From: Acidimicrobiaceae bacterium
GTDB taxonomy: Bacteria > Actinomycetota > Acidimicrobiia > Acidimicrobiales > RAAP-2
Length of the DNA: 56,972 bases
Assembly (NCBI GenBank): GCA_003164275.1
Contig: PLSY01000157.1
Span: 1-56,972, forward strand
Direction of reading: 5' to 3'
Positions 1 to 56,972 of the stretch are shown in pieces. Made by a program: the position numbers and the translations under genes. The stretch's first letter is position 1, and the number at the start of each line of letters is the position of its first letter. The notes beneath the pieces are model-generated. The model saw nothing but the letters and a program-made list of their open reading frames with translations, did no database searches and was not told the DNA's origin.

Positions 1-2
1 GT

Positions 3-230
3 TGCGCTCACCGGTTGAAACCGCCACCCCAGACCAACGGCAAGGTCGAGCGGTTCAATCGCACCATGCTCGAGGAGTGGGCCTATGTCAGACCCTACGC
101 ATCAGAGGCTGAGCGAGTCGATGCATTCAGTCACTTCCTGCACCTCTACAATCATCACCGCAGCCACACCGCTCTCGGGGGCAAATCACCCATCGATCGA
201 GTTAATGACCTACCGGGTCACTACAGCTAG
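3..230 (+). mobile_element. IS481-like transposase, C-terminal fragment (cut by window edge)
   Basis: The frame is open from the left edge, so the N-terminal part lies outside the window. The visible 76 residues hold the end of a DDE integrase core: the run QTNGKVERFNRT carries the catalytic glutamate (E of KVERF), followed by LEEWAYVRPY and the tail YNHHRSHTALGGKSP, all typical of IS481-family transposases. ACA at 223-225, just before the TAG stop, may be the element's terminal base triplet, in which case the stop codon is supplied by flanking DNA; this is inference because the left end is not visible. Its stop overlaps the stop of the convergent epoxide hydrolase gene by a few bases, so the element landed exactly at that gene's 3' end. 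Confidence 0.85.
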
Positions 231-1366
231 CGGACGAGCCTGAAAAAGGACCGGAGCTCGTTGACGAACAGTTCAGGCTGCTCGGCTGCGGCAAAGTGCC
301 CGCCGCGGTCGATCTCGTTCCAGTAGCGAAGGTCCGAGAAGCGTCCTTCGACCCAACGCCGAGACATCTTGATGACCTCTTTTGGGAAGATGGAACAGCC
401 GGTCGGAGCCTCGACCACACTCAGATCGACGTTGGCATAACTCTGCCAGTAGAGGCGGGCCGACGAGGCGCCCGTGTCCGGCAGCCAGTAGAGCATCACG
501 TTGTCGAGGAGCTCATCACGGGTGAGGATGTTCTCGGGATGCCCGTCACAGTCCGTCCAGGCCCTGAACTTCTCGACTACCCAGGCGCACTGTCCGGCCG
601 GCGAATCGGCGAGCCCGTACCCGAGCGTCTGCGGCCGTGTCGACTGCTGTTTTGAGTAGCCGGTTTCCCATAGTTGAAACGTCGCCATCGACTCGAGTGT
701 CGATGCCTCCTCTTCGGTCAGGTCGTCCATGGTCATCGAGTCGCGACCAACGACCGGCATGTTCAGATGGATCCCGGCCACATGTCCGGGGTCCAGGCGA
801 CCGAGTGCGGACGTCACCATCGATCCCCAGTCCCCACCTTGGGCCCCATATCGCTCGTATCCGAGGCGAGCCATCAGCGTGGACCAGGCGAGGGCGATGT
901 GCTCGACGTCCCATTTCGCCTCGCGGGGGCGCTCACTGAAGCCGTAGCCCGGTAACGAAGGACAGACGACATCGAAGGCTTCGGTGGCGCTGCCGCCGAA
1001 TTTGACCGGATCGGTCAACGGTTCGATGACCTTCATGAATTCGACGATCGAACCGGGCCAGCCGTGGGTGATGATCAGAGGAAAGGCTCCTGGGTGGGGC
1101 GAGCGGACATGCAGGAAATGGAGGTCGAGCCCGTCGATTTTCGTTCGGAACTGGGGGAAGGAGTTCATGTGCGCCTCCCTGGCTCGCCAGTCATACTCCT
1201 CGGACCAGTAGCGACAGAGCTCTTGCATGTACGAGAGAGGTATGCCTTGGGACCAGTCATCGACCGTTTCGGAGTCGGGCCAGCGGGTTCTGCGAAGACG
1301 GGTCGCCAGATCGGCAAGTTCCGACTCGGGGATGTCAATGCGGAAGGGTCGGATCGCATCAGTCAT
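227..1366 (-). CDS. epoxide hydrolase, EHN-type alpha/beta hydrolase
   Basis: A 379-residue protein with the two-part layout of microsomal-type epoxide hydrolases: an N-terminal EHN region (about 4-110) and an alpha/beta-hydrolase core. HGWPGS at 101-106 forms the oxyanion region, GGDWGS (177-182) carries the likely nucleophile Asp179, and GGHFAAAEQPELF near the C-terminus carries the catalytic His357. It would open an epoxide to a diol in the cytoplasm, fitting a cluster full of monooxygenases. It is the last gene of a minus-strand series (kinase, SDRs, LLM, crotonase). An IS fragment abuts its stop codon, so the last few residues may not be original. AAAGG lies about 9 bases before the ATG. 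Family assignment is firm; substrate unknown. Confidence 0.92.
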   Translation of the reverse strand: MTDAIRPFRIDIPESELADLATRLRRTRWPDSETVDDWSQGIPLSYMQELCRYWSEEYDWRAREAHMNSFPQFRTKIDGLDLHFLHVRSPHPGAFPLIITHGWPGSIVEFMKVIEPLTDPVKFGGSATEAFDVVCPSLPGYGFSERPREAKWDVEHIALAWSTLMARLGYERYGAQGGDWGSMVTSALGRLDPGHVAGIHLNMPVVGRDSMTMDDLTEEEASTLESMATFQLWETGYSKQQSTRPQTLGYGLADSPAGQCAWVVEKFRAWTDCDGHPENILTRDELLDNVMLYWLPDTGASSARLYWQSYANVDLSVVEAPTGCSIFPKEVIKMSRRWVEGRFSDLRYWNEIDRGGHFAAAEQPELFVNELRSFFRLVR

Positions 1367-1460
1367 GGCATGACGCCTTTCATATGGCTAAGCGGTGACA
1401 ACCAGCTCCGGATCAGGCACCCGGCTCGGGCCGCCTGACCACCTTGTCCCCGTGGGGTAG

Positions 1461-2270
1461 TTAGTACGACGTCCAGTCCACCCGGCCGGACCTGAAGGTT
1501 CGCTCGCCCTCGGCCAGGGCCTCGGGGTCAGAGCCGAACATGACCAGTGTCTTGCCGACGTCGAGGGCTTGGCGGTAGCCGAGCTCTTGGGCATACCAGA
1601 TGGCCCGGACCGTGGTCTGGACGGCCAACGCCGGTTGGGAGGCGATGGTCATAGCCAACTGACTGGCCGTCTCCAGCAGCCGATCGGGCGGAACCACCTC
1701 TTGGACCAACCCGATGTCGTAGGCCCTCTTGGCCGACATGCGCTGGTGGGCGCCGACCAGGGCGATCCGCATGATCTCGCCGATGGGCATGCGCTGGAGC
1801 ATGGCCATCGGTTCGAACACGGCAGACATCCCGTAGGTCGTATGGGGATCGAAGAAGGTGGCGGTCTCCGACGCCACGATGAGCTCCACCTCCCCGAGCA
1901 TGTAGAACGCTCCACCGCAGGCCATGCCGTTGACAGCGGCGATGACCGGCTTCCAGAGATCACCGCCCGTCTTGGGAGAGATCCATTCACCGGGGTCGTC
2001 GAAGTGGAGATCGGTCCCGCCTTTGACGCCGATGACCGACTCTCCGCCGTTGAACTGGGCATCGGAGCGGTCGATTCCGGTGCAGAAGGCCCTGTCCCCG
2101 GCACCGGTGAGGACGATGGCCCGGACATCGTCGTTGGCTCGAAGTGACCGCCAGCACAGTCTCAACTCTTCGACCATGGTCGTGTTGAAGGCATTGTGCA
2201 CCTCGGGTCGATTCAGCGTGACCCAGGCCACGCCATCGTGTTCGTCGTACCCGAGCGTTTCGAACTCCAT
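1461..2270 (-). CDS. enoyl-CoA hydratase/isomerase (crotonase) family protein, atypical active site
   Basis: A 269-residue crotonase-fold protein. The oxyanion-hole segments are present (GAGDRAFCTGIDRSDA and GMACGGAFYMLGEVEL), so it should bind an acyl-CoA and stabilise an enolate. The two glutamates used by true hydratases appear to be missing: where the family has GGGCEL this protein has CGGAFYM, and where it has FGxPEI it has FFDPHTT. It is therefore more likely an isomerase, hydrolase, dehalogenase-like or lyase member than a 2-enoyl-CoA hydratase. Compare the canonical paralogue at 41840-42604. It lies between the epoxide hydrolase and an unknown protein on the same strand. A good GGGAGA-type RBS precedes the ATG. 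Confidence 0.88.
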   Translation of the reverse strand: MEFETLGYDEHDGVAWVTLNRPEVHNAFNTTMVEELRLCWRSLRANDDVRAIVLTGAGDRAFCTGIDRSDAQFNGGESVIGVKGGTDLHFDDPGEWISPKTGGDLWKPVIAAVNGMACGGAFYMLGEVELIVASETATFFDPHTTYGMSAVFEPMAMLQRMPIGEIMRIALVGAHQRMSAKRAYDIGLVQEVVPPDRLLETASQLAMTIASQPALAVQTTVRAIWYAQELGYRQALDVGKTLVMFGSDPEALAEGERTFRSGRVDWTSY

Positions 2271-2359
2271 GAACTCTCCCCTTTGGGACCACTGGTCAAT
2301 GGCTGGCGAGCAGCCCGACGCGGTCCAACCCTACAAGTGAATGCTTTCCTCTACACGGC

Positions 2360-3199
2360 TCACCGCAGCTCGGAGACGAAGCGATCGGTCCCGGGAACGG
2401 TGGGGAGGAATGAACCTGAGAAGCGGAGTTCACCCTGGGCCTCGGTCGGCACTTGTTCGTGCAGGGCAGACACCAGCGATGAAGAGCCATCGAGCGGCTG
2501 GTGATCAAGAAACCAGAGGAGACAGAGCTGGCGACCGACGCCCTCGGGCTCTGGGACAGAGCCGGGATCATCGGTTTGGATGAGGCCTTGAGCAAAGGGC
2601 ACTGGGCTGAACGCCACGCACATGGCCGCACCGCTCCCCGTCAACGCGGCCGGCACCCCGTCCCGTCTCAACCATTCGGAGAGTGAGGTGAATCCCCGTT
2701 CATCGACAGCATCGAGCACATCCATGTGCAGCCCACCAAAGGGGTGGTCGAGGACGGTCTCGGGACGTAGCGGACCCGCCTGCCGTGAGACGGCCCACTG
2801 AAATCGGTGGAAGGTGGTGTAGACGTGTGTGCGTTCGCCGAACCCTCGACCGTGCGGTGCCAACGAGTCGGCCATGGCGTGGTAGCCCCATCGCTCGGCC
2901 CTCTCCTCTTGGCCGGCGGTGATCCAATAGACGGAGAGGTAGCAACCCGAATCCGCCGGAACGGCAATCGGCGAACTGACAGCAGATCGTTGAGTCCTCA
3001 AGTTCCTGGTGGCGACGAAACGACGGCCAGAGAACACCCACGGACCCGCCATGGCCCCGGAGTAGAAGTGGTCGTCCTCGTACCATCGGTTGTAGGCCGC
3101 CTCGAAGCCGGGATGCGGCTCCACGAGGGTGATGAGTGCGCCGCCTACCCTCACCTCGTTCGGGAACTGGTGGGCGATCTCTATGTACGGGTCACTCAT
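2360..3199 (-). CDS. conserved hypothetical protein, possibly EthD-like
   Basis: 279 residues starting MSDPYIEIAHQF; this ATG is chosen over upstream starts because AAAGGAG sits at ideal spacing and homology-like sequence begins here. I do not recognise the family firmly. The N-terminal third, with NRWYEDDHFYSGAMAGPW, resembles EthD/dimeric alpha-beta-barrel proteins in which a RWY..DH segment lies near the start, and WFLDHQP near the C-terminus may be a second half of such a fold. No signal peptide or membrane segment is seen. It follows the LLM gene at 3217-4311 with only 17 bases between them, so the two are almost certainly co-transcribed; a small ligand-binding or oxygenase-accessory role is inference only. 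Confidence 0.7.
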   Translation of the reverse strand: MSDPYIEIAHQFPNEVRVGGALITLVEPHPGFEAAYNRWYEDDHFYSGAMAGPWVFSGRRFVATRNLRTQRSAVSSPIAVPADSGCYLSVYWITAGQEERAERWGYHAMADSLAPHGRGFGERTHVYTTFHRFQWAVSRQAGPLRPETVLDHPFGGLHMDVLDAVDERGFTSLSEWLRRDGVPAALTGSGAAMCVAFSPVPFAQGLIQTDDPGSVPEPEGVGRQLCLLWFLDHQPLDGSSSLVSALHEQVPTEAQGELRFSGSFLPTVPGTDRFVSELR

Positions 3200-3216
3200 G
3201 GGGCTCCTTTGGAGGC

Positions 3217-4311
3217 TCAGCCGAAGGCAGGAAAGATCTCGTTGGCGAACAAGGCCATCCGCTGCTTCACTTCGGCGATGGGCGGAGGTGCTGCGTCCAG
3301 GCCGAAGATGACGCACAAGTTGGCGTACCCCATCTCCTCCAGTGCTCGAATCCCGTCCACGACCCGGTCGACATCCCCGGCCAGCCACCGGTTCTCCCAG
3401 TCCTCCGAAGCGTCATAGTGGTCGAGCGTTCGGCCGTGCCAGCCCTTCTGCCAGTACTCGTAGCCCTCGGCGATGGTCCCGTCCTGGTTGCGGGGGGTAA
3501 GGGTCGCATCGACCGAGAGGCCGGTCACTCTCGGCGCATTCTCCACGTAGTGACGAGCTTGCTCCACAGTTGGAGCCAACCAGGCGTAGCGGCAGGCCAC
3601 GAGGTCACCTCGCCCTGCATGGCCGTTCGCCGTGGCCGCCTCACTCCATCGTCTGGCTAGGGCGGCGATCGAGTCGAGCGTGCCGGTTGGGTCCACGATG
3701 CAGGGGATTCCCTTCGCCCCGTAGTGGACGATGCTGTCGGGACTGATCGACGCGTAATAGAGAGGAGGGTGCGGCCGCTGTACGGGTCCGGGTTGGATCC
3801 TTATCCCGGGCACATCGAAGAACTCCCCGTTGAAGTGGACAGGGTCGTCTTCTGTCCACAGCCGGGTCATGATCTCGATGGCCTCGTCGGTGCGGGCGCG
3901 GGACTCCGACAAGGGCACATCAAAGGCGTCGAACTCGATGGACTGGTAGCCCCTCCCGATCCCATAGTCGAGTCGTCCTCCCGAGAGCAGGTCGACGAGG
4001 GCTGCATCCTCGGCGGCGCGGACCGGGTGGTGAAGGGGAAGAGTCACGACGGCGGTGCCCAGTCGGATGCGCTGAGTGATGGCGGCGGCGTGGGCAAGCA
4101 GGATCATGGTGTTGGGGAGGAACCCATAGTCGGTGAAGTGGTGCTCCCTGACCCAGCAGCCGTCATAGCCGAGTTCGTCAGCGAAGCGGATGAGCTCGAG
4201 TTCGTCATGGATGGCCTGTCCGTGCTCGAGGCCGTGACCCTGGCCTTCGGCGACGGCACCACCCAACTTGGCGTCGGTCAGCATGAACGAATGGAAGGTG
4301 GAGAACTTCAC
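3217..4311 (-). CDS. LLM class flavin-dependent oxidoreductase
   Basis: 364 residues of the bacterial-luciferase fold (TIM barrel using FMN or F420). Diagnostic stretches are WVREHHFTDYGFLPN, TQRIRLGTAVVTLPLHHPVR, LSGGRLDYGIGRGYQ and GTLDSIAALARRW. Such enzymes perform monooxygenation, or hydride transfer when F420-dependent; cofactor cannot be decided from sequence. The start is GTG at MKFSTFHSF. It sits 34 bases downstream of an SDR gene and 17 bases upstream of an unknown gene, in one minus-strand unit. It is only distantly related to the three MEFGIFIQGY-type LLM paralogues elsewhere in the window. Confidence 0.9.
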   Translation of the reverse strand: MKFSTFHSFMLTDAKLGGAVAEGQGHGLEHGQAIHDELELIRFADELGYDGCWVREHHFTDYGFLPNTMILLAHAAAITQRIRLGTAVVTLPLHHPVRAAEDAALVDLLSGGRLDYGIGRGYQSIEFDAFDVPLSESRARTDEAIEIMTRLWTEDDPVHFNGEFFDVPGIRIQPGPVQRPHPPLYYASISPDSIVHYGAKGIPCIVDPTGTLDSIAALARRWSEAATANGHAGRGDLVACRYAWLAPTVEQARHYVENAPRVTGLSVDATLTPRNQDGTIAEGYEYWQKGWHGRTLDHYDASEDWENRWLAGDVDRVVDGIRALEEMGYANLCVIFGLDAAPPPIAEVKQRMALFANEIFPAFG

Positions 4312-4345
4312 TGTGGGCTCGTCCCTTGGACGGTGTGCGGCACCG

Positions 4346-5146
4346 TCAGCCCATGTAGACGCCGCCGTTGGGGCGCATGGTCTGCCCTGTCATGAACTTC
4401 GAGGCGTCAGAGGCCAGGTAGAGCATGGCGAAGGCGATGTCCTCAGTGGTCCCGATGATGGCCAGGGGTGACCCCTTTGCCCGGGCGTCGAGGATCGACT
4501 GACGTCGGTCCTCGTCGATCGATCCATCCTCATTGGTGAAATGGACCGCCGTCATCGGTGTCTCGACGAACCCGGGAGCCACCGAGTTGGCCCGAACGCC
4601 GGAACGCCCTACCTCGGTAGCCAGTGTCTTCGTGAACATCATGACGGCGGCCTTGGTCAGCGCATACACCGAGATGCCTGCGGCCGGCACCTCGCCACCG
4701 GCCGAGGCGATGTTGATGATCGATCCGGATCCGGCGCTGATCATCGCCCTGGCGGCGGCGGCACTGCCCCAGTAGACGCCCTTCAGATTGACGGCAATGA
4801 CCCGGTCCAATTCTTCCTCGGTCGTGTCAACAATCGGAGCGAAGGCCAACACGCCCGCCACGTTGGCCCAGACGTCGATGCGCCCGAAGGTGTCAAGAGC
4901 CAGTTGGGCGAGGGCATCGACCTCTGCTTTTGAGGTGACATTCACGAGGGCGGTGATCGCCTTGGTCCCTTCGCCGTGGACCAGGGAGGCCGTCTCATCC
5001 AGACCGGCCTGGTCGACATCGGCGATGACCACGTCAGCACCTGCCCGGGCGAAGATCACTGCCGCCTCACGGCCGATTCCCCTTGCTCCTCCACAGATGA
5101 CCGCGGTACGGCCGTCCAAGTCGAACGGCTTTGCGAACTCTCCCAT
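4346..5146 (-). CDS. SDR family NAD(P)-dependent oxidoreductase
   Basis: A 266-residue classical short-chain dehydrogenase. GGARGIG (19-25) is the nucleotide-binding glycine motif, an acidic D43 after the second strand suggests NAD preference, ANVAG stands for the NNAG motif, and the catalytic Ser148-Tyr161-Lys165 set is complete. The C-terminus MTGQTMRPNGGVYMG is typical. It probably oxidises a hydroxy-acyl-CoA or secondary alcohol. It is the first gene before the LLM at 3217-4311 and is divergent from the SnoaL-like gene that begins near 5203. Confidence 0.92.
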   Translation of the reverse strand: MGEFAKPFDLDGRTAVICGGARGIGREAAVIFARAGADVVIADVDQAGLDETASLVHGEGTKAITALVNVTSKAEVDALAQLALDTFGRIDVWANVAGVLAFAPIVDTTEEELDRVIAVNLKGVYWGSAAAARAMISAGSGSIINIASAGGEVPAAGISVYALTKAAVMMFTKTLATEVGRSGVRANSVAPGFVETPMTAVHFTNEDGSIDEDRRQSILDARAKGSPLAIIGTTEDIAFAMLYLASDASKFMTGQTMRPNGGVYMG

Positions 5147-5202
5147 AAATGCCTCCTGTGTGGTGCCGGTCGACCATGGATGGTAGCGGGGAAGCTTTGG
5201 CC

Positions 5203-5691
5203 ATGGTGGATCGATACCTTTTCCATGGCATCGATCGTGTCGAGGCCAGTAGGTTCTCGTCCGTGATCGACGCCACCACCAACAAGGACATCGCCATCAA
5301 GCTGTTGAGCGGTATCGCTGAACGCGACCGGTCGACGGTAGCCTCCTGCTTGGCCGGAGACGTGGTCTGGTGGGTGCCCCAGTCTGCCGCTGCGCTAGGG
5401 CTCGACCGTCCTCTCGTCGGTCGTGAGGCGACCCTCGGCCTGCTGTGCGGTGAGAGCCGCTACGAGGTCGGGTCCATGCAGTGGACGCATCACCACGTGC
5501 TTGCCGACGATGACACCGTCGCCGTGCACGCCTCGTTACGGGCGAGGACGAAGGCGGGAGTGAGCTATGAGAATCACTACGTGATGATCTACCGGTTTCA
5601 GGACGATCAGATCATCGAGGGCTGGGAGCACACCGATACCGCCTACGCCTTCGGCCGTATGGCTGCCTCGGCGCCCGGAGACGACAGCTAA
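5203..5691 (+). CDS. nuclear transport factor 2 / SnoaL-like protein
   Basis: About 162 residues with a single NTF2-like cone domain: NKDIAIKLLSGIAERD at the start, TVASCLAGDVVWWVP, a VGREATLGLL helix, and the closing strands ENHYVMIYRFQDDQIIEGWEHTDTAYAF. Members act as isomerases, cyclases, hydrolases or binding proteins for small hydrophobic ligands. Start choice is uncertain: ATG 5203 has GGGGAAG about 8 bases upstream, while a GTG at 5263 would match the usual SnoaL N-terminus better. It stands alone on the plus strand, divergent from an SDR gene, and its stop overlaps the stop of the next SDR gene (5688) by 4 bases. Confidence 0.82.
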   Translation: MVDRYLFHGIDRVEASRFSSVIDATTNKDIAIKLLSGIAERDRSTVASCLAGDVVWWVPQSAAALGLDRPLVGREATLGLLCGESRYEVGSMQWTHHHVLADDDTVAVHASLRARTKAGVSYENHYVMIYRFQDDQIIEGWEHTDTAYAFGRMAASAPGDDS

Positions 5692-6581
5692 CTGGAAGGT
5701 GTTTGCCTGGTCCCAGCGGGATGGTCCACCAGCAGACGAGCGATGTCATCGGGGACCACGCACTGGTATCCGGCATCGGGCCAGTCGAGCCAACCGGCCG
5801 ATCCCGACGTGCCCCCATCGATATGGACGGTGGTTCCTGTGATGTAGGAGGCGAGGTCCGAGGCAAGAAAGAGGACCGGCCCAGAGATGTCCTCGCCCTG
5901 ACCCTTTCGCTGAAGCGGGATCGAGATCCGGTCGCTCAGGAGGCGCTCGGGCGCCGCGTCGTCCTCCGGCCTCCAGCCCGGTACCGCGGCCGGGGTCGGG
6001 AAGACGTCGGGGGCCACGGTATTGACCCGGATGCCCGACGGCCCGAGCTCGATGGCCAGGGATTTGGCCAGATTGGCGACGCCCGCCTTCATGGCGCCGT
6101 AGACGGCACGGTTGGGAACGGCCCGATGGGCTTCTATCGACGTGATGTAGATGATGCTCCCACCGCCAACCTGGCGCATCCGTCTGACGGCCTGCTGGGT
6201 GGTGTCGAGAACGTAGGTGAAGTTCTGTTCAATGACAGCGTCCCAGCCTTTCCTTCGGCTCTCCATCAGCGGGGCCACGAAGCTGCCCCCGGGCACGTCG
6301 ACCAAGATGTCGATCCGACCGAAGCGCTTATCTACCTGGGCGAAGAACGCCTCGAGCGCCTCGGGGTCCCGTACGTCGGCCAACTCGACGAACGTGTCGA
6401 CTGGGGCTGCATCCAACTCGCTTGTGGCTCGGTCGACGGCCTCGGCGTCCCGGTCACAGGCTGCAACCCGCACGCCGGCCCGAGCCAGATCACGGGTGAT
6501 GGGCCAGCCGAGCCCGCCGGCCCCGCCGGTGACGACGGCCACCTTGCCATCCAGTCCCGCCCGTTCGGTGAGGTAGTCCAT
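5688..6581 (-). CDS. SDR family oxidoreductase, altered NNAG motif
   Basis: 297 residues, classical SDR with TGGAGGLG (18-25) for cofactor binding and an intact Ser148, Tyr161, Lys165 active site. The usual NNAG segment reads VDVPGG at 94-99, so the structural asparagine is lost; this may alter the central sheet or the proton relay. The C-terminal tail after VHIDGGTSGSAGW is about 40 residues longer than usual, with GYQCVVPDDIARLL. It lies 70 bases downstream of the kinase-like gene on the same strand. Likely acts on a hydroxy or keto intermediate; substrate unknown. Confidence 0.88.
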   Translation of the reverse strand: MDYLTERAGLDGKVAVVTGGAGGLGWPITRDLARAGVRVAACDRDAEAVDRATSELDAAPVDTFVELADVRDPEALEAFFAQVDKRFGRIDILVDVPGGSFVAPLMESRRKGWDAVIEQNFTYVLDTTQQAVRRMRQVGGGSIIYITSIEAHRAVPNRAVYGAMKAGVANLAKSLAIELGPSGIRVNTVAPDVFPTPAAVPGWRPEDDAAPERLLSDRISIPLQRKGQGEDISGPVLFLASDLASYITGTTVHIDGGTSGSAGWLDWPDAGYQCVVPDDIARLLVDHPAGTRQTPSS

Positions 6582-6651
6582 GGGTGCTTCTCCGATCTGT
6601 CATGGAAATGTGGATTCGAGGCAAACCGTGGTCGGACGTCCGGCAAGATGG

Positions 6652-8007
6652 TTAGAGAATGGGCTGGAGGGCGAGGTGGGTGGCGATGGCCGAACCCGAC
6701 GGTCCGAGCAGCATGCGCTGCCTCTCCAGTCGTCGATGGAACAGGCTGACGAGATTACCGTCCTGGGTGCCATCCGACGCCAGCACGAACTGCTCGAGGC
6801 TCTTTTCCCCGTCGTCCCACGTCTCGGGCCGACGGCCGAGAAGGCCGGCCAGGTCGTCGAGATTCCGCTCAACCACCTCCTCGCCGATCTCGTCGCACCT
6901 TCGGAGATGGCGGGCCAGACGAAAGGCGATGCGCAGCGCGTAGGCGTTCTGCTCATCGTGGCCCGCCAGCGGCCGGATGCTGTCCACGAGGTGGCGGTGA
7001 GCCACGGCGGCGGGGGACACCCGGGGGATGGGCACCTCGACGGGTTCGAGATCGATGCCGACGAGACGCGCCAACGTCTCGACGGCGAAGAGGTTGGACT
7101 CACTGCACCATTGGAGGTAGTTCATGAGGTCGCTCTCTGGCGTGGGATTGGCAAGAGCACGGTGATAGGCCAACTGGGAGGTCAGGGCAAAGGCAAAGTG
7201 GTGGTACTCGACCCCCTCGAGCTCGACCTCGAACCCGGCCAACTCCTCATAGCGACGGTACAGCTCCAGCGTGTCTCCGTAGTCGATGACCGTTCCCCGC
7301 ATCCGAAGCCCGGCGAGGTCCATGAGAGGATCACCGATGTGGGCGAGTTCGAGGTCCAGTACTGCGGTGACCCTGCCCCCTTGATGGAGGAACTGACCTG
7401 AGTCCCAGACCACGACTGACTGCCTGACGTGATGGCGAGGGGGGTTGCGTTTCAGCCATGCCAGGCAGAACTCCATAAAGGGATCGGGCCGCACCTTCTC
7501 AAGGCGGTATGCCCGCTCATAGGCCTGGATCCCGGTGAGGGCCGCCGCACTCGGTTGAGGGGGAAGCTCGGCGCCTTGTCGGACAAAGGGGGCGACGTCG
7601 AGTCGGTGCATGGAGGCGAGTACTTGCAGATAGTCGTCCATGACCGAGCGTCGCTCGGTCTCGGTCGAGCCCTCGAAGTCGGTGCGACCTGGCAGTCGAT
7701 CCATGACAAGGGCCGCCGGATGGTCCAAAAAGGCGCGTAGCCGGGGAACCGGGATGCCGTCTCGATGGAGCTGCTCTTGCATCATCTGCTCATGCCGTAG
7801 CGGGAAGATCGGACGCATGTCAGTGCGCTCACCACGAACATAGAGATCGAGCGGGCCGTCGCTCTCCTCCACTGTTACGAACCATGCTGGGCGCCAGCGG
7901 GCCTGGCGGCGGATGCTGACCACCGGGCCGGCGAAGCGACGCTGGATATCGGCGATCATCTGGGAGGTGGCCTGGTCGTCGCCCCGTTCGGTTTCGGTGT
8001 CGGCCAT
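6652..8007 (-). CDS. APH-family phosphotransferase with C-terminal extension
   Basis: 451 residues starting MADTETERGDDQ (AGAAGGGGA before the ATG decides this start over an in-frame upstream extension). Residues to about 330 form an aminoglycoside-phosphotransferase/choline-kinase-like fold: QMMQEQLHRDGIPVPR, MDRLPGRTD, and AVLDLELAHIGDPLMDLA with the metal-binding Asp. The catalytic loop, usually HGDxxxxN, reads WDSGQFL, keeping an Asp but not the His and Asn. The last 110 or so residues are helical and unrecognised. Relatives occur beside acyl-CoA dehydrogenase genes in actinobacteria and are thought to modify small alcohols or acyl intermediates. First gene of the minus run towards the SDR at 5688. 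Confidence 0.83.
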   Translation of the reverse strand: MADTETERGDDQATSQMIADIQRRFAGPVVSIRRQARWRPAWFVTVEESDGPLDLYVRGERTDMRPIFPLRHEQMMQEQLHRDGIPVPRLRAFLDHPAALVMDRLPGRTDFEGSTETERRSVMDDYLQVLASMHRLDVAPFVRQGAELPPQPSAAALTGIQAYERAYRLEKVRPDPFMEFCLAWLKRNPPRHHVRQSVVVWDSGQFLHQGGRVTAVLDLELAHIGDPLMDLAGLRMRGTVIDYGDTLELYRRYEELAGFEVELEGVEYHHFAFALTSQLAYHRALANPTPESDLMNYLQWCSESNLFAVETLARLVGIDLEPVEVPIPRVSPAAVAHRHLVDSIRPLAGHDEQNAYALRIAFRLARHLRRCDEIGEEVVERNLDDLAGLLGRRPETWDDGEKSLEQFVLASDGTQDGNLVSLFHRRLERQRMLLGPSGSAIATHLALQPIL

Positions 8008-8270
8008 CGTTCCCCTTCTCTCCGATGCTGGCAGTACACAGGCGGTGACCACGGTAACCGCCGTACGACCCGTTGTTGGCGCACACGCCATCGTTCTCCA
8101 CGTCAACCGATGCTCGAACCGTTGTCATGGTGGCATGTCGGCCAACAGACGACGGGGGAGGGCCATAGTGGCGACGACCAAAGCCGGAGCATTCGGAATC
8201 GACGACGATCGAAGTGCTGTTCATCGGTCTTTTCGAGGTCGCTGCTCGCCCTCCTCGGACGACGATCTGC

Positions 8271-9755
8271 TTAGAGCGCTTCGATCTCGGTGATCTGAAG
8301 AGCTGTCTCGGTCTCCTCGCTTACCGACGTGGCCCTGATGGGGCGCACCAGGAAGCCGGCGGCGATGGCGATGAAAAGAGCGCCAACGGCTACTGCGAAT
8401 CCGACGTGGAATCCATCGACCACGGCGGTGAGGTGTCCCACGCCCGACGCAGCCAGAGTGTGGGTATGGATGGAGGAGACGCTGGCCAGCACGGCCACTC
8501 CCATCGCCGCCCCGATCTGCTGGGAGACATTGATGACCCCGGACACCAGTCCCGAATCATCGGCCGGCGATTCGGCCATGGCCAGTGTCACATTCGGCAC
8601 GGTGAAGAGACCGCCCGAGAGCCCAAGAACGCACATGGCCGGGAGGACGTTGGCCGAAAAGGTCCCGGCAACGGGAATCCCAATAAGCAGGCTGAGGCCA
8701 CAGGCAAAGCCGATGAGGCCGATGACGTGAGTCACCTTGGCGGTGATCCGGCCCATGAGGTGGGGAGTGAGCGTGAGCGCCATCACGCTCAGCAGCACCG
8801 AGTTCGGAAGGAAGGCCAAGCCGTTGCCGAGGGCGCCGTAGCCGAGCACCTGCTGCAGGTAGAGCACGAGGAGGAAGAAGGACCCGTACGACCCGAAGCA
8901 GAACATGGCCCGGGATATCCCGGCACAGACGAGGTTCCGTGATCGCAGGACGCGTATCGGGATGAGCGGGTTCGGATGGCGGGATTCGTAGAAGAGGAAG
9001 AGGAGTGCCGCCGCCACTGAGCCTGCGAGCGAGGCGAGTGTTGTCGTCGATCTCCACCCGTCGGTGCCGGCTTCGACGAATCCGGTCACGACCAAGAGCG
9101 ACGCGGCTGTCACCAGCACACCACCCACAATGTCGACACCCTTGGCGATGCCGAGGCCGTCATGGCGGTCGATGACAAAGAATCCCACCACCATGGCCAG
9201 GATTCCGATGGGTATGTTGACAAAGAAGATCCAGTGCCATCCGATTGAGGCGGTGATCAACCCGCCGATGAGGAGGCCTATCGATCCGCCGGCCGCCCCC
9301 AAGAAGGCGTAGATCCCGATAGCGCGATTCCGTTGGGCCGAGTCGGGAAACATGCTGACGATGATCCCGAGGATCATGGCGCACTCGACGGCCGCCCCCA
9401 CACCTTGGACGAATCGCCATGCGATGAGCATGGTGGCGGAGTCAGAGAGCCCGCACAGCAACGAGGCAGCCGAGAAGATAGCCAGGCCGGCGATGAACAC
9501 CTGCTTCCGCCCGACCAGGTCCCCCAGTCGTCCGGCGACCAACAAGCAGGCGCCGAACGTCACCAGATAGGCGTTCAAGACCCAGCTGAGCGATACCTGG
9601 GAGATGTGGAGATCACTCTGGATCGACGGGATGCTCACGTTGACTGCCGTCGTATCGAGAAGTGACATGAACTGTCCGAGGCCCAATACGACCAGGACCA
9701 GGAGACGCCGACGTCCCAGTGGGACCTTTTCCGTCTTGTCCCCCTGACTGCTCAC
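8271..9755 (-). CDS. MFS transporter, DHA2 (EmrB/QacA) family
   Basis: About 494 residues with 14 predicted membrane helices. Family marks are LLDTTAVNVSIPSIQ in helix 1, LVAGRLGDLVGRKQVF after helix 2, and WRFVQGVGAAVECAMI (motif C-like region in helix 4-5). Proton-coupled drug or metabolite export across the cytoplasmic membrane is known for the family. The start is uncertain: GTG at 9755 (VSSQGDKTEK) has GGAGG 13 bases upstream, and ATG 9797 or a further upstream start are possible. It lies between the isochorismatase-like gene and the kinase-like gene on the same strand, with about 260 bases before the latter where I see no gene. Confidence 0.88.
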   Translation of the reverse strand: MSSQGDKTEKVPLGRRRLLVLVVLGLGQFMSLLDTTAVNVSIPSIQSDLHISQVSLSWVLNAYLVTFGACLLVAGRLGDLVGRKQVFIAGLAIFSAASLLCGLSDSATMLIAWRFVQGVGAAVECAMILGIIVSMFPDSAQRNRAIGIYAFLGAAGGSIGLLIGGLITASIGWHWIFFVNIPIGILAMVVGFFVIDRHDGLGIAKGVDIVGGVLVTAASLLVVTGFVEAGTDGWRSTTTLASLAGSVAAALLFLFYESRHPNPLIPIRVLRSRNLVCAGISRAMFCFGSYGSFFLLVLYLQQVLGYGALGNGLAFLPNSVLLSVMALTLTPHLMGRITAKVTHVIGLIGFACGLSLLIGIPVAGTFSANVLPAMCVLGLSGGLFTVPNVTLAMAESPADDSGLVSGVINVSQQIGAAMGVAVLASVSSIHTHTLAASGVGHLTAVVDGFHVGFAVAVGALFIAIAAGFLVRPIRATSVSEETETALQITEIEAL

Positions 9756-9860
9756 CTCGGTACCGTATCCTCCATGCCGCCCGCGCCAATGCGGCATTGC
9801 CGTTGCTGCCGACTGTCTGACCAATGGCGTGCCCAGATGGATTCCCCGTCGTTCAAGAGC

Positions 9861-10490
9861 TCAGCCCCGGCGGGCCCACACGTCGATAATCTCGTCAACA
9901 GTTGTCACCATGGCCAAGAGGCGAATGGTGTGGAGCAGCACGTCATCGACGTAGTGAGTGGGGACGCCGACCACGCCGTTCCGAGGCACGACCACCCGGT
10001 AGCCGAGATTGACCGCCTCGATGCAGGTGCCGAGCACTCCGACGTTGACAGACCCGCCGCACACGATGAGATTCTCGATTCGCTCGGAGCGGAGCACGGC
10101 ATCGAGCTCGGTGCCGGAGAAGGGGCTTACCCCGTGGGTCCGGAGCGACTCGATGTCCGAATCGACCTGTCCGAGCTCGAGTGCCGGCTGGGCGTTCTCT
10201 GACCCGATCAAGAGGTCCGAGTTCCGTCTGGTCCCCCAGGCCAACACGGGGGCATTCCGTGCCGTGCCGACACCGTCAGGCCGAAAGGCCGACGTGCAAT
10301 GGACGACAGTTGCGCCAACCGCCCGACCGGTGGCAAATAGGCGCGCCAGATTCTCGAGGAGCCCCATCTCCCTCGCTGCATCGGCCAACGGATAGTCGAC
10401 AGCCAGGTCTCCCATCGATCCGCGCTTGACCTCCATGGCCAACAACGCAGTCGTCGTTGGTTCAATCAGCTCTTCCAGGGTGACGGCCAT
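9861..10490 (-). CDS. isochorismatase-like (cysteine hydrolase fold) protein lacking the catalytic triad
   Basis: 209 residues with the clear isochorismatase fold: THGVSPFSGTELDAVLR matches the lid segment, and LIVCGGSVNVGVLGTCIEAVNLGYRV matches the nucleophile region in position and spacing. The family uses an Asp-Lys-Cys triad. Here the Asp site reads E20 (LLAMEVKRG), the Lys site is H119-like (RTHGVS), and the nucleophilic Cys, in the family context TNVCVLAT, is Gly151. It is therefore probably not an amidohydrolase of the normal mechanism; a binding or regulatory role is possible. It lies 105 bases upstream of the DHA2 transporter start and 105 downstream of TetR. Confidence 0.82.
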   Translation of the reverse strand: MAVTLEELIEPTTTALLAMEVKRGSMGDLAVDYPLADAAREMGLLENLARLFATGRAVGATVVHCTSAFRPDGVGTARNAPVLAWGTRRNSDLLIGSENAQPALELGQVDSDIESLRTHGVSPFSGTELDAVLRSERIENLIVCGGSVNVGVLGTCIEAVNLGYRVVVPRNGVVGVPTHYVDDVLLHTIRLLAMVTTVDEIIDVWARRG

Positions 10491-10595
10491 GGTTATTTCC
10501 TCTCATTTGGCTACTGCGGGGAGCATCCACTCCGGTTGATCGTGTTGCTGGGCCCAGTGGCGGGAGAGGCCGCTCTAGACGGCGCTCGGCTGTCC

Positions 10596-11297
10596 TCACC
10601 CGGACCGCCCACGTCCTGAGCCCTCGGTCATGTGGCTGTTCGCCCTGCTCTTGGTGGACGGCGCGTACGAGTAGAGGTAACCGTGCAGGATCAGCTGGAC
10701 CACCTCGTTGATGATCTCGTCGTCGTTCGGTCTCGGATCGCCGTAGAAGGACTGGCCAAAGGCGGCCATGCCGGCTGTCATGGCCAACACCGCCTTGGAT
10801 CCAAGGTCCTCGCGGTGCTCCACTTCGGGGTGGCGCTGCTGCATTGCCAGCTTGCTCGTATGGACCAACACGGCGAGTGCGGTGCTCACTTCGTCCAGTA
10901 CGCCGGACTCGGCCAGCACATGCTCCTCGTTGGCGTCGGCAGCCCACACCACACCAAGCAGGCCGCGATTGGCCCGGAAGAGCTCATAGACGCCGGTCAC
11001 GTAGGCGACCACGAAGTCGTGGTCGTTGAGCGAGTCGAGCCGGCCGGAGCGATTGTCCTCCGCCCATGTGTCTACGAACTCCACGAACGGGACGACCAAC
11101 GCCTCGTAGAACAGGGTGGCCTTGGACCCGAAATAGCGGAAGATCAATGTCTCGGAGACCTGGGCCCGGTCGGCCAGCTCCCGGGTCGACGTGTCGTTAT
11201 AGCCCTGCCGGGAGAAGAGCTCGCGAGCGGCCATCAAGATGAGGCGCCTCGGTTCCCCCGTGGCCCGGCGTTTCCTTGGTGCCGCTGTCGGGTTCAC
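10596..11297 (-). CDS. TetR/AcrR family transcriptional regulator
   Basis: 233 residues with an N-terminal helix-turn-helix at about 36-57 (TSTRELADRAQVSETLIFRYFGSK) preceded by AARELFSRQGY, the standard TetR layout, and a ligand domain to the C-terminus. It starts with GTG and is divergent from the PPOX gene; the intergenic DNA contains the imperfect palindrome 11323-11338, a likely operator for self-regulation. A related sequence occurs at 17459-17470 between the LLM and cyclase genes, which suggests it also acts there. Effector probably an acyl-CoA or hydrophobic substrate by analogy; not shown. Confidence 0.93.
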   Translation of the reverse strand: MNPTAAPRKRRATGEPRRLILMAARELFSRQGYNDTSTRELADRAQVSETLIFRYFGSKATLFYEALVVPFVEFVDTWAEDNRSGRLDSLNDHDFVVAYVTGVYELFRANRGLLGVVWAADANEEHVLAESGVLDEVSTALAVLVHTSKLAMQQRHPEVEHREDLGSKAVLAMTAGMAAFGQSFYGDPRPNDDEIINEVVQLILHGYLYSYAPSTKSRANSHMTEGSGRGRSG

Positions 11298-11322
11298 GTC
11301 TCGTCACTCCATCGACCATAGG

Positions 11323-11338
11323 TAGTAGGCACTTGCTA
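11323..11338. promoter_or_regulatory. putative TetR operator
   Basis: TAGTAGGCACTTGCTA is an imperfect palindrome (5 of 7 arm positions) between the divergent TetR and PPOX genes. Its reverse complement contains GCAAGTGCCTAC, which matches GTAAGTGCTTAC at 17459-17470 at 10 of 12 positions, both differences being C/T changes. Confidence 0.5.
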
Positions 11339-11410
11339 GATTACATGACGCTGTCCCAGGCTGATAAAGCGAGCGGACCGCAACTGCCGGCTGCCATCGA
11401 GAGGACTCCT

Positions 11411-11899
11411 GTGCCATCCCCGGACGTCAAGCCCAATGCCCCACGAATTCCGCCCTTCGTCCATGACATCTTGGACGACAATCCGACTGGGTACCTCGGA
11501 ACCATCCGACCAGATGGTGAGCTGTCAATCACCCCGCTGGCACTTCTGTTCGACGGCGAGACGATCAGGCTCAGTACGACGACCGATCGGAAGAAGTACC
11601 GCAATCTTCTCGCCGACCCCCGCATCGCCCTGTGCGTGCCTCATCGCAAGAATCCCAATCGGTATGTAGAGGTGCGAGGAACAGCCAATCTGGTGCCCGA
11701 TCCTGATCGCACGTTCATCAACTCGGTGGCGAAGAAGTACATGGACGCTGACGTCTACCCCTTCGATCCCCCCGGAACCGATCGCGTCACCATCGAGATC
11801 GTTGCCCGCCAGATCTCCGCGCCGCGGATCCCGCTGGAACAAGAGAACCCAAATGGGCCCGATGCCGCTCGCCCCGGGGAGCTTCCCGATTCGCAGTAG
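11411..11899 (+). CDS. PPOX-class (pyridoxamine 5'-phosphate oxidase fold) F420/FMN protein
   Basis: 162 residues. GTG 11411 is chosen because GAGAGGA lies 5 bases upstream; earlier in-frame starts would add an unrelated tail and overlap the operator. The split beta-barrel signature is clear: YLGTIRPDGELSITPLALLFDG, then TTTDRKKYRNLLADPRIALCV, PNRYVEVRGTANL and the tail DRVTIEIVARQISAP. Actinobacterial members of this size usually bind F420 or FMN and reduce quinones, dyes or other ligands. It is the only gene read from this side of the TetR divergent promoter, so it is the most obvious TetR target. Confidence 0.88.
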   Translation: MPSPDVKPNAPRIPPFVHDILDDNPTGYLGTIRPDGELSITPLALLFDGETIRLSTTTDRKKYRNLLADPRIALCVPHRKNPNRYVEVRGTANLVPDPDRTFINSVAKKYMDADVYPFDPPGTDRVTIEIVARQISAPRIPLEQENPNGPDAARPGELPDSQ

Positions 11900-11933
11900 C
11901 CAAGGGCCCTGAAGGCGGTCGGAGCCCCGCTAC

Positions 11934-13019
11934 TCAGTCGGAGAGCTTGACGTTTCGGCGCCCCCTGGGCGGGATGGTGACATCGGTGGGACCGAGGATC
12001 CCCGGAGGTGCCGCTTGCACCATGGGGATGGCATTGACCGTTCTCATGGCCGCGGGGGACGAGGACACATCGTCTCCCCACAGGTCCACGTCCAAAAGGC
12101 AGGTGTAGGTGGGCTTGCCCTGGATCTCGATTCGGTAGACGAGGCTTCGGCCGCCGGTGCCGTCCTGCCACTGGACACCTGCTCGGGGAGCGACGTAGTT
12201 GACGTGCTCCAAGATGGCCAGCGGATGCCCGTCAACCATGCCTCGCAGCTCGAAACGGATCGCCCCGATGGTCCCCTTCTCGATGAGGGCCACCTCAAGC
12301 TGGACGTCCTCATCGACCGGTGAGACCTCGGTGATAAACTTGATGTCGTCAAGCACGTAGCCAAGCTCGGCTGCCAGCTCGTGGACGACTCCGGACCACG
12401 ACTCGAGCGGCGCGCTCTCGGCGAAGAGGGGAACGGGCTCGTCCACGGGCCGCCCGAATCCGAAGAACTGCAACATGGCCGCGTTCGGCATCTCTCCGTA
12501 GTTGGCGATCTCTGAGACCTTCACGCAGCGAATCTCGTCCACCATGGCCATCAAGGCGGACGGCAATACATCACTGGCGAATCCCGGCTCGACCCCGGTG
12601 GCGAAGAAGCTCGCGTTACCGATCGCACATGCTTCATCGATGGGGCGGCGTTCTTCCTCCAGGGCCCAGTCGGGCAAGACGAGCGACGTGATCGCCGGGG
12701 TGACCACATTTCTGCCAGCCCGCAGGAATCGGGCGACGGTCTCTACACCGGCGGCCACTACTTCGGGGCTGTCCCCGAGCACGTTCCCGTTGCCGAAGTA
12801 GCTGAGGCAGTCGGCGTCGACTGCCAGCAGGGCATCGACGTCGTTGGTGGCCGCCACACCGACGTGTCCCAGCCCGCAGATCTCTCCGGCATCGACCCCT
12901 TCACGCTCAGGTCTAGCCACGTAGAGGCCCACAAGTTCCAGCTCAGGGTGGTTGAGCACGCCCCTTAGCCCCTTGATCCCGGTGGTCCCGGTTCCCCAGT
13001 GGACAACTTTGATGGACAT
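11934..13019 (-). CDS. DapB-like NAD(P)-binding dehydrogenase
   Basis: 361 residues. The N-terminus HWGTGTTGIKGLRGV is a Rossmann nucleotide-binding motif of the dihydrodipicolinate-reductase N-terminal type, followed by ELVGLYVARPEREGVDAGEI and a NDVDALLAVDADCLSYF segment as in 2,4-diaminopentanoate dehydrogenase-like proteins of actinobacteria. It is far from lysine genes, and the C-terminal half does not look like true DapB, so a role in catabolism (reduction or reductive amination of an intermediate) is more likely. Last gene of the minus run LLM, P450, acyl-CoA ligase, this gene. Confidence 0.8.
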   Translation of the reverse strand: MSIKVVHWGTGTTGIKGLRGVLNHPELELVGLYVARPEREGVDAGEICGLGHVGVAATNDVDALLAVDADCLSYFGNGNVLGDSPEVVAAGVETVARFLRAGRNVVTPAITSLVLPDWALEEERRPIDEACAIGNASFFATGVEPGFASDVLPSALMAMVDEIRCVKVSEIANYGEMPNAAMLQFFGFGRPVDEPVPLFAESAPLESWSGVVHELAAELGYVLDDIKFITEVSPVDEDVQLEVALIEKGTIGAIRFELRGMVDGHPLAILEHVNYVAPRAGVQWQDGTGGRSLVYRIEIQGKPTYTCLLDVDLWGDDVSSSPAAMRTVNAIPMVQAAPPGILGPTDVTIPPRGRRNVKLSD

Positions 13020-13122
13020 CTAGCTCCTCCCGGCTCCCGACATGACAGCGAGGCTCGAAAGGACTAGCCCTGCTTCCCAGGCCCACCCTTTGGTGACTCG
13101 ATGCCACATGCATCTTTTCGCG

Positions 13123-14796
13123 CTACCCGCCTCCGGCGGCGAGCCGATCCCAGGTCGACCCGGTGATCCCATCGGCCCGAAGCCGGAACTTTTGCACGCG
13201 GAGCGAAGTCTCGTTTCGGGGAAGGGCGACGATGGTGCGCAGATAGCGAGGAAGCATGAACTTGGGCATTCTCGCCTCCAACCACTGGGAGAGCTCAGAG
13301 TAGTCAAGGCGCAAGCCGTCGGCGACCTCGAGGGCTACGAGGATCTCGTCCTCACCGTGCTCGGCCGGCACGGCGATCGCCGAGCAGTCGGTGATGCCAG
13401 GAAACTCACGCACAATCTGCTCGACCTCGAAGCTCGAGATGTTCTCTCCCCGCCGCCTGATGGCATCGTTCAGGCGGTCCACCAGATAGAACCAACCATC
13501 CTCGTCGTAGCGGAAGGCGTCCCCGGAGTGGAACCAGCCATTGCGCCATGCTCGGGAAGTCACCTCGGGCAAGCCGTGGTATCCGGCGTTGAAGGCCCAG
13601 GGCTCCTCTGTTCGAACCACGAGTTCGCCGACCTCGCCGGGACCCAGTGGCTCGTCGAACTCATTGACGACCCGGACCTGGCTCCATGGGTAGTCCTCCC
13701 TCGGTCGACCGCACGTGCCCCATGGCCCGTGGTCCCATCCGGTGGCCAACGGACTGCCGAATTCAGTCATCGAATAGCAGGTGGCCACACGCACGCCGAA
13801 GCGACGCTCGAAGGCATCGATCTCCGGGATCATCGGGCCGCACATGATCGATCGCAGCGGGTTGTCGGCGTCGGTTGGTTCCTCAGGCTGGCTGAAGACG
13901 AAAGAGAGCATGGGGCCGACAAGTGATGCCGCTGCACACTCCGCTCGTCGGATGTCATCCCACAGGTCGGTGGCGCTGAAGCGGTCCCTCCAAACGAAGC
14001 GCCCACCTCGGACCATGGTGGAGTTGAGCGCCGACTTGCCCGATGTGTGGAACATGGGGAAGGGGCAGTACAGGCCCTCCCCGGGCAGCAGGGCATCCGA
14101 CGGCACCCAGGACCAGGTCTGATAGATCGACGCCCAGGTGACGAGCACCCCCTTCGAAGGCCCCGTCGTTCCGGACGTGTACAACAGCGCACCCACGTCG
14201 TGGTACCGGGGACCAGCAAGGCCGGCTGCCGGCTCGGTGCCGTCGATGAGCTCCTCGGAGTCGATGATGTCGACGTCGGCCTCGACGCAGGCGGCGATTA
14301 CTTCGGGAGCCGCTTGCTCACTTCCGTCCACAACCACGCGACGGAGATCGGGGACTGCGCCGATCACGGTGGCCACAACGGCGAGGAGATCCGGAGTGGT
14401 GACGAGAACGGCCGCGCCTGAGTCCGCAAGGACGTGGGCGAGCATCGTACCTTTGAAGGCGGGATTGAGCGGACATTCGATGGCTCTCAGCCACCCGAGG
14501 CCGAGCCACACCGCAAAGCAAGTCGGCCCGTTCGGCAGCATGGTGGCGACGATCGACCCTTCGTCGATCTGCAGTTCGGCCAGGGCAGAGGCCCAACGGC
14601 GGCACCTCTCGTCGAGTTGGCGGTAACTCACCGATGCACCCCCGACGTGTTGCAGCGCAATCCCAAGAGGGTCTCGGCGTGCCCAATGGCTGACGGCATG
14701 TGGTGCGAGGAAGCCTTGGTCTAGTCCCGTGGTCGGCGGTGCATCTGGCCCGCGTCCTCCGAAGCAGTCGGTTGGAGCGGTTGAACGATCAGGCAT
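13123..14796 (-). CDS. AMP-dependent acyl-CoA synthetase/ligase, CaiC-like
   Basis: About 557 residues from MPDRSTAPTD (RBS weak, start uncertain). ANL-superfamily motifs are LLYTSGTTGPSKGVLV for ATP binding, TCYSMTEFGSP, YHSGD-type WFHSGDAFRYDEDGWFYLVDR, and the hinge NDAIRRRGENISSFEVEQ. It should activate a carboxylic acid through an acyl-AMP to its CoA thioester. The C-terminal motif, usually GKxxK with the catalytic lysine, reads ETSLRVQKFRLR, with Arg at the lysine place; similar variants exist in CaiC-like ligases. It shares a strand with the P450 (164 bases upstream) and the DapB-like gene downstream. Confidence 0.9.
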   Translation of the reverse strand: MPDRSTAPTDCFGGRGPDAPPTTGLDQGFLAPHAVSHWARRDPLGIALQHVGGASVSYRQLDERCRRWASALAELQIDEGSIVATMLPNGPTCFAVWLGLGWLRAIECPLNPAFKGTMLAHVLADSGAAVLVTTPDLLAVVATVIGAVPDLRRVVVDGSEQAAPEVIAACVEADVDIIDSEELIDGTEPAAGLAGPRYHDVGALLYTSGTTGPSKGVLVTWASIYQTWSWVPSDALLPGEGLYCPFPMFHTSGKSALNSTMVRGGRFVWRDRFSATDLWDDIRRAECAAASLVGPMLSFVFSQPEEPTDADNPLRSIMCGPMIPEIDAFERRFGVRVATCYSMTEFGSPLATGWDHGPWGTCGRPREDYPWSQVRVVNEFDEPLGPGEVGELVVRTEEPWAFNAGYHGLPEVTSRAWRNGWFHSGDAFRYDEDGWFYLVDRLNDAIRRRGENISSFEVEQIVREFPGITDCSAIAVPAEHGEDEILVALEVADGLRLDYSELSQWLEARMPKFMLPRYLRTIVALPRNETSLRVQKFRLRADGITGSTWDRLAAGGG

Positions 14797-14959
14797 GCAG
14801 GAGTCTCTTCTTGCCGTCGGCATCGCCGGCTGAGCCCATGGGACCAAGAGTCCCGAGCCGGCGGGAACGCATGGGTACGGTCATCTGCGGCGGCCAATCA
14901 ATGGCGCCGGGCCGTGGATGCGGGTGGCGTCGGACGTTGACAAGCTCGCGGGCCCCACC

Positions 14960-16258
14960 TCAGTCCCAGATGACCGGGAGTCGATCGGCAGTGCGATAGT
15001 ACAGCCCTGTGACTCCAAGAGTCCCGGCCCCGGAGTCGAGGCGGAGCCCAGGCAGCCTATCGAGAAGGCACTCGATGGCCACGCGCATCTCCATGCGGGC
15101 CATGTGGATGCCCAGGCAGATATGCGGACCGGCTCCGAAGGACAGGTGTCCATGTTCGGGCCGATGGATGTCGAACTCTTCTGCGTGGTCCCAACGGGAT
15201 CCATCGCGGTTCCCCGATGCCAGACACACATTGATGGCCCCATCGGCCGGAAGGTCGACTCCCTCGAGCTCCGTTTGGCCAGTAATCCGGCGAACGGTGG
15301 TGACGACGGGCGACTCCCAGCGCAGGCCCTCCTCGATGGCGACAGGGACGAGCGAGCGGTCGTTCCGCACGGCGTCGAGCTGGTCGGGAAGGGTGAGGAG
15401 GCCGAACATGGTGTTGGTGATGCCGCGATAGACCGTCTGCGACCCCGAGGGGATGAGCAGGCGGACGAACGACACGACCTCCTCGTCAGTCAGCTTTTGG
15501 CTTTCCCGGTCAGGGAGGCGCAGCTCAGCCCCGAGGAGCACAGACACGAGGTCGGTCCCCGGGTGGTCCCTCCGTGCTCGGATCATCGCCTCGATGTGGG
15601 TACCCATTCGCTCGGCGGCTGCTCGACGGGGCTCTTCGGCCAGCCCCTGGTTGAACATGATGACCGAGTCACGATGAAAGTCGGCAAAGTCCTCGTCAGC
15701 CACCCCGGCCGCCCGGGCGATGACCCGCATCGGAAAGTCGAAGGCGAACTGGTGGCTCAGTTCTGCTCGTTTGTCAGTGACGAATCCGTCGATGATGCCA
15801 TCGACCATGCCGCGAACCCACTCCTCCGCCCAACCGTCCACGACCTTTTTGGTGAAGGCCGGCTGGATCAAGCTCCGGTAACGCTGGTGCTCGGGGGTGT
15901 CCATCTCGATCATGGTCCGCCCGACCATGGTGAAGACGTTGGCGTACCAACTGGCCGAGAACCGGGCCGGATCCTTCAGGACCTGTTCAGCGGCACGGAA
16001 CGAGAAGGTGGTCGCCTGCTCGTCTTCGCCGTAGAGCAGTGTGTCGACCCCTTCAGCACCGAAGTGGGCAGACAGCGATCCACCGGCCACCGGACATTGA
16101 TTCCGAAGGGAGGTCAAGGTCCGGTGGGTGTCATCGGCGCCCCCGATTCCCATCAGCCTGTCCTTCGCCTCGAAGGGGTCGAAGTCGCCGGAGACGTGTC
16201 CGAACCGGCCCTCAGGCCCCCCGTCCGGCCGCTCCGTATCGGACGTCTTAGCGCCCAC
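14960..16258 (-). CDS. cytochrome P450
   Basis: A 432-residue soluble bacterial P450. The heme-binding loop is FGAGPHICLG with Cys381 as axial ligand; the K-helix ExxR is EEGLRWESP; the I-helix, usually AGxxT, reads PSGSQT, so the acidic residue is replaced, which may change oxygen activation. HISAR-like DRNHP/REALRW positions are otherwise normal (HRYRSLIQPAF in the C-helix region). Monooxygenation of a hydrophobic substrate in the cytoplasm, with an external ferredoxin; none is encoded here. The GTG start overlaps the end of the LLM gene by 11 bases, so the two are translationally coupled and probably act in one pathway. Confidence 0.95.
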   Translation of the reverse strand: MGAKTSDTERPDGGPEGRFGHVSGDFDPFEAKDRLMGIGGADDTHRTLTSLRNQCPVAGGSLSAHFGAEGVDTLLYGEDEQATTFSFRAAEQVLKDPARFSASWYANVFTMVGRTMIEMDTPEHQRYRSLIQPAFTKKVVDGWAEEWVRGMVDGIIDGFVTDKRAELSHQFAFDFPMRVIARAAGVADEDFADFHRDSVIMFNQGLAEEPRRAAAERMGTHIEAMIRARRDHPGTDLVSVLLGAELRLPDRESQKLTDEEVVSFVRLLIPSGSQTVYRGITNTMFGLLTLPDQLDAVRNDRSLVPVAIEEGLRWESPVVTTVRRITGQTELEGVDLPADGAINVCLASGNRDGSRWDHAEEFDIHRPEHGHLSFGAGPHICLGIHMARMEMRVAIECLLDRLPGLRLDSGAGTLGVTGLYYRTADRLPVIWD

Positions 16259-17390
16259 TGGCAGCCCCGGCGGCCTCCCGCCGGAAGCGGGTGGTGCGAT
16301 GCTCGGGATCGGTGTCCATCTTCGGGATCACGTACTCACCGAGAATTCGGATCGTCTCGAGGGTGGCCTCTTTGGGCTGGCCCTGGGACATTCCGAACGT
16401 CAACTGGTCTGCGCCTGCGCTCTCCCAGCGCTGGCACTGCTCGAGAGCCTCATCCGGGTCACCGCAGATGACCCCGCCCACCTGTGTGCCGAGTCGGATC
16501 GTCTCTGGCGTGTAGTCGGGTATCAGCTCCGGCCAGTAGGGGGCGTGCTCGGGGTGGGGGAACGTGTCGTGATACCGAAAGACGTTGCTTTGGAGGTAGT
16601 TGAGCTTGGCATCCACTGCAGACTGAACGGCACGATCTGAGTCCTCGTCGAGGAAGGCGGCCGACACGACCATTAGATTGTCATTGACGAACGCACCGAT
16701 CGGGTCGGCCTCGGCGATGTCTTTCTTGTACGTGGCGAGCACGGGCTCGAGTTCGGGGATCGTGACCACCGAGAAGCCGAGTGCACCCAGGCCCATCTTT
16801 GCCACCTGACCGTAGCTGGCCGGGTTCCCAGCGGCGTACCACATGGCCGGATGGCCCGGCCCCCAGGGCTTCGGAAGGATCTTGCGCGGAGGTAGCGACC
16901 ACCACGTTCCTTCGAATCCCTCGTACTCGTCGTGGAGCCACATCTTCGGGAACTCGCCGATGGTCTCCGCCCAGATCTCCTTCGTGATGTTGAGATCCTC
17001 GGCTCCCGGGATGAAGCCCAGGATCTCGTGGCTCCCTGCTCCCCGTCCCGTGCCGAACTCGAAGCGTCCCTCCGAGAGGTGGTCGAGCATGGCCACGCGC
17101 TCGGCCACCTTGGCCGGGTGGTTGAGCTGGGGGAGCGGGTTGAAGATCCCCGATCCGATGTGGGCCCGCTTGGTGGCATGAGCGAGGTACCCGCAGACAA
17201 CGTCGTTGGCCGAGAGATGGGAGTACTCGTCGAGGAAGTGGTCCTCACTCGTCCAGATGTATTTGACCCCTGCCGCATCGGCCGCGATGGCGATCTCGAT
17301 CTCGACCATCAAGACGTGATGTTCGGCGTCGGGGTCGCCACGTCGCTTCGACTCCGGAACGTATCCCTGGATGAATATCCCGAACTCCAT
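16248..17390 (-). CDS. LLM class flavin/F420-dependent oxidoreductase (MEFGIFIQGY paralogue 1)
   Basis: 380 residues from ATG 17390, with AAAGGGGGAAG before it. Luciferase fold: MEFGIFIQGYVPESKRR, YIWTSEDHFLDEYSHLSAND, HIGSGIFNPLPQLNHPAKV, RFEFGTGRGAGSHEILGF, and a C-terminal HRTTRF. It is one of three closely similar copies in the window (others 33745-34878 and 35975-37102). The shared segments, such as the GAFVNDN and FRYHDTFPHPE motifs, span the whole length, so these arose by duplication. It is coupled to the P450 gene and is divergent from the cyclase gene, with a TetR-site-like palindrome at 17459-17470 between them. Confidence 0.93.
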   Translation of the reverse strand: MEFGIFIQGYVPESKRRGDPDAEHHVLMVEIEIAIAADAAGVKYIWTSEDHFLDEYSHLSANDVVCGYLAHATKRAHIGSGIFNPLPQLNHPAKVAERVAMLDHLSEGRFEFGTGRGAGSHEILGFIPGAEDLNITKEIWAETIGEFPKMWLHDEYEGFEGTWWSLPPRKILPKPWGPGHPAMWYAAGNPASYGQVAKMGLGALGFSVVTIPELEPVLATYKKDIAEADPIGAFVNDNLMVVSAAFLDEDSDRAVQSAVDAKLNYLQSNVFRYHDTFPHPEHAPYWPELIPDYTPETIRLGTQVGGVICGDPDEALEQCQRWESAGADQLTFGMSQGQPKEATLETIRILGEYVIPKMDTDPEHRTTRFRREAAGAASGR

Positions 17391-17457
17391 ACTTCCCCCT
17401 TTGCACTGGATCTCGGACGCCACACCCCACGCCGGACCAGCAGGCGGAACCTTATAA

Positions 17458-17471
17458 TGTAAGTGCTTACC
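17458..17471. promoter_or_regulatory. putative operator, GTAAG-TG-CTTAC palindrome
   Basis: GTAAGTGCTTAC has perfect 5-base arms around TG and lies between divergent LLM and cyclase genes, 68 bases before the LLM start. It matches the site beside the TetR gene (11325-11336, opposite strand) at 10 of 12 positions. Confidence 0.5.
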
Positions 17472-17568
17472 CTGCAACGGATGCATGGGCTGCCTAGTCT
17501 CTGCTTCAGGCGACGGACCTTGCGGCCGGGGGCTGCGGGGCGGACACGGGAGTTAGGGGGAGCGATCG

Positions 17569-18483
17569 ATGGATGCGCAGCGCGCTGGAGATGGTCAGCG
17601 AACGAACTGGGGGCGGTGGGGAGCAGACGACGAGCGCGGGGCACTCAATCTGCTGACCCCTCCGGTGGTCGCAGCCGCTGCCCAACTGTGCAAGACGGGC
17701 AAGGTCTATCCGCTGGGACTCCCAATCCAGCATCAGGGCATGCCCACCTTCGGGTACCGAGGTTCTCCCCAGCGTCTATCGCTTCGCAATCGGGCCGACG
17801 AGGGGGCCTTCATCGAGTACGGGGCGCCTCCTGATCTCGGGGCCAACGAAGACGTGCTGATCCTGGCCTCCCACAATGAGACCCATCTCGACGCCCTCTC
17901 CCACATCCAATCGAACGGAACACTCTACAACGGACATTCGACGTCATCGATCCGCACAGGAGAAGGAGCGACCCGGTGCGGAGTCGATGGTGTGGGCACC
18001 ATCGTCGGTCGGGGCGTCGTACTCGATCTGCCCGGAATGTGGGGACTCGACTGGCTCGAGCCCGGTTTTGTCGTCACCGGCGAACATCTCGACTCGTGCG
18101 CCGTCTTCCAGGGCACGGACTTCAGATCGGGCGACATCCTCCTCGTTCGGACTGGCTATCTCGACATGTGGTTCGCCAATGGCGCAGATGAGGAGCCGAG
18201 CACCCAGCCCGGGCTCGGACTCGATGCGGTCTCGTTCATCGCCGACCACGACATCGCCGTCGTAGGGGTCGACAATGCCGGGGTCGAGGCTGTCCCGTTC
18301 GATCGGGACATCTTCTTGGGGGGACACATCGAGCTTCTCGTCAACCTCGGAGTGCACCTCATCGAGGTCCTCGACCTCAGGCAAGTCGCCAGCGACGGAG
18401 TCACTGAGTGCCTGTTCGTGTGTTGCCCACTCCCGGTCACCGGTGCCGCCGGCAGTCCGGTCAACCCGGTCGCCATCACCTGA
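17569..18483 (+). CDS. cyclase family protein (kynurenine formamidase-like metal hydrolase)
   Basis: 304 residues. The metal site of the cyclase superfamily, usually HxGTHxDxPxH, reads SHNETHLDALSHI with His102, His106, Asp108 and His112. GWGADDERGALNLLTP at the N-terminus and GDILLVRTGYLDMWF in the middle are typical of the actinobacterial branch. Known members hydrolyse amides, lactones or cyclic intermediates with Zn or Mn. GGGGG lies 8 bases before the ATG. It is divergent from the LLM/P450 operon and may be controlled by the same palindrome, suggesting a hydrolytic step on the product of those oxygenases. Confidence 0.9.
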   Translation: MDAQRAGDGQRTNWGRWGADDERGALNLLTPPVVAAAAQLCKTGKVYPLGLPIQHQGMPTFGYRGSPQRLSLRNRADEGAFIEYGAPPDLGANEDVLILASHNETHLDALSHIQSNGTLYNGHSTSSIRTGEGATRCGVDGVGTIVGRGVVLDLPGMWGLDWLEPGFVVTGEHLDSCAVFQGTDFRSGDILLVRTGYLDMWFANGADEEPSTQPGLGLDAVSFIADHDIAVVGVDNAGVEAVPFDRDIFLGGHIELLVNLGVHLIEVLDLRQVASDGVTECLFVCCPLPVTGAAGSPVNPVAIT

Positions 18484-18663
18484 TCTCGAAGGCAGGTGTG
18501 CCGGTCTCGAGCAGGTCGGCCCGAGCGGCCGGGGATGGCCGGTCCCGGCGTCACCCAGGCCCATACGACAGCGCTAGTTCTAGTGCATCGAGGGCAACCG
18601 ACCTCGCCGATCGAGTGGGCCGCGGTGGGCAGTGACCGCCGGCCTCCTTGACTTATGCGGACC

Positions 18664-18680
18664 ACATACGTAACGTACGT
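18664..18680. promoter_or_regulatory. palindromic site upstream of ABC binding protein
   Basis: ACATACGTAACGTACGT matches the perfect palindrome ACATATGAAACATATGT at 32652-32668 at 13 of 17 positions with the same arm and spacer geometry, 45 bases before the binding-protein start. It may bind the same or a related regulator (inference). Confidence 0.45.
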
Positions 18681-18689
18681 CACACATTT

Positions 18690-18705
18690 GCAATCATCAG
18701 ATTGC
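18690..18705. promoter_or_regulatory. inverted repeat GCAATC-ATCA-GATTGC
   Basis: Perfect 6-base arms with a 4-base loop lie between the preceding palindrome and the RBS of the binding-protein gene. It could be a second operator half, or an mRNA hairpin controlling translation. Confidence 0.35.
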
Positions 18706-18724
18706 TGTATCCCGGGGGGGGAGC

Positions 18725-19984
18725 ATGCAGGCACTACGCACGAAACGCGTCATCGCTTCGATGGCGCTCGCTACATCGTTGGCTCTCGGAGTTGGGGCGG
18801 TAGGCGTACTAGCCGACTCCGTCCCGGCGTCGGCTGCCACACAGCCAAGCGGTCCTATCGTGGTCGGTGGAATCGATGCGGGCTTCAACTTCCCGGGCAC
18901 GGCCCAGGGTTTCCAGGCCCGGATCGCCCGGTTCAACAAGGCCGGTGGACTCGGCGGCCGGCAGATCAAGTTCCTCGGGGTGAGTGACGACCAGGACAGT
19001 CCGAGCTCCGAGCTGTCAGATGCACAGCAGCTGATCCAGAGTGACCACGTCTTCGCTATCACGCCGGTGGCCGATGACGTCTACGGAGGTGCAACCGCCA
19101 CTTTCGTCGATCAGAGCAAGACCCCGATTCTCGGCTACGGCGTCTCTGAGCCATGGTGCAACGACAAGTACGCCGTCAGCATCGTCGGCTGCCAGCAGTC
19201 CTCTGCCGGCTACGAGACCACTGCCTCCATCAAGCAGATCATCCAGGCGTCCAAGAAGCCGGCATCGCAGTTGCGGGTGGCCATGGAGGGATACAACATT
19301 GCCGCGGCCTTGACAGTGAGCAAGACCCTGGGCGAGGTATGGCAGAAGCAGGGTGCGAATGTCGTTCTGAACGAGAACAACATTCCTCTGACCGGGGCAT
19401 CCAGCCAGGCTCCATTCGTCCAGGCCATCCTTGCGACCAATCCCAACGTCGTCTTCGAGGTCACAGGATCGGCAGCCGCCGTCACGCTCGCCGCCGCCCT
19501 CAAGGCCGCCGGCTACAAAGGGCTCATCTACAACGGGTCCTCCTATGAGCCGGCTGCCCTGCAGAGCGAACCATCGGTTGCCTCCGCCTTGAACGGCGTG
19601 TACGTCACCAATCTCCTGCCGACGGGTTACGACAACACGCCCGCCGTCAAGCAGGAGCAGAAGGATCTGAAGGCGATCGGTGCGGTCCCTGACATCGAGA
19701 TCGGTACTGATGCCGGGTATTGGAGCGCCGACCTGTTCATTCAGCTCCTCCAGGCCACGAAGAACCGCGGAGTTGCTGTGACACCGGCGAACTTCCTCGC
19801 CACCGTGGCCAAAGGGATCACCGTGAAGCCGTCGATGTCAGGAGGCAACGGGCCGCTCACATGGCCCATGCTCGCCGACCAGCCTCAGCCGTGCAACGCC
19901 ACCGTGCAGGGTGCCGGCACCACCTACAAGCTGTTCCAGAAGTTCACCTGCTACAACAACATCAAGGTGGCCACCGGCTCGTAG
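18725..19984 (+). CDS. ABC transporter substrate-binding protein, branched-chain amino acid type
   Basis: 419 residues. A Sec signal peptide covers 1-37 (KR, hydrophobic ASMALATSLALGVGAVGVLA, cleavage after ASA), with no lipobox cysteine, so it is secreted or bound by other means. The mature part is a Peripla_BP_6 fold: PIVVGGIDAGFNFPGTAQGFQARIARFNKAGG near its start and the closing GTTYKLFQKFTCYNN. In catabolic actinobacterial loci such proteins bind aromatic or steroid-like acids, not only amino acids. No permease or ATPase gene is near. Preceded by the two palindromes and a very G-rich RBS. A paralogue is at 29881-31149. Confidence 0.9.
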   Translation: MQALRTKRVIASMALATSLALGVGAVGVLADSVPASAATQPSGPIVVGGIDAGFNFPGTAQGFQARIARFNKAGGLGGRQIKFLGVSDDQDSPSSELSDAQQLIQSDHVFAITPVADDVYGGATATFVDQSKTPILGYGVSEPWCNDKYAVSIVGCQQSSAGYETTASIKQIIQASKKPASQLRVAMEGYNIAAALTVSKTLGEVWQKQGANVVLNENNIPLTGASSQAPFVQAILATNPNVVFEVTGSAAAVTLAAALKAAGYKGLIYNGSSYEPAALQSEPSVASALNGVYVTNLLPTGYDNTPAVKQEQKDLKAIGAVPDIEIGTDAGYWSADLFIQLLQATKNRGVAVTPANFLATVAKGITVKPSMSGGNGPLTWPMLADQPQPCNATVQGAGTTYKLFQKFTCYNNIKVATGS

Positions 19985-20003
19985 TCGAGCGCGTTGCCCA
20001 CCG

Positions 20004-20777
20004 TCAATCGGTGCTGCCGGTTGGGTGGAACCAGTCCTCGAGGCTAGCTTCCTCCCAATCGGCCGGACCGTAGACGGTGCCAGGGAGCGGGGTCATGATG
20101 TGGGTGTCACCGCCGGTGACCCACTCCGCTGAGCGGCGCTCCCAAGCCACCAACCGCTCGTCCTCCTCGCCTTCGTCGCTGAGCCCTCTCGTAGTGTCCC
20201 GGTTCTGGCGGAGCTTGAGCTGTGCGGCGATCGAGGTGGCCCACACCATGACCACTTCATGCTGGTTGGAGAGCACCTCGTAGATGCCGGTGGGCTCGTG
20301 GCCGTACTCGCGCATCAGCGGCACACGCTCTTCGAGTACGGCGGCCAGAAAGTCGAGCTGTGTGCCGGGTCGTACGGTCAATATCTCATTGACGAACAGT
20401 GTCCCCTTGACGCCGCTGGCGGCCAGTTCGTCGGTGGTGGGGCTACCGGGCACGCCCCCACACATGCGGTCGAACCCGCCCGTGCGCCACTTGGCCGCCT
20501 CGTCCCACCAATCGCCGTAGAAGGCCTTGCGCCGCTTCAAGTTCATCCTGTCCACGTTCGACGCCCAGCTCTTCCATCCCTGGTTGCCCATGTCCCAGAT
20601 ATTGATGACCTGGGGCCAGCGGCCGCCTCCTTGTGAGCAGATGTAGAACGAGCCCTGCAGGCTGTTCATCTCCGGCATCCGTTGGACCGGGTCCTTGTAG
20701 AGGTGCTCCATGTAGTCGTACTGGCCCTGCCCCACGACATCGACCACCTCGTAGAGGAACAGACTGCGAACGGCCAT
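20004..20777 (-). CDS. NIPSNAP-like conserved hypothetical protein
   Basis: 257 residues from MAVRSLFLYEVVDVV (AAAGG upstream; the upstream in-frame extension is not protein-like). Two dimeric alpha-beta-barrel-like halves can be made out: FLYEVVDVVGQGQYDYMEHL with GGRWPQVINIWDMGNQGW, and LFVNEILTVRPGTQLDFLAAV with REYGHEPTGIYEVL. This is the arrangement of NIPSNAP/EthD proteins, which bind small ligands or act as oxygenase-type enzymes. Family call is tentative. It is convergent with the binding-protein gene (19 bases apart) and divergent from the SDR operon starting at 20954. Confidence 0.7.
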   Translation of the reverse strand: MAVRSLFLYEVVDVVGQGQYDYMEHLYKDPVQRMPEMNSLQGSFYICSQGGGRWPQVINIWDMGNQGWKSWASNVDRMNLKRRKAFYGDWWDEAAKWRTGGFDRMCGGVPGSPTTDELAASGVKGTLFVNEILTVRPGTQLDFLAAVLEERVPLMREYGHEPTGIYEVLSNQHEVVMVWATSIAAQLKLRQNRDTTRGLSDEGEEDERLVAWERRSAEWVTGGDTHIMTPLPGTVYGPADWEEASLEDWFHPTGSTD

Positions 20778-20953
20778 GGCGCACCAACCTTTTCGTGAAC
20801 CCGGCCGGTGAGACCAGGTGTCAGGAAGTATCGCAAGTTCGGGCGCTTCCATCCACAGACAATTCCATTCTCGGTTGGGCGCGCCATCTGACGGCCCGTT
20901 AGTATTTCGCCCCATCGGGACACGAGTTCCAAGCACCGGGGGGGAGCGCCAGG

Positions 20954-21709
20954 TTGACGGCTGACGAAGAGCGAAGTGGCAGAGTCACGGGCCGGAAGGT
21001 CGTGGTGGCCGGGGCCTCGGGCCCGGGGGCGGGCATCGCCAACGGCCTTGCCGCACGTGGCGCCGAGGTTGTCGTCGTCGGTCCGGCCGCGAGCGAGAAG
21101 GGACTCGACTCCGGCGTCAGCCGAGTTGTCTGCTCGCTGGCCACTGAGCCCGAGGTGACAGCCGCCATGGCCAGCGCCGTCGACCGGCTCGGCTCCGTCG
21201 ATCAGTTCGTCTACTCCTGGTATCCGGAGCAGTTGACCGCCAAGACGACATTCACCGAGCTGACCGAAGACCAGTGGGCCACCGCATGCGAGGGAACGCT
21301 CGGAACGGCATGGTGGTCGGTGAGAGCCCTCATCCGGCCAATGAAGGCGGCGGGCGGCGGCTCCATGGTGTTCGTCGTCCCGACGGTCGGCATGTCCGGT
21401 GCCGCCAACTTCGTCATGCTGTCAACGGTGGCAGAGGGGCTCAGGATGCTGGCCAAGGGGTGTGGTCGGTGCTGGGGCGCAGACGGCGTCATTGTCAACA
21501 CCTTGGCCACCTCCCCGGGCCTCTGGGTCGATGTCGAGCATGGCAACCGCCTCCTCCGGGAGATCTCCCTCTCCGTTCCGGCCATGGGCCGGGTGGGCGA
21601 CCCGGCCGAGGATCTCGCCCCGCTGGTCGGTCTCCTGGGTGCTGACGATGCCCACTTCCTGACGTCGAGCACATTGGTGGCCGACGGCGGCCTGTGGATG
21701 GGGCTGTAG
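20954..21709 (+). CDS. SDR-fold protein without catalytic Tyr/Lys (probable partner subunit)
   Basis: 251 residues, TTG start with GGGGGAG upstream. The Rossmann start VVVAGASGPGAGIANGLA and the end TLVADGGLWMGL are SDR-like, but where classical members have NNAG this protein has VYSWYP (86-91), the catalytic Ser region reads VVPTVGMSGA, and the YxxxK motif is replaced by NFVMLS (152-157). It is unlikely to catalyse hydride transfer alone. The next gene, 3 bases downstream, is a fully equipped SDR; together they resemble heteromeric SDRs such as BbsCD, in which one subunit is inactive. First gene of the run SDR-like, SDR, SnoaL, acyl-CoA ligase, VOC. Confidence 0.85.
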   Translation: MTADEERSGRVTGRKVVVAGASGPGAGIANGLAARGAEVVVVGPAASEKGLDSGVSRVVCSLATEPEVTAAMASAVDRLGSVDQFVYSWYPEQLTAKTTFTELTEDQWATACEGTLGTAWWSVRALIRPMKAAGGGSMVFVVPTVGMSGAANFVMLSTVAEGLRMLAKGCGRCWGADGVIVNTLATSPGLWVDVEHGNRLLREISLSVPAMGRVGDPAEDLAPLVGLLGADDAHFLTSSTLVADGGLWMGL

Positions 21710-21711
21710 GG

Positions 21712-22518
21712 ATGACGGATCTCGAGGGCTACACACCGCCGGTCGACCAGCCGACAGACCTGCTGGCCGGAAAGACGGTCATCGTGACGGGGGCTGGTGG
21801 GGGCGTCGGCCTCGGCATCGCCTTGTCCTGCGCAACCCACGGAGCAAACGTCGTCATCGCGGCGAGAAGGATCGAGACCGGGGACGAGGTGGCCAAGCTG
21901 ATCACCGACCGGGGCGGGAGTGCCCTGTCACTGCGGTGCGATGTCACCTCGTCCGATGACGTGTCGGGCGTCATCGCTGCGGCGATCGAACGATTCGGAG
22001 GCGTCGACTCCGTCATCCACAACGCCGTTGCTCCTGTGGGCGAGCCCCACATCGTCGAAGACGTGCCCGACGAGACGTGGAACGCCATGATGAGCACGGC
22101 GGTGCGAGCGTCGTACTACTTGGCCGAGGCGTCCTACGAGCAGTTGCTCGAGCGCCAGGGGACGTTCATCTTCTTGACGTCGGCTGCCGGGGTGGAGGGA
22201 AGCCCCTACATCCCGGCCTACGGCGTGGTGAAAGCGGCTCAGCGAGGCATGGCAAAGAGCCTCGCTCGCGAGTGGGGCCCACTCGGCATCAGAGTCAACT
22301 CCATTGCCCCAGTGGCACTGACGCCGGCCATGGCGGTGACCGCGCAGAACAGCCCGGTGTTCACTGAGGGACGGCTCATGGATCGCACGTCGCTCCGACG
22401 GTTCGGGGACCCCGAGACCGACATCGGGCCGGTCGCCGTCTTCTTGATCAGCGACCTGTCGCGATATGTGGCCGGGCAGACCGTCGTGGTCGACGGCGGC
22501 GGCTTCACCGCCTTTTGA
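21712..22518 (+). CDS. SDR family oxidoreductase (catalytic)
   Basis: 268 residues starting MTDLEGYTPP, ATG two bases after the stop of the preceding SDR-like gene. TGAGGGVGLG (26-35) binds the cofactor, Arg52-53 after strand 2 (AARR) suggests NADP, HNAVAP replaces NNAG, and Ser157-Tyr170-Lys174 form the active site. The C-terminus VAGQTVVVDGGGF is typical. It probably oxidises a hydroxyacyl-CoA or reduces a ketone in the same pathway as the acyl-CoA ligase two genes further on. Likely heteromeric with the upstream SDR-like protein (inference). Confidence 0.92.
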   Translation: MTDLEGYTPPVDQPTDLLAGKTVIVTGAGGGVGLGIALSCATHGANVVIAARRIETGDEVAKLITDRGGSALSLRCDVTSSDDVSGVIAAAIERFGGVDSVIHNAVAPVGEPHIVEDVPDETWNAMMSTAVRASYYLAEASYEQLLERQGTFIFLTSAAGVEGSPYIPAYGVVKAAQRGMAKSLAREWGPLGIRVNSIAPVALTPAMAVTAQNSPVFTEGRLMDRTSLRRFGDPETDIGPVAVFLISDLSRYVAGQTVVVDGGGFTAF

Positions 22519-22602
22519 CACCGGTCGCCGCCTGGAGCCACCCACAGCAGAGTCACATGGTGCCGGCTGGGGCGCCACTGAGCACAAACAAAGGGGTCAA
22601 CG

Positions 22603-23058
22603 ATGGCTGATGACCGTGGGGAGATCGAGAACCTCCTCGCCCGCTATTGCGAGCTGTTCGACTCGGGGGACATGGAGAACTATGTCGCCCTGTTCTCCGA
22701 CGCCAGCATCGCCAACCAGTTCGCCACCTCGGAGGGCCCCGAGGCACTCCAGAAGTTCTTCGACGAGAACGGACTGTTCTATGACGGGCTTCCCCACACC
22801 CGCCATGTCATCACCAACCTGCACATCGAGGTGGCAGACGACGGGATGACGGCTGAGGCCAGGTCGTACGTGACCATCTTCCAAGCCCTCTCGGACTTCC
22901 CCTTACAGCCCATCTTCATTGGGCAGTACCAGGACGAACTGGTCAAGCTGGACGGGGCATGGCGCTTCCGGTCCCGAGCTTGCGAGCCGTTCTTGGCCGG
23001 CGACCTGAGCCGCCATGCCCGTGAATATCCGCCACCTGGACCGGTCGTGGTCGGATGA
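22603..23058 (+). CDS. SnoaL/NTF2-like protein
   Basis: 151 residues of the SnoaL-like type: EIENLLARYCELFDSGDMENYVALFS at the N-terminus, TRHVITNLHIEVADD in the middle, and the closing DGAWRFRSRACEPFLAGDLS. The D-G-D helix and the TRH segment resemble small ring-hydroxylating-dioxygenase beta-like or dehydratase members (scytalone-dehydratase type), where His and Asp do acid-base work. Its stop overlaps the start of the acyl-CoA ligase by 4 bases (ATGA), so the two are coupled. Confidence 0.88.
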   Translation: MADDRGEIENLLARYCELFDSGDMENYVALFSDASIANQFATSEGPEALQKFFDENGLFYDGLPHTRHVITNLHIEVADDGMTAEARSYVTIFQALSDFPLQPIFIGQYQDELVKLDGAWRFRSRACEPFLAGDLSRHAREYPPPGPVVVG

Positions 23059-24620
23059 CGACGGGACACAGCTTCTGGGAGGAGCTGGTCGCCCGTGTGG
23101 CCGAGACGCCGGACGTGCTCCTCGCCATCGACGAGCGGGGCGTCCAGATCACCTTCGGCGAGTACCGCGAGCGTGTGGAGATCGTGGCGGCCGGACTAGC
23201 CGGCCACGGGATCAGCGACGGTTCGGTTGTGGTCTGGCAGCTGCCCACCTGGATCGAGTCGATGGTGCTACTCGGCGCCCTGGCCCGCTTGGGGGCGGTG
23301 CAGGTACCACTCATCCCGAGCTACCGGGCCCGAGAGGTGTCCTTCATCGTCCACCAGACCGGAGCTCAGCTCTTGGTGGTCCCATCGATGTGGAAGAAGT
23401 TCGACTACCCGGCCATGGCCGAGGAGATCGCCCGGAGCGAAGAGGGTCTCGACATCATGGTCTTGGATGCGGAGACACGGGTACTTCCGACGGGGGACCC
23501 CGCCACCCTCCCACCGGTGATCGGACCGGCCACCGACAAAGAGGACGTCCCCGTGCGTTGGGTCTACTTCACCTCGGGGACCACAGCATCACCCAAGGGA
23601 ACGAGACACACCGATGCCACGCTGATCGGTGCCGTCCCCGGGATGCTCGGTATGGTCGATCCCGCTCCCGGGGATCGCAGCACCCTCGTCTTCCCGTTCG
23701 CCCACATCGCCGGCGTGGTGTGGCTTCTCACCAGCTTTGCCGCGGGGTCCACCCATCTGTTGGCCGAGGCCTTCGATCCGGCCGTCACCATCCCGATGCT
23801 GGCGGCCAACGGGGTCACCCTGGCCGGTATCGGGACACCCTTCAATCTCGCCTATCTGAAGGCCCAGCGGGAGCTTACCCAGGTCAGCCCCGGAACCCGG
23901 CTGTTCCCTCGGATCCGGGCCTTCCTGTCCGGCGCGGCCCCTAAGCCGCCGAGCCTGCACGCCGAGCTCCGAGCCGAGCTCGGGGGCACCGGCATCGTCT
24001 CCAGCTATGGCATGACCGAGGCGCCGATCATCACCTACTGCGGGATGTCGGCCGCCGACGGGCATCGTGCGGCCACCGAGGGCTGTGCCTCGCCCGGTGT
24101 GGAGATCAAGTTGGTGGCCGAGGACGGCTCACTTGCCGCTACCGGCGAGCCCGGGGAGATCCGGATGAAGGGGCCGCAACTGTGCAAGGGCTATCTCGAC
24201 GCCTCGCTCAACGAAGCGGCCTTCGACGCCGACGGCTTCATCCGCACCGGTGACCTCGGGACCCTCGACTCCGAAGGGTTTCTCACCATCGTCGGCCGCC
24301 TGAAGGACGTCATCATCCGCAACGGCGAGAACATCTCGGCGAAGGAGATAGAGGACCTTCTCTTCCGCCATCCAGCCGTTGGTGACGTCGCCGTCATCGG
24401 CGTCCCCGACCTGAAGGTGGGGGAGCGGGCCTGTGCGGTGGTGGCGCTGGCCGGGCCCGGCACATCGTTCAGCTTCCAGGACATGGTGACGTACCTGAAG
24501 AGCAACGACCTGATGATCCAAAAGCTCCCCGAGCAGCTGGAGATCCTGGACGCCATTCCCCGCAATGCCGCCGGCAAGGTCCTGAAGGACCAGCTTCGCA
24601 AGCATTTCGCCGACGCATGA
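23055..24620 (+). CDS. AMP-dependent acyl-CoA synthetase
   Basis: 521 residues with all ANL motifs: WVYFTSGTTASPKGTRHTD (P-loop-like), SSYGMTEAPI, FIRTGDLGTLDSEGFL, VGRLKDVIIRNGENISAKEIE, and the C-terminal IPRNAAGKVLKDQLR with the catalytic lysine intact, unlike the ligase at 13123-14796. It converts a carboxylic acid to an acyl-CoA using ATP. It overlaps the SnoaL gene by 4 bases and is followed 10 bases later by the VOC gene, at the end of the plus-strand operon from 20954. Confidence 0.94.
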   Translation: MTTGHSFWEELVARVAETPDVLLAIDERGVQITFGEYRERVEIVAAGLAGHGISDGSVVVWQLPTWIESMVLLGALARLGAVQVPLIPSYRAREVSFIVHQTGAQLLVVPSMWKKFDYPAMAEEIARSEEGLDIMVLDAETRVLPTGDPATLPPVIGPATDKEDVPVRWVYFTSGTTASPKGTRHTDATLIGAVPGMLGMVDPAPGDRSTLVFPFAHIAGVVWLLTSFAAGSTHLLAEAFDPAVTIPMLAANGVTLAGIGTPFNLAYLKAQRELTQVSPGTRLFPRIRAFLSGAAPKPPSLHAELRAELGGTGIVSSYGMTEAPIITYCGMSAADGHRAATEGCASPGVEIKLVAEDGSLAATGEPGEIRMKGPQLCKGYLDASLNEAAFDADGFIRTGDLGTLDSEGFLTIVGRLKDVIIRNGENISAKEIEDLLFRHPAVGDVAVIGVPDLKVGERACAVVALAGPGTSFSFQDMVTYLKSNDLMIQKLPEQLEILDAIPRNAAGKVLKDQLRKHFADA

Positions 24621-24630
24621 GCATGCCCAG

Positions 24631-25095
24631 ATGACCGAGGGCGTCGACCGGATCCACCATGTGGTGTGGTGCGTGGCCGCAGACAGCCTCGAGGCCGTCC
24701 GCCGCTACTGGGAGCGCGCCCTCGGCCTCACCATGGTGGACATCGACCTGCCCGACCGGGGCCTACACGTCCTGTTGGCGTGGGATGCGGGCATCGAGAT
24801 CGTCGCCCCGACGTACGCCGAGGGCGGGGGAGCCGACGAGGTCCGATCCGTGCTCGCTGAGCAAGGGGAGGGCGTTTACACCGTGGTCTACAGCGTCGCC
24901 TCGATCGAGGAGTCAGGGGCCAGACTGGTGGCCGAGGGCGCCACACTTACCTTTGCGGAGACCGTACCCTCCGACGTGGTCCGGGCCCGGGGGATCGTGG
25001 CTGACGGCGCTCCGAGCTTCACCATCCGCCAAGCCCAATATCGGGATGCCGTCGGGATGGGCATCTGCCTCCAAGAGCTCGTCGCCGACCCCTAG
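24631..25095 (+). CDS. VOC family (glyoxalase-fold) protein
   Basis: 154 residues with two beta-alpha-beta-beta-beta modules: RIHHVVWCVAADSLEAVRRYWERALGLTM with GLHVLLAWDAGIEIVAP, and GEGVYTVVYSVASIEESGARLVAEG ending with VGMGICLQELV. The His at HHV and Glu near the C-terminus fit a metal site. Functions include epimerase (methylmalonyl-CoA type), dioxygenase and isomerase; the spacing after an acyl-CoA ligase favours a CoA-ester epimerase, but this is inference. Last gene of its operon, convergent with the thiolase-like gene. Confidence 0.87.
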   Translation: MTEGVDRIHHVVWCVAADSLEAVRRYWERALGLTMVDIDLPDRGLHVLLAWDAGIEIVAPTYAEGGGADEVRSVLAEQGEGVYTVVYSVASIEESGARLVAEGATLTFAETVPSDVVRARGIVADGAPSFTIRQAQYRDAVGMGICLQELVADP

Positions 25096-25114
25096 CGGGT
25101 TTGCCTCCCCGACC

Positions 25115-26281
25115 TCACTCGGTTCGCAGGATGAGGCCCTGTGGATTGAAGAAGAAGCCGCCGGAGGCGACGAGGGCCGTGCGGGCCCCTTCGACCTGGC
25201 GATCGGCCGCATCGCCCCGCAGCTGGGTGACGGCCTCGCGTACGTAGCCAGAGCCCCTGGTGGCCCCTTCGGCCAGCGCTCCGCCGTGGGGGTTGAGAGG
25301 CACGCGCCCATTGATCAGCACACGATCCGTGTCTTTGTCCCAGTGCTCGCGGAGGAAGTCTCCCGCCTCACCAGGGCCACACCAGCCGAGGTTCTCGATC
25401 CAACCGAGCGTGATGATGGTGAACCCGTCGTAGGGGAGGAACACGTCGGTGTCCTCCAGCCACAGGTCACTCTTGTCCCTCAGGTTCTTCGCTACCACGT
25501 GCTGGCCGTGATGTTGGAGGTCGATGAGTTGATCCTCGGCCAGGCACGCTGCAGTGCCCGTGCTCGAAGCGTGGAGGAGCACGGAAGGGTGAGGCAGGTC
25601 CCGGGCCCGCTCGGCCGTAGTGAGGATGAAGGCGTCCGCTCCATCGGTGGGGATGTCCATGTCGAGCATGCCGAAGGGTTCGCGGATCATTCGGGCTGAC
25701 AGGTACTCGTCCATGGTGATCGGGTCACGCAATGTGGCCAGGGGATTGCGGGTGCCGTTGCTCCGGGCGTTCACTGTGACCAGCCCGAGGTCCTCTCTGG
25801 TCCGCCCGTACTCGTGCAGGTAGCGGCTGGCCCAACCCGTATAGGCCACGGCATTGCTCATCGACTCCGGGCTGGCGGATACGCCGGTCGTGTAGTGGCG
25901 ACGAAAGGGGTCGGCGGCCGCCCCCCTCGAGTTCCAAGGAAGGCGGTACACCGAGTTGTACAGCAACACGGTGTCGGCCGAGCCGGAGAACACCGCGTTC
26001 ATGGCGTCGATCAGCGCGAACATGACGACCGGCGTGGTCTTTGGATAGTGGGTCACGTCACTGAGGCCGAGCATGGCCGCCAGCTGCTGTGGCGCCGGGG
26101 CGGCGGGCTCACCGGTAGACACCACGCCGTCGATGTCCTTGGCGGTGAGGCCGGCATCCCGGATGGCCGACGCCGCCGCCTCGGTGGCGAGCGACGCAGG
26201 AGTCCGTCGGCCATGCCGGTCGAAGCCGGTGGAGCCGATCCCGACAATGGCCACCTGGTCCTTGATCGGATTACGAGCCAT
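25115..26281 (-). CDS. thiolase-fold protein (lipid-transfer/Ltp2-like), no nucleophilic Cys
   Basis: 388 residues from MARNPIKDQVAIVGIG. The fold is thiolase of the SCP-x/lipid-transfer branch: TEAAASAIRDAGLTAKDIDG, YDGFTIITLGWIENLGWCGPGEAG and NPHGGALAEGA are conserved. In a true thiolase the nucleophilic Cys lies near residue 90; here that stretch reads THYPKTTPVVMF and no Cys is near. The gene overlaps by 11 bases the DUF35 gene upstream. In steroid side-chain degradation the Ltp2/ChsH2(DUF35) pair is just such a Cys-less thiolase plus DUF35 and acts as a retro-aldolase, so an aldol lyase on a beta-hydroxyacyl-CoA is the best guess. Confidence 0.9.
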   Translation of the reverse strand: MARNPIKDQVAIVGIGSTGFDRHGRRTPASLATEAAASAIRDAGLTAKDIDGVVSTGEPAAPAPQQLAAMLGLSDVTHYPKTTPVVMFALIDAMNAVFSGSADTVLLYNSVYRLPWNSRGAAADPFRRHYTTGVSASPESMSNAVAYTGWASRYLHEYGRTREDLGLVTVNARSNGTRNPLATLRDPITMDEYLSARMIREPFGMLDMDIPTDGADAFILTTAERARDLPHPSVLLHASSTGTAACLAEDQLIDLQHHGQHVVAKNLRDKSDLWLEDTDVFLPYDGFTIITLGWIENLGWCGPGEAGDFLREHWDKDTDRVLINGRVPLNPHGGALAEGATRGSGYVREAVTQLRGDAADRQVEGARTALVASGGFFFNPQGLILRTE

Positions 26282-26753
26282 GAACGGCACCTGCTTCTAC
26301 GCTTGGGTCGAGGTGGAAGACAGGGTAGGGCGCGCCGCCCCGATCGACCCAGGCCAACGAGACGGACTGGCCGATTCGGAGGTCCTCGGGTGGGCATCCG
26401 ATGACGGTGGAGGTGAACCGGAGGCCGACTTGTTCGACCAACTCGACGGTTGCCACCGGGTGCGGTCCCTCGGTGTAGTCGACCCCCGGGGCCGGGGCAC
26501 CCTGGTGCACGAGGATGAGGAGATGGATCGTGCCCTGTCCCGAGACCTCGGTGGGCACCACGTCGAACGACCAGCACTTAGGACAGAGGGGGGCAGGGGG
26601 GTGGTGCCAATGGCCGCATTCGGCACACCTGGAGAGGAGTAGTCGCTCCTCTAGCCATCCTCGGTAGAGCTCGATGCTGTCCAGATCAATGGGTGTGGAC
26701 GGATAGCGCTCGAGAACGTCGGTGTCGGTGAACTGGGTTGTGCGCTCGGGCAC
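26271..26753 (-). CDS. Zn-ribbon OB-fold (DUF35) protein
   Basis: 160 residues, GTG start with AAGGAGGG before it. An N-terminal helix (IELYRGWLEERLLL) leads to a zinc ribbon with Cys43, Cys46, Cys57 and Cys60 (SRCAECGHWH, PLCPKCWSFD), then an OB-fold domain with VSGQGTIHLLILVHQG and YPVFHLDPS. DUF35 proteins bind CoA esters and form obligate complexes with thiolase-like subunits. The 11-base overlap with the thiolase-fold gene makes a stoichiometric complex very likely. Two 11-base direct repeats lie upstream of its RBS (26768-26792). Confidence 0.93.
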   Translation of the reverse strand: MPERTTQFTDTDVLERYPSTPIDLDSIELYRGWLEERLLLSRCAECGHWHHPPAPLCPKCWSFDVVPTEVSGQGTIHLLILVHQGAPAPGVDYTEGPHPVATVELVEQVGLRFTSTVIGCPPEDLRIGQSVSLAWVDRGGAPYPVFHLDPSVEAGAVHGS

Positions 26754-26767
26754 GTTGCCCTCCTTGT

Positions 26768-26792
26768 TGCGTCGTTGTATCTGCGTCGTTGT
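26768..26792. repeat. two 11-base direct repeats upstream of the DUF35 gene
   Basis: TGCGTCGTTGT occurs at 26768-26778 and 26782-26792, followed by another partial unit (CGTTGTGTCGTCG). In the mRNA sense the repeats read ACAACGACGCA and lie directly upstream of the RBS of the DUF35 gene, inside the operon. Could be a protein or small-RNA binding place, or simply a slippage product. Confidence 0.5.
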
Positions 26793-26822
26793 CGTTGTGT
26801 CGTCGGGTCGCCGCGGTGCTGG

Positions 26823-27272
26823 CTAACCAGCCAGTGTCGAAGGGAGGCCGCCGCTCAGTGGGTCGATGCCGATACGCGTGAGTACCAGGTGGCGGATACG
26901 CCACGACCCGTCTTGGCGAACGTAGCGCTCGTGATAGTGGCCATAGCCAATGAAGCCGACCGGCTCCCCTTCGCTTGGGAAGACGAGATAGTCGCGCATG
27001 GCCCAGATGCCGATGGCCTCGTCGGGCCCGGTGATCGTGATCTCAGGCATGAACCCGTGGTGCACGGTGCGGACGTCAGCCAGGATCTCGCGCATGGCGG
27101 CGATGAAGGCGTCCCTCCCGTCGAACGGGAAGCCATCGGCCTCGGTGTGGATGTCCTCGGTGAAGACGTGCCCCCAGGTATCCCACTCCTTTAGGTCGAG
27201 TCCCCTGAAGTACCGGGCCTTCAGCTGCTTAATCTCTTCGATGTCCATCAACCGGCGAATGTCGGCGTCCAT
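26823..27272 (-). CDS. SnoaL/NTF2-like protein
   Basis: 149 residues: MDIEEIKQLKARYFRGLDLKEWDTWGHVFTEDIHTEADGFPFDGRD-type opening, then TVHHGFMPEITITGPDEAIGIWAMRDYLVF, and the closing strand SWRIRHLVLTRIGIDPL. The ARYFRGLDxKEWD and VHHG segments are those of the actinobacterial SnoaL-like group related to scytalone dehydratase and to ring-hydroxylating-dioxygenase small subunits. It lies between the amidohydrolase and DUF35 genes in the minus-strand operon starting at 31149. Confidence 0.88.
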   Translation of the reverse strand: MDADIRRLMDIEEIKQLKARYFRGLDLKEWDTWGHVFTEDIHTEADGFPFDGRDAFIAAMREILADVRTVHHGFMPEITITGPDEAIGIWAMRDYLVFPSEGEPVGFIGYGHYHERYVRQDGSWRIRHLVLTRIGIDPLSGGLPSTLAG

Positions 27273-27326
27273 GTCTCCCCCTTGTTGGTTCCTGATCCGG
27301 CAACCGGCCCCACCTGAGCCCCTGGG

Positions 27327-29033
27327 TCAGCCGCCCTGGTTGAACCGGAGCACGGTGCCACTGGTCGCCCCGGTGGGCTTGCCGTCGTCGATGACCACCT
27401 GGCCGGCCACGATGGTCGCCTGGTAGCCCGTCTCGTCGAAGACCAGGCGGGCGGCCCCGGTCGGAAACTCCCGGTCGAGGCGGGCCGGGCCCACGCCTAG
27501 GTTGTCCCGGTCGAGAAGCAACAGGTCGGCGGCCGCCCCGGGGCGGATGACCCCCCGGTCCCACAGCCCGACGGTCATGGCCGGCACCGAGGTGAGTTTC
27601 CTGATGGCATCCTCGAAACTGAAGCCCTCCTCGCCGGCGTACTCGGTCAGGATCCTGGTCGTGTAGTCGGCCCCGCAGAAGGTGTTGACGTGGGCCCCGC
27701 CGTCGCTCGACCCTGGCGTGGTGAGCGGGTGGCGGAGGAGCTCGGCGATGACGTCGTGGTCCTCTTTCGTGACCGGCCGGTCGATGATGAAGATGGTCTC
27801 CAGGTCCTCTTGCATGGACAGGTCCAAGAAGGTGTCCATGGGGTCGGCACCCCGCTCTGCGGCCAGCTCGGCCACCGTCTTGTCCAGCCAGCCGTTGTGT
27901 GCCTCGTCCCGCACGCCGACCACCCGGAAGTTGTCCCAGCCGAAGGCCAGCTGGCGGAGGTGGCCGGGGTCGTCGAACTCGAGGCGCAGTGCGTCTCTGA
28001 CCTCGGGCCGGTTGAGCGCCGCCTTGCGCTCTTCAACGGTGCCGGCCAAAGCCCGCCTAAAGGTGGGCATCTCGTCCAACATGCCGGTGTCGGCCAGGGC
28101 CACGTGGAGACCCTTCGGGTTGGCCGAGGCCATGGGATAGACCCGCAGCCCCTCCCTCGAGTACTCCTCCAAGACGTCGAGGCAGTCCCGCCAGGCATCG
28201 GGGGCGTTGGTGAACCGGAGCAGCGGGTTGACGTGGAGGGGCTTGCCCCCCGAGGTGACGGCCATGCCCCGGAGCAGGTCACGGTCGGCCTGGTCATAGC
28301 CGACGGCGAAGCTCTGGCACAGGTGCTCCATGATGCCCTCGTCGTAGCGGCTAAGCACGGTGGTCAGGGCCAGGATCTCCTCGGGGCTGGCCAGGTTGGA
28401 GGGGATGGGCTTGCCCTCGTGGTCGGCGTGGACGTCGAGCTGGGAGGTGGAGAAGCCGACCGCCCCCTGGCTCATGCCCTGGTCGACCAGGGCGGCCATC
28501 TGGGTGATCTCCGAAGGCGTCGCCGCCCGCTCGGAGGCCTCAGCCCCCATCACCCAGCGCCGGATAGCCGAGTGGCCGACGTAGTAGGCCATGTTGACCC
28601 CGATGCGGCCGTCCAGATTGGCCATGAAGTCCCCGACGCTGCCGCCTTCGAAGTCGACGCCCTCGGTCAGGGCCTCGGCCGACATGCCCTCCACCTTGGC
28701 CAGCATGAGCACCAGCCAGGGGAGGTCCTCGGGTTTGGCCGGCGACAGGGCGAAGCCGCAGTTCCCGGTGAGCACGGTGGTCACCCCGTGCCACGACGAC
28801 GGGGAGGCGGAGGACTCGAAGTGGAGCTGGGCGTCGTAGTGGGTGTGGACGTCGACGAAGCCCGGGGTGAGGACCAGGCCGTCGCCGTCGATCACCTTGT
28901 CGGCCGTCGCCCCCTTCAGGCGGCCGACCTTGGTGATCCGGCCGTCAGCCACGGCGACGTCGCCGACAAAGCCGGGCATCCCCGTCCCGTCGACGATCTC
29001 GGCACCTTTGATGAGCAGTTCGGACTGCGTCAT
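27327..29033 (-). CDS. N-acyl-D-amino-acid deacylase-type amidohydrolase
   Basis: 568 residues from MTQSELLIKGAEIVDG (AGGGGGTC before the ATG). TIM-barrel amidohydrolase of the D-aminoacylase branch: VDVHTHYDAQLHFE gives the metal pair His63/His65, GNCGFALSPA contains Cys92 as in D-aminoacylases, and HPLTTPGSSDGGAH carries the later metal/acid residues. It would hydrolyse an amide or cyclic ester/amide bond. Length is in the usual range. In the operon between an SDR and a SnoaL gene; the presence of a deacylase in a CoA pathway is unusual and suggests an N-acyl or lactone intermediate, or release of an acyl conjugate. Confidence 0.9.
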   Translation of the reverse strand: MTQSELLIKGAEIVDGTGMPGFVGDVAVADGRITKVGRLKGATADKVIDGDGLVLTPGFVDVHTHYDAQLHFESSASPSSWHGVTTVLTGNCGFALSPAKPEDLPWLVLMLAKVEGMSAEALTEGVDFEGGSVGDFMANLDGRIGVNMAYYVGHSAIRRWVMGAEASERAATPSEITQMAALVDQGMSQGAVGFSTSQLDVHADHEGKPIPSNLASPEEILALTTVLSRYDEGIMEHLCQSFAVGYDQADRDLLRGMAVTSGGKPLHVNPLLRFTNAPDAWRDCLDVLEEYSREGLRVYPMASANPKGLHVALADTGMLDEMPTFRRALAGTVEERKAALNRPEVRDALRLEFDDPGHLRQLAFGWDNFRVVGVRDEAHNGWLDKTVAELAAERGADPMDTFLDLSMQEDLETIFIIDRPVTKEDHDVIAELLRHPLTTPGSSDGGAHVNTFCGADYTTRILTEYAGEEGFSFEDAIRKLTSVPAMTVGLWDRGVIRPGAAADLLLLDRDNLGVGPARLDREFPTGAARLVFDETGYQATIVAGQVVIDDGKPTGATSGTVLRFNQGG

Positions 29034-29098
29034 GACGACCCCCTGGGACTTGACGACGTGGCGATTCAATCAGGCTCAACTCGATCCAACAAGGCGGA

Positions 29099-29884
29099 TC
29101 AACGCATGGTGACCCCGCCATCGACGGAGATCACCTGGCCGTTGACGAAGGCAGCGTCCGACGACAACAGGTAGGCCACGGCCGCGGCGATGTCATCGGG
29201 CTCGCCGAGGCGGCCAGAGGGGTTCTTCGCCTCTCGCTTGGCCAGCAGCTCAGACATGGAAGCGGCCGCCGTGTCGGTGAGTATGAGCCCGGGCGCGACC
29301 ACGTTGCAGCGAATGCCCTCCCGTCCCCAGCGATTGGCGACGTGACGGCTCACGGCGTTGATGGCTGCCTTGGCTGCGCCGTAGGCCGGGCGGTTGCGCT
29401 CGCCGACGAAGGCGGCGCCCGAGCTGGTGTTGACGATGGAGCCGCCACCCCGGGCGAGCATTAAGGGGATGGCCTGGCGCATGGCCAGGACGTAGCCCCG
29501 CACGTCGACATGCATGGTCCGGTCCCAGACCTCTAAGTCGATGTCGAGCAGGTCGGTGTCCCGGCCGAGGGTTCCAGCCGACAGGTCGGCCGCCACATTG
29601 TGGAGGAGGTCGACGCCGCCGAAGGTCGACGAAACCTCGGCGAAGAGCCGTGCCACCGACTCCTCGTCGGCCATGTCGCAGGCGATGGCGATGGCGGAGT
29701 CGCCGATCTCCTCGCTTACCCGCAACGCGGCGGCCGGATCAATGTCGGCCACGGCCACCTTGGCCCCTTCGGCGGCGAGCCGTCGTGAGCTGGCGGCACC
29801 GATTCCGTTGCCACCGCCCACGACGACTGCCACCTTCCCTGTGAGACGGTCCAGAGCGGACGGCCCCTGCGACGATGGGCTCAA
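29099..29884 (-). CDS. SDR family oxidoreductase
   Basis: 261 residues. GGGNGIG (23-29) binds the dinucleotide, D47 (ADIDP) indicates NAD, HNVAA stands for NNAG, and Ser155-Tyr168-Lys172 are in place. The C-terminus FVNGQVISVDGGVTMR is typical. The start overlaps the stop of the ABC binding-protein gene by 4 bases (ATGA), so binding protein and SDR are translationally coupled, an unusual combination that ties this transport protein to this pathway. Confidence 0.92.
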   Translation of the reverse strand: MSPSSQGPSALDRLTGKVAVVVGGGNGIGAASSRRLAAEGAKVAVADIDPAAALRVSEEIGDSAIAIACDMADEESVARLFAEVSSTFGGVDLLHNVAADLSAGTLGRDTDLLDIDLEVWDRTMHVDVRGYVLAMRQAIPLMLARGGGSIVNTSSGAAFVGERNRPAYGAAKAAINAVSRHVANRWGREGIRCNVVAPGLILTDTAAASMSELLAKREAKNPSGRLGEPDDIAAAVAYLLSSDAAFVNGQVISVDGGVTMR

Positions 29885-31149
29885 CCCGACGTGCTCGTCG
29901 TGGTCTTGATGGCGACGTTCGGGTAACAGGCGTAAGGGACCTTGACCTTGTACTGCGAACCCGACACCACCATCAGCGTGAGCCCGATGATGCCGTCCTT
30001 GTGGGCGGCGGGGAAGGTCTGGCTGCAGGCACCACCCTTCAGCGTCTGCTGGTACGTGAAGCCGCTGTTGGCCGCTTGGGTGATACCGGCCCCGGTCAGG
30101 GGAGCTCCCTTTTTGGCCGCGTTCTGGAGCATCTGGACCAGCATGTCCGCGGTGTAGTAGCCGAGCGAGGCGCCCAGGCCGACCGGCTGGGCCTTGCCGA
30201 TGGCCTTCAAGTCCGTACTGAGCTGCTTGATTGACGGGCTGTTGTCCTCGGCCGCCGGCATCTCTGAGTTGACCACCTGACCCTGGAGCGCCGCCTTGAC
30301 GCTCGGCTGGGTCTCGAGGATGCCCTCGCTGTAGCCGACCGGGCTGTAGAGGATGGTCTTCACCCCGGCGGCCAGGAACGCTGCGCTCAGTCCCGTAGCC
30401 GAGGCGAAGTCGAGCGAGAGAAAGACGACGTCGGGCTTGGACGCCTCGATCTGCTGCACGTAGGGCGCATAGTTGGTCGACGTGCCGGCGATGGGAACGA
30501 TGCCCTTGTTGAACACGACCTTCATGCCGACGGCCTCGAAGAGATTGGCCTCATAGGCCCCGGACGCCGCTGCCGTCGGGATGTCACCGTTGACGATGGC
30601 GACCGTCGTCTGGGACGGCTTCTTCGGTGCCAGGTACTTGGCCAGGGCCCCACCGGTGGCGAGGGACACCTTGCCGTCGGTGAGGATCAGGCATCCGTCC
30701 ACCGAGAAGGCGTAGGGAACGTTGCACCAGTCCGGCGCCAGTCCCCACCCGAGGAACGGCACCTTCTGCGCGGCGAGGAAGGTGGTCGCCGACGGGTTGA
30801 AGACCTCGGACACGACCGGGGCCACGATGTCCACGTGCTGCTCTTGGACGAGTGACTCAGTGAGGGTCTGGTCCCGGGACGGGTCACCGCCGTCATCTTG
30901 TACGCCGATGAACTGGACCTTCCTACCCTCGACGCCTCCGGCTTTGTTGAACCGGGCGATCCGGGCGTTGAAGCCGTCAGCCAGGCCCGGATAGTCCGCA
31001 GCCTCGGCAATGCCGCCGACCACGATCGGCGCTTTCGAGCTACTGCTCGTGGCGGCAACCGCCGTCGTGGCCGGCAGGGCCACGGTGGAGACCCCCACCA
31101 CCAGCGCCCCGACCAAGGTGATCCAATGATGCCTACTCTTCCATTTCAT
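29881..31149 (-). CDS. ABC transporter substrate-binding protein, branched-chain amino acid type
   Basis: 422 residues from MKWKSRHHWITLVGA (GGGGGAAAAC before ATG; an earlier in-frame start adds four residues). The signal peptide ends near AVA at 30-32; no lipobox. The mature part is Peripla_BP_6: PIVVGGIAEAADYPGLADGFNARIARFNKAGG and a C-terminal KVPYACYPNVAI that mirrors the FTCYNNIKVATGS end of the paralogue at 18725-19984. It is the first gene of the six-gene minus operon binding protein, SDR, amidohydrolase, SnoaL, DUF35, thiolase-fold. No permease components nearby. Confidence 0.9.
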   Translation of the reverse strand: MKWKSRHHWITLVGALVVGVSTVALPATTAVAATSSSSKAPIVVGGIAEAADYPGLADGFNARIARFNKAGGVEGRKVQFIGVQDDGGDPSRDQTLTESLVQEQHVDIVAPVVSEVFNPSATTFLAAQKVPFLGWGLAPDWCNVPYAFSVDGCLILTDGKVSLATGGALAKYLAPKKPSQTTVAIVNGDIPTAAASGAYEANLFEAVGMKVVFNKGIVPIAGTSTNYAPYVQQIEASKPDVVFLSLDFASATGLSAAFLAAGVKTILYSPVGYSEGILETQPSVKAALQGQVVNSEMPAAEDNSPSIKQLSTDLKAIGKAQPVGLGASLGYYTADMLVQMLQNAAKKGAPLTGAGITQAANSGFTYQQTLKGGACSQTFPAAHKDGIIGLTLMVVSGSQYKVKVPYACYPNVAIKTTTSTSG

Positions 31150-31219
31150 GTTTTCCCCCAATAGGTTGATGCTTCGTTAGGTCACGAACTGTTGCCCTCG
31201 AACCTCGCAAGGAGCTGGT

Positions 31220-31390
31220 ATGGATCTGATCTCGGGCCTGCGGCAAGCCGCAGCCAAGAAAAAGCAGGAAGAAGAGGCGGCACGAAAGGCCGCAGAGGGC
31301 GTGGCGGGCGTGAAGGCCGAATCCGGCGAAGAGACGTCGGACGCGACGGGTGACGAGGACGACGAGCATGACCCCCCGGTCACACCATGA
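31220..31390 (+). CDS. small charged protein of 56 residues
   Basis: A short frame with ATG 31220 and AAGGAG 5 bases upstream, ending TGA 31390. The product begins MDLISGLRQAAAKKKQEEEA, with an alternating Lys/Glu/Ala helix likely to form a coiled coil (8-33), and ends in an acidic, disordered tail with SGEETSDATGDEDDEHD. I do not recognise a family. It is divergent from the binding-protein gene (31149) and convergent with the LLM gene. The RBS, the amphipathic composition and third-position G/C use support coding, but the size keeps this moderate. Possibly a mRNA- or membrane-edge adaptor; function unknown. Confidence 0.6.
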   Translation: MDLISGLRQAAAKKKQEEEAARKAAEGVAGVKAESGEETSDATGDEDDEHDPPVTP

Positions 31391-31471
31391 GTACCTGCCT
31401 GTATGAAGGTGTCCACCGTTACCCCCTGGCGCCGACTCGGCGATCGGCACAGGCCGGCATCGTCACCCGGG

Positions 31472-32638
31472 CTAGTTGGCCGTGAGCGAAGAGTAGTCGG
31501 CCCGATGTCCTCGAGCCTCGAGCTCGGGGATGACCTTGGTGCCGAGCAGCTCGATGCTGCGCATCACCTTTTCGTGAGGGAGCATGCCGAACTGTGAGTA
31601 GCACAGCAGGTGGTCGATCCCCGCTTCCTCATAGCGGAGGATCTTCTCCAGGCACTGTTCGGGAGTCCCGATGATGATCATGTCCTCGTCTTGGTACTTC
31701 TGGACGTCGATGTTGCCCCCCAAGATGTCCTTCAAAAGCGGGAAGACGCCTTCTTGCTCCTCGGGGGTCAGGTTGGGCAGCTCCCACTCCAAGGTGAACT
31801 CGGCGTTGTTCTTGTACCACCAGTGCACGGAGTCCCAGAGCCCGTAGGCCGCGGCCTCGTCCATGTCGTCACAGCAGTGGACGAGGGTGTACGCCCCGGC
31901 CCGGTCGTTCCGCACCCGGGTCAGCAGCTCCGATGCCCCTTTTGTCTTGGCCTCCGCCTGGGCCTGGCGGTAGCCCTTGACAATGTCGGCCATCACCTCG
32001 ACCGGCTGGAACAGGGCGAACGACAGGAGTCCGAGCCCGAAGCGTCCGGCATTCGCCGCCGACGCCTCGCTGGCCGCGGCCAGCCACACAGGGGGGTGCG
32101 GGTCCTGGTAGGGCTTCGGGGTCTGCATCCGCTCGGGGAAGGTGAGCAAGGGGCTGTCCCAGCTGAACCGCTCCTGTTCCCACATGCGCACCACGATCTC
32201 TACCGCCTCTCGCCACTGGGCTCGCGAGCGGTCGTCAATCGGCACCCCGAAGGCCACCTGTTCCATCGGCGTCGAGCGACCGGTGCCCCACTCGACCCGG
32301 CCATGGCTCAGCACGTCGACCGTGGCCACCTTCTCAGCCACCCGAGCCGGGTGCTGGAAGCCGGGGGGCATGAGCGAGACGCCGAAGCCGAGGCGGATGT
32401 TCTCGGTGGCGAGAGCGAGCCCCCCGAGCACCACCTCGTTGGAGGGACAGGCCGAGCGGCTGTCTCGGAAGTGGTGCTCGACGCACCAAACGGTCTGAAA
32501 GCCCAGCGTGTCAGCCAGTTTGATCTGGGCGATGCCCTCGTCGTAGACGGCCTGCTCGGCGTGGCGCTGGCCGTAGGGGTGAGGCTCCTTCCAGGGCTTC
32601 ACCTTCGGCTGGAACTCGTACAGCAGATCGAGCTTCAT
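31472..32638 (-). CDS. LLM class flavin-dependent oxidoreductase
   Basis: 388 residues from MKLDLLYEFQPKVKPW (GGGGGAAG before ATG). Luciferase fold: TVWCVEHHFRDSRSACPSNE, TENIRLGFGVSLMPPGFQHPARV, VLSHGRVEWGTGRSTPME and FLEKILRYEEAG-like segment ECLEKILRYEEAGIDH. It is related to a different branch (MKLDLLYE type) from the MEFGIFIQGY paralogues. The perfect 17-base palindrome 32652-32668 lies 14 bases upstream of the start, downstream of the IclR gene on the same strand, so IclR is likely to control it. Confidence 0.93.
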   Translation of the reverse strand: MKLDLLYEFQPKVKPWKEPHPYGQRHAEQAVYDEGIAQIKLADTLGFQTVWCVEHHFRDSRSACPSNEVVLGGLALATENIRLGFGVSLMPPGFQHPARVAEKVATVDVLSHGRVEWGTGRSTPMEQVAFGVPIDDRSRAQWREAVEIVVRMWEQERFSWDSPLLTFPERMQTPKPYQDPHPPVWLAAASEASAANAGRFGLGLLSFALFQPVEVMADIVKGYRQAQAEAKTKGASELLTRVRNDRAGAYTLVHCCDDMDEAAAYGLWDSVHWWYKNNAEFTLEWELPNLTPEEQEGVFPLLKDILGGNIDVQKYQDEDMIIIGTPEQCLEKILRYEEAGIDHLLCYSQFGMLPHEKVMRSIELLGTKVIPELEARGHRADYSSLTAN

Positions 32639-32651
32639 CTTCCCCCATCTC

Positions 32652-32668
32652 ACATATGAAACATATGT
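32652..32668. promoter_or_regulatory. perfect palindrome, putative IclR operator
   Basis: ACATATG-AAA-CATATGT, 7-base perfect arms around AAA, directly before the LLM gene. Its complement contains ATGTTTCATAT, which occurs again (11 of 11) at 33689-33699, in front of the LLM gene on the other side of the IclR gene. Confidence 0.6.
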
Positions 32669-32713
32669 TGCGTCCGTGACCATACAGTGACGGACGGGGG
32701 CGAGCAAGGGACT

Positions 32714-33613
32714 CTAGGGCCGGCCAAGATCCTCCCGCTCCAGGGTGTGCGATGCCGCTTTGGCCGCTTCGATCAGCCGCTTACCGATGGAATCGATCTC
32801 CGCCTCGACGAGGGGGGTCTCAAAACCGACCAGGGTGATGGCGGCCACCACACGGTCGGCGTTGAACACCGGTGCGGCGATGAAGACCACCCGGTGCTTG
32901 GCGTCGGGCTGGACGTCGATGAGGGAGTAGTCGTCGCTGCTCGACTCCCGCAGGATGCTCAAGACATGGTCCGACGCATCCTCTTCCTCGGCCGTCTCCT
33001 CCATGCCCGAGGACACCGCCTCCAGGATCTTGGCGTAGACGTCGGACTGCACGCCGACCGAGTAGCCGCGCCTCTTGATGGCGGCCGCCGATTGGCGGTG
33101 CCGGGCGGCCTTGGCCTCGTCGTCGGGGCCGCCATCCGATCGATTGATCCAGTCCTCGATCTCGGACGGCGACGACCAGGCCACATAGACGGCTCCGACT
33201 GGGGCGACGAAGGGGACCTTCTGGCCGACCTCGAGACCGAAGAGGGGGACGCGGTGGTACGAGGCGGCCAGCTCGACGATGTAGCCGCCGATCGGGGCAG
33301 AAATGTTCCACTGGAGGTCGAGCTCCGCGGCCAGCTTCGACACTTCGGTAGTAGCCGCGCCGATCACCCGGAACCGGTCGCTCGCTGCCGCCCCGAGTCT
33401 GATGAGGGCAGGGCCCACCGAGTAGCGCTTGTGCACTGGGTGGCGGGACACCAACCCTGACTGCTCCAGAGTGTGGAGGATGCCCGAGCAGCTGGCCTTG
33501 TTGTGGTCGATGGCCCGGGCGATCTCGGAGAGTGTGTACTCCGACCTCGGGTCGTCGGCCAGGAACTCCATCATCTCCGCGGCATATCTGACTGCAGGTG
33601 CGGAGCGGGCCAT
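32714..33613 (-). CDS. IclR family transcriptional regulator
   Basis: 299 residues. Winged helix-turn-helix at about 6-68 (YTLSEIARAIDHNKASCSGILHTLEQSGLV, wing HPVHKRYSVGPALIRLG) followed by the GAF-like effector domain, with DRVVAAITLVGF near the C-terminus. IclR proteins respond to aromatic or acyl metabolites. It sits between two LLM genes, each preceded by the shared sequence ATGTTTCATAT (33689-33699 and, reversed, 32654-32664), so it most likely controls both and itself. Confidence 0.93.
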   Translation of the reverse strand: MARSAPAVRYAAEMMEFLADDPRSEYTLSEIARAIDHNKASCSGILHTLEQSGLVSRHPVHKRYSVGPALIRLGAAASDRFRVIGAATTEVSKLAAELDLQWNISAPIGGYIVELAASYHRVPLFGLEVGQKVPFVAPVGAVYVAWSSPSEIEDWINRSDGGPDDEAKAARHRQSAAAIKRRGYSVGVQSDVYAKILEAVSSGMEETAEEEDASDHVLSILRESSSDDYSLIDVQPDAKHRVVFIAAPVFNADRVVAAITLVGFETPLVEAEIDSIGKRLIEAAKAASHTLEREDLGRP

Positions 33614-33681
33614 CTGTGCAGTTTAGGTCAGGCCCGTCGAGACCCGACGAGCCTTTCGGGCAGCCATCATGGGTCACCCAC

Positions 33682-33699
33682 GAAACGAATGTTTCATAT
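33682..33699. promoter_or_regulatory. putative IclR operator in divergent promoter
   Basis: GAAAC-GAAT-GTTTC (33682-33695) is a perfect 5-base-arm inverted repeat and overlaps ATGTTTCATAT (33689-33699), which is shared with the palindrome at 32652-32668. It lies between the divergent IclR and LLM genes. Confidence 0.55.
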
Positions 33700-33744
33700 A
33701 TGCTGCAATAGGGACCCGGGGGAGGTTCCCACGAAGGGGAGACC

Positions 33745-34878
33745 ATGGAACTCGGCATTTTCATCCAGGGCTATGTGCCGGAGTCGAGGCGCCAGTCGAC
33801 GCCCGATGCAGAGCACTGGGTGCTCATGAAGGAGCTGGAGATCGCCGTGGCCGCCGACCGGGCGGGGTTCAAGTACGTGTGGGCCAGCGAGCACCACTTC
33901 TTGGACGAGTACTCGCACCTGTCGGCCAACGACGTGGTCCTGGGCTACCTCGCCCACGCGACCGAGCGGATCCACCTCGGCTCGGGCATCTTCAACCCGT
34001 TGGCGCCGGTCAACCACCCGGTCAAGGTGGCCGAGCGGGTGGCCATGCTCGACCACCTGTCCGGCGGTCGCTTCGAGTTCGGCACCGGCCGTGGGGCCGG
34101 GAGCCATGAGATCCTCGGCTTCCTGCCAGGTATCGAGGACATGAACGGCACGAAAGAGATCTGGGCCGAGACCATCGGCGAGTTCCCGAAGATGTGGCTG
34201 CAGGACGAGTACGAGGGCTTCGACGGCAAGTACTGGTCGCTCCCACCCCGCAAGGTCCTCCCCAAGCCCTGGGGTCCCGGGCACCCGGCCATGTGGTACG
34301 CCGCCGGCAACACCCCGAGCTACGCCATGGCCGCCCGGATGGGACTCGGCGTGCTCGGGTTCTCGGTCGGTGCCGTGCCCGACTTGGAGCCGGTGCTGAA
34401 GGCCTACAAGGCCGAGATCGTGAATGCCGAGCCGATCGGGGCGTTCGTGAACGACAATCTGATGGTCACGACCAAGGCGTTCGTCGCCGAGGACTCGGCC
34501 CGGGCCCTCGAGGGTGCGGTGGCCGCCCGCATGAACGACATCCAAACCCAGTCGTTCCGATACCACGACACCTTCCCCCACCCCGAGGGCGTGCCTCCGT
34601 GGCCGGAACGCATCCCGGACTTCACGCCTGAGCTGATGCGGGAGATGGCGAGCGTCGGGTCGGTCATCCTCGGGGACCCCGACGAGGCCCTGGCCCAGGT
34701 GCGGATGTGGGAGAGCGCCGGCGCCGACCAGCTGGTGTTCGCCATGCATCCAGGTCTGCCCGACGACACGATCTTCGAGACCATCCGGCTCCTCGGCGAG
34801 CATGTGATCCCGAAGGTCGACCCCGATCCGGTCCACCGCACCACGCGTTTTCGCCAGGCCGGCGGGACGACGGTCTGA
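33745..34878 (+). CDS. LLM class flavin/F420-dependent oxidoreductase (MEFGIFIQGY paralogue 2)
   Basis: 377 residues with GAAGGGGAG upstream. It is very like the copies at 16248-17390 and 35975-37102 along its whole length: MELGIFIQGYVPESRRQS, YVWASEHHFLDEYSHLSAND, HLGSGIFNPLAPVNHPVKV, RFEFGTGRGAGSHEILGF, HPAMWYAAGNTPSY, SFRYHDTFPHPEGVP and a C-terminal HRTTRF. Monooxygenase or F420-dependent oxidoreductase; a hydrophobic substrate is inferred from the pathway. It is divergent from the IclR gene and followed after 165 bases by the mycofactocin-type SDR. Confidence 0.93.
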   Translation: MELGIFIQGYVPESRRQSTPDAEHWVLMKELEIAVAADRAGFKYVWASEHHFLDEYSHLSANDVVLGYLAHATERIHLGSGIFNPLAPVNHPVKVAERVAMLDHLSGGRFEFGTGRGAGSHEILGFLPGIEDMNGTKEIWAETIGEFPKMWLQDEYEGFDGKYWSLPPRKVLPKPWGPGHPAMWYAAGNTPSYAMAARMGLGVLGFSVGAVPDLEPVLKAYKAEIVNAEPIGAFVNDNLMVTTKAFVAEDSARALEGAVAARMNDIQTQSFRYHDTFPHPEGVPPWPERIPDFTPELMREMASVGSVILGDPDEALAQVRMWESAGADQLVFAMHPGLPDDTIFETIRLLGEHVIPKVDPDPVHRTTRFRQAGGTTV

Positions 34879-35043
34879 TTCCCGCCCCCCGTCACGGTCG
34901 GCGGTGGGTCACGCCGTCATCGGATGCGAAATGCAGCGAGTCGGGGGGCGGGATACCGTTGGTCCAGGGGAACGCCAATACCGGCGTCGACGCCGGGTCC
35001 GGGCTTGCGCCCTGGGGCCCGCTGATGGAGAGGAAGGTGCCCG

Positions 35044-35850
35044 ATGGGCAAGCTAGACGGAAAAGTGGCATTCATTACCGGGGCCGCCCGGGGCCAGGGC
35101 CGGAGCCACGCCGTGAGGCTGGCCTCAGAGGGCGCCGACATCATCGCCATCGATGTGTGCGCGGACATCCCCGCAACCGAGTACGCGGGTCCGAACGAGG
35201 ATGACCTGAAAGAGACGGTACGACTGGTCGAGGCGACCGGCCGTTCCATCGTCTCTCGAGTGGTCGACGTCCGGGACCTCGACGGTGTGTCCAAGGTGGT
35301 GACCGACGGGGTCGGACAGCTCGGTCGGCTGGACGTGGTGGTGGCCAACGCCGGCATCTGCACCATCCAACCGTGGGACCAGGTGACCCCCGAGGTGTGG
35401 AACGAGGTCATCGGCATCAACTTGACCGGCGTGTGGCACACCTGTGCTGCCGCCGTCCCCCATCTGGTCAATGCCGGCGGCGGCTCGGTCATCTTGATCA
35501 GCTCGGTGGCCGGCTTGAAGGGCCAACCGTTCCTCTTGCCCTACGCGGCGGCCAAGCACGGGGTGGTCGGCATCATGCACGTGCTCACCAACGAGCTGGC
35601 CGACAGCAACATCCGGGTCAACTCGATCCATCCGACCGGGGTCAACACTGCGATGGCCGCAGGGTTTGGATCCATGGGCGACCGCATCATGAACGACTTC
35701 AAGGTGGGGTCGATCTTCATGAACTCGCTTCCGGTCGAACTGGTCGAGCCCGAGGACATCAGCCAAGCCGTACTGTTCCTCGCCTCCGACGAGTCGCGGT
35801 ACGTCACCGGGCTGACCATGACGGTCGACGCCGGAGCCACCGCCCGCTGA
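35044..35850 (+). CDS. mycofactocin-coupled SDR family oxidoreductase
   Basis: 268 residues with a strong AGGAAGG RBS. GAARGQG (13-19) is the cofactor loop; the insert after strand 2, DVCADIPATEYAGPNEDDLKET, and the phrase VDVRDLDGV are those of the mycofactocin-coupled SDR group, in which NAD stays bound and electrons go to the peptide-derived redox carrier mycofactocin. Ser154, Tyr167 and Lys171 complete the active site. No mft biosynthesis genes are in the window. Its neighbour on either side is an LLM paralogue, and it ends at the hairpin 35894-35928. Likely oxidises an alcohol produced by the monooxygenases. Confidence 0.92.
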   Translation: MGKLDGKVAFITGAARGQGRSHAVRLASEGADIIAIDVCADIPATEYAGPNEDDLKETVRLVEATGRSIVSRVVDVRDLDGVSKVVTDGVGQLGRLDVVVANAGICTIQPWDQVTPEVWNEVIGINLTGVWHTCAAAVPHLVNAGGGSVILISSVAGLKGQPFLLPYAAAKHGVVGIMHVLTNELADSNIRVNSIHPTGVNTAMAAGFGSMGDRIMNDFKVGSIFMNSLPVELVEPEDISQAVLFLASDESRYVTGLTMTVDAGATAR

Positions 35851-35893
35851 CCGTCGGGCGGCCGAGTTCCCGCTCATCAGCAGTCCAACGACA

Positions 35894-35928
35894 ATGGCCC
35901 GGGCCACTCGATGAGTGACCCGGGCCAT
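35894..35928. terminator. bidirectional hairpin terminator
   Basis: Arms 35894-35909 and 35913-35928 pair over 16 positions with one mismatch (C35904/A35918), loop GAT. It lies between the convergent SDR and LLM genes; no T-run, as is common in actinobacteria. Confidence 0.75.
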
Positions 35929-35974
35929 CCGTCTTAGCGAGGCTCGCCGTGAGGCGGGCCAGCCGTCTTGGCGT

Positions 35975-37102
35975 TTACTTGACCGTGTCGCGGAAGCGCG
36001 TGGTCCGGTGGATCGGATCCGTGTCGATCTTCGGGATCACGTGCTCGCCCATCAGCCGGATGGTCTCGAGTGCGGCCTCCAGATCGCCCCCGGAAACCCC
36101 GAAGGTCAGCTGGTCACAACCGGCCGACTCCCAGCGCTGACACTGATCGAGCGCCTGAGCCGGGTCCCCGACGATGGCTGCCCCGACCTCGGCCATGAGC
36201 TCTACCGTGGGCAGGTCCAGGTCTGGGATGGTCTCCGGCCAGTACGGCACGCCCTCAGGGTGGGGGAAGGTGTCGTGGTAGCGGAAGACGTTGCTCTGGA
36301 GGTAGTTGAGCTTGGCGTCGAGGCACTTCTGGTAGCCGGCCTGCTTGTCCTCGGAGACGAAGGCGGCGGTGCAGACCATGACGTTGTCGTTGACGAACGC
36401 ACCGATGGGCTCGGCGTTCACGACGGCCTTCTTGTACGTGTCGAGGATGGCCTCGAGGTCGGGGAGGGACCCGACCGAGAAGCCGAGCACGCCGAGGCCC
36501 TTGCGGGCGGCCATCTCGTAGCTCGAGGTGCTGCCGGCGGCGTACCACATGGCCGGGTGGCCCGGGCCCCACGGCTTCGGCAGGATCTTGCGGGGAGGCA
36601 GCGACCAGAACTTCCCGTCATAGCCTTGGTACTCGTCCTGTAGCCACATCTTGGGGAACTCGGCGATGACGTCCTCCCAGATCGCCTTCGTGTCGTTCAT
36701 GTCCTCGATGCCGGGCAGGAAGCCGAGGATCTCGTGGCTACCCGCTCCGCGCCCGGAGCCGAACTCGAACCGGTTGCCGGAGAGGTGGTCGAGCATGGCG
36801 ACCCGCTCGGCCACCTTGGCCGGGTGGTTGACCTGGGGCAGTGGGTTGAAGATGCCCGAGCCGATGTGGGCGCGCTTGGTGGCATGGGCCAGGTAGCCCA
36901 AGACGACGTCGTTGGCCGACAGGTGGGAGTACTCCTCCAAGAAGTGGTGCTCACTGGCCCAGATGTACTTGAACCCGGCCTCGTCAGCCGCCTTGGCCAA
37001 CGCGAGGTCGTCCATCAGCGCCGTGTGCTCGGCGTCAGGGTCCGATGCCGACTTCCACTTCGGAATGTATCCCTGGATGAATATTCCAAACTCCATTGGC
37101 AT
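35975..37102 (-). CDS. LLM class flavin/F420-dependent oxidoreductase (MEFGIFIQGY paralogue 3)
   Basis: 375 residues from MPMEFGIFIQGYIPKW (GGGGG 8 bases upstream). Third member of the close paralogue set: YIWASEHHFLEEYSHLSAND, HIGSGIFNPLPQVNHPAKV, RFEFGSGRGAGSHEILGF, HPAMWYAAGSTSSYEMAA, NVFRYHDTFPHPEGVPYW. It shares the QVNHPAKV reading with paralogue 1 rather than 2. The sequence GCAAGTGGATAC at 37123-37134, upstream of the start, matches the TetR-type site at 10 of 12 positions. Convergent with the SDR across a hairpin terminator. Confidence 0.93.
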   Translation of the reverse strand: MPMEFGIFIQGYIPKWKSASDPDAEHTALMDDLALAKAADEAGFKYIWASEHHFLEEYSHLSANDVVLGYLAHATKRAHIGSGIFNPLPQVNHPAKVAERVAMLDHLSGNRFEFGSGRGAGSHEILGFLPGIEDMNDTKAIWEDVIAEFPKMWLQDEYQGYDGKFWSLPPRKILPKPWGPGHPAMWYAAGSTSSYEMAARKGLGVLGFSVGSLPDLEAILDTYKKAVVNAEPIGAFVNDNVMVCTAAFVSEDKQAGYQKCLDAKLNYLQSNVFRYHDTFPHPEGVPYWPETIPDLDLPTVELMAEVGAAIVGDPAQALDQCQRWESAGCDQLTFGVSGGDLEAALETIRLMGEHVIPKIDTDPIHRTTRFRDTVK

Positions 37103-37183
37103 TGTTCGAACCCCCAAGATTCGCAAGTGGATACTGCGGCTAATTGCCCGTCAGCGTAGGCGATTGCTCGAAGCGTTGCGAAC

Positions 37184-37492
37184 CTAGTCGGAGGCCGGTA
37201 GGGGCTTCGCCTCCTTGACAAGAAGAGGAATCTCTGCAATCGACAACGAGCCCTGACCGGGCTTCGTGCACAGCAATTCGATGCCGACCTCCTCTTCCGC
37301 GTAACGCTTTCCGAGCAGCGTCGAACCGTTGAAGCCTGTGGCCACGGTGCCCCCGGCGGGTCGCTCGTCGGCGAAGTCGAGGAGCGGCGCCCCGCCACAG
37401 CGAAGGTCGACGTCCCCTGCGGGCGCCCGCACGACGATCACCTCGGTCTCGTCCACTGCGCTCTTCAGCCTCGTCCCAGCCTTCAACACCAT
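37184..37492 (-). CDS. conserved small protein of unknown function
   Basis: 102 residues from MVLKAGTRLKSAVDETEV (GAGAGGA 8 bases upstream; a start six codons earlier is possible). The sequence is mostly beta: VIVVRAPAGDVDLRCGGAPLLDF and VGIELLCTKPGQGSLSI, with two cysteines (in LRCGGAP and LLCTKPG) and no membrane segment. I recall similar small proteins near acyl-CoA catabolic genes in actinobacteria but cannot name a family. It is followed on the same strand by LLM paralogue 3 (81 bases), and is divergent from the LLM at 37687. Confidence 0.7.
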   Translation of the reverse strand: MVLKAGTRLKSAVDETEVIVVRAPAGDVDLRCGGAPLLDFADERPAGGTVATGFNGSTLLGKRYAEEEVGIELLCTKPGQGSLSIAEIPLLVKEAKPLPASD

Positions 37493-37686
37493 GATTGTTC
37501 CTCTCGTCAAACTAATGACCTGTCACCCGGCACCTTCCCTCGGGCGGTGCCCGGGTGCGCCGGACATGGTCCGTGCGAACAGCAGGCAGAGTGTACTGCC
37601 ACAGCTGTCAGCGCACGACGGTCTGAAGGTCCCGACGGTCTGAAGGTAGGGTCCGGTCCCGAGGTCCAAGCACGGAAAGAGGATGA

Positions 37687-38610
37687 GTGCGCCCCGAACA
37701 GCTGCTGTCTGACGACAGGATCACCTTTGGCTTCGTCACGAGCGCCAGGAGCGAGCCGGCCCGGCTCGAGGCGATGGGTGCTGACTCACTGTGGACAGGC
37801 GGCCACATCGCCTCACGCAATCCCTCGCCCGAGGCCATGATGGGCTTGGCCGGCCTTGTCGAGCAGACGAGCGAGGTAACCGTCGGGACCTCGATCCTGC
37901 TGCTGCCCCTCTATCCACCGGCCCTGGTGGCCAAGCAGATCGCCGACCTCGACTGCGCCAGTCGGGGAAGGATCGCCCTCGGGGTGGGGATCGGCGGGGA
38001 ATACCCCCAGGAGTTCCGGGCGACGGGGGTGCCCATCGGTGAGCGTGGGGCCCGGCTGGACGAGGCCATCCCGCTCCTCCGGAAGCTGTGGACGGCCGAG
38101 GAGATCAGCCACGACGGTCGCTTTTACCCGATGGAGGACGTGAAGATCCACCCCGCCCCGCAACAGGGGAGTGGCTTGCCCATACTCGTGGCCGGTCGCA
38201 AGGAGGCGGCCATGCGCCGTGCGGCCCGGATGGGCGACGGATGGATGCCCTACATGTATTCGCCCCGTCGCTATCGCAGCTCGGTCGAGTCGGTCCGGGC
38301 CTATGCCGCAGAGGCAGCTCGGGACCTGACCCGATTCTCGTGGTCCCAGTTCACGGCGTTCAACGTCCAACCGGACGGAGACGCCGCCCGCCGGGAAGCC
38401 GCCGCCTTCCTCGGGGGGACCTACGACCAAGGGTTCGAAGAGATGATCACCCACGTGGCCGCAGTGGGCACGCCGGCCGAGGTGACGGCGCGACTGACCG
38501 AGTACGTCGAGGCCGGTGTGCGCCACTTCATCTTCATGGCCGCGACCCTCGGTGCCATGGCAGACCAGGCCCGCGTCCTTCTGGAAGACGTCATCCCGCA
38601 GATGGGCTGA
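37687..38610 (+). CDS. LLM class F420-dependent oxidoreductase
   Basis: 307 residues, GTG start with AGAGGA upstream. It is the shorter, F420-type luciferase fold: ITFGFVTSARSEPARLEAMGADSLWTGGH, TSEVTVGTSILLLPLYPPALVAKQIADLD, GRIALGVGIGGEYPQEF, LPILVAGRKEAAMRRAARMGDGWMPYM and the C-terminal GTPAEVTARLTEYVEAGVRHF. This length and the RKEAAMRRAARMGDGW segment are typical of F420-dependent members such as methylenetetrahydromethanopterin-reductase-like and glucose-6-phosphate-dehydrogenase-like proteins. Its stop codon lies within the arm of the hairpin 38608-38653. Confidence 0.92.
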   Translation: MRPEQLLSDDRITFGFVTSARSEPARLEAMGADSLWTGGHIASRNPSPEAMMGLAGLVEQTSEVTVGTSILLLPLYPPALVAKQIADLDCASRGRIALGVGIGGEYPQEFRATGVPIGERGARLDEAIPLLRKLWTAEEISHDGRFYPMEDVKIHPAPQQGSGLPILVAGRKEAAMRRAARMGDGWMPYMYSPRRYRSSVESVRAYAAEAARDLTRFSWSQFTAFNVQPDGDAARREAAAFLGGTYDQGFEEMITHVAAVGTPAEVTARLTEYVEAGVRHFIFMAATLGAMADQARVLLEDVIPQMG

Positions 38611-38653
38611 GCGTGCCGCCAGCGGTCGGCGAGGACCGCCGGCGGCACGCTCA
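38608..38653. terminator. strong bidirectional terminator hairpin containing both stop codons
   Basis: TGAGCGTGCCGCC (38608-38620) pairs perfectly with 38641-38653; after one mismatch (A38621/C40 position 38640) six more pairs (38622-38627 with 38634-38639) close a GGCGAG loop. The outermost bases are the TGA of the LLM gene and the TGA, on the other strand, of the TPP enzyme gene. Confidence 0.85.
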
Positions 38654-40279
38654 GAACGGGGAGGGCATCCGGTCCATCGGGACGGCGATGACCATCGGGG
38701 TGTCGGCGGCCAGGGCCTCGGCGATGGCCCCGGGCAGCTTCTCCACGTCGTCGACCTTCATGCCGTCGGCTCCGAACGACCGGGCCATGGCCACCCAGTC
38801 GGGGTTGCGGAGCAGCGTGCCGAGCTCACGGCCGTGGTACTTCTCCCGTTGGTCCCGGTTCGAGTTGCCGTAGGCGCCGTCGTCGAAGACCACGGTCACG
38901 GTGTTGATCCCGTGCTGGACGGCGGTGGCCAGCTCGGTGGCGGCGAAGAGGAATCCGCCGTCGCCGGTGACGGTGACGACCGGGGAGTCGGGCCGGCCGA
39001 CCTTCACCCCGAGTGAGGCCGGGAAGCCGAAGCCGAGGGTCCCCATGTACGAGGTCGAGAAGTAGGTGCGGGGGGCGTAGACCGGATAGCGCATGTGGCA
39101 CATGTAGGCGATGGTCGTGGTGTCGCAGACCAAGATCCCGTCGTCGGGCACGGCCTGGCGAAGGAGCTCGACCATGTGGGTCTGGGGCCCGACGGCCCGG
39201 AGCTGCTCTTCCACCTGCGCCCGGGTGGCCTTGGCCTCGTCGGTGCGCGAGGGCCGGTCGATACCCCGCTCGGTGAGGGCGGCAACCAGTGCCTCCAGCG
39301 TGATCTGGGCATCTCCGGCCAGGGCGATGTCGACAGGATGGTTGCGCCCGATCTGGTCGGGATCGACGTCCAGGTGGATGAGCTTTTGACCTTCCGTGAG
39401 GCCCATTCCCTGGCCGCGGGTCCCGACGGCGAGCACCACGTCGGCGGAGTCGATGAGCGGCTTCAGGCGACGGTTGACCCAGGCCGTACCGACCGAGAGG
39501 GGGTTCCGATCGTCGATGGCCCCTTTGCCCTCTCGGGTGGTGACGACAGGGCTCTGGAGGAGCTCGACGACCTGGCGAAGCCCCTCGGTGGCGTCGCCCA
39601 GCACCACTCCGCCGCCGGCGATGACCAACGGTGTCGTTGAGCTGATGAGCAGGTCTGCGGCCTTCGCCACCAGGTCGGGATCGGCACCGACTGGGTGGAC
39701 CTCGACCGGGTCGATGAGGGTGACGAGGTCGCTCTCGGCAAAGGCTTCCGGCGGGATCTCGACCTCGACCGGGCGGGGGCGGCCGGAGTTCATCTGGTTG
39801 AACGCCTCACGCAGGGCGGCCGGGATGCCCTGGGGATCGAGCACGCGCTCGGCCCACTTGGTGATGGGCCTCACCAGATCGAGCTGGTCATGGACGTCGT
39901 GGAGCAGTCCGAGGTCCTTGCCGATGCCGTGCCGGTTGACCTGGCCGGCGAGCAGCAGGACGGGCGATGAGCAGGCATAGGCGGTGGCGAGGCCACCGGC
40001 GGCGTTCAGGACTCCCACCCCGGGGACGACCATGGCCACGCCCGGACGTCCGGTGGCCCGGGCATAGCCGTCGGCCATATAGGTCGTGCCCTGCTCGTGG
40101 CGGGTCACGATGTAGCGAATCTCAGGCGTGTCGACCAGAGCGTCGAGGGCCGCCATGAGCTGGTCCCCCGGCAGTCCGAAGATCACCTCAACGCCCTCCC
40201 GACGGAGTTGGCGGGCCATGGCCTCGCCGCCGGTCATCGAAGTTGGGGTGGCGGTGCCTGCATCGGAAGTAGCGCTCAT
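38651..40279 (-). CDS. thiamine-pyrophosphate-dependent enzyme, acetolactate-synthase-like
   Basis: 542 residues from MSATSDAGTATPT (AAAGG upstream; an in-frame extension lacks protein character). Three domains: PYR (about 15-185, with activating Glu62 in RHEQGTTYMADG), central (about 200-340) and PP (about 365-540, with GDGG at 439 for Mg-ThDP). It is not the biosynthetic synthase: IPA-like FAD residues and the regulatory partner are absent. Candidates are a 2-oxoacid decarboxylase, oxalyl-CoA/2-hydroxyacyl-CoA lyase or benzaldehyde-lyase type; in a CoA pathway a 2-hydroxyacyl-CoA lyase is attractive, but the sequence alone does not decide. Convergent with the F420 LLM. Confidence 0.88.
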   Translation of the reverse strand: MSATSDAGTATPTSMTGGEAMARQLRREGVEVIFGLPGDQLMAALDALVDTPEIRYIVTRHEQGTTYMADGYARATGRPGVAMVVPGVGVLNAAGGLATAYACSSPVLLLAGQVNRHGIGKDLGLLHDVHDQLDLVRPITKWAERVLDPQGIPAALREAFNQMNSGRPRPVEVEIPPEAFAESDLVTLIDPVEVHPVGADPDLVAKAADLLISSTTPLVIAGGGVVLGDATEGLRQVVELLQSPVVTTREGKGAIDDRNPLSVGTAWVNRRLKPLIDSADVVLAVGTRGQGMGLTEGQKLIHLDVDPDQIGRNHPVDIALAGDAQITLEALVAALTERGIDRPSRTDEAKATRAQVEEQLRAVGPQTHMVELLRQAVPDDGILVCDTTTIAYMCHMRYPVYAPRTYFSTSYMGTLGFGFPASLGVKVGRPDSPVVTVTGDGGFLFAATELATAVQHGINTVTVVFDDGAYGNSNRDQREKYHGRELGTLLRNPDWVAMARSFGADGMKVDDVEKLPGAIAEALAADTPMVIAVPMDRMPSPF

Positions 40280-40498
40280 TGAACGACAGTGCCTTTCTCG
40301 GGGGTGCGCGGTGGCGACGACCACGGCGAGCACGCATTGTAGGCGCGAGCAGCGATCGATCCCCAACCTGGACCCCATGCATCCCACCTGTCCAGCCGCG
40401 ATCGACCGCCTTGTCGCTAGCACGGCCAGGGCGGTACCTTTGCGACCTGCCTTGGCCCGCCCGCGGGCCCGTCATGCCGAGGTGGGGGAGGAGCAATC

Positions 40499-40978
40499 GT
40501 GACCGAAGTCGAGGATCGCATGGACGAGCTGGAGCGTCGCCTCCAACTAGTCGAGGACGAGAGGGCCATCCACCGGACCCTCGTCCGGTACGGCTTCGCT
40601 GTGGACAGCGGTGACGGTGAGGCGACCGCCGACCTCTATACGGACGACTGCGTCATCGAGGTGGACTTCGGCGGTGGAGCGACGTTCCACGGTCGTGAGG
40701 GGGCAAAGGGCCTCGTCGACAATGAGACGCATCAGTCACTCCTGCCGAACTGCGCCCACCTCATCGGACCCCTCTCCATCGTGGTCGATGGCGACCGGGC
40801 CATGGCGACCGGCTACGCCATGGTCGTGAAGAGGTCGGGCGACACCTTCGACATCTGGCGGGAAGGATGTGGGCGTTGGGAGCTCTCCCGGGTCGACGGC
40901 GCATGGCGGATCAGCCACCGCACGTCGATAGCCGTGGGCAGCGCAGCAGCGCAGGCACTGCTCGCCGGCGGACTCTGA
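40499..40978 (+). CDS. SnoaL/NTF2-like protein
   Basis: 159 residues, GTG start with GGGGGAGGAG upstream. RRLQLVEDERAIHRTLVRYGFAVDSGDGEATADLY is the opening helix pair, then CVIEVDFGGGATFHGREG, HQSLLPNCAHLIGPLSIVVDGD, and GRWELSRVDGAWRISHRTSIAVG at the end. This is the actinobacterial SnoaL_4-like group. Its stop overlaps the ATG of the next SDR (TGATG), and it is the first gene of the plus-strand run SnoaL, SDR, enoyl-CoA hydratase, CoA transferase, SnoaL. Confidence 0.88.
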   Translation: MTEVEDRMDELERRLQLVEDERAIHRTLVRYGFAVDSGDGEATADLYTDDCVIEVDFGGGATFHGREGAKGLVDNETHQSLLPNCAHLIGPLSIVVDGDRAMATGYAMVVKRSGDTFDIWREGCGRWELSRVDGAWRISHRTSIAVGSAAAQALLAGGL

Positions 40979-41808
40979 TGGCCACCTTCGACCTGACCGG
41001 CCGGGTTGCGGTGGTCACCGGCGGGAACGGCGGCATCGGCTTCGGCATCGCCTCCGCCCTGGGCATGGCCGGGGCGACGGTAGCCGTGTGGGGCCGAGAC
41101 GAGGCGAAGACCGAGCGGGCCGTCGGTCGGCTGGCCGATCAGGGCATCACGGCCCTCGGTCTCCGGTGCGATGTCTCCGAGGAGGACGACGTGGTCCGGT
41201 GCACAAAAGAGACCATCGCCCGGTTCGGGCGCCTTGACGTCAGTGTGGCCAACGCCGGGGCCGGCAGCCACATCCCCTTCCTCGAGACCACGCTGGCCCA
41301 ATGGCGAAGGGGCCTCGACACCAACTTGAGTGGTGCCTTCCTGTGCTTCCGGGAGGCGGCGAGACAGATGGTCGAAGCCGGGGAGGGCGGCTCGTTGATC
41401 GCCGTGTCATCGGTGGCCTCCCGCCATGCCGCGCCCATGATGGCCGGCTACGCCACGGCCAAGGCCGGGCTCGGGGGACTGGTCAGATCGCTGGCCGCCG
41501 AGCTCGCCCCGTATCGGATCCGCTGCAATGTGCTCATCCCCGGGTTCACTGAGAACGAGCGCCTCCAGGCCGACACCGTGCCGACCGAGTTCGACATCGA
41601 GGTCGTCTCGTCAGTGCCAGCCGGTCGTTGGGGCACGCCCGACGACCTCGGCCAGGCCGCTGTCTACCTGGCCGACCCGACCCTCAGCTATCACACCGGC
41701 GGCGAGGTGATCGTCGACGGTGCCTACTCGATCATGCCCCCCTACCTGGCCGTGCGCGCCGGGCGGGAGGGACTGCGGACCGACCCGACCGGCCCGGGGC
41801 CGAAGTAG
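40978..41808 (+). CDS. SDR family oxidoreductase
   Basis: 276 residues. GGNGGIG (15-21) is the cofactor loop, R40 after strand 2 (WGRD) suggests NADP, ANAGAGSHIPF is the NNAG equivalent, and Ser145-Tyr158-Lys162 form the active site. The tail YSIMPPYLAVRAGREG is longer than usual. The start overlaps the stop of the SnoaL gene by one base and the next gene starts 31 bases later. Likely the hydroxyacyl-CoA dehydrogenase step beside the hydratase. Confidence 0.93.
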   Translation: MATFDLTGRVAVVTGGNGGIGFGIASALGMAGATVAVWGRDEAKTERAVGRLADQGITALGLRCDVSEEDDVVRCTKETIARFGRLDVSVANAGAGSHIPFLETTLAQWRRGLDTNLSGAFLCFREAARQMVEAGEGGSLIAVSSVASRHAAPMMAGYATAKAGLGGLVRSLAAELAPYRIRCNVLIPGFTENERLQADTVPTEFDIEVVSSVPAGRWGTPDDLGQAAVYLADPTLSYHTGGEVIVDGAYSIMPPYLAVRAGREGLRTDPTGPGPK

Positions 41809-41839
41809 TGGGCAGCCCAGTGAGGGAGAGGGGCGCGAG

Positions 41840-42604
41840 ATGACCGTTGCGTTCGAGCAAAGGGGGCACTGCGCCGTCCTCACCATCAACCGTCCCGAGG
41901 CCCGCAACGCGGTGAACGCCGAGGTGGCGGCAGGCATCGAGGAGGGAATCGACCGGATCGAATCCGACGACGAGCTCTGGATGGGGATCCTGACCGGGGT
42001 TCCGCCCGTATTCTGCGCCGGGGCCGACCTGAAGGCCCTCCAGACGCGCCGCGCCGGCGGGATGTTCACCGAGCGGGGGGGCTTCGCCGGCTTCGTCACC
42101 CGCGAGCGGACCAAGCTCATCATCGCCGCTGTCGACGGACCCGCGCTGGCCGGAGGCACGGAGATCGTCCTCGCCACCGACCTGGTGGTGGCGTCCCGGA
42201 GGGCCACGTTCGGCATTCCCGAGGTCAAGCGGTCACTGGTGGCCGGAGCCGGCGGGCTTTTCCGACTGCCTCAGAAGGTCCCGCAGAACGTGGCCATGGA
42301 GTGCGCAGTGACCGGCGACCCCATCTCGGCCGAGCGTGCCGAACGATTCGGACTCGTCAACGTGCTGGTCGAAGACGGTGAAGCTCTCGACGCAGCCCTG
42401 GCTCTGGCCGACCGCATCATGGTCAACAGCCCGTTGGCCGTGAGAGAGAGCCGGCGGGTGATCTTGGAGTCCGCCCACCGGGACGACGACGAGGCGTTCG
42501 CCATCTCGAATGCATCGCTCGACATCGTGATGGGTTCGGCCGACTACCGAGAGGGCATCGCCTCGTTCGTCGAAAAGCGCGCCCCGCGGTGGACAGGGGC
42601 CTGA
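41840..42604 (+). CDS. enoyl-CoA hydratase (crotonase family)
   Basis: 254 residues from MTVAFEQRGHCAVLTINRP (GAGGGAGAGGGG upstream). Unlike the crotonase at 1461-2270 it has both catalytic glutamates: GGTEIVLATD and FGIPEVK. Oxyanion-hole segments are PPVFCAGADLKALQ and GPALAGGTEI. It should hydrate a 2-enoyl-CoA to the 3-hydroxyacyl-CoA, which the adjacent SDR could then oxidise and the thiolase at 44536 cleave. A CGGA-type hairpin (42609-42628) follows the stop. Confidence 0.93.
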   Translation: MTVAFEQRGHCAVLTINRPEARNAVNAEVAAGIEEGIDRIESDDELWMGILTGVPPVFCAGADLKALQTRRAGGMFTERGGFAGFVTRERTKLIIAAVDGPALAGGTEIVLATDLVVASRRATFGIPEVKRSLVAGAGGLFRLPQKVPQNVAMECAVTGDPISAERAERFGLVNVLVEDGEALDAALALADRIMVNSPLAVRESRRVILESAHRDDDEAFAISNASLDIVMGSADYREGIASFVEKRAPRWTGA

Positions 42605-42788
42605 GCGTCGGATCTCCTTCGGAGTCCGCTCCTTACGTCTCTACCGCGAGTGGGAGTGATCATCGGACGAGGGCTACGATGCCCCAAACATCGGGTCGGA
42701 TGGGGCCCGAGCTGCCGGCGTGGACGGAATCTGGCCACGCCGGGTATCGAACGAACACCAACATTGAACGAGCCCCTGGGGGATAGCG

Positions 42789-44045
42789 ATGCGACTGGGT
42801 GATACGGCCAACGACGAGGCAAGGGGCTTCGGGCGCCCCCTGGACGGGATACGGGTGATTGCCCTCGAGCAGATGCAGGCCCTTCCCTTCGCCACCCAGT
42901 TCATGGCCCGGCTGGGCGCCGAGGTGATCAAGATCGAGCAGGTCGGCCGGGGCGATGCGGGCCGGGGCTCGACGCCGACGGTGACCAAGGAGAACGGGGA
43001 CAAGGTCGGTGCGACCTTCCTGCGCAACAACTTGGGCAAGGAGAGCGTGGCCATCGACTTCCAGTCCGACCGGGGTCGCCAGCTCGTCCTCGACCTCGCC
43101 GCCGAAGCCGATGTGGTGTGCGAGAACCTCGGGCCGGGCAAGGCCAAGCGGCTCGGGCTCGACTACGAGACCATGAGCGCGGATCATCCCGAGCTCATCT
43201 ACTTGTCGATCTCCGGGTTCGGCAATGACGGCCTGTCTCCCTATGAGAAGTGGCCGGCCTACGCCTCGGTGGCCGAGGCGATGTCGGGCATCTATGAGTA
43301 CTCGAGGCGACCCCATCAGCCGCCAGTCATCGCCCCCGTCGGTGGACTGGGCGACACCGGCACCGGCATGTTCGGCCTGATCGGTGTACTGGCCGCTCTC
43401 CGGCACCGCGACACGACCGGCTTGGGCCAACACGTCGACGTGTCCATGTTCGACGCCATGGTCTCGCTGTGCGACCTGGCCGTGAACTACTGGTCGATGG
43501 GCCAGGTCAAAGAGCCCGATGCCGAGCTCAATCTGCCGCTCATCCTCGACTCCTTCCAAAGTGCCAGCGGCTGGTTCATGTTGCAGGTGGTCCGGGAGTA
43601 CCAGTTCGAGCGCCTGGCCAACCTGATCGGCCATCCCGAATGGCTGGAAGACGAGAGGCTGAGCACGCGCCAGGGCTGGCGCGAACACATGGAGGACATC
43701 ATCCGCCCGGCCGTCGAGTCCTGGGCCGCGGACAAGACCGCCTTCGAGGCGGCCAGCGCCTTCGCCGAGAACGGCCTGCCCGCGGCGCCGTGTAGCGCGG
43801 CGGCCGAAGTGGCCCGAGACCCCCACCTCGCCCAACGGAACATGCTGGTCGAGCTCGAGAGGACCGATGGCGTCGAGCAGCCGGTGCTCGTCGCCGGCAA
43901 CCCGGTCAAGATGTCCAAGGTGGCCGAGGGCCCCGAGTCCGACGTCCCGATGATGGGCGAGCACACCACCACCGTGTTGAGCAAACTCCTCGGCCTCGAC
44001 GCCGCGGCCATCGATGAGCTCTACGCCTCGGGCGTGGTGAGCTGA
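42789..44045 (+). CDS. CaiB/BaiF family (type III) CoA transferase
   Basis: 418 residues. N-terminal PLDGIRVIALEQMQALPFATQFMARLGAEVIKIEQVGRGD is diagnostic; the catalytic aspartate is Asp189 in GGLGDTGTGMFG, and RQLVLDLAAEADVVCENLGPG is the CoA-binding part. It transfers CoA between carboxylates and so activates or recycles the substrate without ATP; E. coli CaiB and bile-acid BaiF are known relatives. It starts 184 bases after the enoyl-CoA hydratase gene and is followed by a SnoaL gene 19 bases later. Confidence 0.93.
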   Translation: MRLGDTANDEARGFGRPLDGIRVIALEQMQALPFATQFMARLGAEVIKIEQVGRGDAGRGSTPTVTKENGDKVGATFLRNNLGKESVAIDFQSDRGRQLVLDLAAEADVVCENLGPGKAKRLGLDYETMSADHPELIYLSISGFGNDGLSPYEKWPAYASVAEAMSGIYEYSRRPHQPPVIAPVGGLGDTGTGMFGLIGVLAALRHRDTTGLGQHVDVSMFDAMVSLCDLAVNYWSMGQVKEPDAELNLPLILDSFQSASGWFMLQVVREYQFERLANLIGHPEWLEDERLSTRQGWREHMEDIIRPAVESWAADKTAFEAASAFAENGLPAAPCSAAAEVARDPHLAQRNMLVELERTDGVEQPVLVAGNPVKMSKVAEGPESDVPMMGEHTTTVLSKLLGLDAAAIDELYASGVVS

Positions 44046-44064
44046 GGTCCTGAAGGGTTCCCCA

Positions 44065-44478
44065 ATGGACGGCACCATCGATGAGCTGGCGGCACAGCTC
44101 GCCATCACCAACGTGGTGTGCCGCCTGGCCATCTGCACGGACCAGGGTGGCTTGGACGACTATCTCGATGCCTTCGTTGCCGAGGCGGAGCTCGTGCTCC
44201 CCATCGGGACGCTCCAGGGCAGGACCGAGCTCCGGGAACTCGCCGAGTCACGCCGGGCCACTGGCACAGGAGGTCCGGGCAGCAACTCACGCCATGTGGT
44301 GACCACCGTCTCTGTGGCCATGGCCGGCCCCGACGAGGCCGAGGCCCTCTCCTACTTCTCCTATTTCGAGATGACGGCCACGGCGCCCGTTCTGGTCAGT
44401 ATCGGCACCTACCGAGACCTCTTTCGCCGCACCGGCGGAACCTGGCGCATCGCTCGCCGCAACGTAGCCATCGGCTAG
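44065..44478 (+). CDS. SnoaL/NTF2-like protein
   Basis: 137 residues: AAQLAITNVVCRLAICTDQGGLDDYLDAFVAEAEL, then GGPGSNSRHVVTTVSVAM, FSYFEMTATAPVL, ending IGTYRDLFRRTGGTWRIARRNV. Short, single-domain. The RH and D residues match the putative acid-base pocket of the scytalone-dehydratase-like group. Co-transcribed with the CoA transferase (19 bases apart), and convergent with the thiolase at 44536. Substrate unknown. Confidence 0.85.
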   Translation: MDGTIDELAAQLAITNVVCRLAICTDQGGLDDYLDAFVAEAELVLPIGTLQGRTELRELAESRRATGTGGPGSNSRHVVTTVSVAMAGPDEAEALSYFSYFEMTATAPVLVSIGTYRDLFRRTGGTWRIARRNVAIG

Positions 44479-44488
44479 TCGCTCGGCC

Positions 44489-44520
44489 CGCCGGCCCAGT
44501 CGTCCGCCCCATGGCCGGCG
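44489..44520. terminator. weak hairpin between convergent genes
   Basis: CGCCGGCC (44489-44496) pairs with GGCCGGCG (44513-44520) across a 16-base loop, between the SnoaL stop and the thiolase stop. The long loop keeps confidence low. Confidence 0.3.
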
Positions 44521-44535
44521 AACGACGTGCGACGC

Positions 44536-45714
44536 TCAGCCCAGGCGCTCGATGATCGTGGCGTTGGCCAAGCCACCGCCCTCGCACATGACCTGCAGCC
44601 CGTAGCGGCCCCCGGAGCGCTCCAGCTCGTTCAACAAGGTGGCCATCAACCTGGTGCCGGAGGATCCCACCGGATGGCCGAGGGCGATGGCCCCTCCATT
44701 GACGTTGACCTTGTCGAGGTCGACGCCGAGCTCCTTCGCCCAGGCGAGGACGATGGAGGCAAAGGCCTCGTTCACTTCGAAGCGGTCGATCTCGTCGATC
44801 GAGAGCTTGCCGCGCTCGAGCACGGTGCGGGTGGCCGGGATGGGGCCGGTGAGCATCATCACCGAGTCCACCCCGGCCAGGGCGAAGCTGTGGAAGCGGG
44901 CCCTCGGAGTGAGGCCCAGGGCTTTGGCCTTGTCCTCGCTCATGACGAGAACGGCTGAGGAGCCGTCGGTGATCTGGGAGGACGTCCCGGCCGTGATCTT
45001 GCCGTTCTCCTTGAACGGGGTCTTCAGGCCACTCAGCGACTCGACGGTGGTGCCGTCCCGGAGCCCCTCGTCCACAGAGAACCACTCGTCGGTCAGCTGG
45101 CCATCGGCGTCTTTCACCTGGACCGGCACGATCTCGTTCTTGAAGCGTCCTTCGTCGGTGGCCTGGCGGGCCAGCTGCTGGCTGCGGGCGCCGAAGGCGT
45201 CGAGCTCCGCTCTGGAGAGGTCCCACGTGTCGGCGATGAGCTCGGCGGCGCCACCCATGGTCGACCTCCCCCCCTGGTCGGCGTAGCGGGCATGGACAGC
45301 GGGGCCGAAGGGCGCCCCGAGTCCCTCCGGGGTGCTCGCCCCCATGGGCACCCGGGTCATCGATTCGACGCCACCGGCGATGACGATGTCGTACGCCCCG
45401 GCCATCACTCCCTGGGCGGCGAAGTGGAGAGCCTGTTGCGATGACCCACACTGGCGATCGATGGTCGTGGCCGGGACCGACTCGGGGAATCCGGCAGCGA
45501 GCACGGCGCTCCTCGCCACGTTGATGGCCTGCTCGCCGACTTGGTTGACGCACCCGAGGATCACGTCGTCGATGAGGACCGGGTCGAGGTTGTTCCGCTC
45601 CACGATGGCCTTCAGCGAGATGGCAGCGAGATCGGCCGGGTGCCAGTTGGCCAACTTTCCTCCCCGCTTGCCCCCGGGGGTACGCACGGCATCGACGATC
45701 ACTGCGGTGTTCAT
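44536..45714 (-). CDS. acetyl-CoA C-acyltransferase (thiolase)
   Basis: 392 residues from MNTAVIVDAVRTPGGKR (AAAGGAG upstream decides the start). All catalytic parts of degradative thiolases are present: Cys89 in DRQCGSSQQAL, His347 in GHPVGSSGTR and Cys377 in MCEGGGLAN. It cleaves 3-ketoacyl-CoA to acetyl- or propionyl-CoA and a shortened acyl-CoA, completing the beta-oxidation set with the hydratase, SDR and ACADs beside it. It is divergent from the ACAD pair, with about 210 bases of promoter region between them. Confidence 0.95.
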   Translation of the reverse strand: MNTAVIVDAVRTPGGKRGGKLANWHPADLAAISLKAIVERNNLDPVLIDDVILGCVNQVGEQAINVARSAVLAAGFPESVPATTIDRQCGSSQQALHFAAQGVMAGAYDIVIAGGVESMTRVPMGASTPEGLGAPFGPAVHARYADQGGRSTMGGAAELIADTWDLSRAELDAFGARSQQLARQATDEGRFKNEIVPVQVKDADGQLTDEWFSVDEGLRDGTTVESLSGLKTPFKENGKITAGTSSQITDGSSAVLVMSEDKAKALGLTPRARFHSFALAGVDSVMMLTGPIPATRTVLERGKLSIDEIDRFEVNEAFASIVLAWAKELGVDLDKVNVNGGAIALGHPVGSSGTRLMATLLNELERSGGRYGLQVMCEGGGLANATIIERLG

Positions 45715-45926
45715 GTCTCTCCTTTGAGCGTCCGGGCCACCCGGCGAGGGCCCCATCCACTACCCCACGGTTCCGTCGCCGCGGTGACTACTGGCGCCGG
45801 TATCGTCTGGTCGGAGATGCTTGGCCTTCGGGCGACTGAGCATCAGCGAGTGTAGTGAAGCGTCCAGAGGGCCAAGCCGCACGTCCGAACGAGTGCTCGA
45901 GCGCAGAGAGGAAAGGTGAGCTGAGG

Positions 45927-47123
45927 GTGGACTTCCGCTTCGCTCCAGAGGTGGAGGCGTTTCGCCACGAGGTGCGCTCCTTTCTCGACGAGGTCATGGC
46001 TGTCGACGCCGCCACCTGTGGCGATGACGGTGACCTCACCGGACTCAACGAGGACTTCGAGGCCTCGGTCCTGCGCCAGGCGGGGTCCCGCGGCTTCCTC
46101 GGCGTCTCCCTCCCGGCCGAGCTGGGGGGCGGGGGGCGGCCGAGCGCATTCCAGGCCGCCTTCAATCTCGAGGTGGCGACAGCCGACGCCCCCCTCATCG
46201 ACACGGCGGTCACCTTGACGGCCCAGCCGCTCGTCGCCTGGGGCTCGCCCGAGCAGCAGGCGTACTTCCTGCCGAAGTTCATGTCCGGTGAGCTGCTCAC
46301 CTGCATCGCCTATAGCGAGCCCGGTGCCGGGAGCGACCTCGGGGCCCTGGCTATGGTGGCCGAGCCCGACGGCGACGGCTTCGCCCTCTCGGGGGTGAAG
46401 TCCCTGGTCACCGGCTCCCACAAGGCGCAGTGGTGCTGCACCATCGCCCGGACGACGCCGGACGTCCCGGCCAAGAACGGCCTGTCGATGTTCCTCGTCG
46501 ACATGCGCTCGGAGGGGCTGACACTCCGTCGACGCCGCACCATGAACCACTGGACACTCGGGGAGTTGGTCTTTGACCGGGTCCGGGTGGGACCCGACGC
46601 GCTCCTCGGCCGCCGGGACAACGGATGGCGCCAGCTGGGGGCAGCTGTCGCCACCGAGGGCGGCGGCATGTTCCACGTCGGTATGGCCCACCACGTCCTG
46701 GACGTCCTGATCGCCTACGTGAAGGACACGGTCGAGGGCGGTCAGCGTCTGGCCGATGACCCCGTCGTCCGTGACCGGATCGCCGAGTTGTGGATCGAGC
46801 TCGAGGTGGCCGAGCGCCTGGCCCGTCGTTTCGTTTGGACGGTCGACTCGGGCCAGGACGGGACGGTCGCCGCGTCGATGGCCAAGGTCTACGCCACCGA
46901 GCTACTGCAGCGCTTGGCCCGGACGGCCACTGACATCGCCGGGATGCAGGGATCGGTCTACCGGCCGCTGTTCGGTTCCGGCTCGAGCGCGTCCGTTGGC
47001 GACGGAAGGTTCGCCTGGGAGTATCTCGAGCGGGTCCACGGCTCGCTCGGGGGCGGGACGAACGAGGTCAAGCGGACGATCATCGCCAGGGCCGGTCTAG
47101 CCCTCCCTCGAGAGAAGGCCTAG
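45927..47123 (+). CDS. acyl-CoA dehydrogenase, subunit 1 of a pair
   Basis: 398 residues from GTG 45927 (AAAGGTGA upstream; an upstream start would add an unrelated arm). ACAD fold: VDFRFAPEVEAFRHEVRSFL at the N-terminus, CIAYSEPGAGSDLGALA for FAD binding, VTGSHKAQWCC, and the C-terminal VHGSLGGGTNEVKRTIIAR that contains the FAD-binding GGGTNE. ATEGGGMFH near the active site may carry the catalytic acid. The second ACAD begins 3 bases after this stop. Such tandem pairs form alpha2beta2 enzymes in mycobacterial and rhodococcal steroid side-chain degradation (FadE26/27, ChsE types). Confidence 0.93.
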   Translation: MDFRFAPEVEAFRHEVRSFLDEVMAVDAATCGDDGDLTGLNEDFEASVLRQAGSRGFLGVSLPAELGGGGRPSAFQAAFNLEVATADAPLIDTAVTLTAQPLVAWGSPEQQAYFLPKFMSGELLTCIAYSEPGAGSDLGALAMVAEPDGDGFALSGVKSLVTGSHKAQWCCTIARTTPDVPAKNGLSMFLVDMRSEGLTLRRRRTMNHWTLGELVFDRVRVGPDALLGRRDNGWRQLGAAVATEGGGMFHVGMAHHVLDVLIAYVKDTVEGGQRLADDPVVRDRIAELWIELEVAERLARRFVWTVDSGQDGTVAASMAKVYATELLQRLARTATDIAGMQGSVYRPLFGSGSSASVGDGRFAWEYLERVHGSLGGGTNEVKRTIIARAGLALPREKA

Positions 47124-47125
47124 CT

Positions 47126-48244
47126 GTGGACCTCTCGCTTTCCACCCGCCAGGTGGCGCTGGCCGAGACGGTTCGGGTCCTCTGTGAAGGCCGGTCCGAC
47201 CCGGGCTCGTGGGAATCGGTGACCTCCCAGGAGCCCGGCTACGACCGAGCGCTTTGGTCCGAGCTCCTGCGCTCGGGGCTCGCCACCGCCGGCTTCAGCG
47301 AAGGAGTGGGCGGATCCGGGGGCGATCTCAGCGACCTGGCCGTCGTGATCGAGGGGCTGGCTAGGGTGCCGGTCCCGACTCCGATCCTGAACGGCCTCGT
47401 CCTGAGTGGACAGCTGCTGGCCGGCTCTGGCCAGGACCGGTCATGGCTCGCCGACCTGTTGGCCGGTCGCCGACGGTTCGCCACCTGCATGGTCGAACCA
47501 GCGGAGGAGCCCGGGCGACCGGGCCTCTCCGCCACTCCGGCCCGGGTCGCCGGAGGTTGGACCCTGGAGGGGATAGTGGGCTTCGTCCCGTATGCGGCGA
47601 GCGCCGATGAGCTCCTCGTCGTGGTACCCGGCGCGACTGGAGGGGAGGAGGGCGCTCCACTCTTCGTGGTCGAGGCGGACACCAACGGAGTCACGATGGA
47701 GGTGGTGCCGACCGTGGGCGGTGATCGGCGCTGTCACGTCCGATTCAGCTCGGTCGTCGTCCCAGCCTCCCGGGTGCTCACGCCGACGAGTGGATCAACG
47801 GGTTGGCTGTTTCGTGCCCTCGACGTGGCGAGGGTTATGGTGGCCGCCGACATGGTTGGGGCGGCGGCGGCGTCCCTCGATCACGCAACGGCGTGGGCCA
47901 AGAGCCGCGAGCAGTTCGCCACGCCCATCGGCTCGTTTCAGGCCATCCAGCACCGGCTGGCCGACTCGTTGATCGATGTGACCGCAGCTCGGGACGCGGT
48001 CTATGACGCCCTCGGTCGGCTGGATCGCCATGAGCCGGGGGGCGTGGCCGTGGCCGCGGCCAAGGCCTTCGTCACCGACGCCTGTCGCCGCGTCACGGCC
48101 TCGGCCCATCAGGTCTGCGGGGGCGAGGGCATCTATGCCGACCAGCCGGTGCACCTGTGGCACCGTCGAGTAGCCAGCCTCGCCCCAGAACTCGGCACGG
48201 TGCGAACTGATCGAGAGGCCGTGGCCGCCGCACTACTCGACTAA
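47126..48244 (+). CDS. acyl-CoA dehydrogenase, subunit 2 of a pair
   Basis: 372 residues, GTG start two bases after the previous stop. Shorter and more divergent than its partner: RQVALAETVRVLCEG, LRSGLATAGFSEGVGGSGGDLSDL, LDVARVMVAADMVGAAAASLDHATAWAKSREQFATPIGSFQAIQHRLADSLID, and TASAHQVCGGEGIYADQPVHLWHRR. FAD-binding SEPGAGSD-type motif is absent in the middle, as expected of the partner that completes the active site in heterotetrameric ACADs. Followed by a hairpin with T-rich tail at 48250-48276. Confidence 0.92.
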   Translation: MDLSLSTRQVALAETVRVLCEGRSDPGSWESVTSQEPGYDRALWSELLRSGLATAGFSEGVGGSGGDLSDLAVVIEGLARVPVPTPILNGLVLSGQLLAGSGQDRSWLADLLAGRRRFATCMVEPAEEPGRPGLSATPARVAGGWTLEGIVGFVPYAASADELLVVVPGATGGEEGAPLFVVEADTNGVTMEVVPTVGGDRRCHVRFSSVVVPASRVLTPTSGSTGWLFRALDVARVMVAADMVGAAAASLDHATAWAKSREQFATPIGSFQAIQHRLADSLIDVTAARDAVYDALGRLDRHEPGGVAVAAAKAFVTDACRRVTASAHQVCGGEGIYADQPVHLWHRRVASLAPELGTVRTDREAVAAALLD

Positions 48245-48249
48245 GGAGA

Positions 48250-48276
48250 GGTGGCGTTTGCGCCCACCTTACTTTT
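48250..48276 (+). terminator. intrinsic terminator after ACAD pair
   Basis: GGTGGCG (48250-48256) pairs with CGCCCACC (48261-48268) with one bulged base and a TTTG loop, followed by TTACTTTT (48269-48276). Confidence 0.6.
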
Positions 48277-48386
48277 GGGTAACTTCTGTCCGCCTCGATA
48301 ATACGGCGTCTAACCCGTCGGTTGCGCTACGGTCGGAGCCGAGGTCGGGGTGACTCGCCAACACCCGAGTAACCAGGGGGAGTTGC

Positions 48387-50219
48387 ATGACGACAGATAC
48401 CGCCACGGCGGTGACTTCAAGCCCGGAGCAGCCGAGTCCGTCGACCCACGGACCCCTGTTCCGCTTCTTGTTCGTCCACGAAGTCCACGACTATCCGTCG
48501 AACGGCAAACGGACGGGATACCTGGGCCTGGCGGTACTTGCCACCATCGTCCTCTACTACACCTACTACACACAAACGGGCGTCACCCCGAACATCCTCC
48601 AGGGCTACCACATGTCCTTCAGCTTCTACGTGTGGATCGTCATCGTGTCGAACCTCATCGGTGCCTTCGCCTCGTTGCCGGCCGGCAAGACCGACAAGCT
48701 GGGCCGGGCCAATGTGATCATCTACGGCCTCTTGGTCGTCGGCCTCCTGATCGCCGTCGGCGTGCCCAACGTCCATGGGAAGTGGGGCTTCGCCATCGTC
48801 ATCAGCGCGGTGGGCCTGGTCGAAGGGGCCATCCTCGTGGCCACGCCGGCCATGGTCCGTGACTTCAGCCCCCAGTTGGGCCGGGCATCAGCCATGGGCT
48901 TTTGGACGGTCGGGCCAGTGGCCGGAAGCCTCATCACCAGCGTGGTGGCCACACAGACGCTCCACCACTTCGTCGACTTCCAGAGCCAGTTCATCATCTC
49001 GGGAATTACGGCGATCGCCACCTTCGCCGTCTGCCTGTTCTTCATGAAGGATCTGTCCGCCAAGCTGCGGGACCAGTTGATGGTGTCAGCCCAGGACCAG
49101 GCCCTGGTCGAGGCACGAGCACGGGGCATCTCAACCAGCGAGGTCATTGCGGCCACGGCCAAGCCCTGGCGACAGATCTTCAAGTGGGACCTGATCGGGT
49201 CGTCACTCGGCATCTCGTTGTTCCTCCTCGTCTACTTCGCCGCCGCCGGGTTCTTCACCATCTACTTCTCGACGGTGTTCGTGAACTCCAACGGGTCGAA
49301 CTTCTCGGTCTCGCAAGCCAACGGGCTGAACGCCTGGTTCTGGGGGGCCGATGCCGTGGCCCTCATCATCTTCGGGGTGCTGTCCGACCTATTGAAGGTG
49401 CGCAAGCCATTCATGCTGGTGGGTTCCGTCGGAGGGATCGTCTTCCTCTTGTTGTTCTCCCACCAGGCCAGCAACGCCCACACCCCCTACTACCACCTGG
49501 TCGTCGTCGAGATCATCCTGGCCGCCTTCTTGTCCTTGGCCTATGCGCCCTGGATGGCCGGCTACACCGAGATGGTAGAGAAGAAGAACCCTGCCTTGGT
49601 AGGGACGGGGCTGGCGCTATGGGGATGGGTGCTGCGGCTGACCGTCGGCATCTCGTTCATCTTCCTTCCGGTTGTCATCCATGCAGTCAACCCAGTTGTC
49701 AACAACCAGCCCCTGGCCACCCAGACCATCCCCGGCACCAACACCAATGCCCAGAGCTTCCTCTCCGAGCACCCTGCCTCGGTGGCGTTCGCCACTGACC
49801 ACGCCGCCTTCCTCGCCGTGCTCAACGAGCCGAAGAACGTGCCGGTAGTGAGCGCCCTGGCCGCAGACCCGAGCGCCGCCAACATCGCCGCCGCCGCCAA
49901 GGCACTCGGGCCGGTCAACTTGGCCATGGTGGTGAAGTACCAAACGCAGCTGAAGACACTGGTCGTGCCGTACAGCAAGGAGCTGAACTATCTGTCGGCC
50001 AACCAGGCACAGCTGACCGCTCTGCAGAACGGCGTCAAGCAGTCGCCGAAGGAATGGCAGAACTGGTTCTGGGTGTGCATCGCCGGCATGGTCTTGTTCA
50101 TTCCGACCGTCTTCTTGAATCGGGGTCGCTGGAGTCCGAAGCGGGCGCGAGAGGACCAGGCCAAGCACGATGCCGACGTGGCCCGTGAGCTCGGCGAACT
50201 GGTCGGCGCCAAGGCCTGA
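48387..50219 (+). CDS. MFS transporter with large loop between helices 11 and 12
   Basis: 610 residues, longer than the usual 400-450. N-terminal cytoplasmic stretch of about 50, then helices from about 48; FASLPAGKTDKLGRANVI is the loop-2 signature. Helix 11 appears to be LTVGISFIFLPVVIHAV and helix 12 WVCIAGMVLFIPTVFLN; between them is a roughly 125-residue extracytoplasmic stretch, rich in Ala, Asn and Thr (TIPGTNTNAQSFLSEHP onwards), which I cannot assign. The MFS relatives with this layout occur next to CoA-catabolic operons in actinobacteria and probably import acids. Followed by the perfect hairpin 50223-50257. Confidence 0.9.
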   Translation: MTTDTATAVTSSPEQPSPSTHGPLFRFLFVHEVHDYPSNGKRTGYLGLAVLATIVLYYTYYTQTGVTPNILQGYHMSFSFYVWIVIVSNLIGAFASLPAGKTDKLGRANVIIYGLLVVGLLIAVGVPNVHGKWGFAIVISAVGLVEGAILVATPAMVRDFSPQLGRASAMGFWTVGPVAGSLITSVVATQTLHHFVDFQSQFIISGITAIATFAVCLFFMKDLSAKLRDQLMVSAQDQALVEARARGISTSEVIAATAKPWRQIFKWDLIGSSLGISLFLLVYFAAAGFFTIYFSTVFVNSNGSNFSVSQANGLNAWFWGADAVALIIFGVLSDLLKVRKPFMLVGSVGGIVFLLLFSHQASNAHTPYYHLVVVEIILAAFLSLAYAPWMAGYTEMVEKKNPALVGTGLALWGWVLRLTVGISFIFLPVVIHAVNPVVNNQPLATQTIPGTNTNAQSFLSEHPASVAFATDHAAFLAVLNEPKNVPVVSALAADPSAANIAAAAKALGPVNLAMVVKYQTQLKTLVVPYSKELNYLSANQAQLTALQNGVKQSPKEWQNWFWVCIAGMVLFIPTVFLNRGRWSPKRAREDQAKHDADVARELGELVGAKA

Positions 50220-50222
50220 CCG

Positions 50223-50257
50223 TGCTGCTCACGGGTCGCATGGTCCCGTGAGCAGCA
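50223..50257. terminator. hairpin terminator after MFS gene
   Basis: TGCTGCTCACGGG (50223-50235) pairs perfectly with 50245-50257 around a 9-base loop, 4 bases after the MFS stop. Confidence 0.8.
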
Positions 50258-50454
50258 ATGGTGATGACCGACAAGCTCGACTGTGGGTACGACACGAGTT
50301 CGTCGCTCCAGGAGTTCGTCGTTGGGGCGAGCACCGATGCGGCCGGGGACGGCACGAAACCGAATGGCTGCAACAGCCAGCGGATGGGGCCTTTTTGGCC
50401 GGCTCGCGCTCGGAGCTCCCTTGTTTGTCGCAGCCGCCATCTACGGTGAGCAAC

Positions 50455-51228
50455 GTGGATAGTCACGCCGATCTTCGCTCAGGGTTTGCCGTGGTTGACG
50501 TGGAGACGACCGGTTTCGATCCCGAAGAGCAGAGGATCGTCGAGATCGGGGTGGTCATCCTCGACGACGAGGGTCGTGAGCTCAGCGCATTCTCCACCCT
50601 TGTCGACCCAGGGTGTGACCCCGGCCCAACGCACATCCACGGCATCTCTGCGCCCATGCTCAATGGGGCTCCGAGCTTCGCCCTCATCCATCCCTATGTG
50701 GCTGATCAACTGACCGGAAGAGTGATGGTCGGGCACAATGTGAATGGGTTCGATCAGGCCTTCTTGGAGGCAGAGTGCCGTCGAGTGGGGGGCGACGAGA
50801 TGGCACCGCGGAACGTGGCGACCGTCGACACGCTGCTCATTGCCCAAGAGCAGCTGGGACTAGAGGGCCGCGCCAAACTGGTCGACTGCTGTGACCACTT
50901 CGGCCTGAGTTGGATCGATCACCACAGCGCCCTCGGGGACGCTCGGGTCACCGCTGCGCTGTTTCGATGCATGCGGGACAAGCTGGGCGACGAGGCGCTC
51001 GGCATCGCGAACGCCCTCGACGGAGCGCCCGAGTCGGTCTGGCCCGGGGCTTCGGGCGAACTGCCGCCCGTCGCCGACAGATCCGACTACGCCACGAGCC
51101 AGTCTCAGCTTGGCCCCGACCGAACCCACCCCATGGGAGAGCCGACGGCCACCTCGACAAGTCGCGCCGTGCGGGGCGTCCGCCGTCTACTGTCCGCACT
51201 TCCTTGGGCCCGTCGCCGAAACAGGTGA
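50455..51228 (+). CDS. DEDDh 3'-5' exonuclease (DnaQ/epsilon-like)
   Basis: About 257 residues from GTG 50455 (GGTGAG 4 bases upstream; GTG 50446 is an alternative). FAVVDVETTGFD carries the first Asp and Glu (D15, E17), HIHGISAPML follows, RVMVGHNVNGFDQAFLEAE holds the second Asp, and HSALGDARVTAAL the last His and Asp. This is the proofreading/RNase-T type exonuclease fold. The C-terminal tail is basic (RRLLSALPWARRRNR) and may bind DNA. It stands alone, marking the switch from catabolic to housekeeping genes. Confidence 0.9.
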   Translation: MDSHADLRSGFAVVDVETTGFDPEEQRIVEIGVVILDDEGRELSAFSTLVDPGCDPGPTHIHGISAPMLNGAPSFALIHPYVADQLTGRVMVGHNVNGFDQAFLEAECRRVGGDEMAPRNVATVDTLLIAQEQLGLEGRAKLVDCCDHFGLSWIDHHSALGDARVTAALFRCMRDKLGDEALGIANALDGAPESVWPGASGELPPVADRSDYATSQSQLGPDRTHPMGEPTATSTSRAVRGVRRLLSALPWARRRNR

Positions 51229-51452
51229 GCCGTCCGCTCAGCACCGGAGCGCTCGGTGATGGCACGGCGCCTTCCCGTTCAATGGCACGGTTCCCTCCGA
51301 CGGCACCCGCTCGCAGGCTGGCAACTCCCTGGGCGTACTGCCTTCAGCCGGAGGGCGAGCTGCGGTCTCGTGGCGCCCCTTCCCCAGGGGGCATCAGGGC
51401 CGAGTAGCAAGAGGGCGAAGGCACGGCCCGATGAGGCAGGGACGGGGCCGGA

Positions 51453-51830
51453 TCAGTCGCTGAGGGCCTGCCACTGCAGCCAGGCCTGGTAACCGCCGGC
51501 CAAGTCGGTGGCACGCTTGAAGCCGAGGGCTCGGAGGGAGTCGGCAGCGAGGGAGGAGGCATAGCCGGCCGAGCAGACAACCACCACCGGCTGCCCGAAG
51601 CCGGTGACGTCCGGCAATCGATGGTCCCCATGGGGGTCAAGCCGCCACTCGAGGACATTGCGCTCGATGATGAGCGCTCCGGGGAGCTCGCCCTCCGACG
51701 CCCGTTGTGCGACCGGCCGGATGTCCACGACCAGCCCTCCGGCTTCGGCGATCGACTCGAGTTCGGCTGGCTCGGTGCGACCGATGCGCCGCCGAGCCTC
51801 GTCGACGAGGTCGTCGGCCGAGGGGCTCAC
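51453..51830 (-). CDS. rhodanese-like domain protein
   Basis: 125 residues, single rhodanese domain: GGLVVDIRPVAQRASEGELPGALIIERNVLEWRL, then the active loop VVVVCSAGYASS with Cys86, and DLAGGYQAWLQW at the end. It transfers sulfur from a persulfide. The start overlaps the stop of the cysteine dioxygenase gene by 4 bases; in actinobacteria the same pair also occurs as a fusion, so both act in oxidative cysteine breakdown. Confidence 0.92.
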   Translation of the reverse strand: MSPSADDLVDEARRRIGRTEPAELESIAEAGGLVVDIRPVAQRASEGELPGALIIERNVLEWRLDPHGDHRLPDVTGFGQPVVVVCSAGYASSLAADSLRALGFKRATDLAGGYQAWLQWQALSD

Positions 51831-52426
51831 GAAGGATCGTGGACGCTGGTGGTGTCAAACGGGCCGATGGGCGCTACTTCTTCGGTGTGGGTGGCATCGA
51901 GGCGTCCGAACTGATCCAGCTCGTAGTAGGTCATGGTTTCCAACTTGGGTCCGTAGACATGGACGCTGATGGCATCCTCGAGCCCGTCATTGACGAGATC
52001 ATGCACATAGTGGGAACCGAACGTGCGGTGTTCTCCCGGGCCGACCTGGTGGCTGCCGATGACGGCGACCCCGCGTTGGGTGGCCCGAACCGTGGTCTCG
52101 GTGAGAGTGCCCCGAGCCACGGTGACAGCCCCGTGCGACCGTCCGTGATCGTGGAGCTTGATGTATCCGCCAGGGGGCCAACCGATGGCCCAGGCCTCGA
52201 ACAGGTCGGTGACGGCGAGGAGTATCCAGGAACGCTCTCGCAGGCCTCGCAACTCGCTGATGTCGCCGGCCGAGACAGCAAAGCCCTGGGCGATGGCCAA
52301 GAGGTCGACCTCGCGACGTTGAGCCTCGTTGGCGCTGACGTTGCCGATCGGTTGGAGTCCACACATCGGAGCGTGACCGCCGGATGCCTTGGACGAGGTG
52401 GCCGATTCGAGGTAGGCGATTGCCAT
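51827..52426 (-). CDS. cysteine dioxygenase family protein
   Basis: About 199 residues (ATG 52426; RBS not clear, maybe leaderless). Cupin with the three-His iron site: IGWPPGGYIKLHDHGRS gives His92 and His94, and GSHYVHDLVN gives His142. YGPKLETMTYYELD near the C-terminus corresponds to the region with the Tyr of the Cys-Tyr pair. It oxidises cysteine (or a related thiol) to a sulfinate. Coupled with the rhodanese gene. An inverted repeat CTAATCA/TGATTAG (52454-52480) lies just upstream and may bind a regulator sensing cysteine. Confidence 0.9.
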   Translation of the reverse strand: MAIAYLESATSSKASGGHAPMCGLQPIGNVSANEAQRREVDLLAIAQGFAVSAGDISELRGLRERSWILLAVTDLFEAWAIGWPPGGYIKLHDHGRSHGAVTVARGTLTETTVRATQRGVAVIGSHQVGPGEHRTFGSHYVHDLVNDGLEDAISVHVYGPKLETMTYYELDQFGRLDATHTEEVAPIGPFDTTSVHDPS

Positions 52427-52453
52427 AACCACACTGTAAGCAGCAAAAGGTGA

Positions 52454-52480
52454 CTAATCAAGTCGAGTTTGTATGATTAG
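52454..52480. promoter_or_regulatory. inverted repeat upstream of cysteine dioxygenase gene
   Basis: CTAATCA (52454-52460) and TGATTAG (52474-52480), perfect 7-base arms 13 bases apart, in the AT-rich stretch right before the gene. Unlike neighbouring sequence, it is A/T rich, which fits promoter DNA with an operator. Confidence 0.45.
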
Positions 52481-52524
52481 GCCTGGTTGGTGCGAAAACA
52501 CGGGATGGACGGATGTTTACGAGG

Positions 52525-53121
52525 TCAGCTGGCGGCAGCGCCGAAGGCCTCGGGCGCGGTATCGACGCCCAGCTCAGGCCTGGCGTCGCCGGCATTCGGC
52601 ATGTGGAGGCCGAGCGAGTAGCCCTCAAGGAACGTGTCGGCCTCGCGGTGGCGCGGAAAGCGCTCCTCCAGCTCCCGAAATCGGGGTGAGTGGTTCGGCT
52701 CGATCAGGTGGGCCAGCTCATGGACGATGACCGAGTCGAGGACCCAGGCGGGCACCACCCTGAGCCTTTCCGAGATCCGGATCTCGCGGGTCATGAGGGT
52801 GCACGAGCCCCAGCGCTTCGTCTGGGTGGTGGACCACCGGATCGACGCCGGCTCGACACCGTCGAGATAGCGCCGGCCAAGGGCCAGGGCCCGCTGGTGG
52901 AGGTGCTCGTCCGAGGCGTGGAGGTGTGGTCGGTGGCGGGCCAGTCGAGCAGCCAGACTCTCGACCATGAGGTCCCGGTCGGCGCCGCGGAGATGGGTGG
53001 GCACGACCACGACGATCCTGTCACCCTCCCAGTGGGCACCGGCCGTCTTCTTCCTTCGCTTGCTGACCCGGACTTCGATGTCCGGTGCGAAGAGAGTCGA
53101 TGGCTGGGTGATGTGGGACAT
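52525..53121 (-). CDS. YgjP-like (DUF45) zinc metallopeptidase
   Basis: 198 residues from ATG 53121. The HELAH motif at 134-138 with the following EPNHSPRFRELEE (His144) gives the zinc ligands of the SprT/YgjP group, and KRWGSC (103-108) is the typical WGSC segment. No signal peptide, so cytoplasmic. Function of this family in bacteria is not well known. It lies between the cysteine dioxygenase and aquaporin genes on the same strand. Confidence 0.9.
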   Translation of the reverse strand: MSHITQPSTLFAPDIEVRVSKRRKKTAGAHWEGDRIVVVVPTHLRGADRDLMVESLAARLARHRPHLHASDEHLHQRALALGRRYLDGVEPASIRWSTTQTKRWGSCTLMTREIRISERLRVVPAWVLDSVIVHELAHLIEPNHSPRFRELEERFPRHREADTFLEGYSLGLHMPNAGDARPELGVDTAPEAFGAAAS

Positions 53122-53181
53122 GTGGGCCAATCTAGGACCGAGGTGTGACTTGGTTGCGGGAGGCCGCGTGGGTCAACGCGC

Positions 53182-53961
53182 TTACTCGGGTTGGGGACGC
53201 CGGCCGTAGGGAGCGGGTGCACCGGCCTCGGAGATCTCTTCGGGCATCTCGTCAGAGGCCGGACGAAGGGCCCGCCAGGCTGCGCCCCCGAGGATGGCGC
53301 CGACGATCGGGAAGACGATGAACACCCAGAGCTGACTGAGAGCCCAGCTGCCTTGGAACACGGCGGTCGAGAGACTCCTTGCCGGATTCACCGAGGTGTT
53401 GTCGATCGGGATGGAGATGAGATGGATGACCGTGAGGGTGAGCCCGATGGTGACCCCGGTGAGGCCAACGGGCATGGACAGGCGGCTGGTCGAGGCGATG
53501 ATGAAGACGAACACGCCGGTGAAGAAGACCTCGGCGAGCATGACGGCTCCGAGCTTGAATCCGCCGGGCGAGTGGATGCCGTACCCGTTGGAGGCGAAGC
53601 CCGAGGTCCTGGCGCTGAAGGCCACGGCACTCGACTTGGCGACGATGAAGATCACGAGGGCCCCGATGAGGCCCCCGACGATCTGTCCGACGATGTAAAA
53701 GGGCAGCTCACGAGTCGTGGTCTTCCCGATCACCCAAAGGCCGATGGTCACCGCGGGGTTGATGTGACACCCCGAGATCGAGCCGATGGCGTAGGCGGCC
53801 ACCAAGAGGCTGAGGCCGAAAGCGAGGGCCACGCCCAATGTGCCGACAGATCCCCTGGGGAAGAAGTTGCCGGTCGCGAGCACCGCCGTCCCAGGGCCTC
53901 CGACGATGAGGATCATCGTCCCGATCGCTTCGGCGATGCCGATCCTCACACGCTGGTCCAA
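53182..53961 (-). CDS. aqpZ: MIP family channel, AqpZ-like aquaporin
   Basis: 259 residues, six helices and both NPA boxes (CHINPAVT with NPA 68-70, SVNPARS with NPA 191-193). The narrow-pore residues fit a water channel rather than a glycerol facilitator: His179 in IHLISIPIDN, Thr188 and Arg194 correspond to AqpZ H174, T183 and R189. The stretch SARTSGFASNGYGIHSPGGF forms an extracellular loop. C-terminal tail is polar. Symbol given by residue resemblance only. Confidence 0.93.
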   Translation of the reverse strand: MDQRVRIGIAEAIGTMILIVGGPGTAVLATGNFFPRGSVGTLGVALAFGLSLLVAAYAIGSISGCHINPAVTIGLWVIGKTTTRELPFYIVGQIVGGLIGALVIFIVAKSSAVAFSARTSGFASNGYGIHSPGGFKLGAVMLAEVFFTGVFVFIIASTSRLSMPVGLTGVTIGLTLTVIHLISIPIDNTSVNPARSLSTAVFQGSWALSQLWVFIVFPIVGAILGGAAWRALRPASDEMPEEISEAGAPAPYGRRPQPE

Positions 53962-54130
53962 GGGGTGGTCCTTTCAACTGACGGTGGCGCACAAACCGCC
54001 CGCCAAACCTCCGCGTGGGGTACCTGATTGCCGGACGGGAAGATAGTAGGCCCGGTTCGCGTGCGTTGCTCGAATGGTCATGACCTCTGACCGAATGGGA
54101 GTTCCGCCATAGCGACGGTACGATGGGCTG

Positions 54131-54583
54131 GTGCGTCGGTACTTCACCCCTCGGTTCATCGGGATGCATGTGGCGCTGCTGATCCTCTTGCCCGTGTTCG
54201 CTTGGCTGACGTGGTGGCAACTGGGACGGGCGCTCGGGGGCAATACCCTGAGCTGGGCCTATACCTTCGAGTGGCCGCTTTTTGGGGGCTATGCCGTCTA
54301 CGTGTGGTGGCAGCTCATTCACGACCAGACAACCGCCGTGTCTCGCCGGGTGCTACCCGGTTCGGGGGGCAGGGCCGGCGCGGATTCCAAAGAGCCCGGT
54401 TGGGCGTTGACGGGAGGGCGTCGCAAGAACATCGCCATCGCCGCCAACTCAGCAGTCGACGAGACAGCGCCTCATCATCGGGAGCGTTTTGCCGAGCAGA
54501 CGCCTGACGAAGCAGCCAGGCTGACCGCCTACAACCGCTACCTGGCCGAGTTGAATGCTGACTCGGGCAAGGGAAACAGGTGA
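54131..54583 (+). CDS. small membrane protein with SURF1-like N-terminus
   Basis: 150 residues. Two membrane segments (about 9-29, FIGMHVALLILLPVFAWLTWWQL, and about 40-60, FEWPLFGGYAVYVWWQL) are followed by a polar cytoplasmic part ending TAYNRYLAEL. The first helix, with F..WQLGR, resembles the SURF1 cytochrome-oxidase assembly factor, but the rest of SURF1 is absent. It is followed by the DUF3817 gene; the pair is common in actinobacteria, and is probably involved in respiratory-chain or envelope assembly. Confidence 0.85.
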   Translation: MRRYFTPRFIGMHVALLILLPVFAWLTWWQLGRALGGNTLSWAYTFEWPLFGGYAVYVWWQLIHDQTTAVSRRVLPGSGGRAGADSKEPGWALTGGRRKNIAIAANSAVDETAPHHRERFAEQTPDEAARLTAYNRYLAELNADSGKGNR

Positions 54584-54623
54584 CGATCAACTCGGACGAG
54601 CGTGGTCACTTGGGCTCGATCTC

Positions 54624-55001
54624 GTGAGTCCGACACCTGACCGCTCGAAGATGTATGGGGCCCTCGTCCGCTACCGGGTGATGGCCTTCATCGTCGGAAC
54701 GGCGCTGGTGTTGCTCGTCTTCGTGGCCATCCCGTTGCAGTACTGGGCCCATCAGAAGATGGCGGCGGAGATTGTCGCCCCGATTCACGGCTATCTCTAT
54801 CTCGTCTATCTGGCCACCGGAGCGGATCTGGCTCGGAGGGCCCACTGGCGAATCGGGCGCATCCTCTTGGTGGTCGCAGCCGGTTTCGTGCCGTTTTTGG
54901 CCTTCATCGTCGAGCACAGGGTGTACCAGCAGATGCAGGCGGAATGGGCAGCCGAGGACGAGCGGGCCGCGGCGACCGTGGCCGGCAGCCAGACCGACTG
55001 A
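54624..55001 (+). CDS. DUF3817 membrane protein
   Basis: About 125 residues from GTG 54624 (alternative ATG 54651, RBS weak for both). The DUF3817 core is RYRVMAFIVGTALVLLVF, WAHQKMAAEIVAPIHGYLYLVYLATGADLARRAHW and RILLVVAAGFVPFLAFIVEHRV: three membrane segments with a conserved PIHG. Function unknown. Forms a unit with the preceding SURF1-like gene (40 bases apart). Confidence 0.85.
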   Translation: MSPTPDRSKMYGALVRYRVMAFIVGTALVLLVFVAIPLQYWAHQKMAAEIVAPIHGYLYLVYLATGADLARRAHWRIGRILLVVAAGFVPFLAFIVEHRVYQQMQAEWAAEDERAAATVAGSQTD

Positions 55002-55045
55002 GTGACCGGGAAACCATTCGACCATGACATTGCCAGTCGGGTGGA

Positions 55046-55468
55046 CTAGCGCGGCGGTAGCGAGTAGGTCACCTGGGCTTTGGCCACCAGCGCTTCGCTC
55101 CCTCGCGAGTACATGGACACTTCAGCGGCGGCCAGCCGTCTGCCAAGCTTCAACAGCTCGCCCCGGGCCACGACATCAACCAGTGCGGGCTTGCGGAGGA
55201 AGTCGATGTGCAGACTGGTGGTCACTGAGAGTGCGACCGGGCCTATCTGTCCAACAATGACCAACCAGGCCGTGCAGTCTGCCAGGGCCATGAGCGACGG
55301 ACCCGATACGGTCCCACCTGGTCGGCTGTGAGCTTCACCGACCGGAAGGCGCATTTGGATGGAATGGTCGGTGATTTCCTCGACGACGTAGGGAGCCGGA
55401 GCCCCAGGGAAGGCATCGAGTAGGAACTGCTGCAGCTCCTCGATGGTCATGACGGGGATGGCAACCAT
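55046..55468 (-). CDS. PaaI-like thioesterase (hotdog fold)
   Basis: 140 residues. SRPGGTVSGPSLMALADCTAW carries the hotdog helix with the Asp/Ser found in PaaI-type thioesterases, then SVTTSLHIDFLRKPAL and VVARGELLKLGRRLAAAEV. It hydrolyses acyl-CoA or aryl-CoA esters, perhaps releasing CoA trapped in dead-end thioesters. Starts at MVAIPVMTIEEL; ATG 55450 is possible too. Convergent with the DUF3817 gene and divergent from cysQ. Confidence 0.9.
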   Translation of the reverse strand: MVAIPVMTIEELQQFLLDAFPGAPAPYVVEEITDHSIQMRLPVGEAHSRPGGTVSGPSLMALADCTAWLVIVGQIGPVALSVTTSLHIDFLRKPALVDVVARGELLKLGRRLAAAEVSMYSRGSEALVAKAQVTYSLPPR

Positions 55469-55561
55469 GGCTCAACGATCGTAGGTGCCCGACCGCTGCC
55501 AGGTCACTGGGACGCATGGGCCCCTCTCGTCCTCGGCCGGCTTGTCGTGTTGAATGACTGC

Positions 55562-56305
55562 ATGCTCAGTGCGGAGAACGACGATGCCATGCGATGGGCG
55601 GGGGAGGCCGGCCAGCTCCTCGTGAACCTGCGGTCCACCTCCGAATCAGGAAGGGCACTCGGGGATGCCGGCGATCAGCTCGCCCACCAACACCTCATGC
55701 GACGGATATCCGATCGCTATCCAGCCGACCGGATTCGGTCGGAAGAGGCTGACCAGACAAAGAAGTTGGGTGATCAAACCGGCCGCGTCTGGATCATTGA
55801 CCCCCTCGACGGCACTCGCGAGTACTCGGAGGGCAGAGCTGACTGGGCCGTCCACGTAGCCTTGGCCATCGACGGCGAACCCGTTGTCGGGGCTGTGGCC
55901 CTACCGTCGCTCGACAGGGTCCTCGGGACGGGGAACCCTCCTCCTCTGGCCCAGCCGGCAGCCGTGCCTCGGATGGTGGTCAGTCGAAGCCGCCCACCCG
56001 AGTTCGTTCCCTTCGTCGCGGAACAGCTGGGGGCAACCGTCGTACCCATGGGCTCTGCCGGGGCCAAGATCGCCGCCGTGATCCAAGGGAATGCCGAGAT
56101 CTACCTCCATTCGGGAGGCCAGTACGAATGGGATTCGGCGGCTCCGGTGGCAGTGGCCCTCGCCACCGGTCTCGTGGCGAGCCGCCTAGACGGCTCGCCA
56201 CTCATCTACTCCCAGGAGGATCCGTGGTTGCCGGACCTGATTGTCGTGCACCCAACATTGTCTGCATCGGTAACGCAAGCCCTGCGAAAGTTCAACGGCG
56301 GTTAG
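55562..56305 (+). CDS. cysQ: 3'(2'),5'-bisphosphate nucleotidase (CysQ-like)
   Basis: About 247 residues from ATG 55562. Inositol-monophosphatase superfamily metal site: EEAD (61-64), DPLDGTREY (80-88) and WDSAAPVAVALATG near 200. The sequence GTREY instead of GTKEF is common in CysQ. It degrades the phosphoadenosine phosphate made in sulfate assimilation. RBS weak; GTG 55547 is an alternative start. Placed near the cysteine dioxygenase/rhodanese pair, both of sulfur metabolism. Confidence 0.9.
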   Translation: MLSAENDDAMRWAGEAGQLLVNLRSTSESGRALGDAGDQLAHQHLMRRISDRYPADRIRSEEADQTKKLGDQTGRVWIIDPLDGTREYSEGRADWAVHVALAIDGEPVVGAVALPSLDRVLGTGNPPPLAQPAAVPRMVVSRSRPPEFVPFVAEQLGATVVPMGSAGAKIAAVIQGNAEIYLHSGGQYEWDSAAPVAVALATGLVASRLDGSPLIYSQEDPWLPDLIVVHPTLSASVTQALRKFNGG

Positions 56306-56341
56306 ATTGCGCAGCCGGTGGGTGATGCGACGTGTTGGGCT

Positions 56342-56695
56342 TCAGTCGAGATCTGAGGCGGAATCGTTGGCTTTGGACACCTCTGGTGCATCAAGATCCC
56401 AACCGTCATCATCGCCTGATTCGGCACTTGTCCGTTCGCTTGGCGCACCGATGCCGTCGGGATCATCTATCCCGCCGTCGAGGACGGCCAAAGATTCTGG
56501 ATCGTCCAGCACCGCACCCGCCTCTTCGAGCTCCTTTTCATCGACGATCAGGGTCGGGTCAAGCGACGGATCGAGTTCGACGGCCTCGAGGAAGTTGGGA
56601 TCGAGTGCCTCCCGGTCGTCGTTTGCCTCGTCACCCTGCTCGAAGGGGTCTGATCCCGACGGCTCATCCGGTGACCACTCGTCGTTTTGGCTCAT
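56342..56695 (-). CDS. acidic hypothetical protein
   Basis: 117 residues with GGAGAG before the ATG. Very acidic and poor in hydrophobic residues (EWSPDEPSGSDPFEQGDEAN, ELDPSLDPTLIVDEKELEEAG), likely disordered apart from a short conserved-looking LDPSLDP segment. I recall similar short acidic actinobacterial proteins with a repeated LDP pattern next to tRNA genes, but no function is known. Convergent with cysQ. Confidence 0.75.
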   Translation of the reverse strand: MSQNDEWSPDEPSGSDPFEQGDEANDDREALDPNFLEAVELDPSLDPTLIVDEKELEEAGAVLDDPESLAVLDGGIDDPDGIGAPSERTSAESGDDDGWDLDAPEVSKANDSASDLD

Positions 56696-56858
56696 CTGTT
56701 CTCTCCGTCACTAGCGATCTCGTTGCCCGACTCTACGGCCTGGGGGATCTAGTAAATCCAGCCGACGGAGTCAATGTTCATTGGACATACCCAACGGAGC
56801 CGATTCACCCTCACCTACGGTGTGGACGTCCTGTGACCAATGAGGAACGCAGCGGACA

Positions 56859-56864
56859 TACAAT
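56859..56864 (+). promoter_or_regulatory. probable -10 element of tRNA-Arg promoter
   Basis: TACAAT, 16 bases before the tRNA 5' end. A -35-like GTGACC at 56833-56838 is 20 bases upstream, a bit far, so confidence is moderate. Confidence 0.5.
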
Positions 56865-56880
56865 CTGCATCTCACTGCGC

Positions 56881-56953
56881 GCCCACGTAGCTCAGGGGAT
56901 AGAGCACTCGTTTCCTAAATGAGGTGTCGCAGGTTCGAATCCTGCCGTGGGCA
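56881..56953 (+). tRNA. tRNA-Arg (anticodon CCT)
   Basis: The cloverleaf is complete: acceptor GCCCACG (56881-56887) with CGTGGGC (56946-56952), D arm GCTC/GAGC, anticodon arm CTCGT/ATGAG with a TTCCTAA loop (anticodon CCT, codon AGG), T arm GCAGG-TTCGAAT-CCTGC, discriminator A56953. CCA is not encoded. One G-T wobble in the anticodon stem. AGG is a rare codon in high-GC actinobacteria, so this is a minor tRNA. Confidence 0.95.
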
Positions 56954-56972
56954 CATTGTGGCCTTGACCCCA

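Follow-up and report, generated by a model that had tools for sequence, protein, structure and literature searches.

The window, as we call the whole stretch of 56,972 nucleotides analysed here, carries on its minus strand a thiolase-like gene at 25115–26281. Its product comprises 388 amino acids when counted from the ATG at 26281; the open reading frame opens at a GTG at 26290 (391 aa). The closest among the homologs listed (P0001–P0004) have 388 residues each, which makes the ATG the likely start. With this start the gene overlaps its upstream neighbour, which codes for a DUF35 protein, by exactly 11 bases (26271–26281), as the initial annotation had stated. The protein matches PF22691. Its best sequence match in the PDB is 6ok1, the Ltp2-ChsH2(DUF35) aldolase, and the same entry is the best structural match of its predicted fold, a thiolase fold; further thiolase-fold entries, including true thiolases, score high too. 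Among curated models PRK07855 (lipid-transfer protein) comes nearest, with 221 bits against a cut-off of 469. Where the sources name the homologs, those among the matches listed are mostly called acetyl-CoA acetyltransferase or thiolase family protein.

The neighbour (26271–26753, minus strand) codes for a stand-alone DUF35 protein made up of a zinc ribbon, CX2CX10CX2C, and an OB fold. It matches PF12172 (zf-ChsH2; 49.6 bits, cut-off 23.2) and PF01796 (OB_ChsH2_C; 38.1 bits, cut-off 27.1), and its best sequence match in the PDB is again 6ok1. A MaoC hydratase domain was not found in it by Pfam. All 34 aligned DUF35 rows keep the zinc cysteines, whose C4 spacing is the one reported for TcChsH2.

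Four more genes lie on the same strand. They code for a SnoaL_4 (NTF2-like) protein (26823–27272), a D-aminoacylase-like Amidohydro_3 protein (27327–29069), a short-chain dehydrogenase/reductase (SDR; 29099–29884) and a Peripla_BP_6 substrate-binding protein of the branched-chain amino acid transporter type (29881–31161). We infer that the six genes are transcribed as a single unit, which starts with the binding protein and continues with SDR, amidohydrolase, SnoaL, DUF35 and thiolase, the gaps being −4, 29, 54, 69 and −11 bases. The amidohydrolase scores above the cut-off of PF07969 and matches D-aminoacylase (1m7j) with an E-value of 2.5e-33, the best stretch covering residues 16–218 only. 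It contains HTH (75), GNCG (102) and SDG (455), which would be metal-ligand motifs as in D-aminoacylase.

A row of plus-strand genes (20954–25095) converges on these six and stops 19 bases from the thiolase gene. It comprises two SDRs, of which the first (20954–21709) was identified by eye only, a SnoaL_4 protein, an acyl-CoA ligase and a glyoxalase/VOC-like protein, and is a plausible source of a CoA-activated substrate. Pfam scans of 40 window ORFs revealed neither a MaoC hydratase nor an ABC-transporter permease or ATPase. Two crotonase-type hydratases are encoded at 1461–2270 and 41720–42604. No relative of PF04909 (Amidohydro_2) was found in the window and no steroid genes were recognised there.

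Some other features of the window may be mentioned. It codes for two Peripla_BP_6 binding proteins (18725–19984 and 29881–31161) and, within 57 kb, for five luciferase-like monooxygenases (PF00296; 3217–4311, 16248–17486, 31472–32707, 35975–37126 and 37687–38610); 33745–34878, beyond the Pfam-scanned ORFs, is probably a sixth. Longer opposite-strand ORFs mask a CoA-transferase III relative at 42789–44045 (plus strand) and a cytochrome P450 relative at 14960–16258 (minus strand). A palindrome, CATATGAAACATATG, is seen at 32653–32667. It falls within the mechanically called ORF of a luciferase-like gene (31472–32707), but about 15 bases ahead of the next in-frame ATG that could serve as the start of that gene (near 32638, by eye). 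A copy with three mismatches (33686–33700) is placed between an IclR-type gene (32714–33613) and the gene at 33745 on the plus strand; CATACGTAACGTACGT, which looks similar (18665–18680, by eye), precedes the binding-protein gene at 18725. The palindrome pattern has three matches, two of them being the same site on both strands, where 0.14 are expected. It is a possible operator of the IclR regulator.

Active-site residues of the thiolase-fold protein

Residues 80–91 of the thiolase-fold protein, in the 391-aa numbering used from here on, read THYPKTTPVVMF. The entire protein has two cysteines, 249 and 304; C304, part of a 'G[FW]C' stretch found in TcLtp2 as well, is away from the nucleophile place. 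We aligned the query with 120 listed of the 1697 homologs found (at least 61% identity), which gives 121 rows. Columns 76–96 are free of cysteine in 120 of them, the window protein included; the sole other row, P0074, has a Cys in column 82. Nearest to the nucleophile place stands Thr in 66/121 rows and else mostly Ala, Ser, Gln, Met or Pro. The placement of gaps in this loop is ambiguous by 1–3 residues; because no Cys is near, the Cys-less character of the protein does not depend on it. The missing nucleophile, from which the initial annotation had started, is thus confirmed.

The classical thiolase motifs are HDCF/NEAF and GHP. The place of the HDCF-type motif is here occupied by YDGF (residues 287–290), which is present in all 120 listed homologs (at least 61% identity), and that of GHP by EGATRG, in which the His is exchanged for Ala or Gly. 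Residues 333–346 read NPHGGALAEGATRG. The expected correspondence to the catalytic residues of Ltp2 holds for the base: Tyr294 of its YDHF aligns without gaps with Y287 and is kept in 121/121 rows. It fails for the other residues. The oxyanion residue His296 corresponds to Gly289 throughout (121/121), and the acid Tyr344 to position 343, which is Ala in 102 rows, as in the window protein, and Gly in 19. The acid of Sal, Cys304 of YDCY, also falls on Gly289, i.e., the Sal-type Cys is absent.

Relatives, their spread and their neighbours

Paralogues from four genomes, family members from others and PDB references were combined in a tree of 42 rows. L023, L021, L020, Sal, L017, BbsB and 7yvy have long branches there. 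A second tree of 34 rows was built without L017, L020, L021, L023, L024, L025, Sal and BbsB, most of them long. The window family (21 rows) is supported by 100/100 in the 42-row tree. Its sister is a second YDGF clade of six paralogues with Arg at the Tyr344 place; the two together (27 rows) obtain 98/90 in the larger and 99/96 in the smaller tree, and L023, likewise a YDGF protein, stands next to them in the larger one (96/89). TcLtp2 pairs with L019 (100/100 and 100/99, respectively). A tree uniting the 21 family rows with TcLtp2 and L019 alone was rejected (p-AU 0.006, 34 rows). The Ltp2 rows, L011, L016/L022, 4u4e and the YDGF clade join without a clear branching order in the 34-row tree. 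The YDGF clade being separate and the Ltp2 grouping rejected, the family is related to Ltp2 without being an Ltp2 itself.

The second YDGF clade (L010, L012, L013, L014, L015 and L018) equally lacks a Cys at the nucleophile place, and in some members, e.g., G003:C105 and G002:C49, a DUF35 match adjoins the gene.

The window family is sparse among the genomes searched. It occurs in 12/296 (E up to 1e-90) and 14/395 (E up to 1e-100) genomes of the class of G004, the two draws overlapping, in 3/396 genomes of a phylum draw (E up to 1e-90) and in 7/58 of one order (E up to 1e-110). Five family loci in named genomes all belong to Actinomycetota, four of them being labelled Acidimicrobiia or Acidimicrobiales; among the matches listed, homolog names also mention Deltaproteobacteria (thiolase), Gammaproteobacteria and Myxococcota (DUF35). 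A local expansion is seen in contig C2 of G023 (104 kb), which holds three copies (15451–16596, 88067–89212 and 98618–99772). KshA_C is matched in 8/15 pair-carrying draft genomes, weakly in some, and gave no match in the other seven; its presence in only 8/15 argues against a purely steroid role.

The DUF35 gene is the constant companion. In 19/20 family copies (17/18 of those collected first, 2/2 of the later ones) it immediately precedes the thiolase gene on the same strand. In the remaining copy, L041, the contig stops 221 bases past the thiolase match, and in L049 the DUF35 match is a 53-bit fragment only. L004, a copy so truncated by its contig end that 141 bases match, was excluded from the counts.

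A second recurring neighbour is an Amidohydro_2 (PF04909) relative, found within 5 kb of the pair in 12/20 copies. For the first 18 copies these are 11 within 5 kb, where genome densities predict 2.1, and 8 within 1 kb, where they predict 0.9; one million simulations never reached either number, and with doubled density 3.9 are expected within 5 kb (P 0.0002). The neighbours were collected by phmmer with three query proteins from the same loci (>40 bits), and PF04909 was confirmed by Pfam in four loci (L045, L047, L048 and L049). The P-values can serve as a guide only, because the idea was formed on the same loci after viewing them, because five of the loci that the simulation treats as independent (L045, L046, L053, L054 and L055) share one gene order, as does the later L079, and because the densities may be too low, as at most 84 candidates were scored, a ceiling reached in four genomes. 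Of the two held-out copies one has the PF04909 relative: L079, of the shared gene order, where it follows the thiolase match at a distance of about 47 bases. Next to the pair in these same six loci, on the opposite strand, lies a gene for a DUF1214 protein, 491–652 bases from the thiolase match in the five that belong to the first 18 copies. Other neighbours are less regular (n = 18): CoA ligase in 3, either acyl-CoA dehydrogenase in 7 and SDR in 6 copies.

The amidohydrolase of the window itself, which belongs to PF07969, was rejected as a fixed partner, since a relative turns up within 5 kb in just 1/18 copies (L042) and in one of the two later ones (L079). L042 and L079 have both types of amidohydrolase; the window has Amidohydro_3 instead of PF04909. 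A close copy of the window enzyme is encoded in 17/395 class genomes (E up to 1e-170). Four of these (G032, G048, G127 and G150, all drafts) contain the pair too, on different contigs; two further contigs, judged by equal lengths alone (1,085,774 and 184,094 bases), apparently hold homologs of both. The neighbours in relatives, PF04909 or PF07969, make the amidohydrolase link a recurring theme and not a fixed operon.

Proposed reaction and its rivals

We are cautiously inclined to regard the pair as a heteromeric retro-aldolase akin to Ltp2 and Sal, in which DUF35 would shape the pocket. The predicted fold, the absence of Cys, the kept Tyr and the conserved DUF35 partner gene support this reading; we infer the retro-aldol reaction, the physical complex and the class of substrate by analogy. 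What speaks against it is that neither Tyr344 and His296 of Ltp2 nor Cys304 of Sal has a counterpart here. The low score for PRK07855, the high fold scores of true thiolases, the unclear joint with the Ltp2 rows in the 34-row tree, the lack of a MaoC hydratase among the scanned ORFs and, in the literature found, the restriction of retro-aldol cleavage by this fold to steroid enzymes, with KshA_C matched in 8/15 carriers, count against it too. The Ltp2-like retro-aldolase pair of the initial annotation thus keeps its fold, its lack of Cys, its best match (6ok1) and the equivalent of Tyr294; it loses Tyr344, His296 and its place in the Ltp2 clade, and its branched beta-hydroxyacyl-CoA is a putative substrate.

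Acyl-CoA ligases and dehydrogenases of the window would make CoA esters, and a hydratase would add the beta-hydroxyl. The thiolase-fold protein would bind the beta-hydroxyacyl-CoA, Tyr287 as the base would abstract the proton of the beta-hydroxyl, and cleavage of the C-alpha/C-beta bond would yield an aldehyde or ketone and an acyl-CoA enolate. The DUF35 protein would complete the pocket and be required for activity. A proton donor for the enolate must be assumed, because both known acids (Tyr344 in Ltp2, Cys304 in Sal) are missing; Tyr287 itself, His335, Thr344, Arg345 and water are candidates. The amidohydrolase and the SDR of the operon probably act directly before or after the cleavage. 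The amidohydrolase may act on the cleavage product, or else supply the hydration, as no MaoC gene is found among the 40 window ORFs scanned. LigJ is an amidohydrolase-superfamily hydratase that acts ahead of an aldolase.

Of course, the database labels would make the protein an ordinary acetyl-CoA acetyltransferase or 3-ketoacyl-CoA thiolase. The names of the homologs listed and the predicted fold agree with them; the Cys-free columns 76–96, YDGF for the HDCF-type motif and the loss of the GHP His render them hardly credible. That both subunits and the predicted fold match 6ok1 best would suit a true Ltp2 orthologue in the cleavage of a steroid C3 side chain. This is yet very unlikely: TcLtp2 groups with L019 and the window protein with other YDGF proteins, a clade of the family with the Ltp2 rows is rejected, Tyr344 and His296 have been replaced, the DUF35 protein is not fused to MaoC, and KshA_C is unmatched in part of the carrier drafts. 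With its classical motifs gone, the protein might also be a dead thiolase-fold scaffold or an acyl-CoA carrier for its operon partners. We consider this improbable: in a 36-row alignment that reaches down to about 50% identity, Y287, N333, H335 and E341 are invariant, and T344 and R345 are kept at ≥90%.

The thiolase-fold protein might, finally, catalyse another reaction of CoA esters, be it C–C formation, decarboxylation, hydrolysis or isomerisation, and leave the C–C cleavage to the neighbouring amidohydrolase. This is a serious possibility, if an unlikely one. Two proton-handling residues are missing, the Amidohydro_2 relatives accumulate near the pair, and for TbSLP, which lacks the thiolase Cys, a very slow decarboxylation of malonyl-CoA has been reported (PMC12329534). 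CouO, which the neighbouring amidohydrolase would resemble in its role, belongs to the amidohydrolase superfamily and acts in the last deacetylation step of hydroxycinnamate catabolism in Rhodococcus (PMC4737184), and its homologue HpeF is a predicted beta-ketoacyl-CoA hydrolase (PMC9618137). CouO shows that the superfamily takes part in side-chain C–C cleavage (PMC4737184, PMC9618137). The Tyr base kept in all 121 rows and a DUF35 partner as in the aldolases, however, favour retro-aldol cleavage by the pair. More specific, and likewise unlikely, is the proposal of a third active-site solution for retro-aldolases of this fold: the YDGF clade would use a single tyrosine or the loop 343–346 (Thr344, Arg345) and dispense with both known acids, coupled metal-dependent amidohydrolases would replace MaoC in enoyl-CoA hydration, in the manner of LigJ, or hydrolyse the product, and the whole would be a non-steroid C–C cleavage module of several bacterial groups.

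Genes of this kind are labelled acetyl-CoA acetyltransferase despite missing residues of the thiolase mechanism. Ltp2 and Sal, both Cys-less steroid retro-aldolases, rely on different acids. A clade with a third set of residues would show how easily the thiolase fold switches its chemistry, and the YDGF clade would point to C–C cleavage pathways, above all in Acidimicrobiia.

Comparison with known systems

In the literature found, retro-aldol cleavage by a thiolase fold is shown for steroid enzymes only; among the titles and abstract openings listed for full texts under CC0, CC BY or CC BY-SA we found none on a non-steroid Cys-less thiolase/DUF35 aldolase. The initial annotation had considered the junction of the pair with an amidohydrolase and an ABC binding protein undescribed. 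The gene order of the window bears the junction out, yet not as a fixed operon, and the recurring enzyme is mostly PF04909. As to novelty, no paper on thiolase, DUF35 and amidohydrolase together was found in openly licensed full texts; an operon of a stand-alone DUF35 gene with an aldolase is, however, published for steroids. It is that of Atf1-ChsH4 in Mycolicibacterium neoaurum, which likewise includes a reductase and in which the DUF35 protein is equally free of a MaoC domain (PMC10398937). Atf1 is stated there to be 56% identical to Sal1 and to act on sterol side chains (PMC10398937).

With Ltp2-ChsH2(DUF35) of Thermomonospora curvata (6ok1) the pair shares the thiolase fold without a nucleophile Cys, the Tyr base in YDxF, the NxHGG motif and a DUF35 partner gene with a C4 zinc pattern. 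It differs by YDGF instead of YDHF, by Ala/Gly instead of Tyr344, by a partner that is not fused to MaoC, by its clade, and by the lack of recognised steroid genes in the window. Sal-Shy(DUF35) of Comamonas testosteroni (9myr) is similar in its Cys-less nucleophile place, the equivalent of Tyr302, the DUF35 partner and the absence of Tyr344. Its acid, however, is Cys304 of YDCY, which is essential (PMC12329534), where the window protein has Gly289, and Shy combines a C3H1 zinc site with a MaoC domain, in contrast to the C4 site of the MaoC-free window protein. The putative thiolase 4u4e of Sphaerobacter thermophilus, the second-best sequence match, has the thiolase fold, no Cys at the aligned nucleophile place and, similarly, a YDSF motif; it stands outside the window family. 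The second YDGF clade, sister on the tree, has the same YDGF and the same lack of a nucleophile Cys; it is set apart by the Arg at the Tyr344 place (NxxGGQLSxGR).
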